Shown: positions 1-64,000 of the stretch, piece by piece
How positions within the stretch are numbered: the first letter of the stretch is position 1
Layout of the letters: every line of letters begins with the position of its first letter
Assembly (NCBI GenBank): GCA_030824575.1
Contig: JAVBXL010000156.1
Span: 1-64,000, forward strand
Direction of reading: 5' to 3'
DNA length: 64,000 bases
Origin: a bacterium
Lineage (GTDB): Bacteria > Pseudomonadota > Alphaproteobacteria > Sphingomonadales > Sphingomonadaceae
Translations under genes and position numbers: made by a program
Notes under the pieces: generated by a model
The model's database searches: none
What the model was told of the DNA's origin: nothing
The model's input: the letters and a program-made list of their open reading frames with translations, nothing else

Positions 1-611
1 ACGCCGATCTGCCCCAGCCATTTCTGGACGGCGGTCGCGATAAACTCGCTACCATTATCGGATCGTATATGCGCTGGCGGCCCACGCGAGATGAACAGGT
101 CGGCCAGGGCCGCCAGAACATCCTCATGTTTGAGCTGCCGTGCAACGATGAGCGCCAGGCATTCCCTGCTGGCCTCGTCGATGATCGTCAGGATGCGGAA
201 CTTGCGGCCGTCATGGGTGCGCCCCTCGACGAAGTCGTAGGCCCATACGTGCCCCGGATACTCGGGCCGCAGCCGGATGCATGATCCGTCATTGAGCCAT
301 AGACGCCCGCGCTTTGGCTGGCGCTGCGGGACTTTCAGTCCCTCACGCCGCCATATCCGCTCGACACGTTTATGGTTCACCGTCCACCCCGCATGGCACA
401 GCAACGCCGTGACCCGGCGATAGCCATAACGGCCATATTGCTTCGCCAAAGCGATGATATCCTCTGTCAGTGCCTGTTCGTCATCCGCCCCGCGTGGCAT
501 CTTGCGCTGTGTCGATCGATGCTGACCCAGCACCCGGCATATCCGTCGTTCGGACACCGGAAGCTCTCGTCGCACATGATCGATGCAGCGTCGCCGCCGC
601 GCGGGGCTCAG
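1..611 (-). CDS. IS3-family transposase OrfB, partial at window edge
   Basis: This is the DDE transposase catalytic half of an IS3-family element, running off the left edge. The minus strand is open from about 611 to the edge. It shows the HTH_21-like start, the conserved 'YGRYGYRRVTALL' block, 'VWAYDFVEG' with the first catalytic Asp, and 'RSDNGSEF' with the second; the final Glu lies outside. The reading frame is -1 relative to the upstream OrfA frame and overlaps its stop at 608-610. That is the usual IS3 arrangement, in which OrfAB is made by programmed -1 frameshifting, so no independent start codon is needed. No damage is visible in this part. Confidence 0.85.
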   Translation of the reverse strand, partial: MSPARRRRCIDHVRRELPVSERRICRVLGQHRSTQRKMPRGADDEQALTEDIIALAKQYGRYGYRRVTALLCHAGWTVNHKRVERIWRREGLKVPQRQPKRGRLWLNDGSCIRLRPEYPGHVWAYDFVEGRTHDGRKFRILTIIDEASRECLALIVARQLKHEDVLAALADLFISRGPPAHIRSDNGSEFIATAVQKWLGQIG

Positions 612-886
612 AAGTTTCCCCGTGCAGCCTCCTGCAGGATCAGCTTGTCTAGGGTCAGGTCCGAGATCGCCCGGCGCAGCCGCTGGTTCTCCTTCTCCAG
701 ATCCTTCATCCGCCGCGCCTAATCGGTCTTCAGCCCGCCATACTCCTTGCGCCACCGATAATAGGTCTGCTCGCTGACCGCGATCCGCCGGCACGCCTCG
801 GCAGTCGATGATCCCTGCGCCAGCACAATCTCCACTTCACGCAGCTTGCCGATGATCTCTTCCGGCTTGTGCTTCTTGCTCGGCAT
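608..886 (-). pseudogene. IS3-family OrfA, interrupted by an amber codon
   Basis: OrfA is the small DNA-binding protein of the IS. The ATG at 884-886 opens a frame beginning MPSKKHKPEE with a helix-turn-helix ending 'TYYRWRKEYGG'. A TAG at 719-721 stops it after 55 residues, at a position where related OrfA proteins carry Gln ('LKTDQARR'). The same frame then continues through a leucine-zipper-like segment ('MKDLEKENQRLRR') to the normal end at 608-610. A single CAG-to-TAG change explains this. Without suppression or internal re-initiation the element should not transpose. Confidence 0.8.
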
Positions 887-924
887 TCAATGTCCCTTTC
901 ATGGTCCAGACTATCATAGTCTCT

Positions 925-949
925 GGGCCACTCAGCGGGGGGCAGATCA
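925..949. repeat. Candidate terminal inverted repeat of the IS3 element
   Basis: Read from the outside on the minus strand the segment begins TGATCTGCCCCCCGCTGAG, the style of terminus seen in this IS3 group (TGA followed by a C-rich run). It lies 38 bp upstream of orfA, and the aroA relic starts immediately beyond it. The opposite end is outside the window, so the repeat cannot be paired here. Confidence 0.5.
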
Positions 950-1620
950 TCTTGGCTCTAGAGATTACCCAAATTGTTATAGAGCCATAGATATCGATCA
1001 GCTTCGCAGGGCCGACATTCTTCTTCATGGGCTTGGCCGTGCTGAGGCGCGCTACACACTCTACTATGACGAAACCAACAATATACGGCGCCGAGACATA
1101 TTGGCTGGATAGGCCAGCATCGACGGTTGCCCTGCCGCCAGTAAAGCTGCCTTTGCCCCGGATGGCGATCGGCGGACAGTCGGTCGGCGCGTCCACCTTG
1201 ATCCCTAAGCTACGCAACGCCGTCACGAGCGGGCCGATCGCCGCTTTTGCATATGGCTGTGACGTGTCACCACCACCGTTCATTCAACGAGCGCAGCGGC
1301 GGCGGTGAGGAAGCGGGTGGCCGTTCCCGCATTGCCAAGAAACAGAGGGGCTATCGACGCGTTGAGTCTGCCCTGGTTGGTGACGATAAAACTGGTGTCG
1401 TCGGGCTCTTCAACGCAAACTCCCATCGCTCTGAGAGCATCGCCATGTACCGGGTATCGTCGCTCTTCAACACGCCGGTGAGACGACTGGTCCCCTGCGA
1501 CAGGGCTGTCTGAAGCAAGGCCCTATCGGTGATCGATTTCGAACCTGGTGGGGCTATTCTCCCCTTTAAAGGTCGTACAGGGGGCAGGAGAGTGAGTGAG
1601 TTTTTGATTGCATGGTTCAT
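950..1620 (-). pseudogene. aroA: aroA (EPSP synthase) relic, frameshifted and truncated by the IS
   Basis: Remnant of 3-phosphoshikimate 1-carboxyvinyltransferase (shikimate pathway). The N-terminal frame gives '[13 protein letters not shown]' and 'LKSDDTRYM'. A second frame continues with 'LRAMGV...IVTNQG' and 'LFLGNAGTATRFLTAAAALVE' before a TGA. A third gives 'IGPLVTALRSLGIKV', 'PIAIRGKGSFTGG' and 'LSSQYVSA'. At least two indels are needed to join them, and beyond about 1110 only traces remain. The C-terminal half is missing because the IS3 end lies at about 949. The order of the conserved blocks is intact, so it was once an ordinary aroA. It is not expected to be functional. Confidence 0.85.
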
Positions 1621-2189
1621 ATGGCCCTACTGCCGCGATTGTCTCCATATGAGCAATCGTGATTGGACAAGCCGCTCGAATTTGCTGCCCGCGCCTGACC
1701 CTTGATCGAATTTGCTCATTGTCCCTCTACGCCTCATCCTCATCCGCTAAACACCGCCACACTCTGGCGTTCCTCGCGAGCAGTCTCCTGCGGCGCATTG
1801 AAACACCGTTCGACCCTCATGGCTCGGCGCATTCAACGCATCTTGGATGACGGAGCCTTTTGCACCTGGACGATGCAGGCCAATTGCTGGGCGAACAACA
1901 TTTTGATGAACGGTGGCCCCCCTGACATTGCTCACCACCATTATGGGTGCACTAATTTTGTTTCGTGCGGTTCGAGCGCTAACGACGCGCGATTGGCACG
2001 CTTTGGGAAACCGAATTGCTTGCAACCTATAGGCAAGCGGCTGCCAAAGCCCGAGTTAACCACATGGTCCAATTCGGCGATCTAATTACGAGTACGGCGT
2101 GGAATATAGGGTAGGGTCCATCGACCAGGGACCGTCCCACACCATGTCCAAATGTGCCCTTTTCTTGTGCTGCAAGCTGTTGCTGACCC
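1621..2189. other. Gene-free stretch between aroA relic and kinase
   Basis: About 570 bp with no convincing coding sequence. The short open frames on both strands lack recognisable motifs or ribosome binding sites. It is probably decayed DNA plus the downstream region of the kinase gene. Confidence 0.6.
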
Positions 2190-4169
2190 CTACCGTAAGA
2201 TGTTGGCTACCTTGACGGACAAGGCTTCCATCGTAAAAGGCTTGGTTAGTAGCTCCATGCCGGGTTCAAGATGTCCATTACCTACCGCCGCATTCTCGGC
2301 ATAGCCGGTGATGAACAACACTTTCAGACCAGGCCGAAGCGCGCGCGCCGCGTCCGCGACTTGCCGGCCGTTCATCCCGTTTGGCAAACCGACATCGGTT
2401 ATGAGCAGATCAATTTTGGCGCCTGACTGCAGCACCTTGATTGCAGCCGCGCCATCTCCTGCGCCGATCACCATGTAGCCCTGCCCATCTAGCACTTCGT
2501 CGATCAGGTGCCTGATGGTTGCCTCGTCATCAACCACGAGCACCGTCTCACCGCTTGCCGTGGTGGGCTCAGCTAATATTGCATGGGTGGCACCGTCTGA
2601 AGCATCACCATGGTAGCGCGGCAGGTAGATGCAGACGGTCGTGCCCATGCCGACTTCCGAATAGATACGGACCTGTCCGCCCGACTGGCGGGCGAAACCG
2701 TATACCATGGAGAGGCCGAGACCAGTGCCCTGCCCGATCGGCTTGGTGGTGTAAAACGGCTCGAACGCCCGCTCGACCACCTGCGGCTCCATCCCGGTAC
2801 CCGCATCGGTGACGCAGATCGACAGATATTCACCCGAAGTCATGTCGTGCTGGCGAGCTGCACGTTCATCGAGACGTTTGTTGGCGGCCTCAATGGTAAT
2901 GCGTCCACCGGCAGGCATGGCGTCACGCGCGTTGATGCACAGGTTGAGCAACGCGCTCTCCAGCTGCGTGCTATCAATCATTGCCGGCCACAAGTCGGCA
3001 TTGTCGATCACCTTCACCAACGCTTCGGGTCCGACCGTGCGCCTTAGCAAATCATCCATGCCGCGAATAAGGACATGGACATCGGTCGGCCTGGGATCGA
3101 GCGTTTGACGGCGGGAGAAAGCGAGCAAGCGCTGAGTTAACGAGGCCGCGCGACGGCCCGCTCCTTGTGCCGCCGAAATAAAGCGATCGAGATCGTCCGT
3201 GCGGCCACGCGCTACGCGCATCTGGAGCAGCTCAAGATTGCCCATCATTCCTGTCAGCAGATTGTTGAAGTCATGAGCTAAACCGCCCGTGAGCTGGCCA
3301 ACGGCCTCCATCTTTTGGCTTTGCCGCAGCATCTCTTCGCGGTTCTGTTCTTCCGTGATATCGCGTCCCACGGTGTAGAATACGCCGCTGCCTGGAATAG
3401 TATCAGGGACCGCCGACCATGCGAAGGGGATGGCGGTGCCATCCGCCTTTAAAAGCCGCACTTGAAACTGATGGACCGGCTCCCCGCTCATGAGGGTCGT
3501 GACGACGTCCGCGGTGGTAGCGAGATCGTCAGGATGGATGATATCTGCAAAGGGACGGCTGGTCAGTTCATCCGTCGTCCGATCGAGCACGGATGTCCAG
3601 GCTGGATTGATTGCCTTCAGCCGACCATCGAAGGTTGCTACCCCGAAGAGATCCCGCGTCATTTCGAAGAGCCGGTTACGCGCTGCGGATGACAAGCGAT
3701 CGGCAGCAACCTTATCAGTTGTCTCGGTACAGGCGTAAAACAGCCCCGCAACGTCCCCTGCCTCGCTGCGAACAGGTGTGTAGCTGAAAGCAAAGTGCGC
3801 CTCTCGATCGCGGCCGGGGCGATCGAGCTCAAGCGAAAGATCGGGCATGTGCACTGGCTCGCCTCGGTCCACGGCGTCGAACAGTGGTGTCAGCTCCTGC
3901 CGCACTTCAGGCCAAGCCTCGAAGAACGGAAGGCCCAGAGCGCGCGGATGCCGATCGGCTAGGATCGGCGCGTACCCGTCATTATAGAGCAATATGTGGT
4001 CGGAACCCCAGCCGATGAACATTGGCTGGTCGGCGGCGAGCAATACCCCCACGAGGGTCTTCAGCGGCTGCGGCCAGCGATCGGGCAGGCCGAGCGGCGA
4101 CGCGATCCAATTATGCGCTCGCATGACGGCACCCATCTGCCCGCCGCCGCTTAATATGTCGAAACTCAA
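2190..4169 (-). CDS. Hybrid sensor histidine kinase with PAS domains and receiver
   Basis: A soluble hybrid kinase of 659 residues that transfers phosphate from a His to its own C-terminal receiver. Order: PAS/GAF-like sensor (about 1-150), PAS (about 165-275), HisKA with H-box 'GGLAHDFNNLL' (H299), HATPase with N-box 'NLCINARDAM' (N413) and G-boxes 'DAGTGM' and 'GQGTGLGLS', then a receiver (about 543-658) with acidic pair 'VVDDE', phospho-acceptor D592 and Lys in 'LLTKPFT'. No transmembrane segment is seen, so the signal is cytoplasmic. The start is TTG at 4169, with a GAGGG element 7 nt upstream; an in-frame ATG at 4136 is the alternative. It diverges from a second kinase at 4549. The cognate output is unknown. 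Confidence 0.85.
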   Translation of the reverse strand: MSFDILSGGGQMGAVMRAHNWIASPLGLPDRWPQPLKTLVGVLLAADQPMFIGWGSDHILLYNDGYAPILADRHPRALGLPFFEAWPEVRQELTPLFDAVDRGEPVHMPDLSLELDRPGRDREAHFAFSYTPVRSEAGDVAGLFYACTETTDKVAADRLSSAARNRLFEMTRDLFGVATFDGRLKAINPAWTSVLDRTTDELTSRPFADIIHPDDLATTADVVTTLMSGEPVHQFQVRLLKADGTAIPFAWSAVPDTIPGSGVFYTVGRDITEEQNREEMLRQSQKMEAVGQLTGGLAHDFNNLLTGMMGNLELLQMRVARGRTDDLDRFISAAQGAGRRAASLTQRLLAFSRRQTLDPRPTDVHVLIRGMDDLLRRTVGPEALVKVIDNADLWPAMIDSTQLESALLNLCINARDAMPAGGRITIEAANKRLDERAARQHDMTSGEYLSICVTDAGTGMEPQVVERAFEPFYTTKPIGQGTGLGLSMVYGFARQSGGQVRIYSEVGMGTTVCIYLPRYHGDASDGATHAILAEPTTASGETVLVVDDEATIRHLIDEVLDGQGYMVIGAGDGAAAIKVLQSGAKIDLLITDVGLPNGMNGRQVADAARALRPGLKVLFITGYAENAAVGNGHLEPGMELLTKPFTMEALSVKVANILR

Positions 4170-4548
4170 CTGCTTACCCTCGATCTTGAATATGTGACAT
4201 CATAACAGCACCGCCCATCGGGAACCATGGTTTCGACGCTGGCGCTACCACGACTGCGGGCTCCAGATAGATCAGCTTAGGATCGATGAGGGAATTTGGG
4301 AGCGCCATAGTCCGCTAAACTCCCTGCCAGCCAAATCGGTGCAGCGAAACACAATTGAAAAGCAGAACATCTGCTACGCGGCGCGAACATTCCTCGCGAC
4401 CCGCCACCCCGAATGATTTCCGACATAGTTTGCTGAGGAGCGGTGCCTCTGATACCCAAAGCGGAGGCGTCTCTGCCGCTCGTATCGACATTTCCGGATT
4501 CTTGGTGCATGCCATGCCTTTGTTGCCCATGACCATAGACCAGACGCC
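4170..4548. other. Divergent intergenic region between two kinases
   Basis: About 380 bp that must hold the promoters of both divergent kinase genes. I could not assign -35/-10 elements or an operator with confidence. Short open frames here have no motifs. Confidence 0.5.
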
Positions 4549-5644
4549 ATGACTACCGGACCCCCCATGCCCGAGAATGAGGCGCAGCGGATGACCGCGG
4601 TCCGGCGTTATGACGTGCTGGACACGCCGCCTGACGGCGCGTTTGACAGAGTCACCGCGCTTGCTGCAAGGCGCTTCGGGGTTCCAATTTCAATCATTAG
4701 TATAGTCGACGAGGACCGCATCTGGTTCAAGTCTCACCACGGGCTACCGGTCGAACAAATCCAACGATCACCCGGTCTGTGCGCGTCGGCGATCCTGAGC
4801 AATGACCCATATCTGCTACCTGACGCCAGTATCGATCCGCGCTCTTTGGCTAATCCCCTCGTCGCAGGTGACTTCGGACTCCGCTTCTATGTCGGTGTCC
4901 CACTCACCACGAGCGATGGCTTCAACCTTGGCACTCTGTGCGTCATCGACAAGGTGGCCCGTCCAGTCGACGAATGCCAGATCGAAGACCTGAAAGATCT
5001 CGCCTCTCTGGTAATCGATCAACTCGAAATGCGACTCTCCGCGCGGCAGGCCGTCGAGCAGGCCAAGCTGATGGCTAAGGAAATCGACCATCGCGTAATG
5101 AACAGTCTTCAGTTTGTTTCAGGCTTGCTCGCGATGCAGAGCCGCACGCCCGATGTCGGTCCGGCCGCATCGCACCTGCAGATGGCGGCTAACCGCGTCG
5201 CGGCCGTAGCCCAGGTCCATCGTCACTTCTACGCTGATGAAGCGGAAGAAGCTTCATGCATGGCGTTCCTACGGCGCCTTTGTGAGGAGTTAGCGACGAT
5301 CCTCGACCGCTCGATCTTTGTGCACGGTGCCGATGGAAAGGTTCCAACGACGTGGATCCAGCCGATCGGACTGCTTGTCAATGAAACTCGTCACGAATGC
5401 CGCGAAGCACGGTGCCGGACAGATCGACGTCACCTACGCCCATGACTCAGGCATTCACAAAATCATCGTGTGCGACGAAGGCGAAGGCCTGCCGGCTGAT
5501 TTCGATCCCGCTGCAGCTGACAAAAGCCTTGGCATGAGGGTCGTCATATCCCTGGCGCGACAGCTAGGCGGAGTGCTGTCGTCCGCCGATCGAGAAGACA
5601 CCAGGGGTTCGTGCTTTACGGTAATTTTCACGGGCAACGCGTAG
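4549..5644 (+). pseudogene. GAF-HisKA_2 sensor histidine kinase, split by a +1 frameshift
   Basis: A cytoplasmic kinase with a GAF domain (about 25-160) and a HisKA_2 dimerisation domain with H-box 'KEIDHRVMNSLQ' (H181). The HATPase domain starts in the first frame ('WIQPIGLLVNE') and continues in another as 'LVTNAAKHGAGQIDV', 'VCDEGEGLP', 'SLGMRVV'. The conserved N-box NELVTNAAKHG would be restored by removing one A from the AAA at 5384-5386, so the break is a single-base insertion. Uninterrupted, the product would be about 365 residues, normal for the family. ATG 4549 or ATG 4567 could be the start. It is either a real loss of function or a sequencing error. Confidence 0.85.
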
Positions 5645-5749
5645 TTCAGAGATTCCGTGGGGCAAGGTAGTGCACCTGTGCGAAGTCAAACGCCGGAGAC
5701 TGGACCTCAGAGTTGGCAAGGACCCTGGCTGTAGGCCCAACGATACCAT

Positions 5750-7009
5750 CTAACCCGCATCATTGCGACTGTCGATCACGCTTGCTGACGCATCTAACTC
5801 GGCGCGATCGCCGGCAAGGCGCGTGACCGCAAGATCCGCCGTCACATTGCCGACGGTCCGAAAAATATCAGGGACCGTCTCGACCGCGAGCAGCAGCGGC
5901 AGCAGTTCGACCGGCACGCCCATCGCCAGGCACACCGGACCGATTGTAGCAAAGAAGGAGACCTGTGCCGGCAGCCCCACCGCAGCGAGGCTGACGGGAA
6001 CCGCAATCAGCGCGCCTATGAGAAGCAGGGGCCAGGGCAGCGGCACGCCATGAAGATGCGCGAGATAGATCGCAACCGCGACATTCGCGCCGGCGCTGGC
6101 TGCGCGAAAGAGAGACACGGCAAGGGGAAGAATCAGCCCCGCCGAGGCAGGACTGACGCCGAGCCGTGGCGCTGCCGCTACCATGACCGGAAGACATGCG
6201 AGTGACGACTGTGTTCCAAAGGCGACCGCCTGGGCGGGAGCGGTCGCCTTGGCAAAATCCATAATGGACATACGCCCCGCCACGACGGCGACGACATAGG
6301 CGAGGAGGGTCGTCAGCAGGCAGATAGCGGAAATCAGTGCGATATATTGCCCGAGCATGCCCAGCGCACCACTGCCCATCCGACCGCCAGCGCCGAAGGC
6401 GAGCGCGAAGATACCGATCGGCGCGACCTTGAGGACCCACCCCACGATGATGAGCATCGTCTGCACGATCGCATCCAACAGCTTACGCAAGCCGGCGCTC
6501 AGGACCGGTTCGATCCGCGCGGCGGCGAAGCCGAAAAACAGCGCGAAGACGACGAGCGGAACGATCGCCGTCTCGGCAGCGGCCTTGATCGGATTGGCGG
6601 GTATGATGCCGCGATACCATTCGGCGGCTGCGGGCGTTGGCATCGTCACAGAGCCGGCAACCGCCTCAATGCCATGCACCGGCCACCATGCGAGGATCGA
6701 TTGGGCAGCCAGCGCCGCTGTCAGGCAGGCCCCCGTCAGACAGGCTGCGAACCAGAAGAGCGATCGGCCCGCTGCGGAACTCGCCTTGCCGCTGGCGGCC
6801 GCAGACATGACGCCGTTAGCCAACAGGCCGAAAACCAGCGGCACGACCGTCATGGTCAGTGCGTCCAGCCATAACTGGCCTATCGGCGAAAAAACGCCCG
6901 ACGCAATGCTACGAAAGGGGCCGGTAGTCCCGTTCATCGCCACTCCTGCGCCAAGTCCCAGCACAAGCGACAGGAAGATGAGAGCGCTGCCAGGGAGTCG
7001 ACGCGTCAC
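5750..7009 (-). CDS. DAACS-family dicarboxylate/amino acid:cation symporter
   Basis: An inner-membrane secondary transporter of 419 residues in the GltP/DctA family, which couples uptake of dicarboxylates or acidic amino acids to H+ or Na+. It shows the many hydrophobic helices of the family, a re-entrant loop signature resembling the serine-rich motif ('TQSSLACLPVMV'), and a C-terminal 'VGNVTADLAVTRL' in place of the substrate-binding NxxGD region. The start is GTG at 7007-7009, only 16 nt after the HDO gene stop, so it is the last gene of the cyanophycin operon. Aspartate, a cyanophycin building block, is a reasonable substrate by context, but this is inference. Confidence 0.8.
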   Translation of the reverse strand: MTRRLPGSALIFLSLVLGLGAGVAMNGTTGPFRSIASGVFSPIGQLWLDALTMTVVPLVFGLLANGVMSAAASGKASSAAGRSLFWFAACLTGACLTAALAAQSILAWWPVHGIEAVAGSVTMPTPAAAEWYRGIIPANPIKAAAETAIVPLVVFALFFGFAAARIEPVLSAGLRKLLDAIVQTMLIIVGWVLKVAPIGIFALAFGAGGRMGSGALGMLGQYIALISAICLLTTLLAYVVAVVAGRMSIMDFAKATAPAQAVAFGTQSSLACLPVMVAAAPRLGVSPASAGLILPLAVSLFRAASAGANVAVAIYLAHLHGVPLPWPLLLIGALIAVPVSLAAVGLPAQVSFFATIGPVCLAMGVPVELLPLLLAVETVPDIFRTVGNVTADLAVTRLAGDRAELDASASVIDSRNDAG

Positions 7010-7025
7010 GCGGGCGCGCCGGTCT

Positions 7026-7934
7026 TCAAACGCCTGCGCTCCGCCCTAGTGCGGCCCGATAGCGCGCGAAACAGCGCTCGCCGCATAGAAGCCGCATCAG
7101 CGCGCCCTCGGCAATAGCAGTCGCCCGGCGTGGGTCTTCCGCGACGAGCGGCCGCACGACTTCCCGATTCCAGTCCGCGCTATGCTTGACGTCCAGCACG
7201 GCATGGAGGTCGAAATAGCGACGTTCCCGCTCGCTGAGCCCAATACGCCGCAAACCCTTGGCCACAAGCGCCGAACGACCAGGCGCCGTCAATTCGATCA
7301 CGCCCAGCGCGCCCACGGAATGCCAAGCGTAACGGCGGCTGGTGGCAAGTGCGGTCATGATGTTGGCGAGCGCCAGGCTTTCCCAGACCGTATTTTCGAT
7401 GACGGGATCGACGTCCAGCGTCTCGGCCAGCGCGTCCAGCATCGGACCATGCATGCCCTTGGCATTGCCCCGGCCCATCTCGTCCCAATAGTTGCGCGCC
7501 AATTCCATCTTCGCGCTCGCGGGAAGCTTGACTTGAGTGAGCGCGACCAAATCATCGAAGCCCGCTTCGCCCGCCGCTTCTTGCTCGAAGAACCAGCGCA
7601 GTTCTTCCCTGGACGCGTCTTCGGCGAGCCAGGGAAAGAGTTCGTCGCCCTGACCGGGGCCATTATCCTTCAAGCCTTCAAACCAGGCTATGAAAGCATC
7701 AGGACCGGTCGGCGCCTGCGCGGCACGGATGGTGATCTCGCCCCGCAGCTCTTCGACGAAACCCGCTTCCAGGCGCAGCATGCGTTGGTCGCGCTCCAGG
7801 GTTGCGCGCCAGTCCGCCTGGGGAAATTGAGGCGCCAGTCGTTCCCGGTTCCAGTGCGCTAGCCCCCGCTGAAAGCTATCGGTCAGGAACTGGGAGCCCG
7901 TATCTCGTCGATCTGGATCCGTTTGGATATTCAT
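7026..7934 (-). CDS. Haem-oxygenase-like di-iron oxidase (HDO) superfamily protein
   Basis: A 302-residue predicted non-haem di-iron oxygenase ('iron-containing redox enzyme' family). Candidate ligands are E119 or E123 in 'EQEAAGEAGFDD', E152 and H162 in 'YWDEMGRGNAKGMH', E214, and H244-x3-D248-x2-H251 in 'LHAVLDVKH'. The E152-x9-H162 spacing, the 30 residues between E214 and H244, and the final HxxxDxxH match the pattern I recall for SznF, the arginine N-oxygenase of streptozotocin synthesis. The start ATG at 7932-7934 follows a GAGGACG ribosome site. It lies between a methyltransferase and a symporter in the cyanophycin operon. The substrate is not known; an arginine- or aspartate-derived amine is an inference from context. 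Confidence 0.8.
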   Translation of the reverse strand: MNIQTDPDRRDTGSQFLTDSFQRGLAHWNRERLAPQFPQADWRATLERDQRMLRLEAGFVEELRGEITIRAAQAPTGPDAFIAWFEGLKDNGPGQGDELFPWLAEDASREELRWFFEQEAAGEAGFDDLVALTQVKLPASAKMELARNYWDEMGRGNAKGMHGPMLDALAETLDVDPVIENTVWESLALANIMTALATSRRYAWHSVGALGVIELTAPGRSALVAKGLRRIGLSERERRYFDLHAVLDVKHSADWNREVVRPLVAEDPRRATAIAEGALMRLLCGERCFARYRAALGRSAGV

Positions 7935-8030
7935 TGCGTCCTCGATTTAGGAATGCAGGCAAAACGGGCGGCTTGAAGGCTCTGTTCCAGTCAATCGCAT
8001 TGATCGCTGTTAATCCCGGGACACCGGTCG

Positions 8031-9011
8031 TTAGCGCGGGGCACGCGTCATGATCGCGGCGACGACAGCGATTCGATCGACATCGCGATAATGGGGGAGT
8101 TCAAGTTCCTCCCCAAAGACGTCCGGATCAAGCTCGCGGTATCGCAGGGCGCAGCTATGGCTTTGCGCAATCTCCGACAGCTTTTCTCTGAGTAGATCTG
8201 TTCCGCCCACGATCGCGCTGCCGGTATAAAGAATGAAGCGCCCTCCTGGCTTCAAGGCGGTGGCAGCGGCACGCGCCATTTCCAGCGAAATTTCGCCGCC
8301 ATGGTTGCGGCCGCCATCCCGATAGGCGCGATGGCCTGGATCGATCACATAGGGCGGATTAGCGATCGCGACGGCGATCCACTCTTCCATGCCGGCGAGG
8401 TTGCGCCCCTGTAGAGCCGTAATAGCGCATCCTGAGGCTTCGGCGTTAATTCGGGCGAAGCGAAGTGCCCTGGGATTGATGTCGGTCATGAAAAGCCTGG
8501 TGTCGGGCACCACGCCGGCGCAGGTGACCGCGCCGACGCCCGATCCCGTGCCCATGTCCACGACGACATCGCCCGGATCGAGCGGGAATGCCGCCAGTTC
8601 CCCGATGATAAGGTCAGCGAAGCGATAGCTGTCGGGACCCAAAAACACCGAATCCTCGGCGACGGTCGGAAAGGCAGAATGCAGGAAAAGCCGTTGGTGG
8701 ACGGTCGAGACACGAACGGTCGAGCGGCGCAGCCCATCCCCCGCTGCCTCGATCGCACCGGCTTCTCCAAGCAAGCGCTCGACGGTCGGATCGATCGATC
8801 CCGGGACATAAGGCCTGCTCCATCCCAGCACATCGGTGCGTGTCATACCGGGTGTGCCACGGTGCCGGGCGAGCACGCGCTGATGGCTCGCCGGGGTCAC
8901 CGTCACGAACCGATACTCCGTTTCCGCCAAATAACGGAGGAGGAGCAGGAGGGGGTCGCCTTCGTTGGACGCGTCTATGTTAGGCGCGCGGTCTAGCTGC
9001 AGCATGTTCAT
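8031..9011 (-). CDS. Class I SAM-dependent methyltransferase (HemK/PrmC-like)
   Basis: A 326-residue methyltransferase. Motif I is 'VVDMGTGSGVGAV' (D152 to G156 region), the acidic ribose-binding residue is in 'FMTDINP', and motif IV is NPPY at 218-221. NPPY is typical of N-methyltransferases acting on planar nitrogen (amide, adenine or guanidine-like). An N-terminal domain of about 130 residues is not recognised and probably sets substrate choice. I chose ATG 9011 because it follows AAAGGTCGG; a longer GTG start at 9083 would lie within cyanophycinase. The gene overlaps the cyanophycinase 3' end by 32 nt. It is not an ordinary release-factor methyltransferase, because no prfA is nearby and the context is cyanophycin metabolism. 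Confidence 0.75.
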   Translation of the reverse strand: MNMLQLDRAPNIDASNEGDPLLLLLRYLAETEYRFVTVTPASHQRVLARHRGTPGMTRTDVLGWSRPYVPGSIDPTVERLLGEAGAIEAAGDGLRRSTVRVSTVHQRLFLHSAFPTVAEDSVFLGPDSYRFADLIIGELAAFPLDPGDVVVDMGTGSGVGAVTCAGVVPDTRLFMTDINPRALRFARINAEASGCAITALQGRNLAGMEEWIAVAIANPPYVIDPGHRAYRDGGRNHGGEISLEMARAAATALKPGGRFILYTGSAIVGGTDLLREKLSEIAQSHSCALRYRELDPDVFGEELELPHYRDVDRIAVVAAIMTRAPR

Positions 9012-9834
9012 GATCCGACCTTTCTGGCTGGGCGTCGCTCGGCCGCTGACTGGGCGTGCGGCTGTCGATGTCGAAATGGTCACCGGCGCTCAACACATGG
9101 AGATGGACGCCATGCATGGAGAGCGTGCGATCGGGGTGAGCCTTGGCAATGTTCGACTGGGTGACATGGGCGGCGTCTACCACATAGACGGCGCCGACGC
9201 CGATGACCTGGAACATGCGATCGCGTACAACGATGGCGGTATTCTCGTCGATGCCGATGCCGATGACGCGCGGATTCTGCGCGACGGCGCCGAGCAGCCG
9301 CCCGATCCGGCCGCGTTCGGCGAAATGCTGGTCGATGATCGCCCCCTCTACGAAGCCGAGGCCCGGCGCCATATGGAGGTCGCCGATACGATGGGTTTCG
9401 CGGCTGGAGCCCTTGACCAGCATGATCTCGCTCATCGCCGCAGCACCGGCCGACGTACCCGCGACCAGCCCGCCCCGGTCGTGCAGGTCGCGGACCATGG
9501 TTTCGATCGGGGTGTCGCCGATCTGGCTCGAGATGCGGAGCTGGTCGCCGCCCGTGAAAAAAATGCCCCCAGCATCATTGAACGCGTCGGCGACTTGCAC
9601 GTCGTGACTCTCCGCACGATCATGGATGTAGAGTTCGACCAGTTCTCCCACGCCCAGATCGGCGAACGCCTTCTGATAGGTGGTGAAATAGCCTTCAGGC
9701 TCGTGGCTCGCGATCGTTGCGATGATGAGCTTGCGTCCCTGCACCTCCGCGGCGATCGCCTTCAGGATGGCGCGCTTGTCCTCCTTGTCCTCATGCCCGC
9801 CGATGATGATGAGCGGCCCTATTTTCTCTGTCAT
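8980..9834 (-). CDS. cphB: Cyanophycinase
   Basis: A serine exopeptidase of 284 residues (peptidase S51) that cuts cyanophycin into beta-Asp-Arg dipeptides. The nucleophile is S128 in 'AGTSAGAAAMSE', preceded by the family's 'FTGGDQLRI' block and followed by 'IDQHFAERGR'. ATG 9834 is preferred over an upstream GTG because it overlaps the isoaspartyl peptidase stop as ATGA, indicating translational coupling. No signal peptide is present, so it acts on intracellular granules. Together with the neighbouring synthetase and isoaspartyl peptidase it makes a complete make-and-break cyanophycin cycle. Confidence 0.92.
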   Translation of the reverse strand: MTEKIGPLIIIGGHEDKEDKRAILKAIAAEVQGRKLIIATIASHEPEGYFTTYQKAFADLGVGELVELYIHDRAESHDVQVADAFNDAGGIFFTGGDQLRISSQIGDTPIETMVRDLHDRGGLVAGTSAGAAAMSEIMLVKGSSRETHRIGDLHMAPGLGFVEGAIIDQHFAERGRIGRLLGAVAQNPRVIGIGIDENTAIVVRDRMFQVIGVGAVYVVDAAHVTQSNIAKAHPDRTLSMHGVHLHVLSAGDHFDIDSRTPSQRPSDAQPERSDHEHAAARPRA

Positions 9835-10700
9835 GTATACCACTCCCTAAGATCGTCAGCATGGGTGCCGGCGCGTGGCGCATCGAGCCAGTCCGCCGCA
9901 ACCGCGACCGAAAATTGTGCGCTGTTGTGCGCAATGCCGAACCCGCCATCGGAATCGAGTACGATCGCGCCGGCTTCGCCGCCCGTCCGTTCGAGCCGGG
10001 TGATCGCCATTTGTGCGGCTGCGAGCGCTCCGTTGCCTGGAAGGGCAAAGAGGATATGCGCCGCCAGCATGCCGCGGGCGATGCTCTCGCCTTCGCCCGA
10101 CAGGGCAGTCGCGCCCGCGCGATCGTCCGCATAGAGCCCGCAGCCGGGCAAGGGCGTATCGCCTACCCGTCCGACCATCTTGCCTTCGAGACCCCCGGTT
10201 GAACCCGCTGCCGCGACATGCCCGGCCTGATCGCGCGCGATGCAGCCTACGGTATCGCATCCGCCCGGAGACGGTATCGATCCCGCATCGGCAGGCTCGG
10301 CGCCGATATGTGTCGCAAATTGCCGTGCCCCCTCGCCGACCAGCAGGATCGGCGTTTCGTCCAGCATCGCCCTGGCAACCGAAACGGGATGACGCACTTC
10401 CCGGATCGCGCCGACGCCACCGATCGCCAGCGTGTGGCCGTCCATGACAGCAGCGTCCATTTCCACATTTCCCGCAGCGTTGCGCACTGATCCCGTGCCA
10501 GCATTGAAATCAGGTAGATCTTCAAGCACACGCACGGCGGCTTCCACGGCGTCGATCGCCGAGCCACCTTGTGCGAGAATATCACCGCCAGCCTTTGCCG
10601 CCTGAGCGCATCCCGCTGCGAAACGAGCGCGATCCTGGCGCGGGATGGATCGCGCGCCGCCATGCACCACCAAGGTCCATGCGCTCTTATTTGTCGGCAC
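9831..10700 (-). CDS. iaaA: Isoaspartyl peptidase/L-asparaginase (Ntn hydrolase)
   Basis: A 289-residue type 2 asparaginase that hydrolyses beta-aspartyl dipeptides. The autoprocessing site is 'GCDTVGCIARD', with T150 the predicted new N-terminal nucleophile. Substrate-binding signatures 'VGRVGDTPLPGCGLYAD' and 'GEGE' follow, and the N-terminal 'VVHGGA' is typical. The GTG start at 10698-10700 overlaps the cphA 3' end by 14 nt, and the stop overlaps cphB by 4 nt. In this operon its likely job is to split beta-Asp-Arg released by cyanophycinase into aspartate and arginine. Confidence 0.9.
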   Translation of the reverse strand: MPTNKSAWTLVVHGGARSIPRQDRARFAAGCAQAAKAGGDILAQGGSAIDAVEAAVRVLEDLPDFNAGTGSVRNAAGNVEMDAAVMDGHTLAIGGVGAIREVRHPVSVARAMLDETPILLVGEGARQFATHIGAEPADAGSIPSPGGCDTVGCIARDQAGHVAAAGSTGGLEGKMVGRVGDTPLPGCGLYADDRAGATALSGEGESIARGMLAAHILFALPGNGALAAAQMAITRLERTGGEAGAIVLDSDGGFGIAHNSAQFSVAVAADWLDAPRAGTHADDLREWYT

Positions 10701-13461
10701 GCACGGCCCCTCTGCTTAAGCTCTCGGGTGTCTCCGGCTGGAACGCCATGACCTGGCCATGCACCTCTTCAACCCGGGTTGGGAAGAGAAGGACCAAATC
10801 GCCGGGACGAGCCAGACGGAGCGTGGCAAGGACGGCGTCACGCTCCTCAAGGACGAAGCTGACCTGCCTGGCGGATGCGCCTGCCGACCGCGCGCCTTTT
10901 TCGAGCAGTCTTAACACCTCGCCGCGGGGACGGCCGCGACCGTCGGGCCCTTCGCGAAAGACGATATGGTCCAGCATGGGAACGGCCGTCGCGCCCATTT
11001 GCATGATGTCCTCGTCACGCCGGTCCCCGGGCATGCTGACCATGCCGATGCTTCGCCCGCCGCCTGTGTTCAAATTGCCCAGACAGTGGCCGAGCGCGCG
11101 CATACTGGCGATATTATGCGCATAGTCGATGACCACCCGGAAGGGATGGACGTCGATGATGTTGAAGCGGCCGGGATTGTCCGTGAAATTCGACGTAAAG
11201 CGCTTGAGCGGTTTGGCGATCTGTTCCGGCGTGACGCCAAGGGCAGTGGCGACGGCGCAAGCGGCCAGCGCATTTTCGACATTGAATGCCGCCGCGCCCC
11301 CCAGCGATGCGGGCATGTCGGACACGGGGATGATCGCCGTCCTCTGATCGCCTTCGTACAGGACAAGGCTGGCCGCGCCACTGTCCTCTTCGAGCAGGAT
11401 CGCTCGGCCGCTTGCTGCGACATGGGCTGCCATTACGGGGTGCGCGATCGAGCCCGTGCGGCTGAACCAGATGATGCGGCCACGGCTTCGCCGCGCCAGT
11501 GCACGGACACGCCGGTCATCGAAATTAAGGACTGCAAAGCCGCGCTGCGCGACGCTGCGGACCACCACGGCCTTGACCGCTGCCAGATCCTCCAGCGTAT
11601 CAATCCCGCCCACGCCCAGATGATCTTCGCTGATATTGAGCACCGCGCCGACCGTCGCGTAATCGAACCCCAAGCCTTCGCGCAATATGCCGCCCCGCGC
11701 CGTCTCCAGGACAGCGACATCGACAGCAGGATTATGCAGCAGCATCCTGGCACTTTTTGGCCCACTGGAGTCGCCCGACTTTAGGAGCAAGTCGTTGACA
11801 TAGACACCGGTGGTGGTGGTGAGGCCGACCGTCTGATAGATGCCGCGCAGGATCGCGGCAACCATCCGCGCCGTCGTGGACTTGCCATTCGTACCGGTGA
11901 TTGCAACGACCGGTATCCGGCTTGTCATCGCTTGCGGATAAAGCATAGCGATCACCGGTGCCGCGACATCGCGCGCCGGACCTTCGGACGGGGCCAAGTG
12001 CATGCGGAAGCCAGGCGCCGCGTTGACCTCGACGATACCGCCGCCGGTCTCGTTGACGGACCGCGCTATGTCGGGCGACAGAAAATCGATGCCGGCGATA
12101 TCGAGCCCGATTGCGCGCGCCGCCATTTCAGCGATTAGGCGATTGTCGGGATGAACCTTCTTAGTGCGGTCGATAGCAGTGCCGCCGCTCGACAGATTGG
12201 CGGTGCCACGCAGCAAGACATGTTCGCCCGCGCCTGGAACGGTCTCGATCGTCCTGCCCTGCTTTTCTAACGCGTCTACTAGCGCGGCATCGACCCGGAT
12301 CTTCGTCAGCATACTTTCATGCCCGTCGCCACGGCGAGGATCGGCGTTGACGAAGGCGATCAGTTCTCCAACGGATCGGATGCCATCGCCCACGACATGC
12401 GCCGGCACGCGTTCCGCCACCGCGACTAGTTTGCCATCGACTACCAGCATGCGGTGATCGTTGCCGGGAAGATGCTTTTCGACGATGACCCGGCTGCTGA
12501 TCTTGGCCGCATGGTCGAACGCTTTGCCTATGTCAGCGGGCGTCTCGACGAAGGTGCTGACGCCGCGCCCGTGATTGCTGTCGAGCGGCTTAATGACGAG
12601 GGGCCCGTCCAGTTTCTGCGCTGCCGCCAGCGCGTCCTCGACGGTTCTGACGACGATACCCTTGGGCACCGGGAGGCCGGCGGCGGTCAGCAGCGCCTTG
12701 GTCGCATCCTTGTTGCCCGCAAGCGAGACCGCGATCTGCGGAGTGCGTCCGGTGATGCTCGCACGCAAACGCTGCTGCCGGGTGCCCCAGCCAAGCAGGA
12801 GCAACCCCTGCTGGTCCAGCCGGGCGACTGGTATCGTGCGACGCCGGGCAGCCTCGGCCAAAGAGGCCGTGGTCGGCTCCAGCGCCGATCGTCTGCGAAG
12901 CGCGATCAAATGCTCGACCGTCGCGCCGACATCCAGGCCGTCGCCCCCGACCGGGGCAGGCAGCAGCGCCCCGCCATCCCATCGGCGGAACCACACCGGG
13001 AGCAGCGCCGCGACCAGCGCGATGGCGGCGGCGCCGGCAGCTAGGCCGACATCTTCCTCTAGATAGCGGTACAGGATGTTGTAGACGCCGGGCCTGCCCG
13101 GCACGCTGCGGGTCTTGCCGCGGGATACGGGGCTCCCCGCCAGCGTCTGCAATTCCAGCGCCACATGCTCGATGACATGGCCGAGCCACGTGCCCTCGCG
13201 CAAACGTCTCGGAAACCCGCCCTCATGCGGGCAGCTGCAGCCGTGACGCGCCAGCCCGGGAAGAGCGGCAAGAAGGCGGTCGGTAAAGTCGGGCAGTCTA
13301 TCGGTCGGCGAGGCTTCCAGTTCGCCTAGCGCGACCTGGATGCGGATCATGGGCAGGCGACCAAAGAGATGCGGCCCACGATAGACGTTCCTCGCGAGGA
13401 CATGCAGGCCTATACGTTTCTCACCGTCGGCAAAACCTAGGTCGTTCATGTTAACATCCAT
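10687..13461 (-). CDS. cphA: Cyanophycin synthetase
   Basis: A 924-residue ATP-dependent ligase that builds the poly-Asp backbone and attaches Arg side chains. It has an N-terminal domain (1-160), an ATP-grasp domain (about 210-490; 'KPLDSNHGRGVST', 'GIDFLSPD', 'VEVNAAPGFRMH') and a Mur-ligase-like domain starting with the P-loop 'ITGTNGKSTT' (about 523-530), followed by 'ETARGGILREGLG'. The length is near the family norm of about 870-900. ATG 13461 is used; ATG 13449 is also possible. It is followed without gaps by iaaA and cphB, which is the expected storage-polymer operon. Confidence 0.93.
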   Translation of the reverse strand: MDVNMNDLGFADGEKRIGLHVLARNVYRGPHLFGRLPMIRIQVALGELEASPTDRLPDFTDRLLAALPGLARHGCSCPHEGGFPRRLREGTWLGHVIEHVALELQTLAGSPVSRGKTRSVPGRPGVYNILYRYLEEDVGLAAGAAAIALVAALLPVWFRRWDGGALLPAPVGGDGLDVGATVEHLIALRRRSALEPTTASLAEAARRRTIPVARLDQQGLLLLGWGTRQQRLRASITGRTPQIAVSLAGNKDATKALLTAAGLPVPKGIVVRTVEDALAAAQKLDGPLVIKPLDSNHGRGVSTFVETPADIGKAFDHAAKISSRVIVEKHLPGNDHRMLVVDGKLVAVAERVPAHVVGDGIRSVGELIAFVNADPRRGDGHESMLTKIRVDAALVDALEKQGRTIETVPGAGEHVLLRGTANLSSGGTAIDRTKKVHPDNRLIAEMAARAIGLDIAGIDFLSPDIARSVNETGGGIVEVNAAPGFRMHLAPSEGPARDVAAPVIAMLYPQAMTSRIPVVAITGTNGKSTTARMVAAILRGIYQTVGLTTTTGVYVNDLLLKSGDSSGPKSARMLLHNPAVDVAVLETARGGILREGLGFDYATVGAVLNISEDHLGVGGIDTLEDLAAVKAVVVRSVAQRGFAVLNFDDRRVRALARRSRGRIIWFSRTGSIAHPVMAAHVAASGRAILLEEDSGAASLVLYEGDQRTAIIPVSDMPASLGGAAAFNVENALAACAVATALGVTPEQIAKPLKRFTSNFTDNPGRFNIIDVHPFRVVIDYAHNIASMRALGHCLGNLNTGGGRSIGMVSMPGDRRDEDIMQMGATAVPMLDHIVFREGPDGRGRPRGEVLRLLEKGARSAGASARQVSFVLEERDAVLATLRLARPGDLVLLFPTRVEEVHGQVMAFQPETPESLSRGAVRADK

Positions 13462-13496
13462 TGGCAGCAGGGCCAGGTCCGCGTCTGTGGAAATAA

Positions 13497-13691
13497 TTAT
13501 CGCATATCATTCGATGATTGCGTCTGCGCGATCGCCGCAGCGGCAATAAGGCTCTCTCCGGTGCCAACGGCAGCCTCCGGGGTCATTGTAACGGCGACGC
13601 CGTCAGGTCCGTCGAGGATGACGAGGCCGTCTTCCGCGCTAGCGACACCGGGCGTGGTCTGCGCTTGCGGACCGGAAACTTGCTCTGTCAT
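13497..13691 (-). CDS. Small acidic protein upstream of cphA
   Basis: A 64-residue peptide of unknown function beginning MTEQVSGPQAQ, with a core 'DGLVILDGPDGVAVTMTPEAA' and no Cys, signal peptide or membrane segment. Its ATG (13689-13691) overlaps the stop of the HTH remnant upstream as ATGA, and it ends 35 nt before cphA. It looks like a real short gene with strand and spacing of the operon. A small accessory or regulatory protein of cyanophycin metabolism is possible, but nothing in the sequence shows it. Confidence 0.65.
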   Translation of the reverse strand: MTEQVSGPQAQTTPGVASAEDGLVILDGPDGVAVTMTPEAAVGTGESLIAAAAIAQTQSSNDMR

Positions 13692-14020
13692 TGCAGGACC
13701 CTTGATAGAGACGGCATGGGCCTCACAAGGCCATCGTCAATGTAACGATATGCGGGATCAAATTGCCCCTGCGCCAGTCGCTCGGGTTCAAATATCTCGA
13801 CAGGCGAGGAACGGAAGACGCACAACCGGTCTTCGCGCAGCGATCGCAGCATCCTGTTCACATGAACATTGTTGAGGCCGCAGATCTGATATAGCGGCTC
13901 CCCCGCCCCCAGGCTCAGGCCGCGTTTGTCTCTCAGGAAGCGATCGATGAACATTATGAAACCTTGCCGAAGCGTCGGCAGGACAACCGCGCACCGTCCA
14001 AACGGACGAGCTCGGTGCAT
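13688..14020 (-). pseudogene. Crp/Fnr-family regulator remnant, HTH only
   Basis: The C-terminal part of a Crp/Fnr protein: 'CGLNNVHVNRMLRSLREDRLCVF' is the recognition helix-turn-helix, followed by the 'PERLAQGQFDPAYRYID' tail. The cyclic-nucleotide-binding-like sensor domain of about 140 residues is absent. Before residue 35 ('MFIDRFLRDKRG') the frame has no family similarity. It is therefore a truncated relic, or a small HTH-only protein starting at ATG 13954. It is translationally coupled to the small protein ahead of cphA, so translation through it may still matter. Confidence 0.7.
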
Positions 14021-14039
14021 GTTGCGCCCTGATCCTGCA

Positions 14040-14065
14040 AATCGTGATGACGCAGATTAACTTTG
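14040..14065. repeat. 26-bp imperfect direct repeat, copy 1
   Basis: This copy sits just upstream of the Crp/Fnr remnant and matches 14775-14800 at 23 of 26 positions, with core AATCGTGATGAC. The second copy lies about 140 bp upstream of the catalase gene. Either it is a shared regulatory site or the flank of a duplicated segment. Confidence 0.6.
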
Positions 14066-14125
14066 CGCTTCAGGCCCCCCAGGTCGCAGCGAAACGCGCG
14101 ATCGCCGACCCGAGGTCCGGCATGA

Positions 14126-14640
14126 TCAGGCCACGCTTACTTGTAAGCGGCGCGTGATGCGGACAATGATGACAAGATCGAGCATCGCGCGAACCAGATC
14201 GGGAACATATGTTGGTGAGATCACACCATCCGAGGCTGCCGCGAACCGCCGCCCATCACGTAGAGCCTCGATGATGTGCATCGCGAAACTCTGCCGGACA
14301 TAGGGCGAGAAGAAGGCGGCGGTACGAACCAGGAGCGCACGCCGGTCGAGGGCTTCGAGCGAGGCGTCAGCGTGCGCCTTACTGTCCTTTGCTCGATCTT
14401 TGGCCTCGTGAACGCGAATCCATCCCGCGCAGTTGATGACGGCCCAAGGGGAAAGGTTGTCCAGTGCGCAGGCGACTGAGCGAGGAGCTCCAAGATAGAG
14501 ACCTTGCCGGTCGGTAAGCACATGGTTGATACCGCGCAGCAGGCACGCGCCGGCGAAGGCCTGGCCCAGCGTCCCGGTGGCACCGGTGATAGGCAATGGC
14601 CGCGTCGGCCCTGCCCCCTCCGCTTGATGGCGCGGCTACC
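14126..14640 (-). pseudogene. RmlD-like NAD(P)-binding sugar-nucleotide reductase fragment
   Basis: Fragment of a dTDP-4-dehydrorhamnose reductase-like domain. The Rossmann motif 'PITGATGTLGQAF' at the start lacks a proper initiator (in-frame TTG at 14596, open upstream), 'AVINCAGWIRVHEA' matches the family, but the segment containing the catalytic YxxxK is missing. 'LVRTAAFFSPY' and 'ISPTYVPDLVRAMLDL' from the C-terminal half then follow directly. An internal deletion and a frameshifted C-terminus make it non-functional. In sphingomonads such a domain is often the C-terminal part of a larger glycosyl-hydrolase-like protein, so this may be the tail of one. Confidence 0.7.
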
Positions 14641-14774
14641 AACCACCCCGCGACAGGACCGGATGCGCGGGTCTTGTCCTAACAACCTTCCGCATTGGAG
14701 CCCGTGCGCCCAGATGGCTTGAAGCAACATCTGTCAATGCGATTGTCGATCGGCCGTTCAAACCTGCCCCGCAC

Positions 14775-14800
14775 AATCGTGATGACACAGGTTAATTTTG
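14775..14800. repeat. 26-bp imperfect direct repeat, copy 2 (upstream of katE)
   Basis: Partner of 14040-14065 with three mismatches, located in the 5' region of katE. The placement suggests a regulator-binding or promoter element, but no known operator consensus was recognised. Confidence 0.55.
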
Positions 14801-14936
14801 CTGGCCGCCCGGCAACTACCGACCGGCCCGCGGGTTCTGGTTCCGATTTCACGCCCATGGCGACGCAGCCTTGTGCCCGGTTACGCCGGGCGAGGTTCTC
14901 CGTCCCCATCATCCGCTTTTAAACCGAGGACCCAAC

Positions 14937-17162
14937 ATGGCCAAGAAACCCAGTGCACCCAAGCCGTCCGCCAGCAAGGCACCTGTGACGCCCGCTGATC
15001 TGGCCGGAACGGACATCGGCGGGGAGTCCCCGCAGAAGGCTGCGGCCGTCCCAACCGACGCCATGATATCCATGTCGTTCGCCGAGCCGCAGGCCGCGGG
15101 CGGCGATACCCATCAGATCGTAGGTGGTGATATCGCGACCCTCACCACCCAGAACGGCATCCCGGTCGCAGATGACCAGAACAGCCTGAAGCAAGGCGCA
15201 CGCGGCCCAACGCTCTTGGAGGACTTCCACTTCCGCGAGAAAATCTTCCATTTCGACCATGAGCGCATCCCCGAACGGGTCGTTCACGCGCGCGGCTACG
15301 GCGCCCACGGCTTCTTCGAGCTGACCGACAGTCTGGCCGACGTCAGCCGCGCAGACATCTTCCAGCGCGTGGGCGAGAAGACGCCGGCTTTCGTCCGCTT
15401 CTCGACTGTCGCGGGCTCTAAAGGCTCCTTCGACCTCGCTCGCGACGTTCGGGGCTTCGCGGTCAAGCTCTATACGCAGGAGGGCAACTGGGACCTTGTC
15501 GGCAACAATATCCCCGTCTTTTTCATCCAAGATGCGATTAAGTTTCCAGACCTCGTCCATGCGGCCAAGCCCGAGCCGGATCGCGCCTTCCCCCAGGCGC
15601 AGACCGCGCACGATAATTTCTGGGACTTTGTCAGCCTGACGCCTGAGAGCTTTCACATGATCATGTGGACCATGTCGGATCGCGCGATCCCGCGCTCCTT
15701 TCGCACAATGGAGGGCTTTGGTGTCCACACGTTCCGCCTCGTCGATGCCAAAGGCAAATCGACCTTCGTCAAGTTTCACTGGAAGCCCAAGCAGGGCCTG
15801 CAGTCGGTGGTCTGGAACGAAGCGGTCAAGATCAACGGTGCCGACCCCGACTTCCACCGCCGCGACCTGTGGGACGCGATCAACAGCGGCGACTTCCCGG
15901 AATGGGAACTGGGCGTGCAGTTGTTTGACGATGCTTTCGCCGACAGCTTCGACTTCGATGTACTAGATGCGACCAAGATCATTCCCGAGGAGCTGGTGCC
16001 GATCCGTGTCGTCGGCCGGCTGGTCCTAGATCGGGTCGTCGACAATTTCTTCGCCGAGACCGAGCAGGTTGCTTTCTGCACCCAGAATGTGCCGCCGGGC
16101 ATCGATTTCTCGAACGATCCGCTGTTGCAGGGGCGCAACTTTTCCTATCTCGACACCCAGATCAAGCGGCTGGGCAGTCCGAACTTCACCCATATCCCTA
16201 TCAATGCGCCCAAATGCCCGATGGCGCATTTCCAGCAGGACGGGCATATGGCGATGCGCAACCCCGTGGGCCGCGCGAATTACGAGCCCAACAGCTGGGG
16301 TGCCGCGCAAGGCGGCCCGCGCGAGGACCCAGTGCGTGGCTTCCCTAGCTTTGCCGAAACCGCCAGCGGCCCCAAGCAGCGTGTGCGATCCGAAAGCTTC
16401 GCCGATCATTACAGCCAGGCGCGGCAGTTTTTTGTCAGCCAGACGCCGATCGAACAGAAGCATATTGGCGACGCGCTGGTGTTCGAACTGTCGAAGGTTG
16501 AACGGCCCGACATTCGATCGCGCACCGTCTCGCACTTGCTAAACATCGATCCGACGCTGGCCGCGATTGTCGCAAATGGCCTTGGCCTTGCGCTTCCCGA
16601 CCCTGCCGTGGCGGCACGCACGCCGATCATCGATCTGCCGGCGTCCGACAAGCTCAGCATAGTCAAGAATGGACCCGACAGTTTCAAGGGCCGCAAGCTT
16701 GGCATCCTACTGAGCGACGGCGCGGACGCGGCCATCGTGAAAGCGTTGATCGCGGCGGTCGATGGCGAAGGCGCGGTCTATGAGGTGATTGCGCCGAAGA
16801 TCGCCGGCGTTACTTTATCCGACGGCACCACGGTCGCGGCCAAGCACAAGATCGACGGCGGTCCATCGGTATTGTTCGATGCGGTCGCCATCGTCGTCTC
16901 GGCCGAAGGTGCAGCCCTGCTGTCGCTCGACGCCGCAGCCAAGGACTTCGCCACCGATGCCTTTGCACATTGCAAATATATCGGCATCAGCGCCGAGGCG
17001 GAGACAATCTTCGTCAAGGCTGGCATCGCAGACGATCTGGACGAGGCATGCCTGCCTTTAGCCAAGGCGGCCGATGCGAAGACCTTCCTGAAGGCTTGCC
17101 GAACCTTGCGCTACTGGCCACGTGAATTGGTCGTCGATCTCGACGCGCAGCCCGAAGCGTAG
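14937..17162 (+). CDS. katE: Large-subunit catalase (HPII/KatE type)
   Basis: A 741-residue clade 2 haem catalase that dismutates H2O2. The catalytic His is H117 in '[14 protein letters not shown]', the catalytic Asn lies in 'GNNIPVFF', and the haem-binding Tyr is in 'RNFSYLDTQ'. After about residue 570 comes the flavodoxin-like C-terminal domain typical of large-subunit catalases ('[22 protein letters not shown]'). The ATG at 14937 follows an AGGA ribosome site; the frame is open further upstream but has no better start. The first 75 residues are a Lys/Ala/Pro-rich extension. No signal peptide is seen, so it is cytoplasmic. It stands alone, transcribed away from the cyanophycin operon. Confidence 0.93.
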
Positions 17163-17297
17163 GAGCGATCACATGTGCTGCGGCGGCTGGGTCGAATGGC
17201 CCGGTTCCGCGGCATTAATCTGCCTGCGGGGGTTGACCGGGGCTAAAGAGGGACAGCAGTTTTCAAGGATCGGCGCAAAATCGCCAGGCGCGACCCC

Positions 17298-17519
17298 TCA
17301 TGCGCGCCGGGCGAAGTGACAATCCTGGAAGCTAAGGTCGCCTTCCAGGACGAGCGCCACAAGCAGCGATGATGCTTCACCTGCCAGGTTCGACGTTGAC
17401 AGCCGGCGCCAGCGGATTGTGGCCTTCGCGCGTTTGTCCGCATCATCTGGAATCTCCCCAGCGGTGAGCGCCGACCCTTTTTCTAGAACCTGCTCCGCGC
17501 CCGATGCCTTGGTAGCCAT
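17298..17519 (-). CDS. Small hypothetical protein
   Basis: A 73-residue frame (MATKASGAEQVLEK...) with ATG at 17519 and no recognisable domain. An AGGAGG element lies about 30 nt upstream but is better placed for a two-codon frame, so translation is uncertain. It is listed because it is the only plausible frame between katE and the DUF72 gene. The rest of 17163-17732 holds nothing recognisable. Confidence 0.3.
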   Translation of the reverse strand: MATKASGAEQVLEKGSALTAGEIPDDADKRAKATIRWRRLSTSNLAGEASSLLVALVLEGDLSFQDCHFARRA

Positions 17520-17732
17520 ATCTATATATTCGCTCAGTTCATAATCCTCCTAAGCCAGTTAGGTCCGCTTGTGCCGACGCATGTCTTTGAACATTGTCGG
17601 CACCCGTCAGATCGGCGGTTCAGAACCCGCCGAACATCGCAAGGGCCAGCACCAGAATGGGCACCGCCAGGCTAAAACAAGGGAGGCCATGCGCTTGTTC
17701 AGGATTGTTTTTCCCGCGTATCGCCCGCTGTG

Positions 17733-18458
17733 TCAGAGCTCTAATCGGGACGAGAGTAGCATAGCGTCACCGATCGCAGCAGACTCGGCAGTATTGTCGA
17801 AGACGCACCAACTGCTCGCGGGCCGGCCAGCCACGCTCATCAGCGCGGGCAGAAAAGGCGCCATCCTTTCGTCGCCGTAAGCCGAGCGATAGACGCGGGG
17901 CGATCCGTGCAAGCGCCAATATTCAAATGCGCGGTAGCCGCCCGGCTCCACTGGTCGGGCCACAGGAAAAGGATCAGCCGCGACCCTGGCGATTCCCAGA
18001 TCGGCAAGTAGTCGGTCGGCGGGCGGTAGGAACCAGCTCGCATGTCGCGGCTCGCAGGCCGTCCGGACATCGGTCAGCCCGGACAACATTTCAAAGAAGT
18101 TGCCCACGGCCGTCTCATCAAAGGCGAGACTGGGTGGCAGCTGAAGCATCAGAACGTCCAGCTTGCTTCCCAACGCATCGATATTCTCAATGAACGTGGC
18201 CGTTTGTTCCCGGCAGTCGAGCAACCTGCATTGGTGGCTGACCGCTTTGGGCATCTTTACGGCAAATCGGAAATCTTGCGGCACGCTGTCGTGCCAGCGT
18301 GCCCAGGTCGATGACCGATGGGGACGATAGAAGGATGAATTGATCTCGACGCCACGGAACCGCGCCGCATAGCGCTGGAGAGCACTTCCTTCCTCAGGAA
18401 ACGCCTGTGCATGCCTTCTCGAAATGCTCCAGCCAGCCGTGCCGATAATCAATGTCAT
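17733..18458 (-). CDS. DUF72 (YecE-like) protein
   Basis: A 241-residue TIM-barrel-like DUF72 protein. Family signatures visible are 'IGTAGWSI' at the N-terminus, 'RFRGVEINSSFYRP', 'RFAVKMPKAVSH', 'VLMLQLPPSL', 'ACEPRHASWF', 'YWRLHGSPRVYRSAY' and 'CVFDNTAES'. The biochemical role of the family is not established. The length is slightly below the usual 240-290. The ATG start is at 18458. It is a monocistronic gene facing katE. Confidence 0.85.
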   Translation of the reverse strand: MTLIIGTAGWSISRRHAQAFPEEGSALQRYAARFRGVEINSSFYRPHRSSTWARWHDSVPQDFRFAVKMPKAVSHQCRLLDCREQTATFIENIDALGSKLDVLMLQLPPSLAFDETAVGNFFEMLSGLTDVRTACEPRHASWFLPPADRLLADLGIARVAADPFPVARPVEPGGYRAFEYWRLHGSPRVYRSAYGDERMAPFLPALMSVAGRPASSWCVFDNTAESAAIGDAMLLSSRLEL

Positions 18459-18807
18459 ATCGCACTAACTCCTTCGGAACGATAAGGTCATTTTAGGTCG
18501 CAAACTTTTAAAGACAGCCGCAAATTTCGAAGTGTTGATAGGACATCGCAACAATAAACGGGAGGCACATTTGTTGCCTGGACATGCTTGGAATTACGCC
18601 GCCAGACAAACCTTTTGAAGCGGTCTGGCCGGCATTGGAAACCGGTATGGCAGCACGCGGCTACCGCCTGTTGAGATAGGAGCCTTCGGTTTGCTGGAAT
18701 GTATCGATCTGCCTGTTCGCTGGTCACGGCGGCCATCGGCGGCTTGACGGAAAATGTTCTCTCGGGAGCGCGCGTTAGCTGGCAGTGCTCCCTCGTCTTG
18801 GGTGATG

Positions 18808-18830
18808 CTGGCGACAGATATCGGCAGCGC
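18808..18830. repeat. 23-bp inverted repeat, left arm
   Basis: Begins CTGGCGACAGATATC and is perfectly complementary to 19121-19143. The two arms face each other as outer ends of a 336-bp segment without coding capacity, as in a MITE or a recombinase site pair. No matching target-site duplication was seen directly outside the arms. Confidence 0.75.
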
Positions 18831-19120
18831 GATCGGGCACCCCGCTGCGGGAAATGCCTCGAACTACCAGCCATGCATGATGCTTGCTCAGCGCCTGGCG
18901 TGAGGCATTCGCTCCATTCAGCGCTGCTAGAAACGAGACCCCACCGGATGCAGTCCTTAAGTTGTGGGGCCTCGCCGGACCTCCCTCTAGCTGTCGTGCA
19001 TGAATGTCGGGTGACCGGGAATGAGTGATAGGCCCAGAAGCGAGCAATAAGCGCCCTTTTCATGCTAGAGGCTGCCATGCCGGATTGGTCTGAATCATAG
19101 ATTGCAAGGCTGGGAAGGGA

Positions 19121-19143
19121 GCGCTGCCGATATCTGTCGCCAG
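19121..19143. repeat. 23-bp inverted repeat, right arm
   Basis: Ends GATATCTGTCGCCAG and is the exact reverse complement of 18808-18830, with 290 bp between the arms. Confidence 0.75.
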
Positions 19144-19934
19144 TATCTGATGTTGGGCCATCATTTTCACGCAGGTAGACCCCGACGCCAGAAAAGGGGG
19201 AGCGCCGGGGTCTGATCGAAGCGCGCCCTGGTGGGGACCGTAAGGACGCATTAACGATTTTGCGCATAATTATGAAAAAGTGATTAACGAACCGCCATTA
19301 TTGGAGATCGGAAAGCCCTACTTCCGTAGTTTGCCGTACCTGGAGATCAAGGGGGCCGCACCAGCAGAAATGATGGTATACAGCGCGAAGACGAGCAGAC
19401 CGTGCAGAGGCTTATCCTTGTGGTCACGCTGGCACGGCTAGTAGTCACCGTGCCTACCCCACAGTAGAGGCTGCCCGGGCCTGATCAGCGAACTAACTGG
19501 ACGTCGGATGCGCAATGCGGAACCTGCGGTCGGCTATCGGAAATCTGCCGCAACCGGCTCGACGACCGGCTAGGCGCGTAGCTGTCGTACCGTCGTCGAC
19601 CCTTTGTCGTCATTCAGCCGCCAATTTCTCGTTCCTAGGTGCGGTCCGTCCGCTAACCGGCAGGTCGCGACCAACATTCGCCATACCCGTCATCGTCTGC
19701 GATCGTCCGGTTCAGAGAAAACTTGTCGTTCATGCTTAGTGAAGCGGACAATCGGCAGTGCGCCCAATCCAACCTTTTTAGGCCACGATCCACGCTTCCC
19801 GTACGCGGTCGTGGGTTCGTGTGCCCCATGGTGCGCGTCGGGTCTGGGATCCGACTTTACCGGTCGCGCTCTACCGTCGGGAACCCATCGCTAGACTCCG
19901 CTCAAGATAACTATAAGCTTGTCTATACGGCAGC

Positions 19935-21152
19935 ATGGTTGCTGCGGAAGACAGTCGGAAGGGGAGAGGGCGTCTATTGGCATCGTCATCTAGATCTAGC
20001 TCCGCAGCACCGCAGGGTGCCGCACATATATTGCAGCTAGATCGAGCGCTCTATCTTCTCAGCAAGGCCGATGCAGACGTCTCCATTGCCGTCGAGTATT
20101 TCGACGACGTGTCTGCGCTGCGTGCCGGCGTTCCGATCCTCCACGAACAGGACAAGAACTCCGTCCGTTCGGGAGCCGACGTACTTGGGGACCGGAGCAA
20201 GGCCTTGTGGCGCACGTTGGAGATATGGCTGGATCTGCTACCGGGGCCGGATGGGCGGCTATGCGACCGCTACCTACTCGTCACGAATACGGTAGCCAAA
20301 GGCGCAATCGTCTCGGCGTTCAAGGCAGTAGGGGCCGGTATCAAAAGCCCGTCGGACGCCGTCCTCGTCCTTCGTTCGGCTGCCCGGCTGCGGTCAAAAT
20401 CGGCATCGAAGATCCAGACTACGATCGATACCGTACTCGCGAACGACGACGAGAGGCTCGAGCAGCTGGTGTCCCGTATCGAAATCGTTGAGGGATTCGA
20501 CATCGAAGTCGCTCGCCGGGAGATGGTGAACGGGTTCGCCATCCATCCGAGAGTCGATGCTACGTTTGTTCTCGATAAGCTGCTCGGTTGGATTACCGGC
20601 GTGCTGCGCAATCTCTGGGCCGCCCAACAGCCGGGTGTCATTTCGCGGCAAGCCTGCGTTCTTCAATGCAGGTCGATCGAAGAACAGTTGGCGAGGCAGC
20701 GCTTTTTGCCCAAGCCCGCCGGCGACGTGGTGGTGACCGAAGTCGATCGCGATCGAGCGCTGGCTCGCCCCTTCGTCGAGCACCTAAGCCGTATCGATCT
20801 TGAAGAAGATTGGGTTCTAGAGGCAGTCGAGCACTTCGTTCAATTCAATATCGAAAAGCATCGGCTCGCGGCCGAAGGCGAGATACCGGTCGAGGAATGG
20901 TTCAATCGTGCCGAGCGCCTCGGCCAGAGATGGCGAAATATCGTTCGACGCGCGAAGATGGATCTGCCCACCGGATCGCGCACGGAAGTAGGTCGGCAGA
21001 TACTGGCGCAGGCTACCTTCGACCACCACGAAAACTTGGCCGGGCAGGATTGCCACGAGTTGTACATGACGTCCGGTCATTATCATCGATTGGCCGATGA
21101 CGATAAAGTCTGGTGGGATCCGGATTTCAAGCCGATCGATGACCGCTCGTGA
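19935..21152 (+). CDS. ABC-3C system component with N-terminal nuclease-like domain
   Basis: A 405-residue protein, first of three tightly packed genes. Residues 28-80 ('GAAHILQLDRALYLL', 'IAVEYFDDV', 'ILHEQDKNS') resemble the PD-(D/E)XK core of Cap4/DUF4297-type dsDNA nucleases, with candidate residues E54, D57/D58 and Q72-x-K74. The remaining 300 residues are alpha-helical and unrecognised, as expected for the C-terminal region that docks to the other ABC-3C proteins. By family knowledge, ABC-three-component systems are predicted conflict systems in which this protein is the effector. The start at 19935 has no clear ribosome site. Its 3' end overlaps the next gene by 4 nt. Confidence 0.6.
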   Translation: MVAAEDSRKGRGRLLASSSRSSSAAPQGAAHILQLDRALYLLSKADADVSIAVEYFDDVSALRAGVPILHEQDKNSVRSGADVLGDRSKALWRTLEIWLDLLPGPDGRLCDRYLLVTNTVAKGAIVSAFKAVGAGIKSPSDAVLVLRSAARLRSKSASKIQTTIDTVLANDDERLEQLVSRIEIVEGFDIEVARREMVNGFAIHPRVDATFVLDKLLGWITGVLRNLWAAQQPGVISRQACVLQCRSIEEQLARQRFLPKPAGDVVVTEVDRDRALARPFVEHLSRIDLEEDWVLEAVEHFVQFNIEKHRLAAEGEIPVEEWFNRAERLGQRWRNIVRRAKMDLPTGSRTEVGRQILAQATFDHHENLAGQDCHELYMTSGHYHRLADDDKVWWDPDFKPIDDRS

Positions 21153-21640
21153 AAATGGATCATGAAGAGACCGTTCTTCGAAATCCGGCGCTCGGCGCGC
21201 GTACCTTCTGGCTATTCGCCAATGCCTTCTCAGAGAACAAATCGGGTGACCCGCCAGGCCTCCCCATTTTCTTGATAGCTGCAGGCATGCTGTATCACCG
21301 GAGTTCGGTTCAGAAGATCAAGGGGATGAACTTCGAAAGCGGGCTTTTGAAAGCGGTGTCGGATCGTCCGGATATCATCGCGGGCCTTCAGTACCGGATC
21401 GAAAGCTATGCCCCTGAGGCACTCCACGCACTGCAAGTGGGCGTGGCAGCGGGCCTTCTTCTTCGAGAGGGAGGCGAGGGACTGCCTGCGTTTAGGGCGA
21501 TCGGCCCCGCGTTGCCGCTCGCGATTCGGGAAGCGAGCGGCCACGTGAACGAGATGTTCCTGGCTGCCAAGCGACTGGGGACTTGGTTCGCCATCGAATC
21601 CCTAGAGAGCCTGCAGCGTCGTTTGATGATCGAGTTCTGA
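21149..21640 (+). CDS. ABC-3C system middle component
   Basis: A 163-residue mostly helical protein ('[37 protein letters not shown]') that matches the small middle component of ABC-3C systems in size, position and composition. The GTG start overlaps the upstream stop as GTGA; an ATG lies 6 nt further on. It ends 1 nt before the ATPase gene, so all three are co-translated. Its presumed role is to link the ATPase to the effector. The call depends partly on context. Confidence 0.6.
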
Positions 21641-21641
21641 T

Positions 21642-23648
21642 ATGAAGCTTCTGATCCACCAACTTATTGTCTGGCCCGTCGATGTCAGCTTTGCGCCACG
21701 CGTCGTCAAGTTCGACCCGACCAAGGTGAGCGTGATCACCGGATGGAGTGCAACCGGAAAGTCGTCGATCATATCGATCATCGACTACGTCCTGGGGGCG
21801 AGCACCTGCACGATTCCGGTCGGGGAAATTCGGGATTATGCGTCTTGGTATGGGCTGGTGCTCGAGACCGATACGGGCCCCATGCGGGTGGCCCGGCAAA
21901 AGCCCGACGGTAGGCAAGCGTCTCAGGAATATTGGATACAGCAGGGCGCCGACACCGAAACACCGCTGCCGGCTCTTCCTATCGGAAATGCGAAAGCCGC
22001 CCACTTCAAGTTAATGATGGACACCCTATCCGGCCTGTCGAACCTGCAACTCGATCCGGAAGGCAAGGGGTTTAACGAGCGCGCGTCCTTCCGGGATATG
22101 GCCGCGTTCAATTTCCTCCCGCAGCACATCGTCGCCAATCCCTACACGATGTTTTTCAAAGCCGATTCCTCGAACCACCGGGAGAAACTTCGCAACGTCT
22201 TGCCGCTTGCGCTTGGGATTCTGACCAACGAGGATTTGATGCGGATGCATAGCCTGCACCTGCTCCAGGACCAGTTGCGTAAACTGGAGGCAGATTTGCG
22301 AATCCGTCGGAACGGCCTGCAAAATTGGCAGTCCAACGCGGTAGGCGCATTCTATCTCGCCCAGGAACTCAATCTTCTGCCCGCCGGCGGTGTGCCCGAC
22401 GATCTGCGATCCCTCATCGCATTGCTACAGAGTGTCGTGGATGCAGGCGGTACTACCGTCGCGGCGTCGGGACGGGTGTCGGTTTCGGTACAGCGGTTGG
22501 AAGACATTCGAAGGCGCGAGCAGGTGCTCGATGCCGAGATTGCGGCGAACAAGCGCAGGATGCGACGCCTAAAGAGCCTGCGCCGCTCGGTGTCGGACTA
22601 TGACGACGTGCTTCAGGATCAGCAGAGCCGCGTTGCCGGAGTGGGTTGGTTTAAAAGCGCCGTGACCGCAGAGAAGTGCGTACTTTGTGGCTCGGACTCC
22701 GACGAGGCACGGGTTGCGCTCGAAGCTCTCGATGGCCCGATTTCGGAACTGTCGGATCTGACCGCCGGAACGGCTTCGACCGCCCCCATGGTCGATAACG
22801 AAATTCTCGGAATCGAGCGCGCCTTAATCGCATCGGAACGCGCGATGCTGGAGTTGCGGCGAACCCGAAAGGAGTTCGAGACGGTAGTAGATCGAGAGCA
22901 GGGCCGGAGCCAAAGTCTGGAAAACGTCTATCGCTTTATCGGTCGAACCGAACAGGCATTGGCGATGCTCGGGGACGTGGAAGGAGACGACGGGCTGCAA
23001 TCCCAAGCAAACGCTCTGCAAAATCAGATCGGCGATCTTCAACGACAGCTGAACGCTGCGGATCGCAAGATCCGGGAAGAGGCCAAGGCGAAGCAAATCT
23101 CGGATTATATCGTCCGGTTTGTCGATGCCCTCGAGGTTGCGGGTGCCGAAGGTAAACCCGTTCTCGACCACCGCGAACTCAATCTAAAGTTCGAGCGAGA
23201 GGGCGCTAACAAACCGGACTATCTTTGGGAGATCGGCAGCGGCGAGAACTGGATGGCCTACCACTTGGCTACGCTCCTCGCAGTTCAAGGGGTGTGCCTC
23301 CTTCGGAAGGCAAACAATCCCGTTCCTTCCTTTCTCGTGATCGACCAGCCGAGCCAAGTTTATTTCCCAAGCGATACGTTCGACGTACTCATCGCCGATG
23401 CCGACGGCGCCTCGGCCCGCAAGAGCGCGCGAGGCCGCAAGCCGCTGGACGACCTCCAGAGTACACGGCAGATATTCGCTGCGCTCGCCCGAGCCCAGGA
23501 TAAATTCGATAATCAACTCCAGATTATCGTCCTTGACCACGCCGATCACCATGCTTGGGGCGGTCAGGATAATGTTTTCGAGGCGCAGAACTGGCGCGGA
23601 CTTAATGACTCGCTGATCCCCAACGCGTGGCTTCCTGACGCCGAGTAA
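21642..23648 (+). CDS. DUF3732 ABC-type ATPase of an ABC-3C system
   Basis: A 668-residue SMC/Rad50-like ABC ATPase. The Walker A is 'GWSATGKSS' (residues 34-42) and the Walker B region is '[15 protein letters not shown]' (D568), the characteristic DUF3732 signature. The middle (about 190-510) is coiled coil, interrupted by a zinc-hook-like 'CVLC' (C346, C349). It is the third gene of the operon, with a 1-nt gap after the middle component. Based on the family, it probably senses a foreign nucleic acid structure or protein and licenses the nuclease-like partner. It ends 40 bp from a convergent Shedu gene. Confidence 0.85.
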
Positions 23649-23688
23649 GCGAAAGGCAGCTATCTTGCGCGTCTGATGGTGACTTGTC

Positions 23689-24954
23689 TTAGCGCCCGGT
23701 GTCGTCCAATCCATGGTTTTTGCGACGTTTGAGTGAGGCAATGATATTGTCGAGCCGGCGCAGCAGATCGTCATAGGTAATGATGTCGATCATGTTCGTA
23801 TACTTGCGTTTGATAACTTCAAGGTCGGCACGTTGCCCTTCGTCGAAGGCATCATGGCCATTGTCCTTGCGGTCGCGTCCCAGGATGCACATCGCCTTGG
23901 GATTGGTGATGCGGATTTCCAGTTTGGGTGGCAGTACCGTTTTGTATTTTTCGGTTAGCTTGTCTTCGCTCGCCCGGCCGCCCTTGCTCAGGTGGAACAG
24001 ATATTTCTCGGCCTGCATGATCGTGCCGGAGAGGATACCGGTCGGTACATAGTTATCGCGGTAGCGCGTCTTCCTGAGCAGGATATTTTGCTCCGGCTTC
24101 TTGATCTCGATGACATCAATATTGCCGCCCACATCGACCAGTGCGATGTCGATCTGGCGGTGGATGACCTTCCCCTTCGTTGTGTACCTGTCCTCGATCG
24201 GCAGCTTCTCGATCACCGCAATGTATTTAGGGAAGATCAACGGGAGAATGGCGAGCAGCTGCTTCTGCCATTCGTCCTCACTCTTGTCGCCGGCCTTGAG
24301 CCAGGCCTTAAGGGTGTCGCGGACCAGCTGAAACTTTTCAATCTCGGTAGTGAGCAGTTCCTTAGCTTGCAGCGGCACGTCGCTGCGCGGCGATTTGCGC
24401 TTGCTGAGATATACCTCGTACTGCGCCCGGAAGTCACGTTTGGGCTCGATATATTCGCCAATGATGTTCGTGACCCGCGCCTCGGCATAGCGATTGAGTT
24501 CATAGGTGTTGGGGAATTGCGCAATCAGATCCTCGAACACCTCGATCGGGATTGCATCGTCACGTTTCCCGCCAATGAGGATTTCCTCCGCGTCGGGAAT
24601 AAGCTTGGAGATCCGCTTGAAAATCGAGATGTTACGTTCGGCGACGAACAGCTTGCGACGCCATTCGACCCCGCTTTTGGCAATGAGCACGTCTTGGTCG
24701 ATGCCTAGCTTGCGGCCGGCGATGAGGTAGTGACTAGCGCCGGCCGAGGCGAGGCGGAAGCGATAGGTGAAGGGGGAATCGTCATCAATCTCATCTTGCG
24801 TCGGCTTTTCGATTAGGTCGTCGGAGATAAAGGTGAACACCTGGCTGATCTCGACTTCGCCGGTCTTCAGCTGCTCCATGATCCAGGCATTGCCTTGGAG
24901 CGTCGCTTCATATTCGAGCACCACGCCGCTGCGGCTAACCTTATAATCGGCCAT
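23689..24954 (-). CDS. sduA: Shedu-type (SduA, DUF4263) anti-phage nuclease
   Basis: A 421-residue protein with the Shedu PD-(D/E)XK core: 'EDEWQKQLLAILPLIFPKY' (E228, Q230), 'HRQIDIALVD' (D269) and 'IDVIEIKKPEQN' (E283-x-K285). The N-terminal 200 residues are a separate sensor-like region. Known Shedu proteins are single-gene defence nucleases, here read by homology of motif only. I chose ATG 24954 because a GGGGAGA element lies 7 nt upstream; a longer frame to 25101 adds 49 residues without such a site. It is convergent with the ABC-3C operon, which strengthens a defence-island reading. Confidence 0.8.
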   Translation of the reverse strand: MADYKVSRSGVVLEYEATLQGNAWIMEQLKTGEVEISQVFTFISDDLIEKPTQDEIDDDSPFTYRFRLASAGASHYLIAGRKLGIDQDVLIAKSGVEWRRKLFVAERNISIFKRISKLIPDAEEILIGGKRDDAIPIEVFEDLIAQFPNTYELNRYAEARVTNIIGEYIEPKRDFRAQYEVYLSKRKSPRSDVPLQAKELLTTEIEKFQLVRDTLKAWLKAGDKSEDEWQKQLLAILPLIFPKYIAVIEKLPIEDRYTTKGKVIHRQIDIALVDVGGNIDVIEIKKPEQNILLRKTRYRDNYVPTGILSGTIMQAEKYLFHLSKGGRASEDKLTEKYKTVLPPKLEIRITNPKAMCILGRDRKDNGHDAFDEGQRADLEVIKRKYTNMIDIITYDDLLRRLDNIIASLKRRKNHGLDDTGR

Positions 24955-25571
24955 TTCATTCTCCCCATTTGCTCCCGTTCCTAAGCCCACAACGTCAACC
25001 CGGCCAGTGGCAGACGTGACCGCTATAGTCGGGAATTCGAGGGCAGTGCTCACCAACGCCCAGAACCGCCCGACACTGAGAGCGGCCTGAACGTCCGACA
25101 TTGGAAGCTATCCAGCCCTTCGCTGGGTCGACCAGCAACGATCGAAATGTCCCACTTCCCGTCTACCGATGTAGACCCAAGCCAGACCCTCAGCCCTGAT
25201 TCTGCCGATCCCAAGTGCTGCCCGACCGCTTTCCCATTTAGAATGCACAAATCTGGCCGTAATGAGATTGTCCGCTGTTCGTGAAAGAAGTAAAAAGCTG
25301 GACGCATAGCCGCTACGCTGTCCCGAGAACGGGGGGGGCAATTCAACAGTCGGGCAGCGTGGCGTCTATTTGCTTCCGACCTCTTTGCACGCCACTGCAC
25401 CCGGCTCTGCGTCCTCTCCTCTCCTTAGACGCAAATGAGCAAGGGCGATGAATCTCTTGGTCGTGAAAGACGCTTTGCGGGTTTCCCGGTTACCGCCCCC
25501 AAGACGGTTGACAGTCGGCTCATCGGTTGACAGAAGAGGAAAATCGCCCGAATGGGCTTGGGGATGATGCA
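24955..25571. other. Gene-free stretch between Shedu and the XRE module
   Basis: About 615 bp with overlapping short frames on both strands but no recognisable domain. It must contain the divergent promoters of the Shedu gene and of the gene at 25572. Composition and frame breaks suggest decayed intergenic DNA. Confidence 0.5.
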
Positions 25572-26183
25572 ATGCGACCTTGGGATTACCATCCAGAACT
25601 AACCGAAGAACGCCTGGTAAAGGTCGCTCAGCTGCTTGCCTTGGGGCGAGGCAGCGCGGTCGATCGGTTTGACCCAACAATCGGTGACGATAATTGGACG
25701 CTGGGTGTCTGCGCTTACAATTACGGCTGTTTTCGGATCGCTCAAGCTGCAGGAGCCCCGGGGTTTGAATGGCTGGACGTCATAGACCCGGGCAAACATT
25801 TTCAATTCAGCATCGGGGGTGTTCCGATGCGGTTCTGGCGAGGCGATCCTGCCGAGCCCACCGCGAAGATCGTCGTCGCGACACCATTGGAGCAGTTGAT
25901 GCTCGACCTGGAGCCCGGCGTTTCTACGGCGGGGATGCTATTTCGCATTGGCGTCATCACCGACTTCGACGGTGCCCTTCTTGGCGCAAGTTTTGTTGCC
26001 CTTCGCAATGATCAACCGGAAACTGTCTGGCCGTTGCCGCTTGCCGAGGCTGAACCACTGGTCGTCTTGCTGGGCGACGAGCGGCCCGAAGGACGTGACC
26101 TGCCGCCGCCTGCTGTTGGCGATATCGATGGCGATGAACTTGATCGCGACGCCGGGCGCCGAGCTAGCCCTGACGGAGCCTAA
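25572..26183 (+). CDS. Unknown protein coupled to an XRE-ImmA/IrrE gene
   Basis: A 203-residue protein I do not recognise. It begins MRPWDYHPELTEERL, contains 'VDRFDPTIGDDNWTLGVCAYNYGCFRIA' and 'IDPGKHFQFSIGGVPMRFWRG', and ends with an acidic, Pro-rich tail. No signal peptide or membrane segment is present. ATG 25572 follows TTGGGGA; a TTG at 25527 would extend it by 15 residues. It ends 2 nt before the XRE-ImmA/IrrE gene, so the pair is co-translated. In such pairs the peptidase usually controls or degrades a repressor or toxin, so a two-gene regulatory or toxin-antitoxin-like unit is possible. Confidence 0.7.
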   Translation: MRPWDYHPELTEERLVKVAQLLALGRGSAVDRFDPTIGDDNWTLGVCAYNYGCFRIAQAAGAPGFEWLDVIDPGKHFQFSIGGVPMRFWRGDPAEPTAKIVVATPLEQLMLDLEPGVSTAGMLFRIGVITDFDGALLGASFVALRNDQPETVWPLPLAEAEPLVVLLGDERPEGRDLPPPAVGDIDGDELDRDAGRRASPDGA

Positions 26184-26185
26184 CT

Positions 26186-27343
26186 GTGACAACGAAAGGC
26201 AACACACCGGACCGCGGTCCGGGCGATGGTGCGCGCATGTTTCATGGTGACAAGCTAAGGCTGGCTCGCCTGCTTGCCGGTCTTTCGCTGGATGAGCTGG
26301 GCGGGATGGTGGCCACGAGCCGGCAGTTCGTTCATCAACTTGAGACTGGCGCCAAGGATCCCACGGAAGAGATGCGAGATGCGCTGGCCGCGGCCTTGTC
26401 GGTGAAGCCGACGTTTTTCGCCGCGCCCGCGATCAATCCCGTTCGCGAGGAAGATTGTCATTTCCGACGGCTTGCGAGCGCACCCCGCGGGTTGGTCGCT
26501 CAAGCAGTGGCGCGCGGTACTGCGGTAGAGACATTGGTAAACGGGCTTGAGACGCTGGTGCGATTGCCGGACGTGGATTTCCCTGAAGCAGCGCGGCCCG
26601 AGGGAGCCGATGCGATCGAGCGCCTCGCCGAGGATGCGCGGCTACATTGGGGGCTAGGCATCGACGGGCCGATCACTAGCATGACCCGCGTCCTGGAAAA
26701 TGCCGGTGCAGTGGTCGTCCAGTTCGACGATCTCACGGATCGGATCGACGCGTTGTCGATGGCCCGGCGTCGGCCGATCGTCGTACGTTCGACTGCGAAG
26801 GCCGCAGGTGCGCGGCTACGCTTCGATCTCGCGCACGAGGCTGCTCATCTGATCATGCATCAGGGCGTCATCACCGGCGATAATGTTACCGAAGGAGAAG
26901 CGCACCGTTTCGCCAGTGCCTTCCTGATCCCTCGAAGCGCCTTTGCTCGCGAATTTCCACGGACTAGGAGGGCGCTCGACTGGAACGCGCTGTTCGCAAT
27001 GAAGCTGCGATGGAAGGTCTCAGTGCGCGCCATCGCGCGGCGCGCGTTCGATCTTGGCCTTATCGATGCTGCACAATATCGCACTGCCAATATTCAGCTG
27101 GTGAAGACCGGACAGGCGAAGACGGAGCGGTATGACGACCGCATCCTGATTGAGGAACCGGAATTGTTGAATTCAGCCGTTGCATGGCTTGCGAACAAGA
27201 ATAGTGCCGGGATGCATCGATTGCTTGCTGATCTCGGTATGGCGCCAGCGTTGTTCACCCGCCTCACCGGACAAATCCTGCCCGACCTCCCGGACAATGT
27301 CGTTTCATTCCTGACTGTAGGCGCAAAAAGGCTCTCGTCATGA
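26186..27343 (+). CDS. XRE HTH plus ImmA/IrrE metallopeptidase
   Basis: A 385-residue two-domain protein. The N-terminus carries an XRE-type helix-turn-helix ('LRLARLLAGLSLDELGGMVATSRQFVHQLE'). The centre has the Zn-peptidase motif HEAAH (H217, E218, H221), with a downstream third-ligand region 'EGEAHRFASAFLIP'. This is the ImmA/IrrE (COG2856) architecture found in phage-induction control, toxin-antitoxin modules and stress regulators. It starts with GTG at 26186, 2 nt after the upstream stop. It is likely to autoregulate the promoter ahead of 25572. The target of proteolysis is unknown; the partner protein is the first candidate. Confidence 0.88.
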   Translation: MTTKGNTPDRGPGDGARMFHGDKLRLARLLAGLSLDELGGMVATSRQFVHQLETGAKDPTEEMRDALAAALSVKPTFFAAPAINPVREEDCHFRRLASAPRGLVAQAVARGTAVETLVNGLETLVRLPDVDFPEAARPEGADAIERLAEDARLHWGLGIDGPITSMTRVLENAGAVVVQFDDLTDRIDALSMARRRPIVVRSTAKAAGARLRFDLAHEAAHLIMHQGVITGDNVTEGEAHRFASAFLIPRSAFAREFPRTRRALDWNALFAMKLRWKVSVRAIARRAFDLGLIDAAQYRTANIQLVKTGQAKTERYDDRILIEEPELLNSAVAWLANKNSAGMHRLLADLGMAPALFTRLTGQILPDLPDNVVSFLTVGAKRLSS

Positions 27344-27344
27344 C

Positions 27345-27622
27345 CACCGGTTTCATCTCCAGCGCGATCACCAGCTCGACCTCATGATGCAGGTCCTGCG
27401 TGCGCGACGGAAAGGCAAGGTCCGCGCCGCTCGGCACGATTGCATCGGCGGGCTTGGTGAAGAAGAACGGCTCCTGCCGGTCAGGGTCCGATCCCATCTT
27501 GCGGGCATGGTCGGCATAATCTGTCCCACGCAGAAGATACGCCGGACTGGAAAGCGTGCCTTGCTGCCAAGAATGGCAATGGATGGGGCGACGACAATCG
27601 GAAGCGCAGGGCTGCTGGTCAT
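27345..27622 (-). pseudogene. Fumarylacetoacetate hydrolase family, 5' fragment
   Basis: Relic of the N-terminal part of an FAH-family hydrolase (fumarylpyruvate hydrolase type). The first frame reads 'GSKARFPVRRIFCVG'; after a 1-2 nt deletion the next frame continues 'DYADHARKMGSDPDRQEPFFFTKPADAIVPSG' and 'LHHEVELVIAL'. The catalytic C-terminal part is missing; the fragment ends where the XRE-ImmA gene ends on the opposite strand. This marks the right border of the defence-like insertion. Confidence 0.8.
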
Positions 27623-27710
27623 AACGGGCGGCCTTTCAAATCTGGACGGCTTCCTATGACGGGGTTGCGAGCCGTGGACAATCGCCTGTGCGCTCGGCTA
27701 TCGGCACGCC

Positions 27711-27920
27711 ATGAGCATCACAGCCACCATCATGAACGCTGCCACCAGTCGGCCCATCCAGAAGATGATTTTCGGTCGTATGCCCCAGCGCTATGCCACC
27801 TTCACCCTCGAATCGGGTGAGCGGGTCACGGCCGAGCGCATCGATGTCGGTAAGCCCGCGCCCGGCAAGTTCGCATCCCCTGTCGATATCTGGGTGACGG
27901 TCAAGCAGCCCGCTCTTTGA
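27711..27920 (+). CDS. Small hypothetical protein
   Basis: A 69-residue frame (MSITATIMNAATSRPIQKM...) with 'YATFTLESGERVTAERIDVGKPAPGKFASPVDIWVTV', a beta-rich pattern without a recognised family. It has an ATG start but no strong ribosome site. It lies at the left end of the transfer module. Confidence 0.45.
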   Translation: MSITATIMNAATSRPIQKMIFGRMPQRYATFTLESGERVTAERIDVGKPAPGKFASPVDIWVTVKQPAL

Positions 27921-27984
27921 AGCGGGCGTTCTGGGCGGCCGTGTAAACAGCTGCCGCACCGCTTCAGTGAGATCGACGCGCGTC

Positions 27985-28395
27985 TCAGCGGCCAGGGAGC
28001 GCCGGAGAACCGATGCCCGCGGCCCGCACGACCCGATACATGTCGGCGCGCTCCGCCATCCTTGCGACCAGCCACGCAAGATGACCGGCTGCATCCTGCG
28101 GCAGCAGGGTGCCCACGGTCTCGTAAAGCAGGCGCTGATATCCCAGATCATCCCGCGCCAATATATCGCCCAAATGGCGTATGGCTTCGCCGTGGGCGAC
28201 CGGTACCTTGTCCTGCGCCTCGCTCCAGACCAGCGTCACCGCGGCCGTCATTTCCTGCGCGGCATAATAACCGCTGTCGAGACCCTCACCCAGCGATAGC
28301 GCAGCCAGCGCGCTGCGTATGTCGGGCAGATCCGGGTCATTGACCGCATCGATCAGCGGCAGGTTGAAGTCGTAATTGGCTAGCCAGGCGCGCAT
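27985..28395 (-). CDS. Hypothetical protein
   Basis: A 136-residue protein starting MRAWLANYDFNLPLIDAVND at ATG 28395, 8 nt after a GGGGAC ribosome site; the open frame upstream is probably untranslated. It is predominantly helical ('DIRSALAALSLGEGLDSGYYAAQEMTAAV', 'AWLVARMAERADMYRVVRAAG') with no known motif. It points away from DUF736. The function is unknown. Confidence 0.6.
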   Translation of the reverse strand: MRAWLANYDFNLPLIDAVNDPDLPDIRSALAALSLGEGLDSGYYAAQEMTAAVTLVWSEAQDKVPVAHGEAIRHLGDILARDDLGYQRLLYETVGTLLPQDAAGHLAWLVARMAERADMYRVVRAAGIGSPALPGR

Positions 28396-28908
28396 GGAAG
28401 GTCCCCGTTGAAGCTTGGTCATCATAAGAACATATTGGCAACATGAGATCAAGCGGTGTGGAGCCGTCAGGGACCGCGCGCGACACATGCTCGAGGGCCG
28501 GCGCAGGTGATCGAGCGCCAGCAGGCATGTTCAAGGTTGCAGCAAGGAGGGGTTTTGGCGGATGCCCGCGTCGCGGGCACCGGGGCTCTTGTCGGAGCTG
28601 CGCTCCGATCGGGCCCGGCTGCGCCGGTCCCGTCCCTTCGGGCTTCGATCCCCTTCCGGGAAAAGCAATGGCGAAGGGCCTGCCGGGGGAGGGTGGTGCG
28701 GTCGGTCGGCCCGTGCAGCGGGCATGGGAGGCCAGCCTGCCCGATACTCTCTGTTGGACGTGAAATCATAGATGCCCATTGCGATGGGGAGAATGGGCGG
28801 CTGCCTGGTGCCTTCGAGCGAGACCAGCGCCAGCCCCCAGAGAAAAGGAGGGTCTTTGAAGAGTGTCGCCGAAATGGGTTCGGAGAGACATTCGCAAAGG
28901 ATATGCAC
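28396..28908. other. Intergenic region upstream of DUF736
   Basis: About 510 bp of GC-rich sequence. A frame continuous with DUF736 extends to 28456 but is Arg/Pro/Gly-rich and without motifs. It presumably contains the promoters of both divergent genes. Confidence 0.5.
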
Positions 28909-29364
28909 ATGAACATCGGTGAAATCAAGCAGCAGAACGGGCGTCTGATTGGCGCTATCGCCACGCGCAGCATCGACTTGCCCAAGGTAGGATTGCGAGC
29001 AGTTGCAAGTCAGAACGAGCGTGCCCCGATTTATGAAATCGTGACGTTCAATGGCAATCGTTGGGTCCAGATTGGCGCGCTGTGGGAACAGACCTCAAAC
29101 GCCACGGGCGAGGCCTTTCTGCAGGGTTCAATTGACGATCCGAGCTTTCCCGAACCTCTCCCCCTCGCGCTCTTCGGGACGGACGAGGAAGGCTACCGCG
29201 TCGCCTGGCGGCGGCCGCAGCGCCGGGATGATTTCGGACCGGCCACGCGCGGCAGCCGGAGCGGGGACGCACCGTCGGGCGGCGGCTTCGGCGGGAGCAC
29301 GGCGGGTGCCGATGGTGCTTTGATGGGCGCGGCCGGGGAGCTCAACGACGAAATCCCGTTCTGA
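28909..29364 (+). CDS. DUF736 family protein
   Basis: A 151-residue protein with the DUF736 signature 'IGEIKQQNGRLIGAIATRSIDLP', 'NERAPIYEI' and a C-terminal Gly/Ser-rich tail ending 'LNDEIPF', which resembles the acidic-hydrophobic tail of single-strand-binding proteins. DUF736 genes are regular members of alphaproteobacterial plasmid and ICE transfer regions, and their function is not established. ATG 28909 follows AAAGGA; the ATG 6 nt upstream is less well spaced. Confidence 0.85.
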   Translation: MNIGEIKQQNGRLIGAIATRSIDLPKVGLRAVASQNERAPIYEIVTFNGNRWVQIGALWEQTSNATGEAFLQGSIDDPSFPEPLPLALFGTDEEGYRVAWRRPQRRDDFGPATRGSRSGDAPSGGGFGGSTAGADGALMGAAGELNDEIPF

Positions 29365-29375
29365 CGACAGACGCA

Positions 29376-29404
29376 GGCCGGGGGTGCTTCGCGCGCTCCC
29401 GGCC
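29376..29404 (+). terminator. GC-rich hairpin after DUF736
   Basis: A GGCCGGG/CCCGGCC stem directly downstream of the DUF736 stop. No U-tract follows, so it may be a processing or attenuating hairpin, not a strong terminator. Confidence 0.35.
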
Positions 29405-29441
29405 CTTGGTCCCTCAACTGCTTTTACAAGGACATGTCGTC

Positions 29442-30443
29442 ATGACACAGCATCAACCCATCCGCAGGATCGACCGCTTTGCAGACCTGCCCACCCTCTA
29501 TGCCGAGATCACCGCCACCCCCGAGTTCCAGGCCGCCTTTGGCGAACCGCTTGGCCTTTCCATCGTCGAATTTGGAGACGAGCCGGGCGAACATGAGATG
29601 CCCGAGCCGCTCGCGGCCCAGGCGGAATGCGGCGGCGTCATCGCTGCCATTTTCGACCTGTTTACGGGCACGAGGCTCGAGCCGCTCGCAGCCGAAATCG
29701 CCTGGGGCTTCGTCAACAGCTTCCATTTTACAGCCGGCAAACTCGAACGGCGCGAACAGGCGCTGGCCGACGAGGTGGGGGACATGGCCCGTCGTCAGGA
29801 CCCCTCCGAAGTGTTCAACCGGGAGATGGAGGACAAGCAGCTTCTCTGCCAATCGACCACGGAACAGCGCGAGGCGATAGAGTGCATGCGCGACTATGCC
29901 GCCGAAATGTATCGGGCGCTGAGCGGTTGGCCCTGGTCGCCCGCGCGGGGCACGAAGGCGTCGTCCGCCTCAAGCGCAAGCCAGATCGCGGCGCTCGATT
30001 TCCTGCGTGCCCGGCAGATCGCTACCCGTGAGCGGCATGCGCCGCAAGGCCCGATCGTCGTGGTGTCGGGACCCGCCACCTGGCACGACTGGGCCAAGAT
30101 CTGGGAGCGGCTCGATGAGATCAAGCGCCGCGTGCCGCACATGACGCTGGTGACGACCGGGCAGCGCAAGGGCGTTGACCAGATTGCTGCGGCATGGGCG
30201 GCGCGCAAGGGCAACGGCGTGCCGCTGGTGGCCTACGGCCTCTTCGGCGGCGGCCGTAAGGCACCCTTCACGCGTAATCGCAAACTCGCTGAGCTGCGCC
30301 CCGTCGAGGCGATCCTGTGCGAGGGGTCGGGACTGCAAGCGAACCTGTACCAGGTCCTGCGTGAGGCCGGCACGCCGATCCATGCCTTCCGTGTCAGCGA
30401 TCAGGCGCCTGCGCAGCAGAAGCCAAAGCGCATGCCAGTTTGA
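29442..30443 (+). CDS. DUF2493 (SLOG-like) protein, copy 1
   Basis: A 333-residue protein. The N-terminal helical half (about 1-190) contains 'MPEPLAAQAECGGVIAAIFDLFTGTRLEPLAAEIAWGFVNSFH'. The C-terminal half is the Rossmann-like DUF2493 domain ('GPIVVVSGPATWHDW', 'MTLVTTGQRKGVDQIAAAWA', 'VEAILCEGSGLQANLYQVLRE'). DUF2493 belongs to the SLOG superfamily of nucleotide-ligand-binding folds. ATG 29442 is chosen over 29406 because an AAGGA element lies upstream. A diverged paralogue is at 31172. Its role in transfer or element maintenance is unproven. Confidence 0.8.
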   Translation: MTQHQPIRRIDRFADLPTLYAEITATPEFQAAFGEPLGLSIVEFGDEPGEHEMPEPLAAQAECGGVIAAIFDLFTGTRLEPLAAEIAWGFVNSFHFTAGKLERREQALADEVGDMARRQDPSEVFNREMEDKQLLCQSTTEQREAIECMRDYAAEMYRALSGWPWSPARGTKASSASSASQIAALDFLRARQIATRERHAPQGPIVVVSGPATWHDWAKIWERLDEIKRRVPHMTLVTTGQRKGVDQIAAAWAARKGNGVPLVAYGLFGGGRKAPFTRNRKLAELRPVEAILCEGSGLQANLYQVLREAGTPIHAFRVSDQAPAQQKPKRMPV

Positions 30444-30468
30444 CGATCTGCCGGCAGCGTTTTCCTCT

Positions 30469-30495
30469 GGTCCAGGCCGCAAAACGGTCTGGACC
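30469..30495 (+). other. Hairpin between DUF2493 and DUF6117 genes
   Basis: A GGTCCAG/CTGGACC stem with a 13-nt loop and no U-tract, located 22 nt before the DUF6117 start. It could set expression of the downstream gene. Confidence 0.35.
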
Positions 30496-30516
30496 GTGTC
30501 CAGCATGGAGGCCCAC

Positions 30517-30756
30517 ATGGCTATTCCAGACCATCATGTGAAGAATTTTCAGACTTTGATACGCGCCGCCGAAGATGGCAATCTCGCGCTGATGGAATGT
30601 CGCGACGCCGTCACCGGCGAAAAGCGTTTCGTGCTTTGTGGCGTCAGCCGGGATGGCAATGACTATGTCATGACGCCCTTCGGCCATCTTGCCGAGGGTA
30701 ACCCGTTCGAAGCCTATGTGCCGCCAGACAGCCGGCCATTTGGCGCTCCCCATTGA
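30517..30756 (+). CDS. DUF6117 family small protein
   Basis: A 79-residue protein ('IPDHHVKNFQTLIRAAEDGNLALMEC', 'KRFVLCGVSRDGNDYVMTPFGHLAEGNPFE'), matching a small conserved family common next to DUF736 and DUF2493 in sphingomonad plasmids. ATG 30517 follows GGAGG with 5-nt spacing. The function is unknown. Confidence 0.7.
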   Translation: MAIPDHHVKNFQTLIRAAEDGNLALMECRDAVTGEKRFVLCGVSRDGNDYVMTPFGHLAEGNPFEAYVPPDSRPFGAPH

Positions 30757-31171
30757 GCGGGAAGTTTACCGCGCTCATGAGGTTTCTGGACCGGCTGCGC
30801 TGCGCGTTGCCGGTCTTTTTTATGGGCTGTGCAGGGCGAGGGTTCGCGCTTGAAAGGGTCAGCGACGGAGAGGGTGTGACAAGATCCCAGCGTCGCCGGG
30901 GGCATCGAGCCCCCGCCAACGCTTGCCTCTTCTTCTCTCAACGTGTCGGAAGTATGGCACGGGGTCACCGCCGGCCTCAAGGACGACGGGGCCCCACCAT
31001 TTTTCCTGGCGGGTGACGCCGGCGCGCCATCGTGAGACCTGGTCGCGCCAGAAAAAATCGTGACCCCCATCGCCGCTGCGCGGTCGCGGCTGCGCCGCGC
31101 TCCTTGACCCCGTCGGCCGGAGCCCGTGCCGAAAAGAGAACCTCTTGAAGAGATTTTCAAAGGAGGTTTCG
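30757..31171. other. Intergenic region with an A/T-capped inverted repeat
   Basis: About 415 bp without a convincing gene. It contains an inverted repeat between 30999-31011 (ATTTTTCCTGGCG) and 31046-31058 (CGCCAGAAAAAAT), with a GC-rich 34-bp centre. This could form a long hairpin just before the second DUF2493 gene, whose strong ribosome site (AAAGGAGG) follows at 31159-31166. Confidence 0.5.
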
Positions 31172-32116
31172 ATGACTTATACAACTTCATCCACCAGCCA
31201 CGACCGTTTTGCACAGGCCTTCACCGAGACAGTCAATCAATACCGTATCATCCCGGGCGAAGATCCGACCGACGCGCCGATGCCCGACCCGGTTGCAGTC
31301 GAGCATGCGACCGAAATGCTCGTGCGCACCATCTTCGATGTGCTGCAGGATAGCCGGCTCGAAAGCATCGCAGACCGGATCGCCTGGGGTGTCGTGCATA
31401 GCCTGTATAAGGTCACCGAACAGATAGAGGGACAGGCCGACAAGGCAGCGATGAGCGTCAAGGCGCTGATCCGCCAAGCCGATGGCAGCGAGGTCGGGAC
31501 CCGGGAACTGGAGGAGGCGCAGCAACTCTGTCAGTCGCTGGACGAAACGCGTGATGCCCTGGCCTGCATGCGCGACCACGCCGCTGCCACCTATCTCGCC
31601 GAAACCGGGAAACCATGGGCGGCACCGCGGGCATCGCTCACATCTTCCAAGCGCACCGCATCGGTGGTGGCCGCGACGGACTTTCTGGCGGCACGACGGC
31701 AGCGCAAGATCGACGCGCACGCGCCGCAAGGGCCGGTCGTCATCTTCTCGGGCGGGCAGGTCTGGGAGGACCATCGGCTGCTCTACGACCGGCTGGATGC
31801 GATCCGTGCGCGCATGCCGGGCATGATCCTGGCGACGACCGCGCAGGACAAAGGGTGCGACGCCATTGCCGCTGCCTGGGCCGCGCGCAGCGGGTGCAAG
31901 CTCATCGCCTTCACCCTCAACCGCCGCCTTGGCAACCGGGCGGGATTTGCCCGTAACGAACAACTGCTCGGGTTACGGCCAGTGGAAGCCATCGTGTGTG
32001 AAGGGTCGGGCCTTCAGTCCCATCTGGCGCGCGAAGTCCGCAAGCAGGGCATCCCCGCGCATTTCTTCCGGCTGGCAGACCAGAATAGCGGACAAGAACC
32101 GAAGGGCGCTGTCTGA
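31172..32116 (+). CDS. DUF2493 (SLOG-like) protein, copy 2
   Basis: A 314-residue paralogue of the protein at 29442, with the same two-part layout: a helical N-terminal half ('DVLQDSRLESIADRIAWGVVHSLYKV') and a C-terminal DUF2493 domain ('GPVVIFSGGQVWEDHRLLYDRLDAI', 'MILATTAQDKGCDAIAAAWAAR', 'VEAIVCEGSGLQSHLAREVRK'). ATG 31172 has an excellent AAAGGAGG ribosome site. The copies have diverged substantially, so the duplication is old or each came separately. A strong terminator follows at 32124. Confidence 0.8.
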   Translation: MTYTTSSTSHDRFAQAFTETVNQYRIIPGEDPTDAPMPDPVAVEHATEMLVRTIFDVLQDSRLESIADRIAWGVVHSLYKVTEQIEGQADKAAMSVKALIRQADGSEVGTRELEEAQQLCQSLDETRDALACMRDHAAATYLAETGKPWAAPRASLTSSKRTASVVAATDFLAARRQRKIDAHAPQGPVVIFSGGQVWEDHRLLYDRLDAIRARMPGMILATTAQDKGCDAIAAAWAARSGCKLIAFTLNRRLGNRAGFARNEQLLGLRPVEAIVCEGSGLQSHLAREVRKQGIPAHFFRLADQNSGQEPKGAV

Positions 32117-32123
32117 CGAAGGC

Positions 32124-32164
32124 AAGGGACGGCGGGAGCATCATGCTCTCGTCGTCCCTTTTTT
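32124..32164 (+). terminator. Rho-independent terminator after DUF2493 copy 2
   Basis: A long stem starting AAGGGACGGCGGGAGCAT pairs with the following ATGCTC...GTCCCTT (two G-U pairs), followed directly by a T6 run. This is the clearest intrinsic terminator in the window. Confidence 0.85.
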
Positions 32165-32267
32165 GTCTCGACCTATCAATATCGCCCCACTCGGGAACCC
32201 GGCAAGCCGGGTCCGTCGCGATGCGATGCGCAACCGGAAACAGGCGGTCGCGGCCAGCTGCGCGCGG

Positions 32268-32564
32268 TTACACCGTGCTCGCTGCAGGGACGCCTTTGGC
32301 GGTTGATTTTGATGAAGGCGGCTTCCTTTCGGAAGCCGGAGGCATCGCTTTCAGCGCTGCGAAGCTTGCCTCTCCACCAACCCTTATGGCTTCTGTCAGC
32401 AGGTCCTTGAAAATGCGCTCGCTCAAGGCCTCCACCGGGAGGTCTCGAACAATATCGGCATATTTGCCGCGCAAGGCGCGGCGGGCTGTTTCTACCTCTT
32501 GTGCGGCCCGGCGCTGACGCGCTTCGAGTTCGGCAAGGCGCTCGCGTTCTGAAAGTTTCGGCAT
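32268..32564 (-). CDS. Small charged coiled-coil protein near the transfer origin
   Basis: A 98-residue protein beginning MPKLSERERLAELEARQRRAAQEVE, a strongly charged helix likely to form a coiled coil, followed by 'RALRGKYADIVRDLPVEALSERIFKDLLTEA' and a Lys/Pro/Ser tail. Size, charge and position next to the relaxosome genes resemble small TraC/MobC-like accessory proteins, but I see no defining motif. ATG 32564 follows ACAGGA; the frame upstream is not supported. It is transcribed away from the transfer operon. Confidence 0.6.
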   Translation of the reverse strand: MPKLSERERLAELEARQRRAAQEVETARRALRGKYADIVRDLPVEALSERIFKDLLTEAIRVGGEASFAALKAMPPASERKPPSSKSTAKGVPAASTV

Positions 32565-33009
32565 GATCATTCCTGTCTTAAGGTGGTCTGCCCGCCGATC
32601 AGGATAATCCAACATCGCAGGTTTTCGTGCAAGACCATTTCAAAGAGAAGAACCCCTCCGGGGAGCCACGCCCGTGCCCGGTCGAGGCTGGCGCAGCGGC
32701 AGGCCGCTGCGAAGGAGCAGACGCACGGCGCGAGGCCGTTTGTAATGCACCCTACGCACGGGTGCTGCCGCGCATTATCGGTTGCAAAATCAAGAGGATA
32801 GCGTGGGAATACATGTATTCATTTCAGATGGCATTTTGTGGTCCGGGGACCACTAGCCCCGGTCAGACCGCCTCAGAACCTATAATTTGCTAGGAATGCG
32901 GGTCGTGGTCCATGTGACACCGCAGCCGCGTTTGTAAAAGACGGGATTTGTGGGTATAAGGGCAACGCTTTACGACATTTGACGGGGCTCCACTTGATGG
33001 AGTGGCCCT
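32565..33009. other. Non-coding region ahead of the transfer operon; candidate oriT
   Basis: About 445 bp without genes, flanked by a small accessory gene on one side and the ribbon-helix-helix/TraD/relaxase operon on the other. It is AT-richer than its flanks and contains a perfect CCGGGG/CCCCGG hairpin (32843-32862) and a CCACT/AGTGG dyad just before the first start. An oriT is usually found in such a spot, but no known nic consensus was identified. Confidence 0.45.
32843..32862. repeat. 20-bp hairpin in the candidate oriT region
   Basis: CCGGGG and CCCCGG arms with an 8-nt loop. It is compatible with a relaxosome-recognised hairpin or a regulatory stem. Confidence 0.5.
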
Positions 33010-33357
33010 GTGGTCAAACTCAACTTCCGTATCGACGATGCGCTGCATACGCGCCTGGTGCGGCGCGCCAATGACGCTGACCTTACCCTTTCCCAATTCT
33101 CGAGATCTGTCTTGGCGCAGGCCGCCGATCCTGATCGTGGCTATATTTTCACGTCGAATGACGAAATCCTGGCGACCTGTCTCCAGATCTATTCGATCCT
33201 TGTAGTCGCAGTCGGTCGCCGCTCCCCCGAGGCAATCGAGCAAGGAATGGAGGAGGCGCGCATCCTCCTCGAACAGCGCGGACTGCTCGCGCCTCAGCCG
33301 GATGAAGGCGGCGGCTTTGCCACACATGATCCTCGTTCGCAGGGTGACCGGCGATGA
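33010..33357 (+). CDS. Ribbon-helix-helix relaxosome accessory protein
   Basis: A 115-residue protein starting with GTG after GATGGAG. The first 35 residues ('VKLNFRIDDALHTRLVRRANDADLTLSQFSRSVL') form a MetJ/Arc-type ribbon-helix-helix DNA-binding domain. It overlaps the TraD start by 4 nt, so it is the first gene of the transfer operon. By position it is likely to bind oriT and recruit the relaxase or coupling protein, like TraM/TrwA-type factors. Confidence 0.75.
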   Translation: MVKLNFRIDDALHTRLVRRANDADLTLSQFSRSVLAQAADPDRGYIFTSNDEILATCLQIYSILVVAVGRRSPEAIEQGMEEARILLEQRGLLAPQPDEGGGFATHDPRSQGDRR

Positions 33358-35405
33358 GCATCTTTCGTAACGATACGCTGGGATCCTGGACCCGGGGCGG
33401 GCAGGCCATTGTCCACAATGTCCGCATGACCACCCAGGTCTTTTTTCAGACGATGACGGCCTGCCTGGTTCTGTGGATTATCGGCATTCTCTGGTATTGT
33501 CTTGAGACGCTCACCGATTATCAACGCTATGTGCTGGTGCAACTCGCGCTCGCCAGCTTCCGCCGTGACGCGACACGCGGCGGCAGCGATCCCGTACTAT
33601 TCAAGGCTCCCGACGGTCATCAATATTGGACGAGCGCGGAAGGACTTTTGGCATCGGGAGTGGCCCGCAGAACCCTTGATGCCGGTGAAGCTGCGTTGAT
33701 CACGGGCGTAGCGATTGGTGGAGTAGGCGCTCTGCTGGCCTTGTTCTGGGCTTGGTATTATTTCACGCGGACGGGACGAGGTCTCGGGTCCAACCAGTTT
33801 CTGCGAGGGGCAAGGTTCGGCACGACAGCGATGGTTCGCAGAGCCCTTCGCCGGCGGCGCAAGGGGAGCCTTACAGTTGGCGGCGTGACGTTGCCCCATG
33901 CGTTCGAGCCGGAACATGTCGTGCTTTGCGGCGCGCCCGGGACAGGCAAAACGAATATCATCACAACCATGCTCGCCGGCATTCGGCGAGACGGAAAGCG
34001 CGCAATCGTCTACGATACGGCGGGGGCGTTCGTTGAGAAGTTCTACCGTCCGGGTAAGGACATATTGCTCAACCCCCTCGACGAGCGGACCGACCATTGG
34101 TCCCCTTGGGTCGATGTCCCACGCGACTATCATTATGATCAAATCGCCCAGTCCACGATCCCCGACAAGGTCGGTGATCCCTTCTGGGCACGCGCGGCAC
34201 GAGGCACGCTCGTGGGGGTCCTGCGCAAGCTTGCTCGGCAGAAGCATACGCTCGTCTCGATCCTGCTCGACCGACTGCTTCGCTCAGGCCTGAAGGATCT
34301 GGTGGCGTTTGCCGAGGGGACTGAAGCGGCCGCATTCATCAGCATGGAGGGGGACCGGACCTCGGCCGGCATTCAGGCCGAGCTGGCGTCGGTGATGCGT
34401 AGCTTTTCCTATCTGGACGACACCACGAACGGCTTTTCCATCCGAAGCTGGGTTGAAAATGAAGACGATGACAGCTGGTTGTTCATTACCGTCAAGGCCG
34501 ACCAGTTGCCGTCACTACGCCCCCTCATCACGGTGTGGATCGACATCGCGATCGGCGCGATCATGAGCATGGCGCCCGACCCCGACCGACGGCTTTATTG
34601 CATCATCGATGAATTGCCCACGCTGCAGCGGCTGCCTTCGCTCAGCGATTTTCTGGCCCGCGCCCGCAAATATGGCGGATGCGGCATTCTGGGTTTCCAG
34701 TCGTACCCGCAGCTAGAGGCGACATACGGCATCCAGGATGCGGCGGCCATCACCGGCTATTGCTCGACCTGGATTGCCCTGCGCGCGAACGATACCCCGA
34801 CAGCTAAACATGTTTCGGAGAATCTGGGCCAGGTCGAGCAGATCGAAGCCAATGAGGGCATGTCTTATGGTGTAAACGACATGCGCGACGGGGTGAACCT
34901 CTCACGCATGCAAGTCACGCGGCCGCTCGTCATGCACACGGAGGTCACGAACCTCCCAAACCTGTCCGGATTTCTGCGGTTCGGTCGCGACCTTCCGGTG
35001 GTCCGGTTCAAGGATAGCTATAATTCGCTCCCCACGATTGTGCCCGCCTTTATCGAGCGAACAACCCAACCCGTACGCCTTCCACTGGCCGACGAGATCA
35101 TCGAAGCAAACCGGAGCGCGACAAGGGATGGAGAACGCAAGCCACAGCGTCGGAAGTCCTCTCGGACAACGGGAAAGTCTGCCAACAAGGATGGGCCAGG
35201 TCAGAGATCAGGACCGAATATCTCGGCTACTCGTTCGCCCGAACTGCCGCTTGCCCGGCAGGGCCGACAATCCCAAGGATCCGAAGGCAAGAAGGTTAGA
35301 GTAACCCCGCCAGCGACACTGGGGCCTCGCGCGGGTTCCAGAACCGTGCCCCTTCTGCGTCATGGTCGAACGAACGATAAGCCAGGAAAGGCTGACCCGG
35401 CATGA
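33354..35405 (+). CDS. traD: Type IV coupling ATPase (TraD/VirD4-like)
   Basis: A 683-residue inner-membrane DNA-pumping ATPase that hands the relaxase-DNA complex to the secretion channel. There are two N-terminal membrane helices (about 28-50 and 115-137), Walker A 'GAPGTGKT' near residue 192, and Walker B 'LYCIIDELPTL' near 415. The C-terminal 110 residues are Lys/Arg/Ser-rich and probably contact the relaxase. ATG 33354 overlaps the previous stop, and its own stop overlaps the relaxase start by 4 nt. The secretion channel genes themselves are not in the window. Confidence 0.9.
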   Translation: MSIFRNDTLGSWTRGGQAIVHNVRMTTQVFFQTMTACLVLWIIGILWYCLETLTDYQRYVLVQLALASFRRDATRGGSDPVLFKAPDGHQYWTSAEGLLASGVARRTLDAGEAALITGVAIGGVGALLALFWAWYYFTRTGRGLGSNQFLRGARFGTTAMVRRALRRRRKGSLTVGGVTLPHAFEPEHVVLCGAPGTGKTNIITTMLAGIRRDGKRAIVYDTAGAFVEKFYRPGKDILLNPLDERTDHWSPWVDVPRDYHYDQIAQSTIPDKVGDPFWARAARGTLVGVLRKLARQKHTLVSILLDRLLRSGLKDLVAFAEGTEAAAFISMEGDRTSAGIQAELASVMRSFSYLDDTTNGFSIRSWVENEDDDSWLFITVKADQLPSLRPLITVWIDIAIGAIMSMAPDPDRRLYCIIDELPTLQRLPSLSDFLARARKYGGCGILGFQSYPQLEATYGIQDAAAITGYCSTWIALRANDTPTAKHVSENLGQVEQIEANEGMSYGVNDMRDGVNLSRMQVTRPLVMHTEVTNLPNLSGFLRFGRDLPVVRFKDSYNSLPTIVPAFIERTTQPVRLPLADEIIEANRSATRDGERKPQRRKSSRTTGKSANKDGPGQRSGPNISATRSPELPLARQGRQSQGSEGKKVRVTPPATLGPRAGSRTVPLLRHGRTNDKPGKADPA

Positions 35406-38314
35406 TCCATCCGCGACGCCTTTCCGGCTCGCCCGGTAACATCGCCCGCTATTATGCGATCGGCGATTATTATTCGAAAGGGAGCGACGAGCACAGTGAA
35501 TGGGGCGGCCAGATTGCCTCTGAACTGGGTCTGCAGGGTAGGGTCGATCCGGACGTCTTCCGCGAATTGCTTTCAGGTAAAGTTGCTGGACAAGAGCTTG
35601 GCCGACACCGCTCCGATGGAACGCTCGAGCACCACCCCGGCTGGGATTTTGCTGTCAATGCACCTAAGTCCGTTTCGATTCTGGCGCTCGTTGCGCAGGA
35701 TGGCCGGGTCATCGACGCGCATGAGAAGGCCGTGGGTCAAGCACTCTCCTGGATAGAGGAGCATGCGGCTTTTCGCCGTCGCGATAGCGGAAAGATCGTC
35801 CATGAGACGACGGCGCGACTAATCTTTGCACGCTTCACGGAATATGCGAGCCGAGAACTCGACCCACATCTCCATACCCATGTTGTCATCATGAACATCA
35901 CCAATAGGGCAGCTGGTGCGCCAATGACCAGCGTCGAGAGCAGGGCTATGTTCGCCGAGCAGATGGTCGGCGGACAAATATACCGAAATGCTCTGGCCAT
36001 TTCCCTTCGGGAACTCGGCTACGAGATCGAGACGGATCCAAAAAAAGGGCTGTTCGAAATACGAGGCGTACCGGCCGATCTTGTGAAGGCTATGTCCCAG
36101 CGTGCCGAGCAGATCAACGCCCATGCTGCCGAACATGGACATAGCGGCCAGGCGGCCCGGGTCGCATCCTTCTATCAGACGCGCGGCCCCAAAGAGAAGG
36201 TTGGGATGGCCGACCTGCAGGAGGATTGGAAGGAGAGGGCAGGAGGCCTTCTTCCGCAATTGCACGATCTGCAAGATCGTGCCGAGCGGTCAGAAATAGG
36301 GCAGATTGTCGTTGATCCTATGACCGCTCGCCGGGCAGCGCTTTTCGGGATCAGGCACTCGGAGGATCGGGAGGCGGTCAATAATCAGGGTCATTTGCTC
36401 CGTGTTGGCCTTGCGGCTCATGTCGGTGAAGTCACGCTATCGGACCTGCGTCCCCTTATCGTCGAACATGAAGCGCGCTCAAAGCTGCTGGTAACGCGAG
36501 AGCAGACGGGCGACGGGCTTCTCGCGAGGGGCAGGACCAGTCGCAAGACGGCGCGGCTGGAGCTTGCCCTAGCCCGGCATCTGGCGCTTGCCATGGATGA
36601 TGCCCCGCGCCTCGCGTCAAGCGACCGACTACTGGCGGCACTCGAAACCTCGGGGCTAACCCCCGCTCAGGAGCAGGCCTTGGCTCAACTTGCGGGCTCG
36701 CGCGATCGGCTAATCGGCGTTCACGGCGTTGCCGGAGCTGGCAAATCGACCCTCGTTCGAGCGATGGCCGAAGCCGTTGATCCTGACATTCGGATACTTG
36801 CCCTAGCGCCCACATCCTCCGCTGCGGCAAATCTGGGAGACATGGCGGGAATAGAGTCGCGCACCGTAGCGAGCCTCATCGCCGGCGGTGGACACGGTAT
36901 CGATAGTCGCGATGTGCTCGTCATAGATGAAGCCGGCCAACTTGGGAATCGGCAAGCGCTTCGCCTTCTAGAAATCAGCCGCGACACCGGCGTAAGGCTC
37001 CTTCTGCTTGGTGACAATCGTCAGACCGGCGCGATCGAACAGGGCAAGGCGTTCTGGTTATTGCAGCGGCTAGGACTTCCGAAAGCAGAACTCACCGAGT
37101 CGATGCGGCAGCAAACGCGTCTCATGCGGCATGCGGTCGCGCTGGCCCGAGAGGGAGACTATGCCGGGTCAATCGACAGCCTCGACAAGGTCGTGAGCGG
37201 CAGCGGTCCAGATGGCTTGGCGCGCGATCTCGTATCTGAATGGACGCGGCTCAAACGTGAAAACCGGGATAATACGAACATTCTGGTTCTCGACAATGCC
37301 AGCAGGATCATCGTGAACGATCAGATCCGTTCTACCCTTCGGAGGGAGGGCGTGATCGCCGCTCAGGATATGACGCTGCAGGTTCTAACGCCTTCGCCTT
37401 TGTCTTCTGAGGAACGACGCATGGCTCGCTTCTATTCCAGAGGCCAGGTCGTCATGTTTAGCCGCGATGAAGCGCGCCAGGGTATCGCACGGAAGGCCGA
37501 GTATCGCGTCGCTGGGCTCGGCCGGGAAGAGAATGGCAGACAGGTCGTTCGTCTTGTGGACGAGCTTGGCCACACGATACGATGGGATCCGCGACTGACG
37601 CGTGCCGCTCAGATCAACGTCTTTAACGCCGAGGAGCGAGGCGTCGCGGTCGGCGATCGAATTCAGTGGCGCCTGGCGACCAAGGACCTTGGGCGTAAGA
37701 ATGCGGAGCGCGGGACAGTCATTCAGCTCGATGGTCCGATCGCGAGCATCAGGTGGGATCGGGCCAAGGACGTCCAATCCGTCGATTTGACCCGCTTCAA
37801 GACTTGGGATCATGGCTATGCCGAGACCGTATATTCTTCGCAATCCAAAACCTACGCCCGCGCCTATATACTGGCCCCAGTAAACTCGCCGCTCGTCAAC
37901 GGCCAGAATTATTACACCGCCATCACCCGCGCGCGGTTCGGCGTGAAACTTTGGACGGAGGACCCGGAGAGGCTCGCCGACAGGCTCGTCCGCCGAACGG
38001 GCGAAAAAAGATCGGCGCTCGAAGGGCTGGGTCGGCTTGACCTTAGCCATGCAGAGGCGATTCGCACCCGTCATGGCGATCGCCTCCGGGTCGCCCGGGC
38101 CAAGACTGACGCGGAACGCCGGGACGCGACATTAGAACCGCAGATGCCTATTCGTCGCGGCAGTATCGCTGACGTGGCCCGTTCGGCAACTGATGCGCTG
38201 ACAGCACTTGTGCAGCGGGTGCTGGCCAAGGAGCGGTCTGGTGAAAAGGACCAACCCACGCAGCAGCCCGATCGCGCCAGAGACGACAAGCCTTATCGCG
38301 GACACTCGCGTTGA
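35402..38314 (+). CDS. traA: MobF-family relaxase/helicase (TrwC/TraI-like)
   Basis: A 970-residue conjugative relaxase. The N-terminal TrwC domain has the Tyr cluster 'YYAIGDYYSKGSDEHSEW' (nicking Tyr) and the metal-binding triad in 'DPHLHTHVVIMN' (about 154-160). The C-terminal helicase begins with Walker A 'GVAGAGKST' near residue 445 and Walker B 'LVIDEAGQL'. 'ITRARFGVKLWT' marks helicase motif VI. The length is usual for MobF proteins. It nicks oriT and unwinds the transferred strand. The operon order RHH-traD-relaxase is conserved, all with 4-nt overlaps. Confidence 0.92.
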   Translation: MIHPRRLSGSPGNIARYYAIGDYYSKGSDEHSEWGGQIASELGLQGRVDPDVFRELLSGKVAGQELGRHRSDGTLEHHPGWDFAVNAPKSVSILALVAQDGRVIDAHEKAVGQALSWIEEHAAFRRRDSGKIVHETTARLIFARFTEYASRELDPHLHTHVVIMNITNRAAGAPMTSVESRAMFAEQMVGGQIYRNALAISLRELGYEIETDPKKGLFEIRGVPADLVKAMSQRAEQINAHAAEHGHSGQAARVASFYQTRGPKEKVGMADLQEDWKERAGGLLPQLHDLQDRAERSEIGQIVVDPMTARRAALFGIRHSEDREAVNNQGHLLRVGLAAHVGEVTLSDLRPLIVEHEARSKLLVTREQTGDGLLARGRTSRKTARLELALARHLALAMDDAPRLASSDRLLAALETSGLTPAQEQALAQLAGSRDRLIGVHGVAGAGKSTLVRAMAEAVDPDIRILALAPTSSAAANLGDMAGIESRTVASLIAGGGHGIDSRDVLVIDEAGQLGNRQALRLLEISRDTGVRLLLLGDNRQTGAIEQGKAFWLLQRLGLPKAELTESMRQQTRLMRHAVALAREGDYAGSIDSLDKVVSGSGPDGLARDLVSEWTRLKRENRDNTNILVLDNASRIIVNDQIRSTLRREGVIAAQDMTLQVLTPSPLSSEERRMARFYSRGQVVMFSRDEARQGIARKAEYRVAGLGREENGRQVVRLVDELGHTIRWDPRLTRAAQINVFNAEERGVAVGDRIQWRLATKDLGRKNAERGTVIQLDGPIASIRWDRAKDVQSVDLTRFKTWDHGYAETVYSSQSKTYARAYILAPVNSPLVNGQNYYTAITRARFGVKLWTEDPERLADRLVRRTGEKRSALEGLGRLDLSHAEAIRTRHGDRLRVARAKTDAERRDATLEPQMPIRRGSIADVARSATDALTALVQRVLAKERSGEKDQPTQQPDRARDDKPYRGHSR

Positions 38315-38871
38315 GTGCGAAACGTTCTGGTCTTGCCTCTTTGGTGGCGCTGGGCGTTATTAGCGCCCTGAGTAGAAGGTCGTTCGTCGTCCGTCGGATC
38401 GTCATGCCAGTGGTCCTGATCGTTGCCGTGACGAACCCGGCGTGGTCGAAGAGCCACGATGTTGTGCCGAAGTCGAATAATCATGACGCCATAATCGCAG
38501 CGTGTGTTGAGAAAGCATCATCCGGACGGATCTGGCTGCAGCAGACGCTTATGGCCTTGCGAAGGCAGGAAGGTGGTTGGATCGGCGCGGAAGTACGCAA
38601 TGAGAACGGCACGCATGATCTTGGACCGATGCAGGTAAACAGTTGGTGGGTGCCTCGGATTGCTCGTTTGATCGCGCGCAACGAGAGCGAAGTGAGGACA
38701 TGGTTGCGGGATGATGCATGCTTCAATGTGAATGTAGCTCGCTGGATATTTCTCTCAGCGCTTCGTGATACCGGTGATTTCTGGAAAGCAGTTGGCATCT
38801 ATCACAGCCCGACGCGCTGGCGGCAAATTCGATACGCACGAAGCATCTCGGCGCTAATGGGTAATCGCTAG
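38311..38871 (+). CDS. Lytic transglycosylase (VirB1-like)
   Basis: A 186-residue SLT-fold enzyme that opens peptidoglycan for a secretion channel. The catalytic Glu is in 'ALRRQEGGWIGAEVRNENGTHDLGPMQVNSWW', the family core. The N-terminus has a hydrophobic stretch ('IVMPVVLIVAVTNPAWSKS') suitable as a signal peptide. The listed start is TTG overlapping the relaxase stop; ATG 38404 would give a shorter, more conventional signal peptide. It is the last gene of the transfer operon, and the only cell-wall or channel-related gene here. Confidence 0.75.
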   Translation: MSAKRSGLASLVALGVISALSRRSFVVRRIVMPVVLIVAVTNPAWSKSHDVVPKSNNHDAIIAACVEKASSGRIWLQQTLMALRRQEGGWIGAEVRNENGTHDLGPMQVNSWWVPRIARLIARNESEVRTWLRDDACFNVNVARWIFLSALRDTGDFWKAVGIYHSPTRWRQIRYARSISALMGNR

Positions 38872-39157
38872 GTGGTTAGTCCCGGCATTGATCGTTCAAT
38901 TAAGAGGAATTTGTAAATTCATTAAATTACCTGGCATTTACAGGTATATTATACACGCGGAGCATTCCAAATGACGATTTTAGGACGACTGCTTGAAAGG
39001 GGCATAGCGGAGTTCGACTTTCATTGTTCCGGTAATGTGCGATTTCCAACTATATTTATTAACGTCCAGAAAGAGCATTGATAGAAGACGTGATAATTGC
39101 AGTTATCATATATGCGGAATTGACGCCGTTCTATAAGGTGCGGTACAGCCAGCGCCG

Positions 39158-40390
39158 ATGAATGACGCAGCGCACCTCGACGACAACGCCCGGATTGCGG
39201 GGGAAACGGAGCCAGCGCCACCAGCGGCTGCCGACGATCTCTCGTGGGCAGTTGTACAAATGCGCGCGGGCGCGCGTATCGTCGTCAACGAAGGCCTGCT
39301 CGCCGCCTATCAGGCCGCTTCGTCACCGCACAGCATCCGTGCGCTCAAATCCGACCTCGAGGCGTTCGACCGCTGGTGCCGACGCCACAGCCGCATCGCG
39401 CTGCCGGCAACGCCCGAGACGGTGGCGGACTATCTCGACGCGCGGGCAGGGCAGGGGGGCAAGCCGGCCTCGCTCGGCCGTTACAAGGCGTCGATCGCCA
39501 AGATCCACCAGCTGCTCGAGCTGAAGGATCCGACCCCGGCGTCGCTGGTGAAGCTGCGCCTGCAGGCGATCCGTCGGCGGCTCGGCACGGCGCAGACCCA
39601 GGCGCGGCCGCTGCGGTTCAAGGGACAGGTAGCCAACGTCGAGCGCGACGAGCCGCGCGGGCTGAATGTGCGGGCGTTACTCGAAAGCTGCGCGGAGGAT
39701 CTGCCGGGCCTGCGTGATCGCGCTCTGCTCTCTGCCGGCTATGACACCGGGCTACGTGCCTCGGAGCTGGTTGCGATCGAGGTCGAGCACATTATCGAGG
39801 CGATCGATCCCGACGCGCGTTTGCTCAGCATCCCGCGCAGCAAGGGCGACCAGGAAGGGGAGGGGGCCACGGCCTACCTCAGTCCGCGGACGGTGCGGGC
39901 GATCGCGGCCTGGGTGGAGGCGGCCGGGATCGAGGCGGGGCCGGTGTTTCGGCGTGTGAACGTGCGGCGCTATAAAGCGCGAGCGGCTGTGCGTGGTCGG
40001 CGGATCGACAGCATCTCCGGGCGGGAGGCGTGGGATTTGCGCAAGACGCTGTCGAAACGGGCTGTGCCGGCGCGAGTGGAGTATGATGTGGGGGAGGGGG
40101 CTCTCCACCCCGCGTCGGTCGGGCCGATCTACCGATCGATGATCCAGCGGGCATTCGATGCTGCCGCGCTCACCGATTTGACGACGGATGATCTGGCGCG
40201 CCTGCTCAAAGGCGTTAGCGCGCATTCCACACGCGTGGGGCTCAATCAGGACCTGTTCGCGAGTGGCGAGGATCTTGCCGGCATCATGGACGCGCTGCGG
40301 TGGAAATCGCCTAGAATGCCGCTTGCCTATAATCGTAATCTTGCAGCGGAGCACGGGGCTGCTGGACGGCTCATGGCGAAGATTGGCTAG
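39158..40390 (+). CDS. Tyrosine recombinase/integrase
   Basis: A 410-residue phage-type integrase. An N-terminal SAM-like core-binding domain (about 45-150, 'SPHSIRALKSDLEAFDRWCRRH') precedes the catalytic domain with R200 ('TGLRASEL'), H356-x-x-R359 ('HSTRVG') and Y391 ('LAYNRN'). All key residues are present, so it should be active. It stands alone after a 286-bp AT-rich gap and is probably a plasmid-multimer or element integrase. No attachment site or tRNA gene was found beside it. Confidence 0.9.
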   Translation: MNDAAHLDDNARIAGETEPAPPAAADDLSWAVVQMRAGARIVVNEGLLAAYQAASSPHSIRALKSDLEAFDRWCRRHSRIALPATPETVADYLDARAGQGGKPASLGRYKASIAKIHQLLELKDPTPASLVKLRLQAIRRRLGTAQTQARPLRFKGQVANVERDEPRGLNVRALLESCAEDLPGLRDRALLSAGYDTGLRASELVAIEVEHIIEAIDPDARLLSIPRSKGDQEGEGATAYLSPRTVRAIAAWVEAAGIEAGPVFRRVNVRRYKARAAVRGRRIDSISGREAWDLRKTLSKRAVPARVEYDVGEGALHPASVGPIYRSMIQRAFDAAALTDLTTDDLARLLKGVSAHSTRVGLNQDLFASGEDLAGIMDALRWKSPRMPLAYNRNLAAEHGAAGRLMAKIG

Positions 40391-40470
40391 GTCTGGTCGT
40401 TTGTCTCAAGTATTCGGCCATACCCGCGCCAGACACGCGAGCTTGTCGGCCGCGGGGCTCAGCGGCGTTT

Positions 40471-41024
40471 TCAATCGGGTGTCAGCGCGAAGCCCCGAAG
40501 TTGGAGACTGGCCAACGTCGTGAGCGCGGAATCATTGATCGCCGCGCCGGATGTCACCTGATCCGGCCTTATCTTGTTGCCGACCATGGCTTGGCTGCAC
40601 ACACGGACCGACACACCGGCATTCTGGAGGTCCACAATAAGCGCGACGTTCGGATTGGCAGCCACGTTCATGCGCGCCGCATATGGCGCGCCACGCAGGA
40701 CGAGCGGGGTTGCGAGGCCATGGATGATTACGACGATGTCGCCAGCGGCCGGGCGCACCTTTTCAGCGCCCAGCAGGTTCACGAAGCGTGCAACTTTCTC
40801 AAGGCTCAGGTTAATTGGTCGGGAGAGCTGGCGGCCCTGATGATATTGAACAAGACCCGATAGCGGAGTGTGGGATCGGGACGCTCGGCATCGCTGGGCA
40901 CGGCCACTATACAGCCGAACTGCGGGATAACGGGTTAGATGCGATCTGTTGGTGCGGCCAGCGATGTCCCGCCCGTCAGCGTCGTGGCCGCGAGTAAAGC
41001 ATGGTAAAAAGCTCTTTTCAACAA
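40471..41024 (-). pseudogene. DsrE-family periplasmic protein, disrupted
   Basis: Relic of an exported DsrE-like sulfur-relay protein. A TTG start at 41024 after GAGGAG opens a signal peptide ('LKRAFYHALLAATTLTGGTSLAAP'), then a TAA interrupts after 'TDRI'. The same frame resumes with 'RPDPTLRYRVLFNIIRAASSPDQL', and a one-base deletion shifts it to 'SLEKVARFVNLLGAEKVRP', 'VVIIHGLATPLVLRG' and 'LIVDLQNAGVSVRVCSQ'. Two lesions make it non-functional. It sits next to the multicopper oxidase and the sulfide operon, which fits a former sulfur role. Confidence 0.75.
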
Positions 41025-41071
41025 TGTTGCTCTCCTCTTGAGCAACAGAGGCTGCATGAGCGCTGTGAAAA

Positions 41072-42544
41072 CTAGGCGACACTGAACTGGCCCATCATCC
41101 CGTTATCCTCATGTTCAAGGATATGGCAGTGGTACATGAAGGGAGCGCTTTTGGCCGGATGATCGAAACGGATGAGAAGCTCTACGGGCTCCTTCACAAG
41201 CACAGTGTCGCGCGGCCCCTGATCAAGAACATCGGGCTTACCGCCGTCCCGACTAAGAACATCGAAGTGGACGCCGTGAATGTGAACCGGGTGGCGCATC
41301 AGTTCACCAGACACCTCCCATATCTCGGTGGAGCCAAGCTTCACGGTCTCATCGATGCGATTCATATCGAATGGTTTGCCGTTGATCGTTAGGCCTCCAC
41401 CTCCGCCGCCTGACCCCATCATGCCGCCCATACCCATGTTCAGGACGAGGCGGCGGCGGCGCACCGCCTTGCCAGCGTCGGGCCGGGCTCGTGATGCCAG
41501 AAGGGTTGGCACCGCCCCGCTGGCACGAGCCTGTCCCAAGGGTCGTGGCTCAAACCGCAGCACGGTCGCGGGCGCGTCAGCATTAGCCCTGCCGGCGCTA
41601 CGCCCCATCATACCCATCCCGCCCATCATCGAGCTGTTGGTGTCTGCCGCCGTCACAAGCGAAGCGGGTCTGCCGTCAGTAAAGTCGACGAGAAGCTCAG
41701 CACGCTGTCCCGGGGCCAGGGTTATGGCTTCAAGCGCCACTGCCCGTTCGAGCAGCCCCCCTTCGGTGCCGATCCAATGAAAGCTTCGTTGGTCACTGAA
41801 CGAAAGTTCGTAGATCCGAGCGTTCGATGCGTTGACGAGCCGCAGGCGGACCAACCGGTTTGGGACCGCAGCCAAAGGGTTCACCGCGCCGTTCACCAGG
41901 ATCGTGTCGCCGCGCCGCCCCTGCATTGCGACCATCATGCCACCCGGCATGACAAGGCGACCGCTTTCAAACTGGCGATCCTGGATGAGCAGCGGCAGAT
42001 CATCCACGCCATATTCCGAGGGCAAGCCCAGACCCTGTTCTTCGTCGTCGGTTACCAGCAATGCCCCGGCCAAGCCTGAATAGACCTGCTCGGCCGTCAA
42101 CCCATGGACGTGCGAGTGATAAAGGAGCGTCGCTGCTGGCTGCCGGATCGGGAGCGTAGGTCGCCAGGTCGCTTCTGGTGCGATGATCTGGTGAGGGCCT
42201 CCGTCCAGTTCTCCGGGAATCAGAAGCCCGTGCCAATGCACAGTCGTGTTCACCTTCAGTCCGTTGGTCACCGCAGCCGCCACGTCGTCGCCGCGACGCA
42301 CCCTGATCGTCGGTCCGAGATAGCTGCCATTGTACCCGAGCGTGTCGCTCGGACGGCCGGGATAAAAGGAGGTCGTGCCCGACTGGACGCGTAGCGCGAA
42401 CGAGCGATTGGACCGCGCGTCCAACAGCGGTGGCATCGGCAGCAGGTTTTGCCCGCCGTCGCCGAGAGCTGAAGTGGAGCGCGAACACGCGGCGGTGGCA
42501 AACAACGCGGCTCCGCCAGCCAAAAGCGAACGTCGATCGAGCAT
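41072..42544 (-). CDS. Multicopper oxidase (CueO/SufI-like), Tat-exported
   Basis: A 490-residue periplasmic laccase-like oxidase. The N-terminus is a twin-arginine signal ('DRRSLLAGG') ending in a lipobox-like 'FATAACS', so it may be lipid-anchored. Copper sites: 'TVHWHGLLIPG', 'LLYHSHVHG', 'HPVHIHGVHF' and 'YHCHILEHEDNGMMG'. Short Met-rich segments ('MMGGMGMMG', 'MGMGGMMG') resemble the CueO copper-gating insert but are brief. ATG 42544 is preferred over the preceding TTG. It diverges from the bigR-type operon across 133 bp. A Cu(I)-oxidising role is likely. Confidence 0.88.
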   Translation of the reverse strand: MLDRRSLLAGGAALFATAACSRSTSALGDGGQNLLPMPPLLDARSNRSFALRVQSGTTSFYPGRPSDTLGYNGSYLGPTIRVRRGDDVAAAVTNGLKVNTTVHWHGLLIPGELDGGPHQIIAPEATWRPTLPIRQPAATLLYHSHVHGLTAEQVYSGLAGALLVTDDEEQGLGLPSEYGVDDLPLLIQDRQFESGRLVMPGGMMVAMQGRRGDTILVNGAVNPLAAVPNRLVRLRLVNASNARIYELSFSDQRSFHWIGTEGGLLERAVALEAITLAPGQRAELLVDFTDGRPASLVTAADTNSSMMGGMGMMGRSAGRANADAPATVLRFEPRPLGQARASGAVPTLLASRARPDAGKAVRRRRLVLNMGMGGMMGSGGGGGGLTINGKPFDMNRIDETVKLGSTEIWEVSGELMRHPVHIHGVHFDVLSRDGGKPDVLDQGPRDTVLVKEPVELLIRFDHPAKSAPFMYHCHILEHEDNGMMGQFSVA

Positions 42545-42645
42545 CAAACCTGATCCAACGCGCGGGGCAGCTCGGCTGCGTCATTAGTTTTGGCACAATA
42601 GTAGCTCACGGCGGCTCCTAAACTTGATTCAACACCTATCCATCA

Positions 42646-42660
42646 TATATGTTGCATATA
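42646..42660. promoter_or_regulatory. ArsR/BigR-type operator dyad
   Basis: TATATG and CATATA arms with a 3-bp centre, 17 bp upstream of the ribosome site of the regulator gene. AT-rich dyads in this position are typical of BigR-type autoregulation. It lies in the divergent region, so it could also affect the multicopper oxidase. Confidence 0.65.
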
Positions 42661-42677
42661 AGATTCTTGGAGGGCCG

Positions 42678-43016
42678 GTGTCACTTTTTCTCGCAATGTC
42701 TCCGGAGCTTCTGGAGAAAAAGGCCGGCGAAGCGGAGGCGTTTCTCCGTTCGCTGGCGAGTCGGCACCGGCTGATGATCCTGTGCAGCCTGCTCGGGGGG
42801 GAGTTGTCGGTTACCGAACTGGGCGAACGCCTCGGACTGACGCAGTCCAATCTGTCCCGCCATCTGGCCACGCTGCGCGACGAGGGACTGGTAGGAACTC
42901 GGCGCGCGAGAACCACTATCTACTACCGGATCACGTCGGAGCGCGTGCTGCCGATCCTTACTGAGCTCTACAAGCTGTTCTGCGCCGATGGCGACGTCGA
43001 GGAAGGTGCATCCTGA
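42678..43016 (+). CDS. bigR: ArsR-family persulfide-sensing repressor (BigR/SqrR-like)
   Basis: A 112-residue winged-helix repressor. Two cysteines, C36 ('MILCSLL') and C102 ('LFCAD'), match the pair that forms a di- or tetrasulfide in BigR/SqrR. The recognition helix is in 'LGLTQSNLSRHLATL'. GTG 42678 is chosen because GGAGGG lies just upstream; an upstream TTG (42624) would place the start before the operator dyad. It heads an operon of sulfur genes, starting 3 nt before the next gene, and presumably represses it until sulfide or persulfide appears. Confidence 0.85.
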   Translation: MSLFLAMSPELLEKKAGEAEAFLRSLASRHRLMILCSLLGGELSVTELGERLGLTQSNLSRHLATLRDEGLVGTRRARTTIYYRITSERVLPILTELYKLFCADGDVEEGAS

Positions 43017-43018
43017 CG

Positions 43019-43444
43019 ATGGAGGGTTTTACCCCATTTTCGGCCATCCTGGGCGGTGCGCTTATCGGCTTCTCGGCCTCGCTCCTGTGGATCGCCAATG
43101 GGCGCATCGCCGGCATCAGCGGCATCGTCGGCGGCGTGCTTGCGCCCGTTCACGGCGATGTGGCGTGGCGCGGGATGTTTCTGGTCGGCCTGATCGCTGC
43201 GCCCTTGCTCTACCGCGCGGCAGGGGGCGTGCTCCCAAACCTCGCCACGCCGGCGCCCCTCATCGCCGTGATCGCAGCCGGCCTCCTGGTCGGGTTTGGG
43301 ACACGGCTCGGAAGTGGCTGCACCAGCGGCCACGGCGTCTGCGGGATCGCCAGGCTTTCGCCCCGGTCGCTTGCTGCGACCGCTATCTTCCTCATCACGG
43401 CGGCGGTGACTGTGTACGTCGCCCGACACATCATTGGGCTATGA
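43019..43444 (+). CDS. YeeE/YedE-type sulfur transporter subunit (PmpA-like)
   Basis: A 141-residue membrane protein with four to five hydrophobic helices and the YeeE motif 'GTRLGSGCTSGHGVCGIARLSPRSL', whose Cys residues are thought to relay thiosulfate-type sulfur. Half-size YeeE proteins come in pairs, and the second half follows after 4 nt. It is part of the bigR operon, starting 2 nt after the regulator stop. Confidence 0.85.
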   Translation: MEGFTPFSAILGGALIGFSASLLWIANGRIAGISGIVGGVLAPVHGDVAWRGMFLVGLIAAPLLYRAAGGVLPNLATPAPLIAVIAAGLLVGFGTRLGSGCTSGHGVCGIARLSPRSLAATAIFLITAAVTVYVARHIIGL

Positions 43445-43448
43445 GAAA

Positions 43449-43892
43449 ATGAAGAAGCTGCTCGTTGCACTGGCCTCAGGGTTCATTTTCGGCTTGGGTC
43501 TGATCGTCTCGGCCATGGTCAGTCCAGGCAAGGTTCTGGCGTTCCTTGATGTCACCGCACCGGCCTGGGACCCAAGCCTGGCCCTGGTCCTGGTATCAGC
43601 GGTCATCGTTTCAGCGTTGGGATTTGCGCTCGGCCGAAGGCGCGAGGCCCCGCTTTTCGCCGCTACGTTTAACGGTCCATCGAACCGCTCCCTGGACGGG
43701 AAGCTCCTCTCAGGCGCGGCTCTGTTTGGCATTGGATGGGGTCTCGTCGGATACTGCCCTGGCCCTGCCCTGGTAGCGTTGAGCCTTGGGGCACCGGCGG
43801 CGCTGGTGTTCGTCATCGCAATGCTCGTCGGCATGGGCCTCTTCGCTCTCCTCCAGCGCCACCAGGCGGCCGCGGTGGGAGCTAAGCCATGA
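43449..43892 (+). CDS. YeeE/YedE-type sulfur transporter subunit (PmpB-like, DUF6691)
   Basis: A 147-residue partner of the preceding half-transporter, with 'ASGFIFGLGLIVSAMVSPGKVLAFLD' and 'GWGLVGYCPGPALVALSLG'. ATG 43449 is used because a TTG 15 nt upstream lies within the previous gene. The stop overlaps the TauE/SafE start as ATGA. Confidence 0.85.
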   Translation: MKKLLVALASGFIFGLGLIVSAMVSPGKVLAFLDVTAPAWDPSLALVLVSAVIVSALGFALGRRREAPLFAATFNGPSNRSLDGKLLSGAALFGIGWGLVGYCPGPALVALSLGAPAALVFVIAMLVGMGLFALLQRHQAAAVGAKP

Positions 43893-44668
43893 CGCCGGTC
43901 GATCTCCTCACCCTCCTATCCGGTGTGATCGTTGGCTTCACCTTGGGCGTGATCGGCGGCGGCGGCTCGATCCTTGCCCTGCCATTATTGCTGTACGTCG
44001 TCGGCATGAAGGACCCGCACGTGGCGATCGGCACGAGCGCGCTGGCGGTCGCCGCCAACGCCTTCGCCAACCTGGTCCAGCACGCCCGGGCGGGAACCGT
44101 GAAGTGGCCCTGCGCCTTGGTTTTCGGGGTATCGGGTGTCGCCGGAGCCCTGATTGGCTCGACCCTGGGCAAGATGGTGGCCGGTCAGCACCTGCTGGTG
44201 CTATTCGCGGGCGTCATGATCGTGGTCGGACTTTCCATGCTGCGCGGCAAGTCTGGCGGCGGGGACCCGGACGTGCGGATCACGCGGCCGATCGCTGTCC
44301 GGCTCGTCGTGATCGGGCTTCTCGCCGGCCTGCTGTCAGGATTCTTCGGCATCGGCGGGGGTTTTCTGATCGTTCCCGGCATCATGCTCGGCAGCGGCAT
44401 GCCTATCCTCAACGCGGTCGGTTCGTCGCTGTTTTCCGTGGGGGCGTTCGGCTCGGCGACAGCCTTCAACTACGCCCTGTCAGGGCTCGTGGACTGGCGC
44501 GTGGCCGGCTTCTTCATCGCAGGCGGGGTCGGTGGCGGCATCGCCGGCATGAAAATAGCCATCCGGCTCGCCGACCATAAGGGCCTGCTCACCCGCATGT
44601 TCGCTTTCGTCCTGTTGGCCGTGGCCACCTACATGCTGTTCCGCAGCCTGGGCGGGATCGGCACCTAA
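43889..44668 (+). CDS. Sulfite exporter TauE/SafE family protein
   Basis: A 259-residue inner-membrane permease with two related halves ('GVIGGGGSILALPLLLYVVG' and 'GFFGIGGGFLIVPGIMLGSG'), the TauE/SafE duplication. In a persulfide operon it probably exports sulfite made by the persulfide dioxygenase downstream. It is translationally coupled to the upstream gene and followed 19 nt later by the hydrolase. Confidence 0.88.
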   Translation: MTPVDLLTLLSGVIVGFTLGVIGGGGSILALPLLLYVVGMKDPHVAIGTSALAVAANAFANLVQHARAGTVKWPCALVFGVSGVAGALIGSTLGKMVAGQHLLVLFAGVMIVVGLSMLRGKSGGGDPDVRITRPIAVRLVVIGLLAGLLSGFFGIGGGFLIVPGIMLGSGMPILNAVGSSLFSVGAFGSATAFNYALSGLVDWRVAGFFIAGGVGGGIAGMKIAIRLADHKGLLTRMFAFVLLAVATYMLFRSLGGIGT

Positions 44669-44687
44669 CCACCTTTGGAGACCGATC

Positions 44688-45437
44688 ATGATTTTCCGTC
44701 AATTGTTCGAGCCGGAGTCCTCGACCTACACCTATCTCCTTGGCTGTCCTGAGACGCGCAAGGCCGTCCTGATCGATCCCGTCCTCGAGTCGATCGAACG
44801 CGACCTTGCCGCGCTTCAGGAGCTCCACCTTGAACTGGCCTATACGCTAGAGACGCATGTCCATGCGGACCACGTCACATCGGCCTGCTATCTGCGAAGC
44901 CTGACCGGCTCCAAAATCGCTTATCCCGCGATGGACGGCCTTCCTTGTGCTGACGTAGGGGTCGCTGAGGACCAGCCCCTGACTGTCGGCGCGCTCACGC
45001 TTCAACCGCTGTTTACGCCGGGGCATACCGACGCCCATCATACTTACCTGGTTGATCAGCCCGGTGTCCTCCGCGCTTTTACCGGCGACGCATTGCTGAT
45101 TGACGGCTGTGGCCGCACCGACTTCCAGAACGGCGACGCCGCCACGCTCTATCAATCGGTCACGCAAAAGATTTTCACCCTGCCGGGGGACGGACAGATC
45201 TTCCCCGCTCACGATTACAATCATCGTCGCATCACGACGGTGGCTCAGGAGCGCGAGCGGAACCCTCGCCTCGCGGGCAAGACCGTCCAGGAGTTTGTGG
45301 CGATCATGGACGCTCTCGATCTGCCTTACCCCAAGAAGATCGACATCGCCGTGCCCGCGAACAAGCTTTGCGGTGATTGCCCGACAGATCTGCCCGAGCG
45401 GCTACGCCAGATTGGCGGCAAGTCCGAACAGGGTTGA
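44688..45437 (+). CDS. blh: MBL-fold persulfide dioxygenase (Blh/ETHE1-like)
   Basis: A 249-residue metallo-beta-lactamase-fold enzyme that oxidises glutathione persulfide to sulfite. Metal motifs: 'THVHADHVTSA', 'PGHTDAHHTYLV', 'FTGDALLIDGCGRTDFQNGD' (a close ETHE1 signature) and 'FPAHDYNHRR'. ATG 44688 follows GGAGACC. Together with the following rhodanese it forms the sulfide-detoxification core of the bigR operon. Confidence 0.9.
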   Translation: MIFRQLFEPESSTYTYLLGCPETRKAVLIDPVLESIERDLAALQELHLELAYTLETHVHADHVTSACYLRSLTGSKIAYPAMDGLPCADVGVAEDQPLTVGALTLQPLFTPGHTDAHHTYLVDQPGVLRAFTGDALLIDGCGRTDFQNGDAATLYQSVTQKIFTLPGDGQIFPAHDYNHRRITTVAQERERNPRLAGKTVQEFVAIMDALDLPYPKKIDIAVPANKLCGDCPTDLPERLRQIGGKSEQG

Positions 45438-45461
45438 GAGCCCATGCACAGGAGAAGATTT

Positions 45462-45848
45462 ATGCCGCGACGTACCTCGAAACAACTGGTTTCTGAAGCC
45501 AATGCCCTTGTCGAAAGTCTCCCGCCTGAAGAAGCAGCCCGGCTCGTCGGCAATTCCGATATTCAGTTTGTTGACATTCGCGAGCCAGCGGAAGTCGCGA
45601 AATCGGGTCTGGTCGCTGGCGCGGTGAACGTCCCGCGTGGCCTGCTCGAATTCCAGATCGATCCGGAAAGTCCTACTCACAATGCCAAGCTCGCGGCAGG
45701 ATCGCGGCTGGTGCTCTATTGTGGGTCCGGCGCCCGCTCAGCCCTTGCCGCAAAATCGCTCAAGGAAATGGGCGTTGAGAACGTCGTCCACGTGCCAGGC
45801 GGGTTTTCGGCGCTCAAGGAGGTGGGCGCCTTGATCGCATCGGAATAA
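45462..45848 (+). CDS. Rhodanese-like sulfurtransferase
   Basis: A 128-residue single-domain rhodanese. The active-site loop is 'LYCGSGARSA' with C87, preceded by 'VDIREPAEVAKSGLVAGAVNVPRG'. ATG 45462 is used because AGGAGAAG lies just upstream; ATG 45444 is less likely. It probably moves sulfur between glutathione persulfide and thiosulfate or sulfite. It is the last gene of the bigR operon. Confidence 0.9.
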   Translation: MPRRTSKQLVSEANALVESLPPEEAARLVGNSDIQFVDIREPAEVAKSGLVAGAVNVPRGLLEFQIDPESPTHNAKLAAGSRLVLYCGSGARSALAAKSLKEMGVENVVHVPGGFSALKEVGALIASE

Positions 45849-46021
45849 GTTCATGGTGCCGTTATTCCTAGCTGTCACGGTGCTGATGTGACCTAACCTA
45901 GCTTTTTTGAACCTGCAAAAGATTTGGCCTGCCGCTGGTTCTTTAATTGGTTTCGATCGAGAGAGGGGGTAGCGACCAGCCGCAACTCTGAACATCCCTG
46001 GAACACCGAAAGCTGGTCGCG

Positions 46022-46861
46022 ATGCACCATATTCAGTTTGCCGGTCTGGGCCTCCACCCGGTCGCGCTTTCCCTAGGCCCGCTCGATCTGCGCTGGTATT
46101 CACTCGCCTACATCGCGGGCATCGTCGCGGGCTGGTGGTATCTGCTTCGGCTGCTGGCCCAACCCGCGGCTCCAATGATCAGCGCGCAAGCTGATGATCT
46201 CGTGTTCTACGCGACCCTGGGTGTCATCCTGGGGGGTCGGCTCGGTTATGTGATCTTTTATGGACCCGAAATGATCCTCCATCCCCTGCAGATTTTGAAG
46301 CTGTGGGATGGCGGCATGTCATTTCACGGGGGCGCTGCCGGTGTATCGCTCGCGCTGATCCTCTTCGCGCGTCGGCACGGCTTAGATTGGTTGCGTGTCC
46401 ACGATTACGTCGCCTGCACGGTGCCGATCGGCCTGTTTTTCGGCCGCCTCGCCAACTTCGTGAACGGTGAGCTGTGGGGAAAGCCATCCGATCTGCCGTG
46501 GGCGATCGTGTTCCCGGGAAGCCATGACGGCCTCGCCCGGCATCCAAGCCAACTCTATGAGGCCGGACTTGAAGGGTTGGCACTGTTTGCCGTGCTCGCC
46601 TGCTTGTTCTGGTTCACCAATGCCCGCCGAAGGCCCGGTATGCTAGTCGGGGTGTTCCTCATCGGCTATGGCCTGGCCCGGTTCACGGTAGAGTTTTTCC
46701 GCGAGCCTGATGCCCAGCTCGTCGGTTTCGCGGCGCGAACCGGCCTCCACATGGGTCAGTGGCTCACCTTGCCGATGTTCGTCGGCGGATTTTACCTGAT
46801 TGCCACGTCCGCGGGCCGCACGCGTCGCTTGGATACAGCGACCACCGTCTCGCAAATATGA
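46022..46861 (+). CDS. lgt: Prolipoprotein diacylglyceryl transferase
   Basis: A 279-residue inner-membrane enzyme that adds diacylglycerol to lipobox Cys residues. Motifs: '[10 protein letters not shown]', '[11 protein letters not shown]', '[17 protein letters not shown]' and '[13 protein letters not shown]'. It is intact and slightly shorter than most housekeeping Lgt proteins, so it is probably an accessory copy. The stop overlaps the ClC gene as ATGA, an unusual pairing. Confidence 0.92.
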
Positions 46862-48639
46862 CCGGCCCTCGTCGCATCATCGTTCCGCAAATCATCACTC
46901 GCAGGCGCGCCCGCCTACTAGTGCGCGACTGTCGGGGGTGGCTGCGCGCCAGCGAAGCATCGTTCATCGTGCTGGCGATCGGCATTGGCGGGGCTTCAGG
47001 CCTGCTGAGCGTGGCGCTGGGCGCGCTCGCGCGCACTTTGCAGCACTTGTTATTCGCGCTACCCCCGAACATGCGATTAAGCGGCGTCGCGGCTCTCGGA
47101 CTGCCGAGCCTAATCGTTCTGCCGCTAGGTGGTCTTGTCTTCACAGCGTTCGGATACGCGACCCGTGCCCGCAAGCGCCGCCTGGTGGACGCGGTCGAGG
47201 CTAATGCCCTGCACGGCGGGCGCATGTCGCTCCCGGATAGCCTTGTCATCTCAGGGCAAACGGTTCTCTCGAACGGCTTTGGAGCGTCGGTCGGCCTCGA
47301 AGCCGCCTATGCGCAAATGGGCGGGGCCGTAGCATCGGTGCTCGGCGGTTGGTTGAAGCTGCGTCGTGCCGATCAACGAACGCTGGTCGGGGCCGGGACG
47401 GGCGCGGCTATCGCCGCCGCGTTCGGCGCTCCTCTAGCCGGGGCGTTCTACGCATTCGAGATCGTTATCGGGGCTTACACGCCGTCGGCGATTGCACCCG
47501 TGGCCGCTGCAGCTCTGGCCGGTGCGCTAGTCGCGCAAACTTTCGGGCAGCAACCCTATCTGATCGACGCTGCCTCAAGCGTCTCAGTCGAGACGCACCA
47601 TTACCTGATCTACGCAGGGCTGGGCGCTATCTGTGCGCTGCTTGGGATTTTACTGATGCGCGCCGTGGCGCTGGTCGAGCGTGGAACGCGACGAACGGGG
47701 ATGCCGGAATGGGCGCGCCCCGCGCTAGGCGGCCTGTTGTTGATCCCGATCGCGATAGTGTCGCCACAGTCGCTCTCGGCCGGGCACGATGCGCTTCACG
47801 CTGATCTGGCGATCGGCGCCTCGCTTGGTTTCATCCTGATCGTGCTGTTCGCCAAGAGCGCCGCGTCGATCGTATCGCTCGGATTTGGATTTCGGGGCGG
47901 CCTGTTCTTTGCGTCGCTGTTCCTCGGAACGTTGATCGGTCACCTCTTCGCCGAAATTCTGACATTGATGGTCGGACATCCCGTGGTTGATCCGCGCAAT
48001 GCCGCGCTAGTCGGGATGGCGGCGTTCGCCGTCGCGGTCGTGGGCGGGCCGATGACGATGGCAATGCTTGTCCTGCAAGCGACGCATGATTTTTCTCTGA
48101 CGGGGGCCGTCATTGCTGCGTCATTGGTGTCCTCAACCATCGTGCGCGAGCTGTTCGGCTATTCGTTTTCGACGTGGCGACTTCATCTGCGCGGCGAAAC
48201 TATCAAGAGCGCGCGCGACGTGGGATGGGTGAAGACCCTTACCGCGGGGCGGATGATGCGAAAGGAAACCAAGCCAACGCCCGCCTCCATGTCGATCGCG
48301 GAGTTTCGGCGTACCTTCCCGCTCGGATCGACCAGCAGGGTTGTCTTGGCCAACGCGCAAGATGTCTATGCCGGTATCGTAGTCGTACCGGCCGCCTATG
48401 CGGAAGGGCTCGATCCGAACGCCAGCGTCGCCACACTCGCCTCAGGGCACGACGTGGCGCTGACGCCGGATATGGACATAGCCGCAGTGATGACGAATTT
48501 CGATGAAGCACGCACCGATGAACTTGCCGTGTTGTCGGCCGATCGTCATGTGCTCGGCCTCGTCTCGGAAACCTATGTCCGGCGGCGCTATACTGAAGAG
48601 TTGGAAAAGGCACAGCGCGAGCTTTTCGGCGAGCGCTGA
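46858..48639 (+). CDS. ClC-family chloride channel with CBS-like tail
   Basis: A 593-residue membrane protein of the ClC family. Signature segments are '[14 protein letters not shown]' (in place of GxEGP), '[20 protein letters not shown]' and '[14 protein letters not shown]' (GxFxP region). After about residue 440 a cytosolic region with CBS-like repeats follows. ATG 46858 is chosen because it overlaps the lgt stop; the open frame upstream belongs to lgt in another frame. Chloride export or H+ exchange is likely; the link to metal stress is inferred only from position. Confidence 0.85.
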
Positions 48640-48690
48640 ACTCCACGAGCGCCGCCCGAGCCCGTTACCAAAGGTTGTCATGCAGGCATA

Positions 48691-48711
48691 TATAGGGTAG
48701 GGGGGTATGAT
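48691..48711 (+). promoter_or_regulatory. RcnR/DmeR-type G-tract operator
   Basis: A G6 run flanked by TA-rich steps (ATAGGGTAGGGGGGTATGA) directly before the start codon. RcnR-type repressors bind sites built around a G-tract with flanking TA-rich repeats. The same G-run serves as the ribosome site, so repressor binding would also block this region. Confidence 0.6.
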
Positions 48712-48987
48712 ATGGCTCACTTGTCCGAAACGAATGCTGATCTGGTGGCGCGCGTGCGCCGAATTGCGGGACAGGTCGGGGCGGTCGAGCGCGCACTACA
48801 ATCGGATTCCTCCTGTTCCGACGTGCTGCACCTGGTCGCGGCGGTGCGTGGTGCGGTGAATGGCCTCATGTACGAAATCATTGCCGAGCATCTGGAAGCG
48901 CATGTGTCCCGCGCAGGGCTCGATGACGCCGAGCGGGCGGCCGGCGCCAAAGAATTGCTGGCGGTGATCCGCCGCTACTCCAAATAG
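48712..48987 (+). CDS. dmeR: RcnR/CsoR-family Ni/Co-responsive repressor
   Basis: A 91-residue all-helical repressor. All four RcnR nickel/cobalt ligands are at the canonical numbers: H3, C35, H60 and H64. This separates it from CsoR (Cu) and FrmR (formaldehyde) relatives. It starts at ATG 48712 and ends 9 nt before a CDF transporter, matching the DmeR-DmeF pair of rhizobia. It likely represses both genes through the G-tract site. Confidence 0.88.
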   Translation: MAHLSETNADLVARVRRIAGQVGAVERALQSDSSCSDVLHLVAAVRGAVNGLMYEIIAEHLEAHVSRAGLDDAERAAGAKELLAVIRRYSK

Positions 48988-48996
48988 GACTTCCTC

Positions 48997-49926
48997 ATGG
49001 CGACATTGCCCGAAATCGAAGCCGTTGCGCACGATCATGTATTCCTGGGTGCGGCGCACGACGACAACGCGCGCCGCACCTTGTGGGTCGTGGCGCTCAC
49101 CGCCGGGATGATGGTGGTCGAAATTGTCGCCGGATACCTGACCGGCTCAATGGCGCTGCTCGCCGATGGCTTTCACATGGCGACGCACGCGGGCGCGCTC
49201 GGGGTTGCCGCGGCTGCCTATGCCTATGCCAAGCGCCATGCCTCCAACCGGGCCTACAGCTTCGGCACGGGCAAGGTCGGCGATCTGGCCGGGTTCGCGT
49301 CGGCGATGGTGTTGGGGCTGATAGCGCTCGGGATCGGCGTCGAGTCCATCCTTCGTCTGTTTCAGCCGATCACGGTAGCATTCGGGGAGGCGACGATCAT
49401 CGCGGTGGTCGGCCTGGGAGTGAATATCGCCAGTGCCTTCCTGCTTTCGGGCGGGCACCATCACGGGCACGATCATCATGGGCACGACCACGGCCATGCT
49501 CACGACAAGCATGGCGGCGACAACAACATGCGCTCGGCTTATATTCACGTCCTCGCCGACGCGCTCACCTCTGTCCTCGCCATCGCCGCGCTGCTGGCGG
49601 GTCGTTATCTCGGGTGGGTCTGGATGGACCCAGTGATGGGGATTGTCGGCGCGGTCGTGATCGCGCGATGGTCATGGTCGCTGATGCGCGACACGGCCTC
49701 TGTGTTGCTCGATGCGACCGATCATCATGTCGAGGATGAAGTGCGCGAGCTGGTCGAAACGCCCGGCGACGCGCGCATCACCGACCTTCATGTCTGGCGT
49801 GTCGGTCCCGAAGCGCACGCTGCGATCGTCAGCGTCGTGGCTGGGCGGGGCGTCACCGGCGACGAGATCCGCGCCCGGCTCGCGCCCGTCCACGAACTCG
49901 CGCACCTCACGGTCGAGTGTCGCTAG
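48997..49926 (+). CDS. dmeF: Cation diffusion facilitator (DmeF-like)
   Basis: A 309-residue CDF exporter with six membrane helices. Metal-site residues are visible in 'LADGFHMATHAG' (helix II) and 'HVLADALTSVLA' (helix V). Between helices IV and V is a His-rich loop ('GGHHHGHDHHGHDHGHAHDKH'). The C-terminal domain starts 'LLDATDHHVEDEV'. Co(II)/Ni(II) export is favoured by the paired DmeR. Its 3' end lies 32 nt before the next gene. Confidence 0.88.
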   Translation: MATLPEIEAVAHDHVFLGAAHDDNARRTLWVVALTAGMMVVEIVAGYLTGSMALLADGFHMATHAGALGVAAAAYAYAKRHASNRAYSFGTGKVGDLAGFASAMVLGLIALGIGVESILRLFQPITVAFGEATIIAVVGLGVNIASAFLLSGGHHHGHDHHGHDHGHAHDKHGGDNNMRSAYIHVLADALTSVLAIAALLAGRYLGWVWMDPVMGIVGAVVIARWSWSLMRDTASVLLDATDHHVEDEVRELVETPGDARITDLHVWRVGPEAHAAIVSVVAGRGVTGDEIRARLAPVHELAHLTVECR

Positions 49927-49958
49927 AACCGCGCGGAACCCAACGAAAGGAAGACGCC

Positions 49959-50735
49959 GTGTTGGACTCAACGAAGCGGGAACTAGTGAGCAAGGTGCCC
50001 GCTGTGACGCTGGGCTTCTGGCTCATCAAGATCCTCGCGACCACGCTCGGCGAAACGGGCGGCGATACCGTCTCGATGACGATGAACCTCGGCTATCTGG
50101 TCGGCACCGCGATCTTCCTGACGGTGCTGGTCGCCCTGGTGTGGTGGCAAGTGGCGGTGCCGCGCTTTCACCCGTTCCTCTATTGGGCGACGATCATCGC
50201 CTCGACGACGGCGGGAACGACGATGGCGGACTTCGCCACCCGCTCGCTCGGTATCGGCTATACCGGAGGATCGGCACTGCTGCTCGGCTGCGTGCTGGCC
50301 TCGCTGATCGTCTGGTATCGGACACTCGGATCGATTTCGGTCGATACCGTGCGCGAGCCGAGGGCTGAGTTGTTCTACTGGATCACAATTACATTCTCGC
50401 AAACATTGGGCACTGCGCTCGGCGACTGGACGGCCGATACCGGCAACCTCGGCTATATCGGCGCCGCGATCATATTCGCGGGGCTGCTCGCCGTACTGGG
50501 GCTGCTATTTTACACGACAAACGCTAGTCGGGTGCTGCTGTTCTGGGCGGCGTTCATTATGACGCGCCCCCTCGGGGCTGCAGTCGGCGATTTCCTTGAC
50601 AAACCGCTGGATCACGGCGGGTTGTCATTTAGCCGGCCGTTGGCGTCCGCCGTTCTGACCGCTGCCATCCTGCTTCTTATCATTGTTCTGCCGCAACGCG
50701 CCGGGCAGCATCCCAAGCACGTGGTCCTCGACTGA
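49959..50735 (+). CDS. COG4705-type integral membrane protein
   Basis: A 258-residue protein with about eight membrane helices arranged as repeated units ('GFWLIKILATTLGETGGDTVSM', 'FYWITITFSQTLGTALGDWTAD', 'AAFIMTRPLGAAVGDFLDKPLDHGG'). The repeated T-G/D-G-D pattern is typical of COG4705, a family of unknown function often near metal or stress genes. GTG 49959 is used because AAAGGAAG lies 6 nt upstream; the frame upstream overlaps dmeF. Confidence 0.8.
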   Translation: MLDSTKRELVSKVPAVTLGFWLIKILATTLGETGGDTVSMTMNLGYLVGTAIFLTVLVALVWWQVAVPRFHPFLYWATIIASTTAGTTMADFATRSLGIGYTGGSALLLGCVLASLIVWYRTLGSISVDTVREPRAELFYWITITFSQTLGTALGDWTADTGNLGYIGAAIIFAGLLAVLGLLFYTTNASRVLLFWAAFIMTRPLGAAVGDFLDKPLDHGGLSFSRPLASAVLTAAILLLIIVLPQRAGQHPKHVVLD

Positions 50736-50765
50736 GCGCGCATCGGTCTGGATCGAACGCTGTCG

Positions 50766-50786
50766 AGACTGGGGCAGTCTTCTTGC
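50766..50786 (+). terminator. Short hairpin after the COG4705 gene
   Basis: An AGACTG/CAGTCT stem with a 3-nt loop followed by TCTTGC. The T-tract is weak, so terminator activity is uncertain. Confidence 0.35.
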
Positions 50787-50917
50787 GATGCCTTGCTGTA
50801 TGCCGACATAGCGTGGCTAACGAATCTTGGTACTGCAGCGTGCAACTCTCATCGAGTTCACGGTCACCAAGGGCTGAACTTGCGTTTCTCGGCCGTTAGC
50901 AGACCTGTAGGATCGGC

Positions 50918-51304
50918 TCAGGAGGCCAGACGCGCGAGTATCGGACATTCGGGTCGCTCATTGCCGTGGCAGCCTTTTGCCAAGTCGAGCAACGCTTCCC
51001 GCATGGCGTTGAGCGCATCCGCCTTCCGCCCAAGGTCGGCGGCGCGCGATTCCGCCAACATCTTGACCTCCGAACTGGCGCGATCGCGATCGGACCACAG
51101 ACAAAGCAGCTGTCGGATTTCTTCGATCGGAAAGCCGAGATTGCGGGCATTTGCAATAAAACGAAGCCGATGGACGTCGGCTTCGCTGTAGTCGCGATAG
51201 CCACTATCCCGCCGCGCCGCCGACGGGATAAGGCCGATCTTCTCATAGTGGCGGATCATCCGCTGCGAGACCCCGCTCGCGCCCGACGCGCCACCTATGT
51301 TCAC
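50918..51304 (-). CDS. cueR: CueR-type MerR-family Cu(I) regulator
   Basis: A 128-residue MerR-family activator. C112 and C120 in '[10 protein letters not shown]' and S77 match the Cu(I)/Ag(I)/Au(I)-sensing residues of CueR at the same numbers; Ser rather than Cys at 77 indicates a monovalent-ion sensor. The DNA-binding part is '[15 protein letters not shown]'. A GTG start overlaps the copA stop as GTGA, so it is made from the copA message and should give positive feedback. Confidence 0.92.
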
Positions 51305-53670
51305 AACGTCACCCGATTAAGGCGGAGCGCGTTGGTGACCACGCTGGCCGAGGACAATGCCATCGCCGCTGCCGCGATGATCGGGGAGAGGAGGATGCCG
51401 AAGATCGGATAGAGCAGCCCCGCTGCGATCGGGATACCTGCGGCGTTGTAGATGAAAGCGAAGAACAGGTTCTGACGGATATTGGACATCGTCGCCTCGC
51501 TCAACCGGCGCGCACGGACAATGCCGTTCAGGTCACCCTTCAGCAGCGTCACGCCCGCGCTTTCAATCGCGACATCGGTGCCGGAGCCCATCGCGATGCC
51601 GACATCAGCCGCCGCGAGCGCAGGCGCGTCATTGACCCCGTCGCCGGCCATGGCGACGATACGGCCCTCAGCCTTCAGTCGCGCGACTACTGCGCTCTTT
51701 TGATCCGGCAGCACTTCGGCTTCGACATCGTCGATCCCGAGCTTCCGCCCAACCGCTTGCGCCGTAGTGCGATTGTCGCCCGTCAGCATCACAACCCTTA
51801 TGCCCTCCTTGCGAAGCGCCGCGATGGCCTCGGCTGTCGTCGCCTTGATCGCATCGGCAATGGCAAGAATTCCGGCCGCCTGCCCGTCGATGCCGAGGAA
51901 GATGGCGGTCGCACCATCCTGGCGCAGTTCGTCCGCTTGCCGCTCAAGGGCGCTGACGTCGATCCCGCTTTCTGACAGGAAACGGGCGTTACCGAGCGTG
52001 ATGCGCTTGCCATCCACCGTGCCGATCGCGCCCTTGCCGGTCGGTGAATCAAAGTCCGTGACTTCGGGAAGCACAATGCCCCTGTCCTTGGCGGCGGCGA
52101 TCACGGCCAGCGCCAGCGGATGTTCTGATGCCCGCTCCACACCGGCGGCAAGCCTCAGCAGCTCGGTCTCCTCATAGCCTGTCGTGGGAATGATGCGGGT
52201 GACCGATGGCCGGCCTTCGGTCAGCGTGCCTGTCTTGTCGACGACGAGCGTGTCGACCTTCTCCATCCGCTCCAGGGCTTCTGCATTCTTGATGAGCACG
52301 CCGAGCCCAGCGCCCCGGCCGATGCCGACCATGATCGACATCGGCGTCGCCAGCCCCAAGGCGCAGGGGCAGGCGATGATGAGGACGGCGACGGCGGCGA
52401 TCAGGCCATGGGCGAGGCGCGGCTCCGGCCCCCAGATACCCCATACTCCAAAGGCAATGAGCGCGATCAGCAGAACGGCGGGCACAAACAATCCCGCGAC
52501 CTGGTCGGCCAGTCGCTGGATCGGTGCCCGCGAACGCTGCGCGTCCGCGACCATCTGGACAATGCGCGCGAGCATCGTGTCGCGGCCGACCTTCTCGGCG
52601 CGCATGACGAGCGCGCCGCTCTGATTGATCGTTCCGCCGATGACAACGTCGCCCAGCGCCTTCGTGACCGGCATCGACTCGCCCGTCACCATCGACTCAT
52701 CGAGCGAGGATCGGCCCTCCTCGACCTTCCCATCGACCGGCACCTTTTCGCCCGGTCGAACACGGAGACGATCGCCAACGGCCACCTGGTCAAGCGACAC
52801 CTCCTCGTCATTACCATCGGCGCCAATGCGGCGCGCGGTCTTGGGCGCGAGGTTGAGCAGCGCCTTGATCGCGCCCGAGGTCCGCTCACGGGCGCGCAGC
52901 TCGAGCACCTGTCCCAGCAGCACGAGAACGGTGATGACGGCGGCTGCCTCGCAATAGACCGCGACCGTGCCGTCCATCATCCGAAACGCTGCGGGGAAGA
53001 TCGTCGGAGCGAAGGTTGCGACCACGCTATAGGCCCAGGCCACGCCCGTCCCCATTGCGATGAGCGTGAACATGTTGAGATTGCGGGTCCGAATGGACAC
53101 CCAACCGCGTTCAAAGAATGGCCAGCCTGCCCAGAGTACGACCGGGGTTGCCAGCGCGAATTGCAACCATCCGGACAGGCGCGACGGGACAAGATTGTGC
53201 AGCGCCGGGAACAGGTGGCTGCCCATCTCCAGGACAAAGACCGGGATCGTGAGCAACAGCGCGATCCAGAAACGCCGGGACATATCGAGCAGTTCGCCGC
53301 TTGGCCCGGTGTCTGCAGTCACGAGTTCCGGCTCGAGCGCCATGCCACAGATCGGGCATGGCCCGGGATAGTCTTGGCGGATCTCCGGGTGCATAGGGCA
53401 GGTCCAGACCGCGTCTGGTTGGGCGACCGATGCCTCTATGTCACGCCCGGATAGGTAGCGCTCCGGGTCGGCGGCAAACTTCGTGCGGCAACCGGCGCTG
53501 CAGAAATGATAGTCCTCGCCATCATGCGAGGCATGATGTGACGTGGTCTTCGGATCGACCATCATGCCGCAAACCGGATCCTTGGCCGTCTTCGCGTCGG
53601 CGTCGCCGCCGTGTTTGCCCGCGCAGCAGCCGTGCGCACCAGAATTGCTCGCTGGAAGAGGATCAGTCAC
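51301..53670 (-). CDS. copA: Cu(I)-translocating P1B-type ATPase
   Basis: A 789-residue copper exporter. The N-terminus has a YHS domain (about 28-72, '[11 protein letters not shown]') and a heavy-metal-binding segment '[24 protein letters not shown]' instead of classic CXXC ferredoxin-like domains. The membrane metal site is '[11 protein letters not shown]', the phosphorylation site 'DKTGTLTEG', the phosphatase motif 'TGES' and the hinge '[10 protein letters not shown]'. The GTG start follows AAGGAG. A CueR-type promoter lies directly upstream. Confidence 0.95.
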
Positions 53671-53697
53671 AGACTCGTCTCCTTATCGACGAAGGTC

Positions 53698-53728
53698 AAT
53701 CTGGGGTCTGACATCATGTCAGGGTCAA
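53698..53728 (-). promoter_or_regulatory. CueR-type promoter/operator of copA
   Basis: On the minus strand a TTGACC -35 (53723-53728) and CAGATT -10-like hexamer (53698-53703) are separated by 19 bp. Inside is the perfect dyad CTGACAT-x-ATGTCAG (53708-53722). The over-long 19-bp spacer with a central dyad is the hallmark of MerR/CueR-activated promoters. Confidence 0.75.
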
Positions 53729-53776
53729 GCCCGGCCCACATTTATTTTTGCGCGCGTACCTTGGCGCGTTCCCACG

Positions 53777-54664
53777 TCAGCCGGACAATAGATTGTGGAT
53801 GGCCGTCGCGGCCTTCGCCGCCTGGCCTGCCGCGACCGCAATTTGATCCAGCCCTTCAACCATGTCGCCGGCAGCAAACAGGCCGCCGACCGTCGTTTGC
53901 TGATGCTCGTCAACCACGATGCAACCTGCCGGGCTCAGTTCAGCGCCAGCCATTCGCGCCAGTTCCGAGCGAGGAGAGGTTCCAAGGGCAACATATAGGG
54001 TGTCGAACGGGAGCAATTGGCCATCAGTCAAATGGGCGAGCAAATTCTCACCATCGATCGACAAGTCCCGGATTGGCGCGCGTTCGACCGCAATACCGCC
54101 TCGAGCCAGATCTGCCTCTTCGGCGTCCGACAGTTGCGAGCCGTCTTGGGCGAGTAAGGTCACGGTGTCGCTGTAGCGGCGAACGAACAGAGCCTCGGCC
54201 GCACCATGGTCGGAGCAGCCCAGCACGGCTACTCGCTTGCCGCGGACCTCATAGCCGTCGCAGATCGGGCAATAGCGTATCAGCCCTTGGGCAACGGCTC
54301 GATCATGCGTTTCCTGCGCCATTCGCGGTCGATGATTTGTCACGCCTTGGGCAAGTAATATTGTTCGCGCACCGAAGATTTCCGCTTTCGTTTCGACGAC
54401 GAAACCCTCCTCGGCTCGGTCGATGCGCTCGACCTCTCCGGTGACCAATTCGGCACCGTAGTGGGCGGCATGTTGATGCATGCGAACAAGCAGATTCTCG
54501 CCAGAGATACCGTCTGGAAAACCGAGGAGGTTATGTGTCGTCGGGATGGAGGACGCCCGGCCATCGCCAGCATCGATGACCAGCGTAGAACGCAGAAACC
54601 GGCCTAGATAGGTTGCGGCTGTCAGCCCTGCGGGACCGCCGCCTATTATCACGCAGTCGTACAT
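53777..54664 (-). CDS. Thioredoxin-reductase-like NAD(P)/FAD oxidoreductase
   Basis: A 295-residue flavoprotein. It has the FAD motif 'GGGPAGLTAATYLG' (8-21), a redox pair C132-x-x-C135 in 'RYCPICDGYEV', an NAD(P)-binding region 'VAVLGCSDHGAAEA' and the C-terminal 'VGGLFAAGDMVEGLDQIAVAAGQ'. It differs from housekeeping TrxB (CATC) and resembles accessory members. ATG 54664 follows AAAGGCAGG; the frame upstream is not used. No partner thioredoxin is nearby. A thiol-redox role under metal stress is plausible. Confidence 0.85.
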   Translation of the reverse strand: MYDCVIIGGGPAGLTAATYLGRFLRSTLVIDAGDGRASSIPTTHNLLGFPDGISGENLLVRMHQHAAHYGAELVTGEVERIDRAEEGFVVETKAEIFGARTILLAQGVTNHRPRMAQETHDRAVAQGLIRYCPICDGYEVRGKRVAVLGCSDHGAAEALFVRRYSDTVTLLAQDGSQLSDAEEADLARGGIAVERAPIRDLSIDGENLLAHLTDGQLLPFDTLYVALGTSPRSELARMAGAELSPAGCIVVDEHQQTTVGGLFAAGDMVEGLDQIAVAAGQAAKAATAIHNLLSG

Positions 54665-54977
54665 GCCTGCCTTTCGCTGACCTCGGTCGTCACTTGTATT
54701 ACGCGGTAGCCCGCTCCTTCCCTCGAATGCGCGCGCGTTCCTCGAAAAAAAGCAGTAGCTCGTGAGGGGTAAGCCCCGTCGCTGCGTAAATTCAGATGAA
54801 GCCCATCGCCAACTGGATGGACAGCTCAGGTGCCCACGGGTCGCAGCGTGGCGCGGGGGCGAGCGGACGTGGCGAAGACGGATTGGAATTACCGATCGCT
54901 CTCCATTGTCGCTCGCCCCGCAACAACCACAGGTCGCAACGTCAGGGGGCGACGACACCATCATCGACTGGGGAGAG
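54665..54977. other. Intergenic region between the flavoprotein and fliQ
   Basis: About 310 bp. On the minus strand a short frame ('GLTPHELLLFFEERARIRGKERA') looks like the tail of an unidentified gene. The plus-strand frame continuous with fliQ is Arg/Gly-rich and not supported as protein. Confidence 0.45.
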
Positions 54978-55250
54978 ATGGAGACCTACAGCCCTTTTTC
55001 GGTTTCGATGGGCCAGGCGCTTTGGGTGATCATGCTTGTCGCTGGACCCCCGCTGATAATCATGCTCGTGGTCGGGCTTATAATCTCGATGATCCAGGCT
55101 GCGACGTCGATCAATGAACAGACCGTGAGCTTCGTCCCCAAGCTCCTGGCGTTCATCTTGTTCCTCGCGCTGTACGGGGTAACCGTTGGCGATCTCCTGA
55201 TCGACTACACCCGTGACCTGCTGGTGCATATTCCAGACGATATCCGATGA
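54978..55250 (+). CDS. fliQ: Orphan FliQ (flagellar/type III export membrane protein)
   Basis: A 90-residue protein with two membrane helices and the FliQ consensus: 'MGQALWVIMLVAGPPLIIMLVVG', 'LIISMIQAATSINEQTVSFVPKLLAF' and C-terminal 'RDLLVHIP'. ATG 54978 follows GGGGAGAG. FliQ is one subunit of the FliPQR export gate and is normally inside a flagellar operon; here neither fliP nor fliR is present. Its stop overlaps the following ORF as ATGA. It could be a stray copy brought by recombination. Confidence 0.85.
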   Translation: METYSPFSVSMGQALWVIMLVAGPPLIIMLVVGLIISMIQAATSINEQTVSFVPKLLAFILFLALYGVTVGDLLIDYTRDLLVHIPDDIR

Positions 55251-56632
55251 CGACTGCCGGTTTTCGTCCGGTACGGCTGCGCAAAAACTGGTCGTATACG
55301 GGCAGAGTGCTAGCCTCGGCGAGGATCGAAGCGAAGGGGGGACGGGGTTTGGCGGACTTTGAATTGCTGGCGCGGGAACTGATCCAACGATGGAAGGAAG
55401 ACCCGAACGCGACCTATCAAAGCTGGTTTCTATGGGACGAGCGGATCAAGAATTTTCGCTCGATCAGGCGTGGTTTGGCTCAGGTGGTGGCCGAGATCGA
55501 AGCCGGTCGGTTTGGCGTGGCCTATCGCGGCTCTTCGCTGGAAACAGTCGTTCATTCGGTCGCCGAGCAAAGACAGATTTTCAAAGGCGCGGATCATGCG
55601 TTTCTCTGGAAGCCCAAATTGCGCATCCCCGACATCTATGAAAACCCGGCGAACCAACGCGCGTTCGGCCGATTGCTCGATCATTGCGCTTGCTGCGACA
55701 CTGCGGAAGAAATCATTGCAGGCATTCACACGATCGATCGGCTGAACATCAAGGGGCTTGGGCCAGCGGTCGCCAATCTCCTCTATTTCCTGCATCCAAC
55801 GCTCGTTCCGCCGTTCAACACGGCGATCGTCAACGGCTATAACAAGCTGACCGGCGGCAAGGTGAAGCTCGGAAGCTGGCACCATTTTCTTGCGATGCGC
55901 TCGGGCGTGCTCGACCTGAACGAGCGGTTTCGCGACCTGCTATCGAACGATCTCGGCGCCATTGGCGGCCTCCTGTTCGATATCGGCTCAGGCCGCTACC
56001 CGGCGCCGCCGCGCGACGAGGAAGACCAGACCGTGGGATCGTGGACCGCGCGGCTTGAGCAAGCCCGTGCGGAAGCACAGACGCTCAACAAAGCGATGCA
56101 GAAACAGGGGGAGAGTGATCGAACCCATTCGGAAATTCAGGCGTGGCTCCGCGATATCGGTCTGGCGCTGGGGTATGACATCTGGATCGCATCCAACGAT
56201 CGGGGCCGACTGCATGACGGTGTGCGCCTGGGAGAGGGTTGCCTAGAGAGCTTGCCGGCTTCGATTTCGACATCGACCGGCGCGGACGCCATCCGCCTCA
56301 TCGATGTTTTGTGGCTGGAGCAGGGCGGCGACCGTGTCGCGGCAGCCTTCGAAGTCGAACATTCGACCTCCATCTATTCGGGCATCGTCCGGATGCTCGA
56401 TCTTGCCCTCAGCGGCAGCGATCTGCATGCCACCGCAGGATTGTTCCTTGTCGCTCCGGATGCTCGCGAAAGCGAAGTGCGAGCGCAAATCGCAAGGCCA
56501 GCATTCAGCCGGATCGCGGACCTGGAAATCGCCTATCTTCCTTATGACGAGCTCGAACGGCACAAGGAGTCGATTTCCCGCTTTGGCTCGGGCTTGAAAG
56601 CGATCAAGGCGATTTCGCGCGCCCTGCCGTAA
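55247..56632 (+). CDS. Putative nuclease with HhH and PD-(D/E)XK-like regions
   Basis: A 461-residue cytoplasmic protein of unclear family. The central segment 'LNIKGLGPAVANLLYFLHPTLVPPFNTAI' looks like a helix-hairpin-helix DNA-binding motif. The C-terminal part has 'LIDVLWL' (D353) followed by 'AAFEVEHSTSIYSGIVRMLDL' (E369, E371, H372), like a PD-(D/E)XK core with ExE in place of ExK. A type II restriction-like or repair nuclease is plausible. No methyltransferase is adjacent. ATG 55247 overlaps fliQ; TTG 55349 ('LADFELLARELI') is a credible alternative. The combination with fliQ is probably accidental. Confidence 0.55.
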   Translation: MTTAGFRPVRLRKNWSYTGRVLASARIEAKGGRGLADFELLARELIQRWKEDPNATYQSWFLWDERIKNFRSIRRGLAQVVAEIEAGRFGVAYRGSSLETVVHSVAEQRQIFKGADHAFLWKPKLRIPDIYENPANQRAFGRLLDHCACCDTAEEIIAGIHTIDRLNIKGLGPAVANLLYFLHPTLVPPFNTAIVNGYNKLTGGKVKLGSWHHFLAMRSGVLDLNERFRDLLSNDLGAIGGLLFDIGSGRYPAPPRDEEDQTVGSWTARLEQARAEAQTLNKAMQKQGESDRTHSEIQAWLRDIGLALGYDIWIASNDRGRLHDGVRLGEGCLESLPASISTSTGADAIRLIDVLWLEQGGDRVAAAFEVEHSTSIYSGIVRMLDLALSGSDLHATAGLFLVAPDARESEVRAQIARPAFSRIADLEIAYLPYDELERHKESISRFGSGLKAIKAISRALP

Positions 56633-56636
56633 TGAC

Positions 56637-57572
56637 CTACATCCCGGATGCAGGCGGGGCCAACAGGCCCAACCAGGCAACGAGGGCAAGAATAGCGATG
56701 GCGCATCCGGTCTCGATGGCGAGGCTGCGGCGGAGTGACCCTATCGCCGAGGATGTGTTGCCGGTTTCAATGGCCGCAGCAAGGGAGGGCGTCAGGAAGA
56801 AGCGATTGGTGGCGGCCAGCATCAGCATGACGCCGAACAGGATCAGCTTTCCTGCCAGCAGTAGACCGTAGAGACTGGTTAAAAGTGATCCGAGCCTGGA
56901 CGGTCCGATCAGAATCCAACTGTTGACGAAGCCCGACAGGATAAGCAGCGCCACGACAGCCGAGCCGACCTTTGCAAAGCCATCCAGCGCGCGGTGGGAG
57001 AGGTGGATATGATCTATCGCCATGCGGGCGGCAGGGCGGAAAATGAGAAGGCACAAGGCGAATAGTGCTCCTACCCATATGCCTGCGGACCATAGATGGG
57101 TGATGTCGGCGCCAAGATGAATCCATCCCCGCAAGCCTTCATCGGCCGCGCCGTGACCGGTCCAGGCCAAGGTTGCGAGAGCGACTGCGGCGGTGACGGA
57201 CAGCGACCACAGCGCGAAAGCGGGGCGACGCCATCCGACGATGGAAAAATACAGCACGAGCAGGAGGGCCGCGACCCGCACTTGCCAGACTGTGCCGATC
57301 GCCGTGCCCGATATCAAAAGATTGACCGTGGCGCGGTCCACCTGATCGAGCGGAACGCCTGCCATTGAGGACGCGAGCACCATCATGCCCAGGATCGATA
57401 GTCCGATGCCGGCCAGTGCTATTGTCGCCAAGACTGAGCGGAAGCGCAGGACCGAGCCGGATGCCCGCTCGGTCCCGCGCAACGTATAGAGGCCGAACAT
57501 CGGCAACCCGAAGAGGAGCATGAGATCGAGGTAAAGGCCTAGCCTGACCGCGATCGCTATGATGTCCGGCAC
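56637..57572 (-). CDS. copD: Copper resistance membrane protein CopD
   Basis: A 311-residue inner-membrane protein with about eight helices. The family blocks 'SAGIWVGALFALCLLIF' and 'LHRALDGFAKVGSAVV'-like region ('SHRALDGFAKVG') are present. GTG 57572 is chosen because it lies 4 nt after the copC stop; the longer frame upstream overlaps copC. With CopC it is thought to move copper across the inner membrane or handle periplasmic copper. Confidence 0.88.
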   Translation of the reverse strand: MPDIIAIAVRLGLYLDLMLLFGLPMFGLYTLRGTERASGSVLRFRSVLATIALAGIGLSILGMMVLASSMAGVPLDQVDRATVNLLISGTAIGTVWQVRVAALLLVLYFSIVGWRRPAFALWSLSVTAAVALATLAWTGHGAADEGLRGWIHLGADITHLWSAGIWVGALFALCLLIFRPAARMAIDHIHLSHRALDGFAKVGSAVVALLILSGFVNSWILIGPSRLGSLLTSLYGLLLAGKLILFGVMLMLAATNRFFLTPSLAAAIETGNTSSAIGSLRRSLAIETGCAIAILALVAWLGLLAPPASGM

Positions 57573-57576
57573 GTTC

Positions 57577-57957
57577 TTACTGGACCTTGAAGGTATAGCT
57601 GCCCTGAATGCGATGTGTGTCGGTAGAAACGACGTGATAGTCGACCTTGTAGGTTCCAACTGCCAACGGCTTGGCCAGCGTAGCGACAAGCGTCTTGCCG
57701 TCTGCACCCACGGTCGCCTTGACGCCGTTGATCTTCATTGGCCCCATCTTCATGCCGGGCATTTCGGTCATCGTCAGGTCGATCCCGGAAAATTGCGCGA
57801 CCAATGCTTCCGAAAAGACGAGCTGGATCCTGGTCGGAGCGGCGACCACGGCATTTGCGGCAGGGGTTGCGCTATTGAGCTTGGGGTGGGCCTGGGCAGC
57901 AGTAGCGGTGAGGACAGACGCCGCCATGGCGACGGCAAAAACTGTTTTACGAAACAT
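57577..57957 (-). CDS. copC: Periplasmic copper-binding protein CopC
   Basis: A 126-residue exported protein: signal peptide 'MFRKTVFAVAMAASVLTATAAQA', then mature N-terminal His ('AHPKLNSATPAAN') which ligates Cu(II), a Met-rich loop 'MTEMPGMKMGPM' and the C-terminal 'YHVVSTDTHRIQGSYTFKV' with further His ligands. ATG 57957 follows GGAGA; the upstream ATG is unnecessary. It forms a two-gene operon with copD. Confidence 0.92.
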   Translation of the reverse strand: MFRKTVFAVAMAASVLTATAAQAHPKLNSATPAANAVVAAPTRIQLVFSEALVAQFSGIDLTMTEMPGMKMGPMKINGVKATVGADGKTLVATLAKPLAVGTYKVDYHVVSTDTHRIQGSYTFKVQ

Positions 57958-58180
57958 CGATTTCTCCATGGGCGGCGATACTGCCGACAAAGCGATTTAC
58001 GCACCGCGTGGCGCGACCCCTCATTTAGCTTCCAAGATTTCTTCAATGTCGGGAGGCCTACGGGTTCGCACCAGAGATCTGCGCGGCCGATGAGGGATGA
58101 ACGCGCGTCGTGCGTATGCTCAATTGGATGGGTGCGAGATCACCGAGGATCCAGGGACGCATTCTGCTCGGGAGGACGCG

Positions 58181-58777
58181 ATGGAAAATTCGAGGACAGC
58201 ATGGCTGCGGAGGCATTTTCCAAGCGTAGGCTTTATTGCCGCGACCGGCTTAGTTGGCGGAGCGCTTGCTGGGATCGTCGTGTATGTCGGTGCCTATGAC
58301 ATAGGGGCTGATGCGCCGCACACGAAGCCGGTTTATTGGCTCATAGAGCAGCTCCGTGATCGTTCGATCGCCGTCCGGTCACGCAACGTGAGCGTCCCAG
58401 CCAACCTAGCGGACGTGAAACGGCTGCAGAGCGGCGCAGGACTTTACACCGAGATGTGCAGCGGCTGCCATCTCGGGCCGGGTTTGGAAAAGTCGGAGAT
58501 CAGCCAAGGTCTCTATCCCAGGGCTCCGGAGCTTTTCCGGGAACAGCAGCGATCGGTAAAGGCGCAATTCTGGATCATCAAGCATGGGGTCAAGCTGACC
58601 GCGATGCCGGCCTGGGGTAAAACGCATAGCGATGAACTGATTTGGGATATGGTCGCCTTTGTGCGGAAGCTACCGCAGATGACCCCGGCCCAATATCAAG
58701 CCGCAATTGCCAGCGCGCCCGAAGACCATGACGCGATGATGAGGGATATGCCCGGCATGAAGAAGACGATGCCATAA
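58181..58777 (+). CDS. Membrane-anchored c-type cytochrome
   Basis: A 198-residue protein with an N-terminal membrane anchor (about 15-38), one haem site C93-SG-C96-H97 ('CSGCH') and an axial Met candidate M142 ('LTAMPAWGK'). The C-terminus is Met-rich ('MMRDMPGMKKTMP'), as in copper-handling proteins. ATG 58181 follows GGGAGGA. It is divergent from copCD and 144 nt before the CnrY-like gene. It may take electrons from copper or feed the periplasmic multicopper oxidases. Confidence 0.85.
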   Translation: MENSRTAWLRRHFPSVGFIAATGLVGGALAGIVVYVGAYDIGADAPHTKPVYWLIEQLRDRSIAVRSRNVSVPANLADVKRLQSGAGLYTEMCSGCHLGPGLEKSEISQGLYPRAPELFREQQRSVKAQFWIIKHGVKLTAMPAWGKTHSDELIWDMVAFVRKLPQMTPAQYQAAIASAPEDHDAMMRDMPGMKKTMP

Positions 58778-58921
58778 CGATGTGGTGCTTACCCGGCAGG
58801 CGCTGGCAGTCGGGCTCCGCTCAGGACAGCGGTGCTTTGACGGACAGACCGATAGAGGGAACAATGGGCAAGGTGGGTCCGGCGCCAGCGCGCCCTACCA
58901 AATAAGAGATCGGATTTTGCG

Positions 58922-59203
58922 ATGAATATGGATTTAGATGGGCTTTTGGCCCGCTTGCGAAACGAACCGGGACATCCGGCCCTTATCGGTCTGGAAGAGG
59001 CCGTGTTCAGGCGCATTGCCGCCCTGCCGCAGGTTTCGGCCGCTTCTCAACTCAGGCTCGGCGCGGTGGCCGCCTTTGGCGCGGTGTTGCTCGGTATCGC
59101 GAGCAACGGATTCACGCCACCTGCCGAGGCATCGGTAACACTCTCGCCTTTCGGGCCATCCAATCCGCTTGCTCCCTCAACCTTGCTGGCGGGCCCTCGA
59201 TGA
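58922..59203 (+). CDS. CnrY-like membrane anti-sigma factor
   Basis: A 93-residue protein with a cytosolic N-terminal helix region (1-42), one membrane helix (about 43-60) and a short periplasmic tail. Size, topology and position match CnrY, the anti-sigma factor of the Cupriavidus CnrYXH system (95 residues). Sequence similarity cannot be judged by eye. It overlaps the sensor gene by 4 nt. Confidence 0.6.
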   Translation: MNMDLDGLLARLRNEPGHPALIGLEEAVFRRIAALPQVSAASQLRLGAVAAFGAVLLGIASNGFTPPAEASVTLSPFGPSNPLAPSTLLAGPR

Positions 59204-59637
59204 AGCCGAAGCTGCTCGTTCTGATCGCAATCGTCGCCTTCGTTGCGGCCGTTGCGGGGGTGTTCCTGGGTCGCTACTTCTTCCCGCAGCCCAAGGCAGC
59301 CGGGGTCGAACTCCACGACGTATTGCACAGCAAGCTGGATCTGGACGACCGTCAGAAGGCTCAAATCGAGCTTCTTGAGCAGCGCTTCGCCGTGCGCCGA
59401 CGCGCACTGGAGCTCGAAATGAGAGCGGACAATGCGCGTCTCGCAGCCGCGATCGAAACCGAACATGGTAACGGACCGCGGGTGGCGGCGGCCGTCGATC
59501 AGTCACATCAGGCCATGGGTGCGCTGCAAAAGGAAACACTTGGTCATATCTTCGCCATGCGCCAGATCTTGCGCCCTGATCAGGCCAAGACCTTCGACCA
59601 GGCGGTGGTACATGCGCTCACCGACGATGTACGGTGA
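59200..59637 (+). CDS. CnrX-like periplasmic metal sensor
   Basis: A 145-residue membrane-anchored periplasmic helical-hairpin protein. Its candidate ligands H39, H43, E60, H116 and M120 have exactly the spacing of CnrX H42, H46, E63, H119 and M123, offset by three. In CnrX, Ni or Co binding recruits the Met and releases the sigma factor. The ATG overlaps the CnrY-like gene and the stop overlaps the sigma gene. It should sense a divalent metal, Ni/Co/Zn or possibly Cu, at the periplasm. Confidence 0.8.
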   Translation: MKPKLLVLIAIVAFVAAVAGVFLGRYFFPQPKAAGVELHDVLHSKLDLDDRQKAQIELLEQRFAVRRRALELEMRADNARLAAAIETEHGNGPRVAAAVDQSHQAMGALQKETLGHIFAMRQILRPDQAKTFDQAVVHALTDDVR

Positions 59638-60206
59638 GTCTGGATCTTCAGGCGTGCTCCGACGGTGAACTTGCGGCGTTGACGCTCGCGGGTCGGCAGC
59701 CAGCCTTCGCGGAGATCATGCACCGACACCAGGCTGCGATATTTCGCTTGGTGCGCGGCCTCGTCGGAAATGCCGAGGACGCGCTTGACCTTACCCAGGA
59801 CTGCTTTGTATCCGCATTCAGCCATCTGCGAAAATATGATGGTGCGCGGCCGCTACGGGCTTGGCTGTCCCGGATTGCGATCAACAAATGCCGCGATTGG
59901 CGGCGCCGACAGAAGGTGCGGCAGCTTTTCACCTTCGGTTCTGCCGCGTCCGACGACGAGATCGAACAAGTGCCGGATGAGGCACCTTCCGCACATGCCA
60001 ATGCTGACGCGAAAATGCAGCTCAAGCGAATGGCGGCCGCTATCAACGCATTACCTGCTCCATTGCGAGAAGTTCTGTTGCTTCGCACCGTCGAAGGACT
60101 GAACCAGTCGGAAGCCGCAACCGCGCTCTCGATCAGCGGCAAGGCGGTAGAGACGCGTCTCTACCGGGCGCGGGCGCGCCTTGCAGAAATCTTGGCCGAG
60201 GCGTGA
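59634..60206 (+). CDS. ECF sigma factor (CnrH-like)
   Basis: A 190-residue ECF sigma factor, nearly the length of CnrH (191). The region 2 block is 'VGNAEDALDLTQDCFVSAFSHL' with 'PLRAWLSRIAINKCRDWRRR'. The region 4 block is 'LPAPLREVLLLRTVEGLNQSEAATALSISGKAVETRLYRARARL'. GTG 59634 overlaps the sensor stop. Held by the anti-sigma factor until the sensor binds metal, it probably activates its own operon and copAB downstream. No ECF promoter consensus was identified. Confidence 0.88.
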   Translation: MSLDLQACSDGELAALTLAGRQPAFAEIMHRHQAAIFRLVRGLVGNAEDALDLTQDCFVSAFSHLRKYDGARPLRAWLSRIAINKCRDWRRRQKVRQLFTFGSAASDDEIEQVPDEAPSAHANADAKMQLKRMAAAINALPAPLREVLLLRTVEGLNQSEAATALSISGKAVETRLYRARARLAEILAEA

Positions 60207-60299
60207 GGGGTGCGTCCCGCTCGCGCGTAAGGAAAGAGAGATACCGCGCTTGAGCGTCTTTGCGGACCCAGAGTGCTGCACGTTGAACAAGGAGACACT

Positions 60300-62192
60300 A
60301 TGCCCCCGGTATTGAACCGCCGCGACCTTTTCCGCGGCGCCGCGCTTACGGGCGGTGGTCTGGCATTGTCGGCCTGGATGCCGGCATGGGCTCAGCCCTT
60401 TTCGGCCGGGATCGTGAAGCCGCTCCCGACCGTCAGCGGCAACGATATCACTCTCAAAATCGCTCATCAGATGATGATGATCGATGGCCGCGCAAGCCAT
60501 GCCATTGGCATCAACGGTACGGTGCCCGCGCCCCTGATCCGATTGCGCCAGGGCCAGACGTCGCGCCTGTCGGTGATCAACGATCTCGACGAAGATAGCT
60601 CGATCCACTGGCATGGCTTACTCGTACCATTCCAGTTTGATGGCGTGCCGGGGATCAGCTTTCCCGGCATCAAGCCCAAGTCGACCTTCGTCTATGAGTT
60701 CCCCATCGTTCAGGCCGGAACCTACTGGTATCATAGCCATTCGGGGTTGCAGGAGCAGATGGGCCATTATGGGCCGATCGTCATCGATCCGGAAGGCGAG
60801 GACCCGATCCGCTCGGATCGCGAACATGTCGTCGTGCTTTCCGACCACAGTCAGATGCACCCACACGCCATTTTCCGGAAGCTCAAGCAGGTCGGCGGGG
60901 GCTATTTCAACTATCAGCGTCAGACGCTTACCGGTCTCTTGGCGGGGAAGGATCAACCTCTCAAGGAACGCCTGGACTGGGGCAAGATGCGCATGGACCC
61001 CACCGACGTCTCCGACGTCACGGGTTCAACCTACACCTACCTTGTAAATGGGCATGGTCCCCAGGACAATTGGACCGCGCTTTTCCGGCCGGGCGAGCGG
61101 GTTCGGCTTCGGTTCGTCAATGCCTCCGCCATGACGACATTCAATGTCCGGATTCCCGGCCTCAAACTTACGGTCGTGCAGGCCGACGGTCTCAATGTGA
61201 GGCCCGTCGAGGTTGATGAGTTCCAGATCGCGGTGGCCGAGACGTATGATGTCATTGTCACACCGACTGATGATCGCGCCTATACGCTGGTCGGCGAATC
61301 CGTCGATCGGTCCGGCATGGCCCGCGCAACCCTGGCTCCGCGCGAAGGCATGGCAGCCGAAGTGCCTGCGCTCCGCAAACGCCCCCTCGCCAATATGAAA
61401 GACATGGGCATGGGCGATATGGACATGGGCGGCATGGAAGGCATGGACCATGGAGCGATGGGTCATGACATGTCGGCAAGCGGGGCCGCCGCGGGCGGTA
61501 TGGCGGGCATGGACATGGGGTCCGGCGCCTCGCCCGGCACGGATAAGACCGCAGGTGGTGCCATGGCCAATATGCCCGGGATGGCAGCGCCTGCTGGTGA
61601 CGCAATGGGCGGCATGGCGATGGGCGGAATGGGCGGCATGAATATGCGCGACGCCAGAAAAGCCCCGCAGGTCAAGATGGGGCCTGGCGTCCAGACAATT
61701 TCGCCGATGCCGATGGACCGCACGGGTGAACCTGGACAGGGCCTCGAAGATGTAGGGCACCGTGTCCTTGTTTACCGCGATCTGATGGCGGTGGACCGCA
61801 ATCCCGACGTGCGGGCACCCGACCGAGCGATGGAGATTCATCTCACCGGAAATATGGAACGCTATATGTGGTCGTTCGACGGCGTTAAGTTGAGCGACAA
61901 GCGCGAGCCAATCCCATTCCTCGAAAATGAACGTGTGCGTGTCACGCTGGTGAACGACACGATGATGTCGCACCCGATCCATCTCCACGGGCATTTTTTC
62001 GAGTTGGTTACGGGGCATGGCGAATATTCGCCGCGCAAGCACACGGTCAACGTCGCGCCGGGCGGAAAAGTGAGTTTCGACGTCACCGCCAACGCGATCG
62101 GAGACTGGGCCTTCCACTGTCACATGCTTTATCACATGCACGCCGGGATGATGCGCGTCGTCTCTGTCCGGCCTCGGGGAGAAGCAGCATGA
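60300..62192 (+). CDS. copA: Copper-resistance multicopper oxidase CopA (PcoA-like)
   Basis: A 630-residue periplasmic oxidase with a Tat signal ('LNRRDLFRGAALTGG'). Copper ligands: 'SIHWHGLLVPFQFDG', 'TYWYHSHSGLQEQMG', 'HPIHLHGHFFELV' and 'FHCHMLYHMHAGMM'. Between about residues 360 and 460 lies a long Met/Gly/His-rich insert (MGGM, MDMG and MAGMDMG repeats) that binds copper in PcoA/CopA proteins. ATG 60300 follows AAGGAG. This differs from the CopA ATPase at 51301. Its stop overlaps copB as ATGA. Confidence 0.95.
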   Translation: MPPVLNRRDLFRGAALTGGGLALSAWMPAWAQPFSAGIVKPLPTVSGNDITLKIAHQMMMIDGRASHAIGINGTVPAPLIRLRQGQTSRLSVINDLDEDSSIHWHGLLVPFQFDGVPGISFPGIKPKSTFVYEFPIVQAGTYWYHSHSGLQEQMGHYGPIVIDPEGEDPIRSDREHVVVLSDHSQMHPHAIFRKLKQVGGGYFNYQRQTLTGLLAGKDQPLKERLDWGKMRMDPTDVSDVTGSTYTYLVNGHGPQDNWTALFRPGERVRLRFVNASAMTTFNVRIPGLKLTVVQADGLNVRPVEVDEFQIAVAETYDVIVTPTDDRAYTLVGESVDRSGMARATLAPREGMAAEVPALRKRPLANMKDMGMGDMDMGGMEGMDHGAMGHDMSASGAAAGGMAGMDMGSGASPGTDKTAGGAMANMPGMAAPAGDAMGGMAMGGMGGMNMRDARKAPQVKMGPGVQTISPMPMDRTGEPGQGLEDVGHRVLVYRDLMAVDRNPDVRAPDRAMEIHLTGNMERYMWSFDGVKLSDKREPIPFLENERVRVTLVNDTMMSHPIHLHGHFFELVTGHGEYSPRKHTVNVAPGGKVSFDVTANAIGDWAFHCHMLYHMHAGMMRVVSVRPRGEAA

Positions 62193-63463
62193 AGGCATTG
62201 CTTCTCCTCATTAGCGTAGCGCCGCTTGCCCTCGCGGCTCCGGCTAACGCGCAATCGATGCAGAATATGCCGGGCATGAACATGCCTGCGGCCAAAGCAC
62301 CTCCGAAGAAAAAGCCGGCAGCCAAACCCGCCACTCCCGTTAAGCGCAAAACGGCCGCCAAACCGGCTGCTAAACCAACTCCAGCAAAGCGCGGGGCGCC
62401 CGTCGCGAAACCTAAAGCGGCCGCCCATGACATGTCGGGAATGGGCGCCATGCCAGGAATGGATATGTCGGGAACGGCAGGAAGCAAGGCATCTCCGAAG
62501 CCCGATCCCCATGCAGGACATGACATGTCGAGCATGCCTGGCATGACAATGCCGGACACGGCGGGTGGCACCATGAACCACGATATGCCCGGTATGAATA
62601 TGCCTGCTGGTGGAACCGGTCAGCCAATGGAGCATGACATGTCGTCCATGCCCGGCATGTCGATGGACGGGCAGATGGCCGGTCATGGCGCAGGGGGCAC
62701 GAGCCTTGCACCGGGCAATGCACCGGCGCCGGCAGCACCAAGCGATCATTATGCCGATCGGATTTATCAGAACGGTGCGATGGTCGATTCACGGTCCATG
62801 CTGCACAACGAGCATGGCGCCAGCACCTCCTCGATGATCCTGTTCAATCTGGCGGAATATCAGGTCCGAAATGGTCGGGACGGTTATCGCTGGGATGGCG
62901 AAGCGTGGTTCGGCAAGGATCTCGATCGGTTGACAATCAAGTCAGAAGGCGAGGGCGTCTTGGGCGGTCGTAACGGCACCTTTATGGAAACTGCGGAGAT
63001 TCAGGCGCTCTACAGCCGCGCGCTCGATCCATACTGGAACCTGCAGGCTGGTGTTCGATATGATTTCAAACCCAATCCCTCCCGCACTTATGCGACGATC
63101 GGGATCGAGGGCGTTGCGCCTTACTGGTTCGAAACAGAGGCAGCCTTGTTCCTGTCGAACAAGGGTGAGGTTCTGGGTCGGATCGAGGGCTATTACGATC
63201 AGCGTATTACGCAACGTTTGATCCTTCAGCCCCGGGTCGAATTGAATCTATCAGCCCAGGACGTGCCGGAAACCCGCATCGGCGCGGGTATATCGAACGC
63301 CGAATTTGGGCTGCGCCTGCGTTACGAAGTCAGACGCGAATTTGCGCCCTATATTGGCGTCTCCTACGATCGCAAGCTGGGCAAGACCGCGGATTATGCG
63401 CGAGCTGATGGCGAAGGTGTCAAGGCGACAAGCTTTGTCATTGGCGTGCGGACCTGGTTCTGA
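62189..63463 (+). CDS. copB: Outer-membrane copper resistance protein CopB (PcoB-like)
   Basis: A 424-residue protein with signal peptide 'MKALLLLISVAPLALAAPANAQS', a Lys/Pro/Ala-rich segment, then many Met-His motifs (MxGM, 'HDMSSMPGM') up to about residue 180, and a C-terminal beta-barrel of alternating hydrophobics ('DRIYQNGAMVDSRSMLHNE' onward, ending 'VIGVRTWF', with the typical aromatic C-terminus). The barrel is the outer-membrane domain and the Met-rich part binds copper. It partners CopA. Confidence 0.93.
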   Translation: MKALLLLISVAPLALAAPANAQSMQNMPGMNMPAAKAPPKKKPAAKPATPVKRKTAAKPAAKPTPAKRGAPVAKPKAAAHDMSGMGAMPGMDMSGTAGSKASPKPDPHAGHDMSSMPGMTMPDTAGGTMNHDMPGMNMPAGGTGQPMEHDMSSMPGMSMDGQMAGHGAGGTSLAPGNAPAPAAPSDHYADRIYQNGAMVDSRSMLHNEHGASTSSMILFNLAEYQVRNGRDGYRWDGEAWFGKDLDRLTIKSEGEGVLGGRNGTFMETAEIQALYSRALDPYWNLQAGVRYDFKPNPSRTYATIGIEGVAPYWFETEAALFLSNKGEVLGRIEGYYDQRITQRLILQPRVELNLSAQDVPETRIGAGISNAEFGLRLRYEVRREFAPYIGVSYDRKLGKTADYARADGEGVKATSFVIGVRTWF

Positions 63464-64000
63464 GGAGCAACCGGCTTCGCCTCCATGTCGGGGTTAGCCG
63501 GGTGCACCGCTGGCTGGCCCTGATCATCGGCGTCCAGTTATTGCTGTGGTTTGCGAGCGGCCTGATCATGAGTGTGTTGCCCATCGATCGGGTTCGCGGT
63601 GAACATATCGTAGATCGCGCATCGCTGGCGACGCTCGATCAGGGCCGTGCCCGGGCGCCGCTCGATATCGTTCTGCGCCAGGTGGCCGCACCTGTCCGCG
63701 AGGTGCGGTACCGTATGCTCGCTGGGCGCGAGGTCGCCGAGGTGGAGATGGCTGACGGCTCGGTGCAGATACACGACGCAGAAACGGCGTCGGCCATCCC
63801 GCCCGTCAACGCCGCGATGGCTCGCGCGGTGGCGGTGCGAGCATATCGTGGGAAGTCGGCGCCGCCGAGCGTCCGTGCCGTTACGTCCGCGAGCACCGAA
63901 TATAAGGGCGTGCTTCCGGCATGGCGGATCGACTTTCCAGATCAGGATTCGACCCGCGTTTATATTGCGCAAAATAGCGGTCGGATCGTTGCCGTCAGGA
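63460..64000 (+). CDS. PepSY-domain membrane protein, partial at window edge
   Basis: The open frame reads '...RLHVGVSRVHRWLALIIGVQLLLWFASGLIMSVLP' (first membrane helix), then a PepSY-like periplasmic region with 'VREVRYRMLAGREVAEVEM' and 'AWRIDFPDQDSTRVYIAQNSGRIVA'. It continues past the right edge. The start is uncertain: no ATG or TTG is in frame near the copB end, so CTG 63460 or GTG 63502 is possible. It is third in the copAB operon; PepSY proteins often handle electron or metal transfer at the membrane. Confidence 0.8.
   Translation, partial: MRSNRLRLHVGVSRVHRWLALIIGVQLLLWFASGLIMSVLPIDRVRGEHIVDRASLATLDQGRARAPLDIVLRQVAAPVREVRYRMLAGREVAEVEMADGSVQIHDAETASAIPPVNAAMARAVAVRAYRGKSAPPSVRAVTSASTEYKGVLPAWRIDFPDQDSTRVYIAQNSGRIVAVR

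What the first reader, a model, noticed from the sequence alone, without database searches (positions are those of the whole stretch)
5750..13691. Cyanophycin operon fused to an HDO oxidase and an N-type methyltransferase
cphA, iaaA and cphB give synthesis and full breakdown of cyanophycin to Asp and Arg. Yet the same continuous operon (overlaps of 4-32 nt, or gaps under 100 nt) carries an NPPY methyltransferase, an HDO-type di-iron protein and a DAACS symporter. In streptozotocin synthesis, SznE methylates arginine and SznF, an HDO enzyme, N-oxygenates it. The combination suggests a pathway turning stored arginine or beta-Asp-Arg into a modified product, or methylated/oxidised polymer, with transport. 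No such system is known to me. This is inference from gene content.
Basis: partly seen in the sequence, partly recalled or inferred. Interest (0 to 1): 0.85.

Follow-up and report, generated by a model that had tools for sequence, protein, structure and literature searches.

The report
Cyanophycin operon with arginine-modifying enzyme pair
A bacterial operon that makes and breaks down the nitrogen-storage polymer cyanophycin also carries a methyltransferase and an iron oxygenase that often travel together and seem to have joined such operons several times, which suggests a pathway turning stored arginine into a modified, still unknown product.

Summary
In detail: six intact co-directional genes (13461-5750, minus strand) encode cphA, iaaA, cphB, an NPPY methyltransferase (MT), an HDO di-iron protein and a DAACS symporter. 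MT and HDO are a recurring pair: 40 of 79 MT loci have an HDO within 1 kb, from two HDO subfamilies. Most MT loci (76 of 79) show no cphA within 5 kb, and in the window's own family MT and HDO usually lie apart. Yet MTs next to cphA fall in about six places on the MT tree, in several gene orders, and all six genes recur in order on a Sphingobium yanoikuyae plasmid. Independently, DDAH-like (dimethylargininase-like) genes lie beside MT or HDO in six loci and are fused to the MT on one plasmid, pointing to arginine's guanidine. The HDO resembles the N-oxygenases HrmI and RohS and keeps six metal ligands. Best reading: a guanidine N-methylation/N-oxygenation module recruited to cyanophycin operons to use stored arginine or beta-Asp-Arg. 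Substrate and product are inferred, not shown. New variant of a known kind.

The parts
10687..13461 (-). cphA, cyanophycin synthetase (924 aa)
   Evidence: TIGR02068 1047 bits, cut-off 850
9831..10700 (-). iaaA-type isoaspartyl peptidase (289 aa)
   Evidence: PF01112 241 bits
8980..9843 (-). cphB, cyanophycinase (287 aa)
   Evidence: TIGR02069 271.6 bits, cut-off 126.6
8031..9011 (-). NPPY class I N-methyltransferase (326 aa from ATG 9011; ORF open from GTG 9083)
   Evidence: PF05175; invariant NPP and DPDVFGEE in 34 aligned rows; model pLDDT 92.9
7026..7934 (-). HDO-type di-iron protein (302 aa)
   Evidence: PF14518 155.5 bits; E119, E152, H162, H244, D248, H251 kept in 62-63 of 63 rows; model closest to HrmI
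5750..7009 (-). DAACS/SDF-family symporter (419 aa)
   Evidence: PF00375 219.6 bits; aligned with an aspartate transporter, NMDGT motif not kept
13497..13691 (-). 64-aa ORF upstream of cphA, possible extra member
   Evidence: 50% identical over 60 aa to an ORF about 0.2 kb downstream of the HDO in G011; no Pfam family

Best explanation
The operon couples a complete cyanophycin cycle to a recurring two-enzyme module that modifies arginine. CphA stores Arg and Asp as polymer; cyanophycinase and IaaA release beta-Asp-Arg and then Arg and Asp. The MT then N-methylates a planar nitrogen, most likely of the guanidine, and the di-iron HDO N-oxygenates the same group, giving an N-methyl/N-hydroxy-arginine-type metabolite. 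The DAACS protein moves aspartate or an acidic product. In other genomes the same pair stands with a DDAH/arginine-deiminase-like hydrolase or with amino-acid ligases instead of CphA. Shown: gene content, family and predicted fold, metal ligands, the MT-HDO pairing, repeated pairing of the MT with cphA and of MT or HDO with DDAH-like genes. Inferred: arginine as substrate, order of steps, product, and the transport role.
For: MT-HDO pairing: 40 of 79 MT loci have an HDO within 1 kb, of two subfamilies; 17 of 18 MT genomes in a 398-genome phylum draw carry PF14518, 15 of 18 within 0.8 kb. cphA link: nine cph-linked MTs need 6 changes on a 100-row tree, 5 forced by well-supported branches; gene orders; MT in 7 and HDO in 6 of nine genomes with this cphA type, above background (p 4e-5 and 0.002, relatedness ignored). 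Arginine: a DDAH/ADI domain fused to the MT on a Legionella sainthelensi plasmid and such genes beside MT or HDO in six further loci, best curated hit dimethylargininase for all six proteins scanned, though below cut-off. N-oxygenase-like HDO: HrmI, then RohS, lead the fold search.
Against: 76 of 79 MT loci show no cphA within 5 kb. In the family draw MT and HDO are adjacent in only 2 of the 18 genomes that have both (coordinates). Of 20 family HDO stretches, one has the MT, one a DAACS, one a DDAH-like gene and none cphA. G661 and G540 have the MT beside cphA but no PF14518 match anywhere. No DDAH-like gene was found in the window's genome, with one probe and no positive control. HrmI acts on lysine, and CtCADD, not an N-oxygenase, ranks above SznF in the fold search. 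No biochemistry.
Confidence: 0.5

Rival explanations
1. MT and HDO modify cyanophycin itself or the beta-Asp-Arg dipeptide (methylated or hydroxylated side chains), changing solubility or turnover, rather than free arginine.
For: In G661 and G540 the MT stands directly before cphA in genomes without PF14518. In mangotoxin an HDO acts on an Arg-containing peptide (PMC13185094, passages).
Against: HrmI, the closest solved HDO, binds a free amino acid (PMC13108848, passages), and R200, E214 and R220 outside the metal ligands match HrmI. MT and HDO occur in many genomes where no cphA was found.
Confidence: 0.15
2. The pair acts on another amino acid, for example lysine (as HrmI does) or an amide side chain, and its link with cphA reflects shared nitrogen-storage or stress regulation, not a shared metabolite.
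For: HrmI is a lysine N-oxygenase (PMC13108848, passages) and the best match by sequence and fold. MT relatives include Gln/Asn-amide methyltransferases (HemK, AerE; the AerE substrate is recalled). LigD lies within 5 kb in 13 of 79 and catalase in 3 of 79 MT loci.
Against: DDAH/ADI-family fusion and neighbours; repeated tandem placement with cphA.
Confidence: 0.22
3. The adjacency is incidental: accessory genes pile up on mobile elements and plasmids of these bacteria.
For: The window carries conjugation and copper-resistance genes. Several cph operons lie on plasmids, and five of the six plasmid cph regions read, of 21 records with a match, lack MT and HDO.
Against: cph-linked MTs lie in about six places on the MT tree, mostly co-directional with short gaps or overlaps. 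In a published control none of 955 genomes with cphA1 and folA had the two clustered (PMC10206079, section 6); folA is a housekeeping gene, so this control is imperfect.
Confidence: 0.13

Closest known systems
Three-gene cyanophycin cluster cphA1-iaaA-cyanophycinase
   Same: Core three genes in the same order, also on plasmids of Rhizobium, Mesorhizobium, Pelagibacterium, Deinococcus and Sphingobium; the clustering is published (49 of 153 genomes, PMC10206079)
   Different: Those five plasmid regions have no MT or HDO
Mangotoxin cluster (MboA HDO, MboC/MboD ATP-grasp ligases, MboE arginine deiminase)
   Same: HDO with an amino-acid ligase and arginine chemistry; related loci also carry DDAH/ADI-family genes
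   Different: No methyltransferase was named in the passages seen; MboA makes an alkyne; here the ligase is CphA and the window has no deiminase-like gene
SznE/SznF of streptozotocin
   Same: Arginine methylation followed by HDO N-oxygenation is the proposed logic; HDO ligand pattern agrees
   Different: No cupin domain; SznF is a distant match (E 0.07); SznE was not compared
HrmI/BelK lysine N-oxygenases
   Same: Closest solved HDO by sequence (2e-43) and fold (TM 0.79-0.82 by query length)
   Different: About 27% identity; HrmI makes 6-nitro products from lysine; substrate here unknown
PrmC/HemK, GenN-type and AerE N-methyltransferases
   Same: Class I N-methyltransferase fold, NPPY
   Different: Full-length fold matches are only moderate (TM 0.53-0.62); far below PrmC cut-offs; own DPDVFGEE motif

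Membership tests
Cyanophycin metabolic operon | CphA and cyanophycinase above curated cut-offs | tested here: met
   1047 against 850 and 271.6 against 126.6 bits
Cyanophycin metabolic operon | Isoaspartyl dipeptidase of the IaaA family in the same cluster | tested here: met
   PF01112; the PRK10226 equivalog cut-off is not reached
Cyanophycin metabolic operon | Polymer made in the cell | not testable with these tools
   Needs chemistry
HDO superfamily | Heme-oxygenase-like fold with 3 His/3 carboxylate ligands | tested here: met
HDO superfamily | Di-iron cofactor and O2 activation | not testable with these tools
   Needs purified protein
SznF-type nitrosourea synthase | C-terminal cupin domain | tested here: not met
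   302 aa, PF14518 only, helices to residue 295
SznF-type nitrosourea synthase | Fourth carboxylate ligand (3H/4C) | tested here: inconclusive
   E214 aligns with SznF E281 (number recalled as a ligand), but HrmI also has Glu there and is 3H/3C
HrmI/BelK lysine N-oxygenase | Lysine N6 oxidation | not testable with these tools
   Sequence about 27% identical
Mangotoxin-type HDO cluster | Stand-alone ATP-grasp ligases and arginine deiminase with the HDO | tested here: not met
   None among the operon genes; no DDAH-like match in the genome with one probe
PrmC/HemK methyltransferase | Score above equivalog cut-off | tested here: not met
   54.4 against 199.1 bits
Dimethylargininase (DDAH), for neighbour genes in other genomes | Score above equivalog cut-off | tested here: not met
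   Best hit dimethylargininase for all 6 proteins scanned, all below cut-off; hence 'DDAH/ADI family' only

The most novel reading that the evidence does not exclude
Cyanophycin is the feedstock or scaffold of a dedicated biosynthesis: arginine of the polymer or of beta-Asp-Arg is N-methylated and N-oxygenated by a non-heme di-iron enzyme to N-hydroxyguanidine-type compounds that could release reactive nitrogen species or bind metals under stress, so that a storage granule is also a depot for a specialised metabolite.
Probability: 0.15. Interest if true: 0.88.

Novelty: new variant of a known kind. Interest (0 to 1): 0.62.

Why it matters
Cyanophycin is usually treated as a plain nitrogen reserve. 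Repeated joining of its operon to an N-methyltransferase, and in some loci an N-oxygenase, suggests that some bacteria tie it to specialised arginine chemistry. The MT-HDO pair is widespread (Pseudomonas, sphingomonads, Komagataeibacter, Variovorax and others), I found no description of it with cyanophycin in the library searched, and it is small enough to rebuild in vitro, so the idea can be tested directly.

Tried and rejected
Streptozotocin membership: rejected for lack of a cupin domain. PrmC function: rejected by score. Pure chance co-location: judged unlikely but kept as a rival. Profile comparison of the two HDO subfamilies gave no significant score (probability 2%, E 0.023), so their kinship rests on both matching PF14518. 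The small ORF has no Pfam family and one weak PHROG hit (E 0.0056). A Crp-type HTH hit at 13688-14020 is below its Pfam cut-off, and Crp proteins from related loci did not match the window. A first search of the genome with PF00268 served only to place the window.

Literature: searches. No paper holds cyanophycin with 'methyltransferase' and 'heme oxygenase-like' or with 'methylated arginine'. One search returned 698 papers, of which the 15 listed concern medical methylarginines; the rest were not seen. The one paper was opened and is unrelated. Subscription journals and bioRxiv are mostly not held, so absence is weakly shown. Seen: PMC10206079 (passages, section 6), PMC13108848 (passages), PMC13185094 (passages, section 7), PMC5670224 (passages); others only as listings.

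Full report
What is there. On the minus strand run cphA (13461-10687), iaaA (10700-9831), cphB (9843-8980), MT (9011-8031), HDO (7934-7026) and a DAACS symporter (7009-5750), overlapping or with gaps under 100 nt. CphA and cyanophycinase exceed curated cut-offs; IaaA, MT, HDO and symporter are assigned by Pfam. The genome is a draft with 8.9% estimated contamination. A nearly identical operon (MT 99%) lies in a Sphingopyxis MAG (L106), so the window is probably from Sphingopyxis (inference). The window also carries conjugation genes, a copper-resistance stretch and defence-like genes: accessory DNA.

The enzymes. The HDO model (pLDDT 89.4) is closest to HrmI, then RohS; CtCADD and SznF follow. 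HrmI also leads by sequence (2e-43). E119, E152, H162, H244, D248 and H251 are kept in 62-63 of 63 aligned rows, which include the window and some duplicate loci; so are R200, E214 and R220, which match HrmI in the alignment. E214 aligns with SznF E281 (recalled as its extra ligand), but HrmI has Glu there too and is 3H/3C (PMC13108848). The MT model (pLDDT 92.9) matches a gentamicin N-methyltransferase and AerE along most of its length, but only moderately (TM 0.53-0.62). NPP and E-DPDVFGEE are invariant in 34 rows; that the acidic motif binds a guanidine is my inference. The symporter keeps D..RT..N of TM8 of an aspartate transporter but not NMDGT (the role of these residues is recalled).

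MT and HDO as a pair. Leaving out L106, a near copy of the window, 79 were examined: 40 have an HDO within 1 kb, 21 of the window's subfamily and 19 of a 462-aa, mostly Pseudomonas-type subfamily that is also PF14518. In 398 phylum genomes the MT occurs in 18 and PF14518 in 137; 17 of 18 MT genomes have PF14518 (p 8e-8), 15 within 0.8 kb; G400 and G434 have it elsewhere and G295 lacks it. In 149 family genomes HDO is in 26, strong MT (E below 1e-70) in 20, both in 18 (p 4e-15); there, however, the two are adjacent in only 2 of 18 (G000, G017). These tests ignore relatedness.

Link to cyanophycin. cphA is rare in the family (4 of 149; 16 of 347), and 3 of 79 MT loci have it within 5 kb, some on short contigs. 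Yet the MT stands with cphA in these arrangements: all six genes on S. yanoikuyae pKN1; MT-DAACS-cphA-iaaA-cphB in G565; MT-cphA-cphB in G661; MT-cphA-iaaA-cphB in G540; cphA-iaaA-cphB-MT in Sphingomonas JC676; MT-HDO convergent with the cph genes in two closely related Novosphingobium; HDO-MT divergent from cphA-cphB in G433, another alphaproteobacterial family. In G434, of another class, an HDO of the second subfamily stands beside cphA with the MT 0.7 Mb away. On a 100-row tree the nine cph-linked MTs need 6 changes, 5 forced by well-supported branches. Of the 16 cphA genomes in 347, nine have the window's type of cphA (100-53% identity): MT adjacent in 4, HDO adjacent in 1; MT anywhere in 7 (in G654 as two pieces on two contigs), HDO in 6. 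In the other seven (44-46%) neither lies in the stretch read. Enrichment over the 149-genome draw: p 4e-5 (MT) and 0.002 (HDO). Plain three-gene operons are common: five of the six plasmid regions read, of 21 records with a cphA match, lack MT and HDO.

Pointer to arginine. On a Legionella sainthelensi plasmid a DDAH/ADI-family domain is fused to the MT, beside HDO, LigD and Ku. Such genes also lie beside the MT in S. naasensis, G126 and G114, beside the HDO in G129 and G053, and with both in a myxococcal MAG. For all six proteins scanned the best curated hit is dimethylargininase, below cut-off; the best PDB hit of the one searched is a DDAH. They are a minority: 2 of 79 MT loci and 1 of 20 family HDO stretches. 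The window's genome gave no match to one such probe, without a positive control. Other partners near the 79 MTs, within 5 kb: LigD 13, DAACS 8, a GARS-like ATP-grasp 5, GCS2 5, another ATP-grasp-like protein c70 4 (assigned from weak hits), catalase 3.

Reading. The idea I favour is a guanidine-modifying module (N-methylation plus N-oxygenation) fed by, or building on, stored arginine where it has joined cph operons. The nearest logic is mangotoxin: HDO, ATP-grasp ligases and arginine deiminase on an Arg peptide (PMC13185094, passages and section 7). That paper reports 1447 HDOs near ATP-grasp ligases in at least 25 cluster types, so HDO-ligase pairing is known in general; I found no report of the cyanophycin case in the searches named. 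The MT is tied to cphA more often than the HDO is, and in G661 and G540 it stands beside cphA without any PF14518 match in the genome, so methylation alone may suffice there. Substrate, order of steps and product remain unshown.

Noticed in passing
window 19935-25101: ABC-three-component genes (CTD7, MC3, DUF3732/AAA) followed by a Shedu SduA-type protein: a defence-like cluster.
   Followed up: no
window 33354-40390 and 41072-63463: TrwB coupling protein, TrwC relaxase and an integrase, then multicopper oxidases, a heavy-metal P-type ATPase and CopB: a mobile, copper-resistance stretch.
   Followed up: no
window 13497-13691; L079 10666-10839: A 64-aa ORF upstream of cphA has a 50% identical relative about 0.2 kb downstream of the HDO gene in G011.
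   Followed up: partly
G000:C6:14287-15153 (L066): A second HDO copy (72% identical, one in-frame stop in the matched stretch) without MT, cphA or other profiled partners in the 20 kb read.
   Followed up: partly
L157, L159, L165, L167, L173, L178, L185: In these Pseudomonas loci HDO, MT and LigD (end-joining ligase) follow each other within about 60 nt; LigD and Ku also stand near the pair on a Legionella sainthelensi plasmid. Reason unknown.
   Followed up: no
L192 (Novosphingobium sp. ES2-1 plasmid p2): An MT copy lies about 1.4 kb from genes annotated Cas1 and Cas9.
   Followed up: no
window 13688-14020: Possible Crp/Fnr-type HTH remnant upstream of cphA (19.5 bits, cut-off 27); full Crp-like genes lie near cphA in L133 and L135.
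   Followed up: partly
window 14871-17162: HPII-type catalase upstream of the operon, on the other strand; catalase is also near the MT in 3 of 79 loci.
   Followed up: partly
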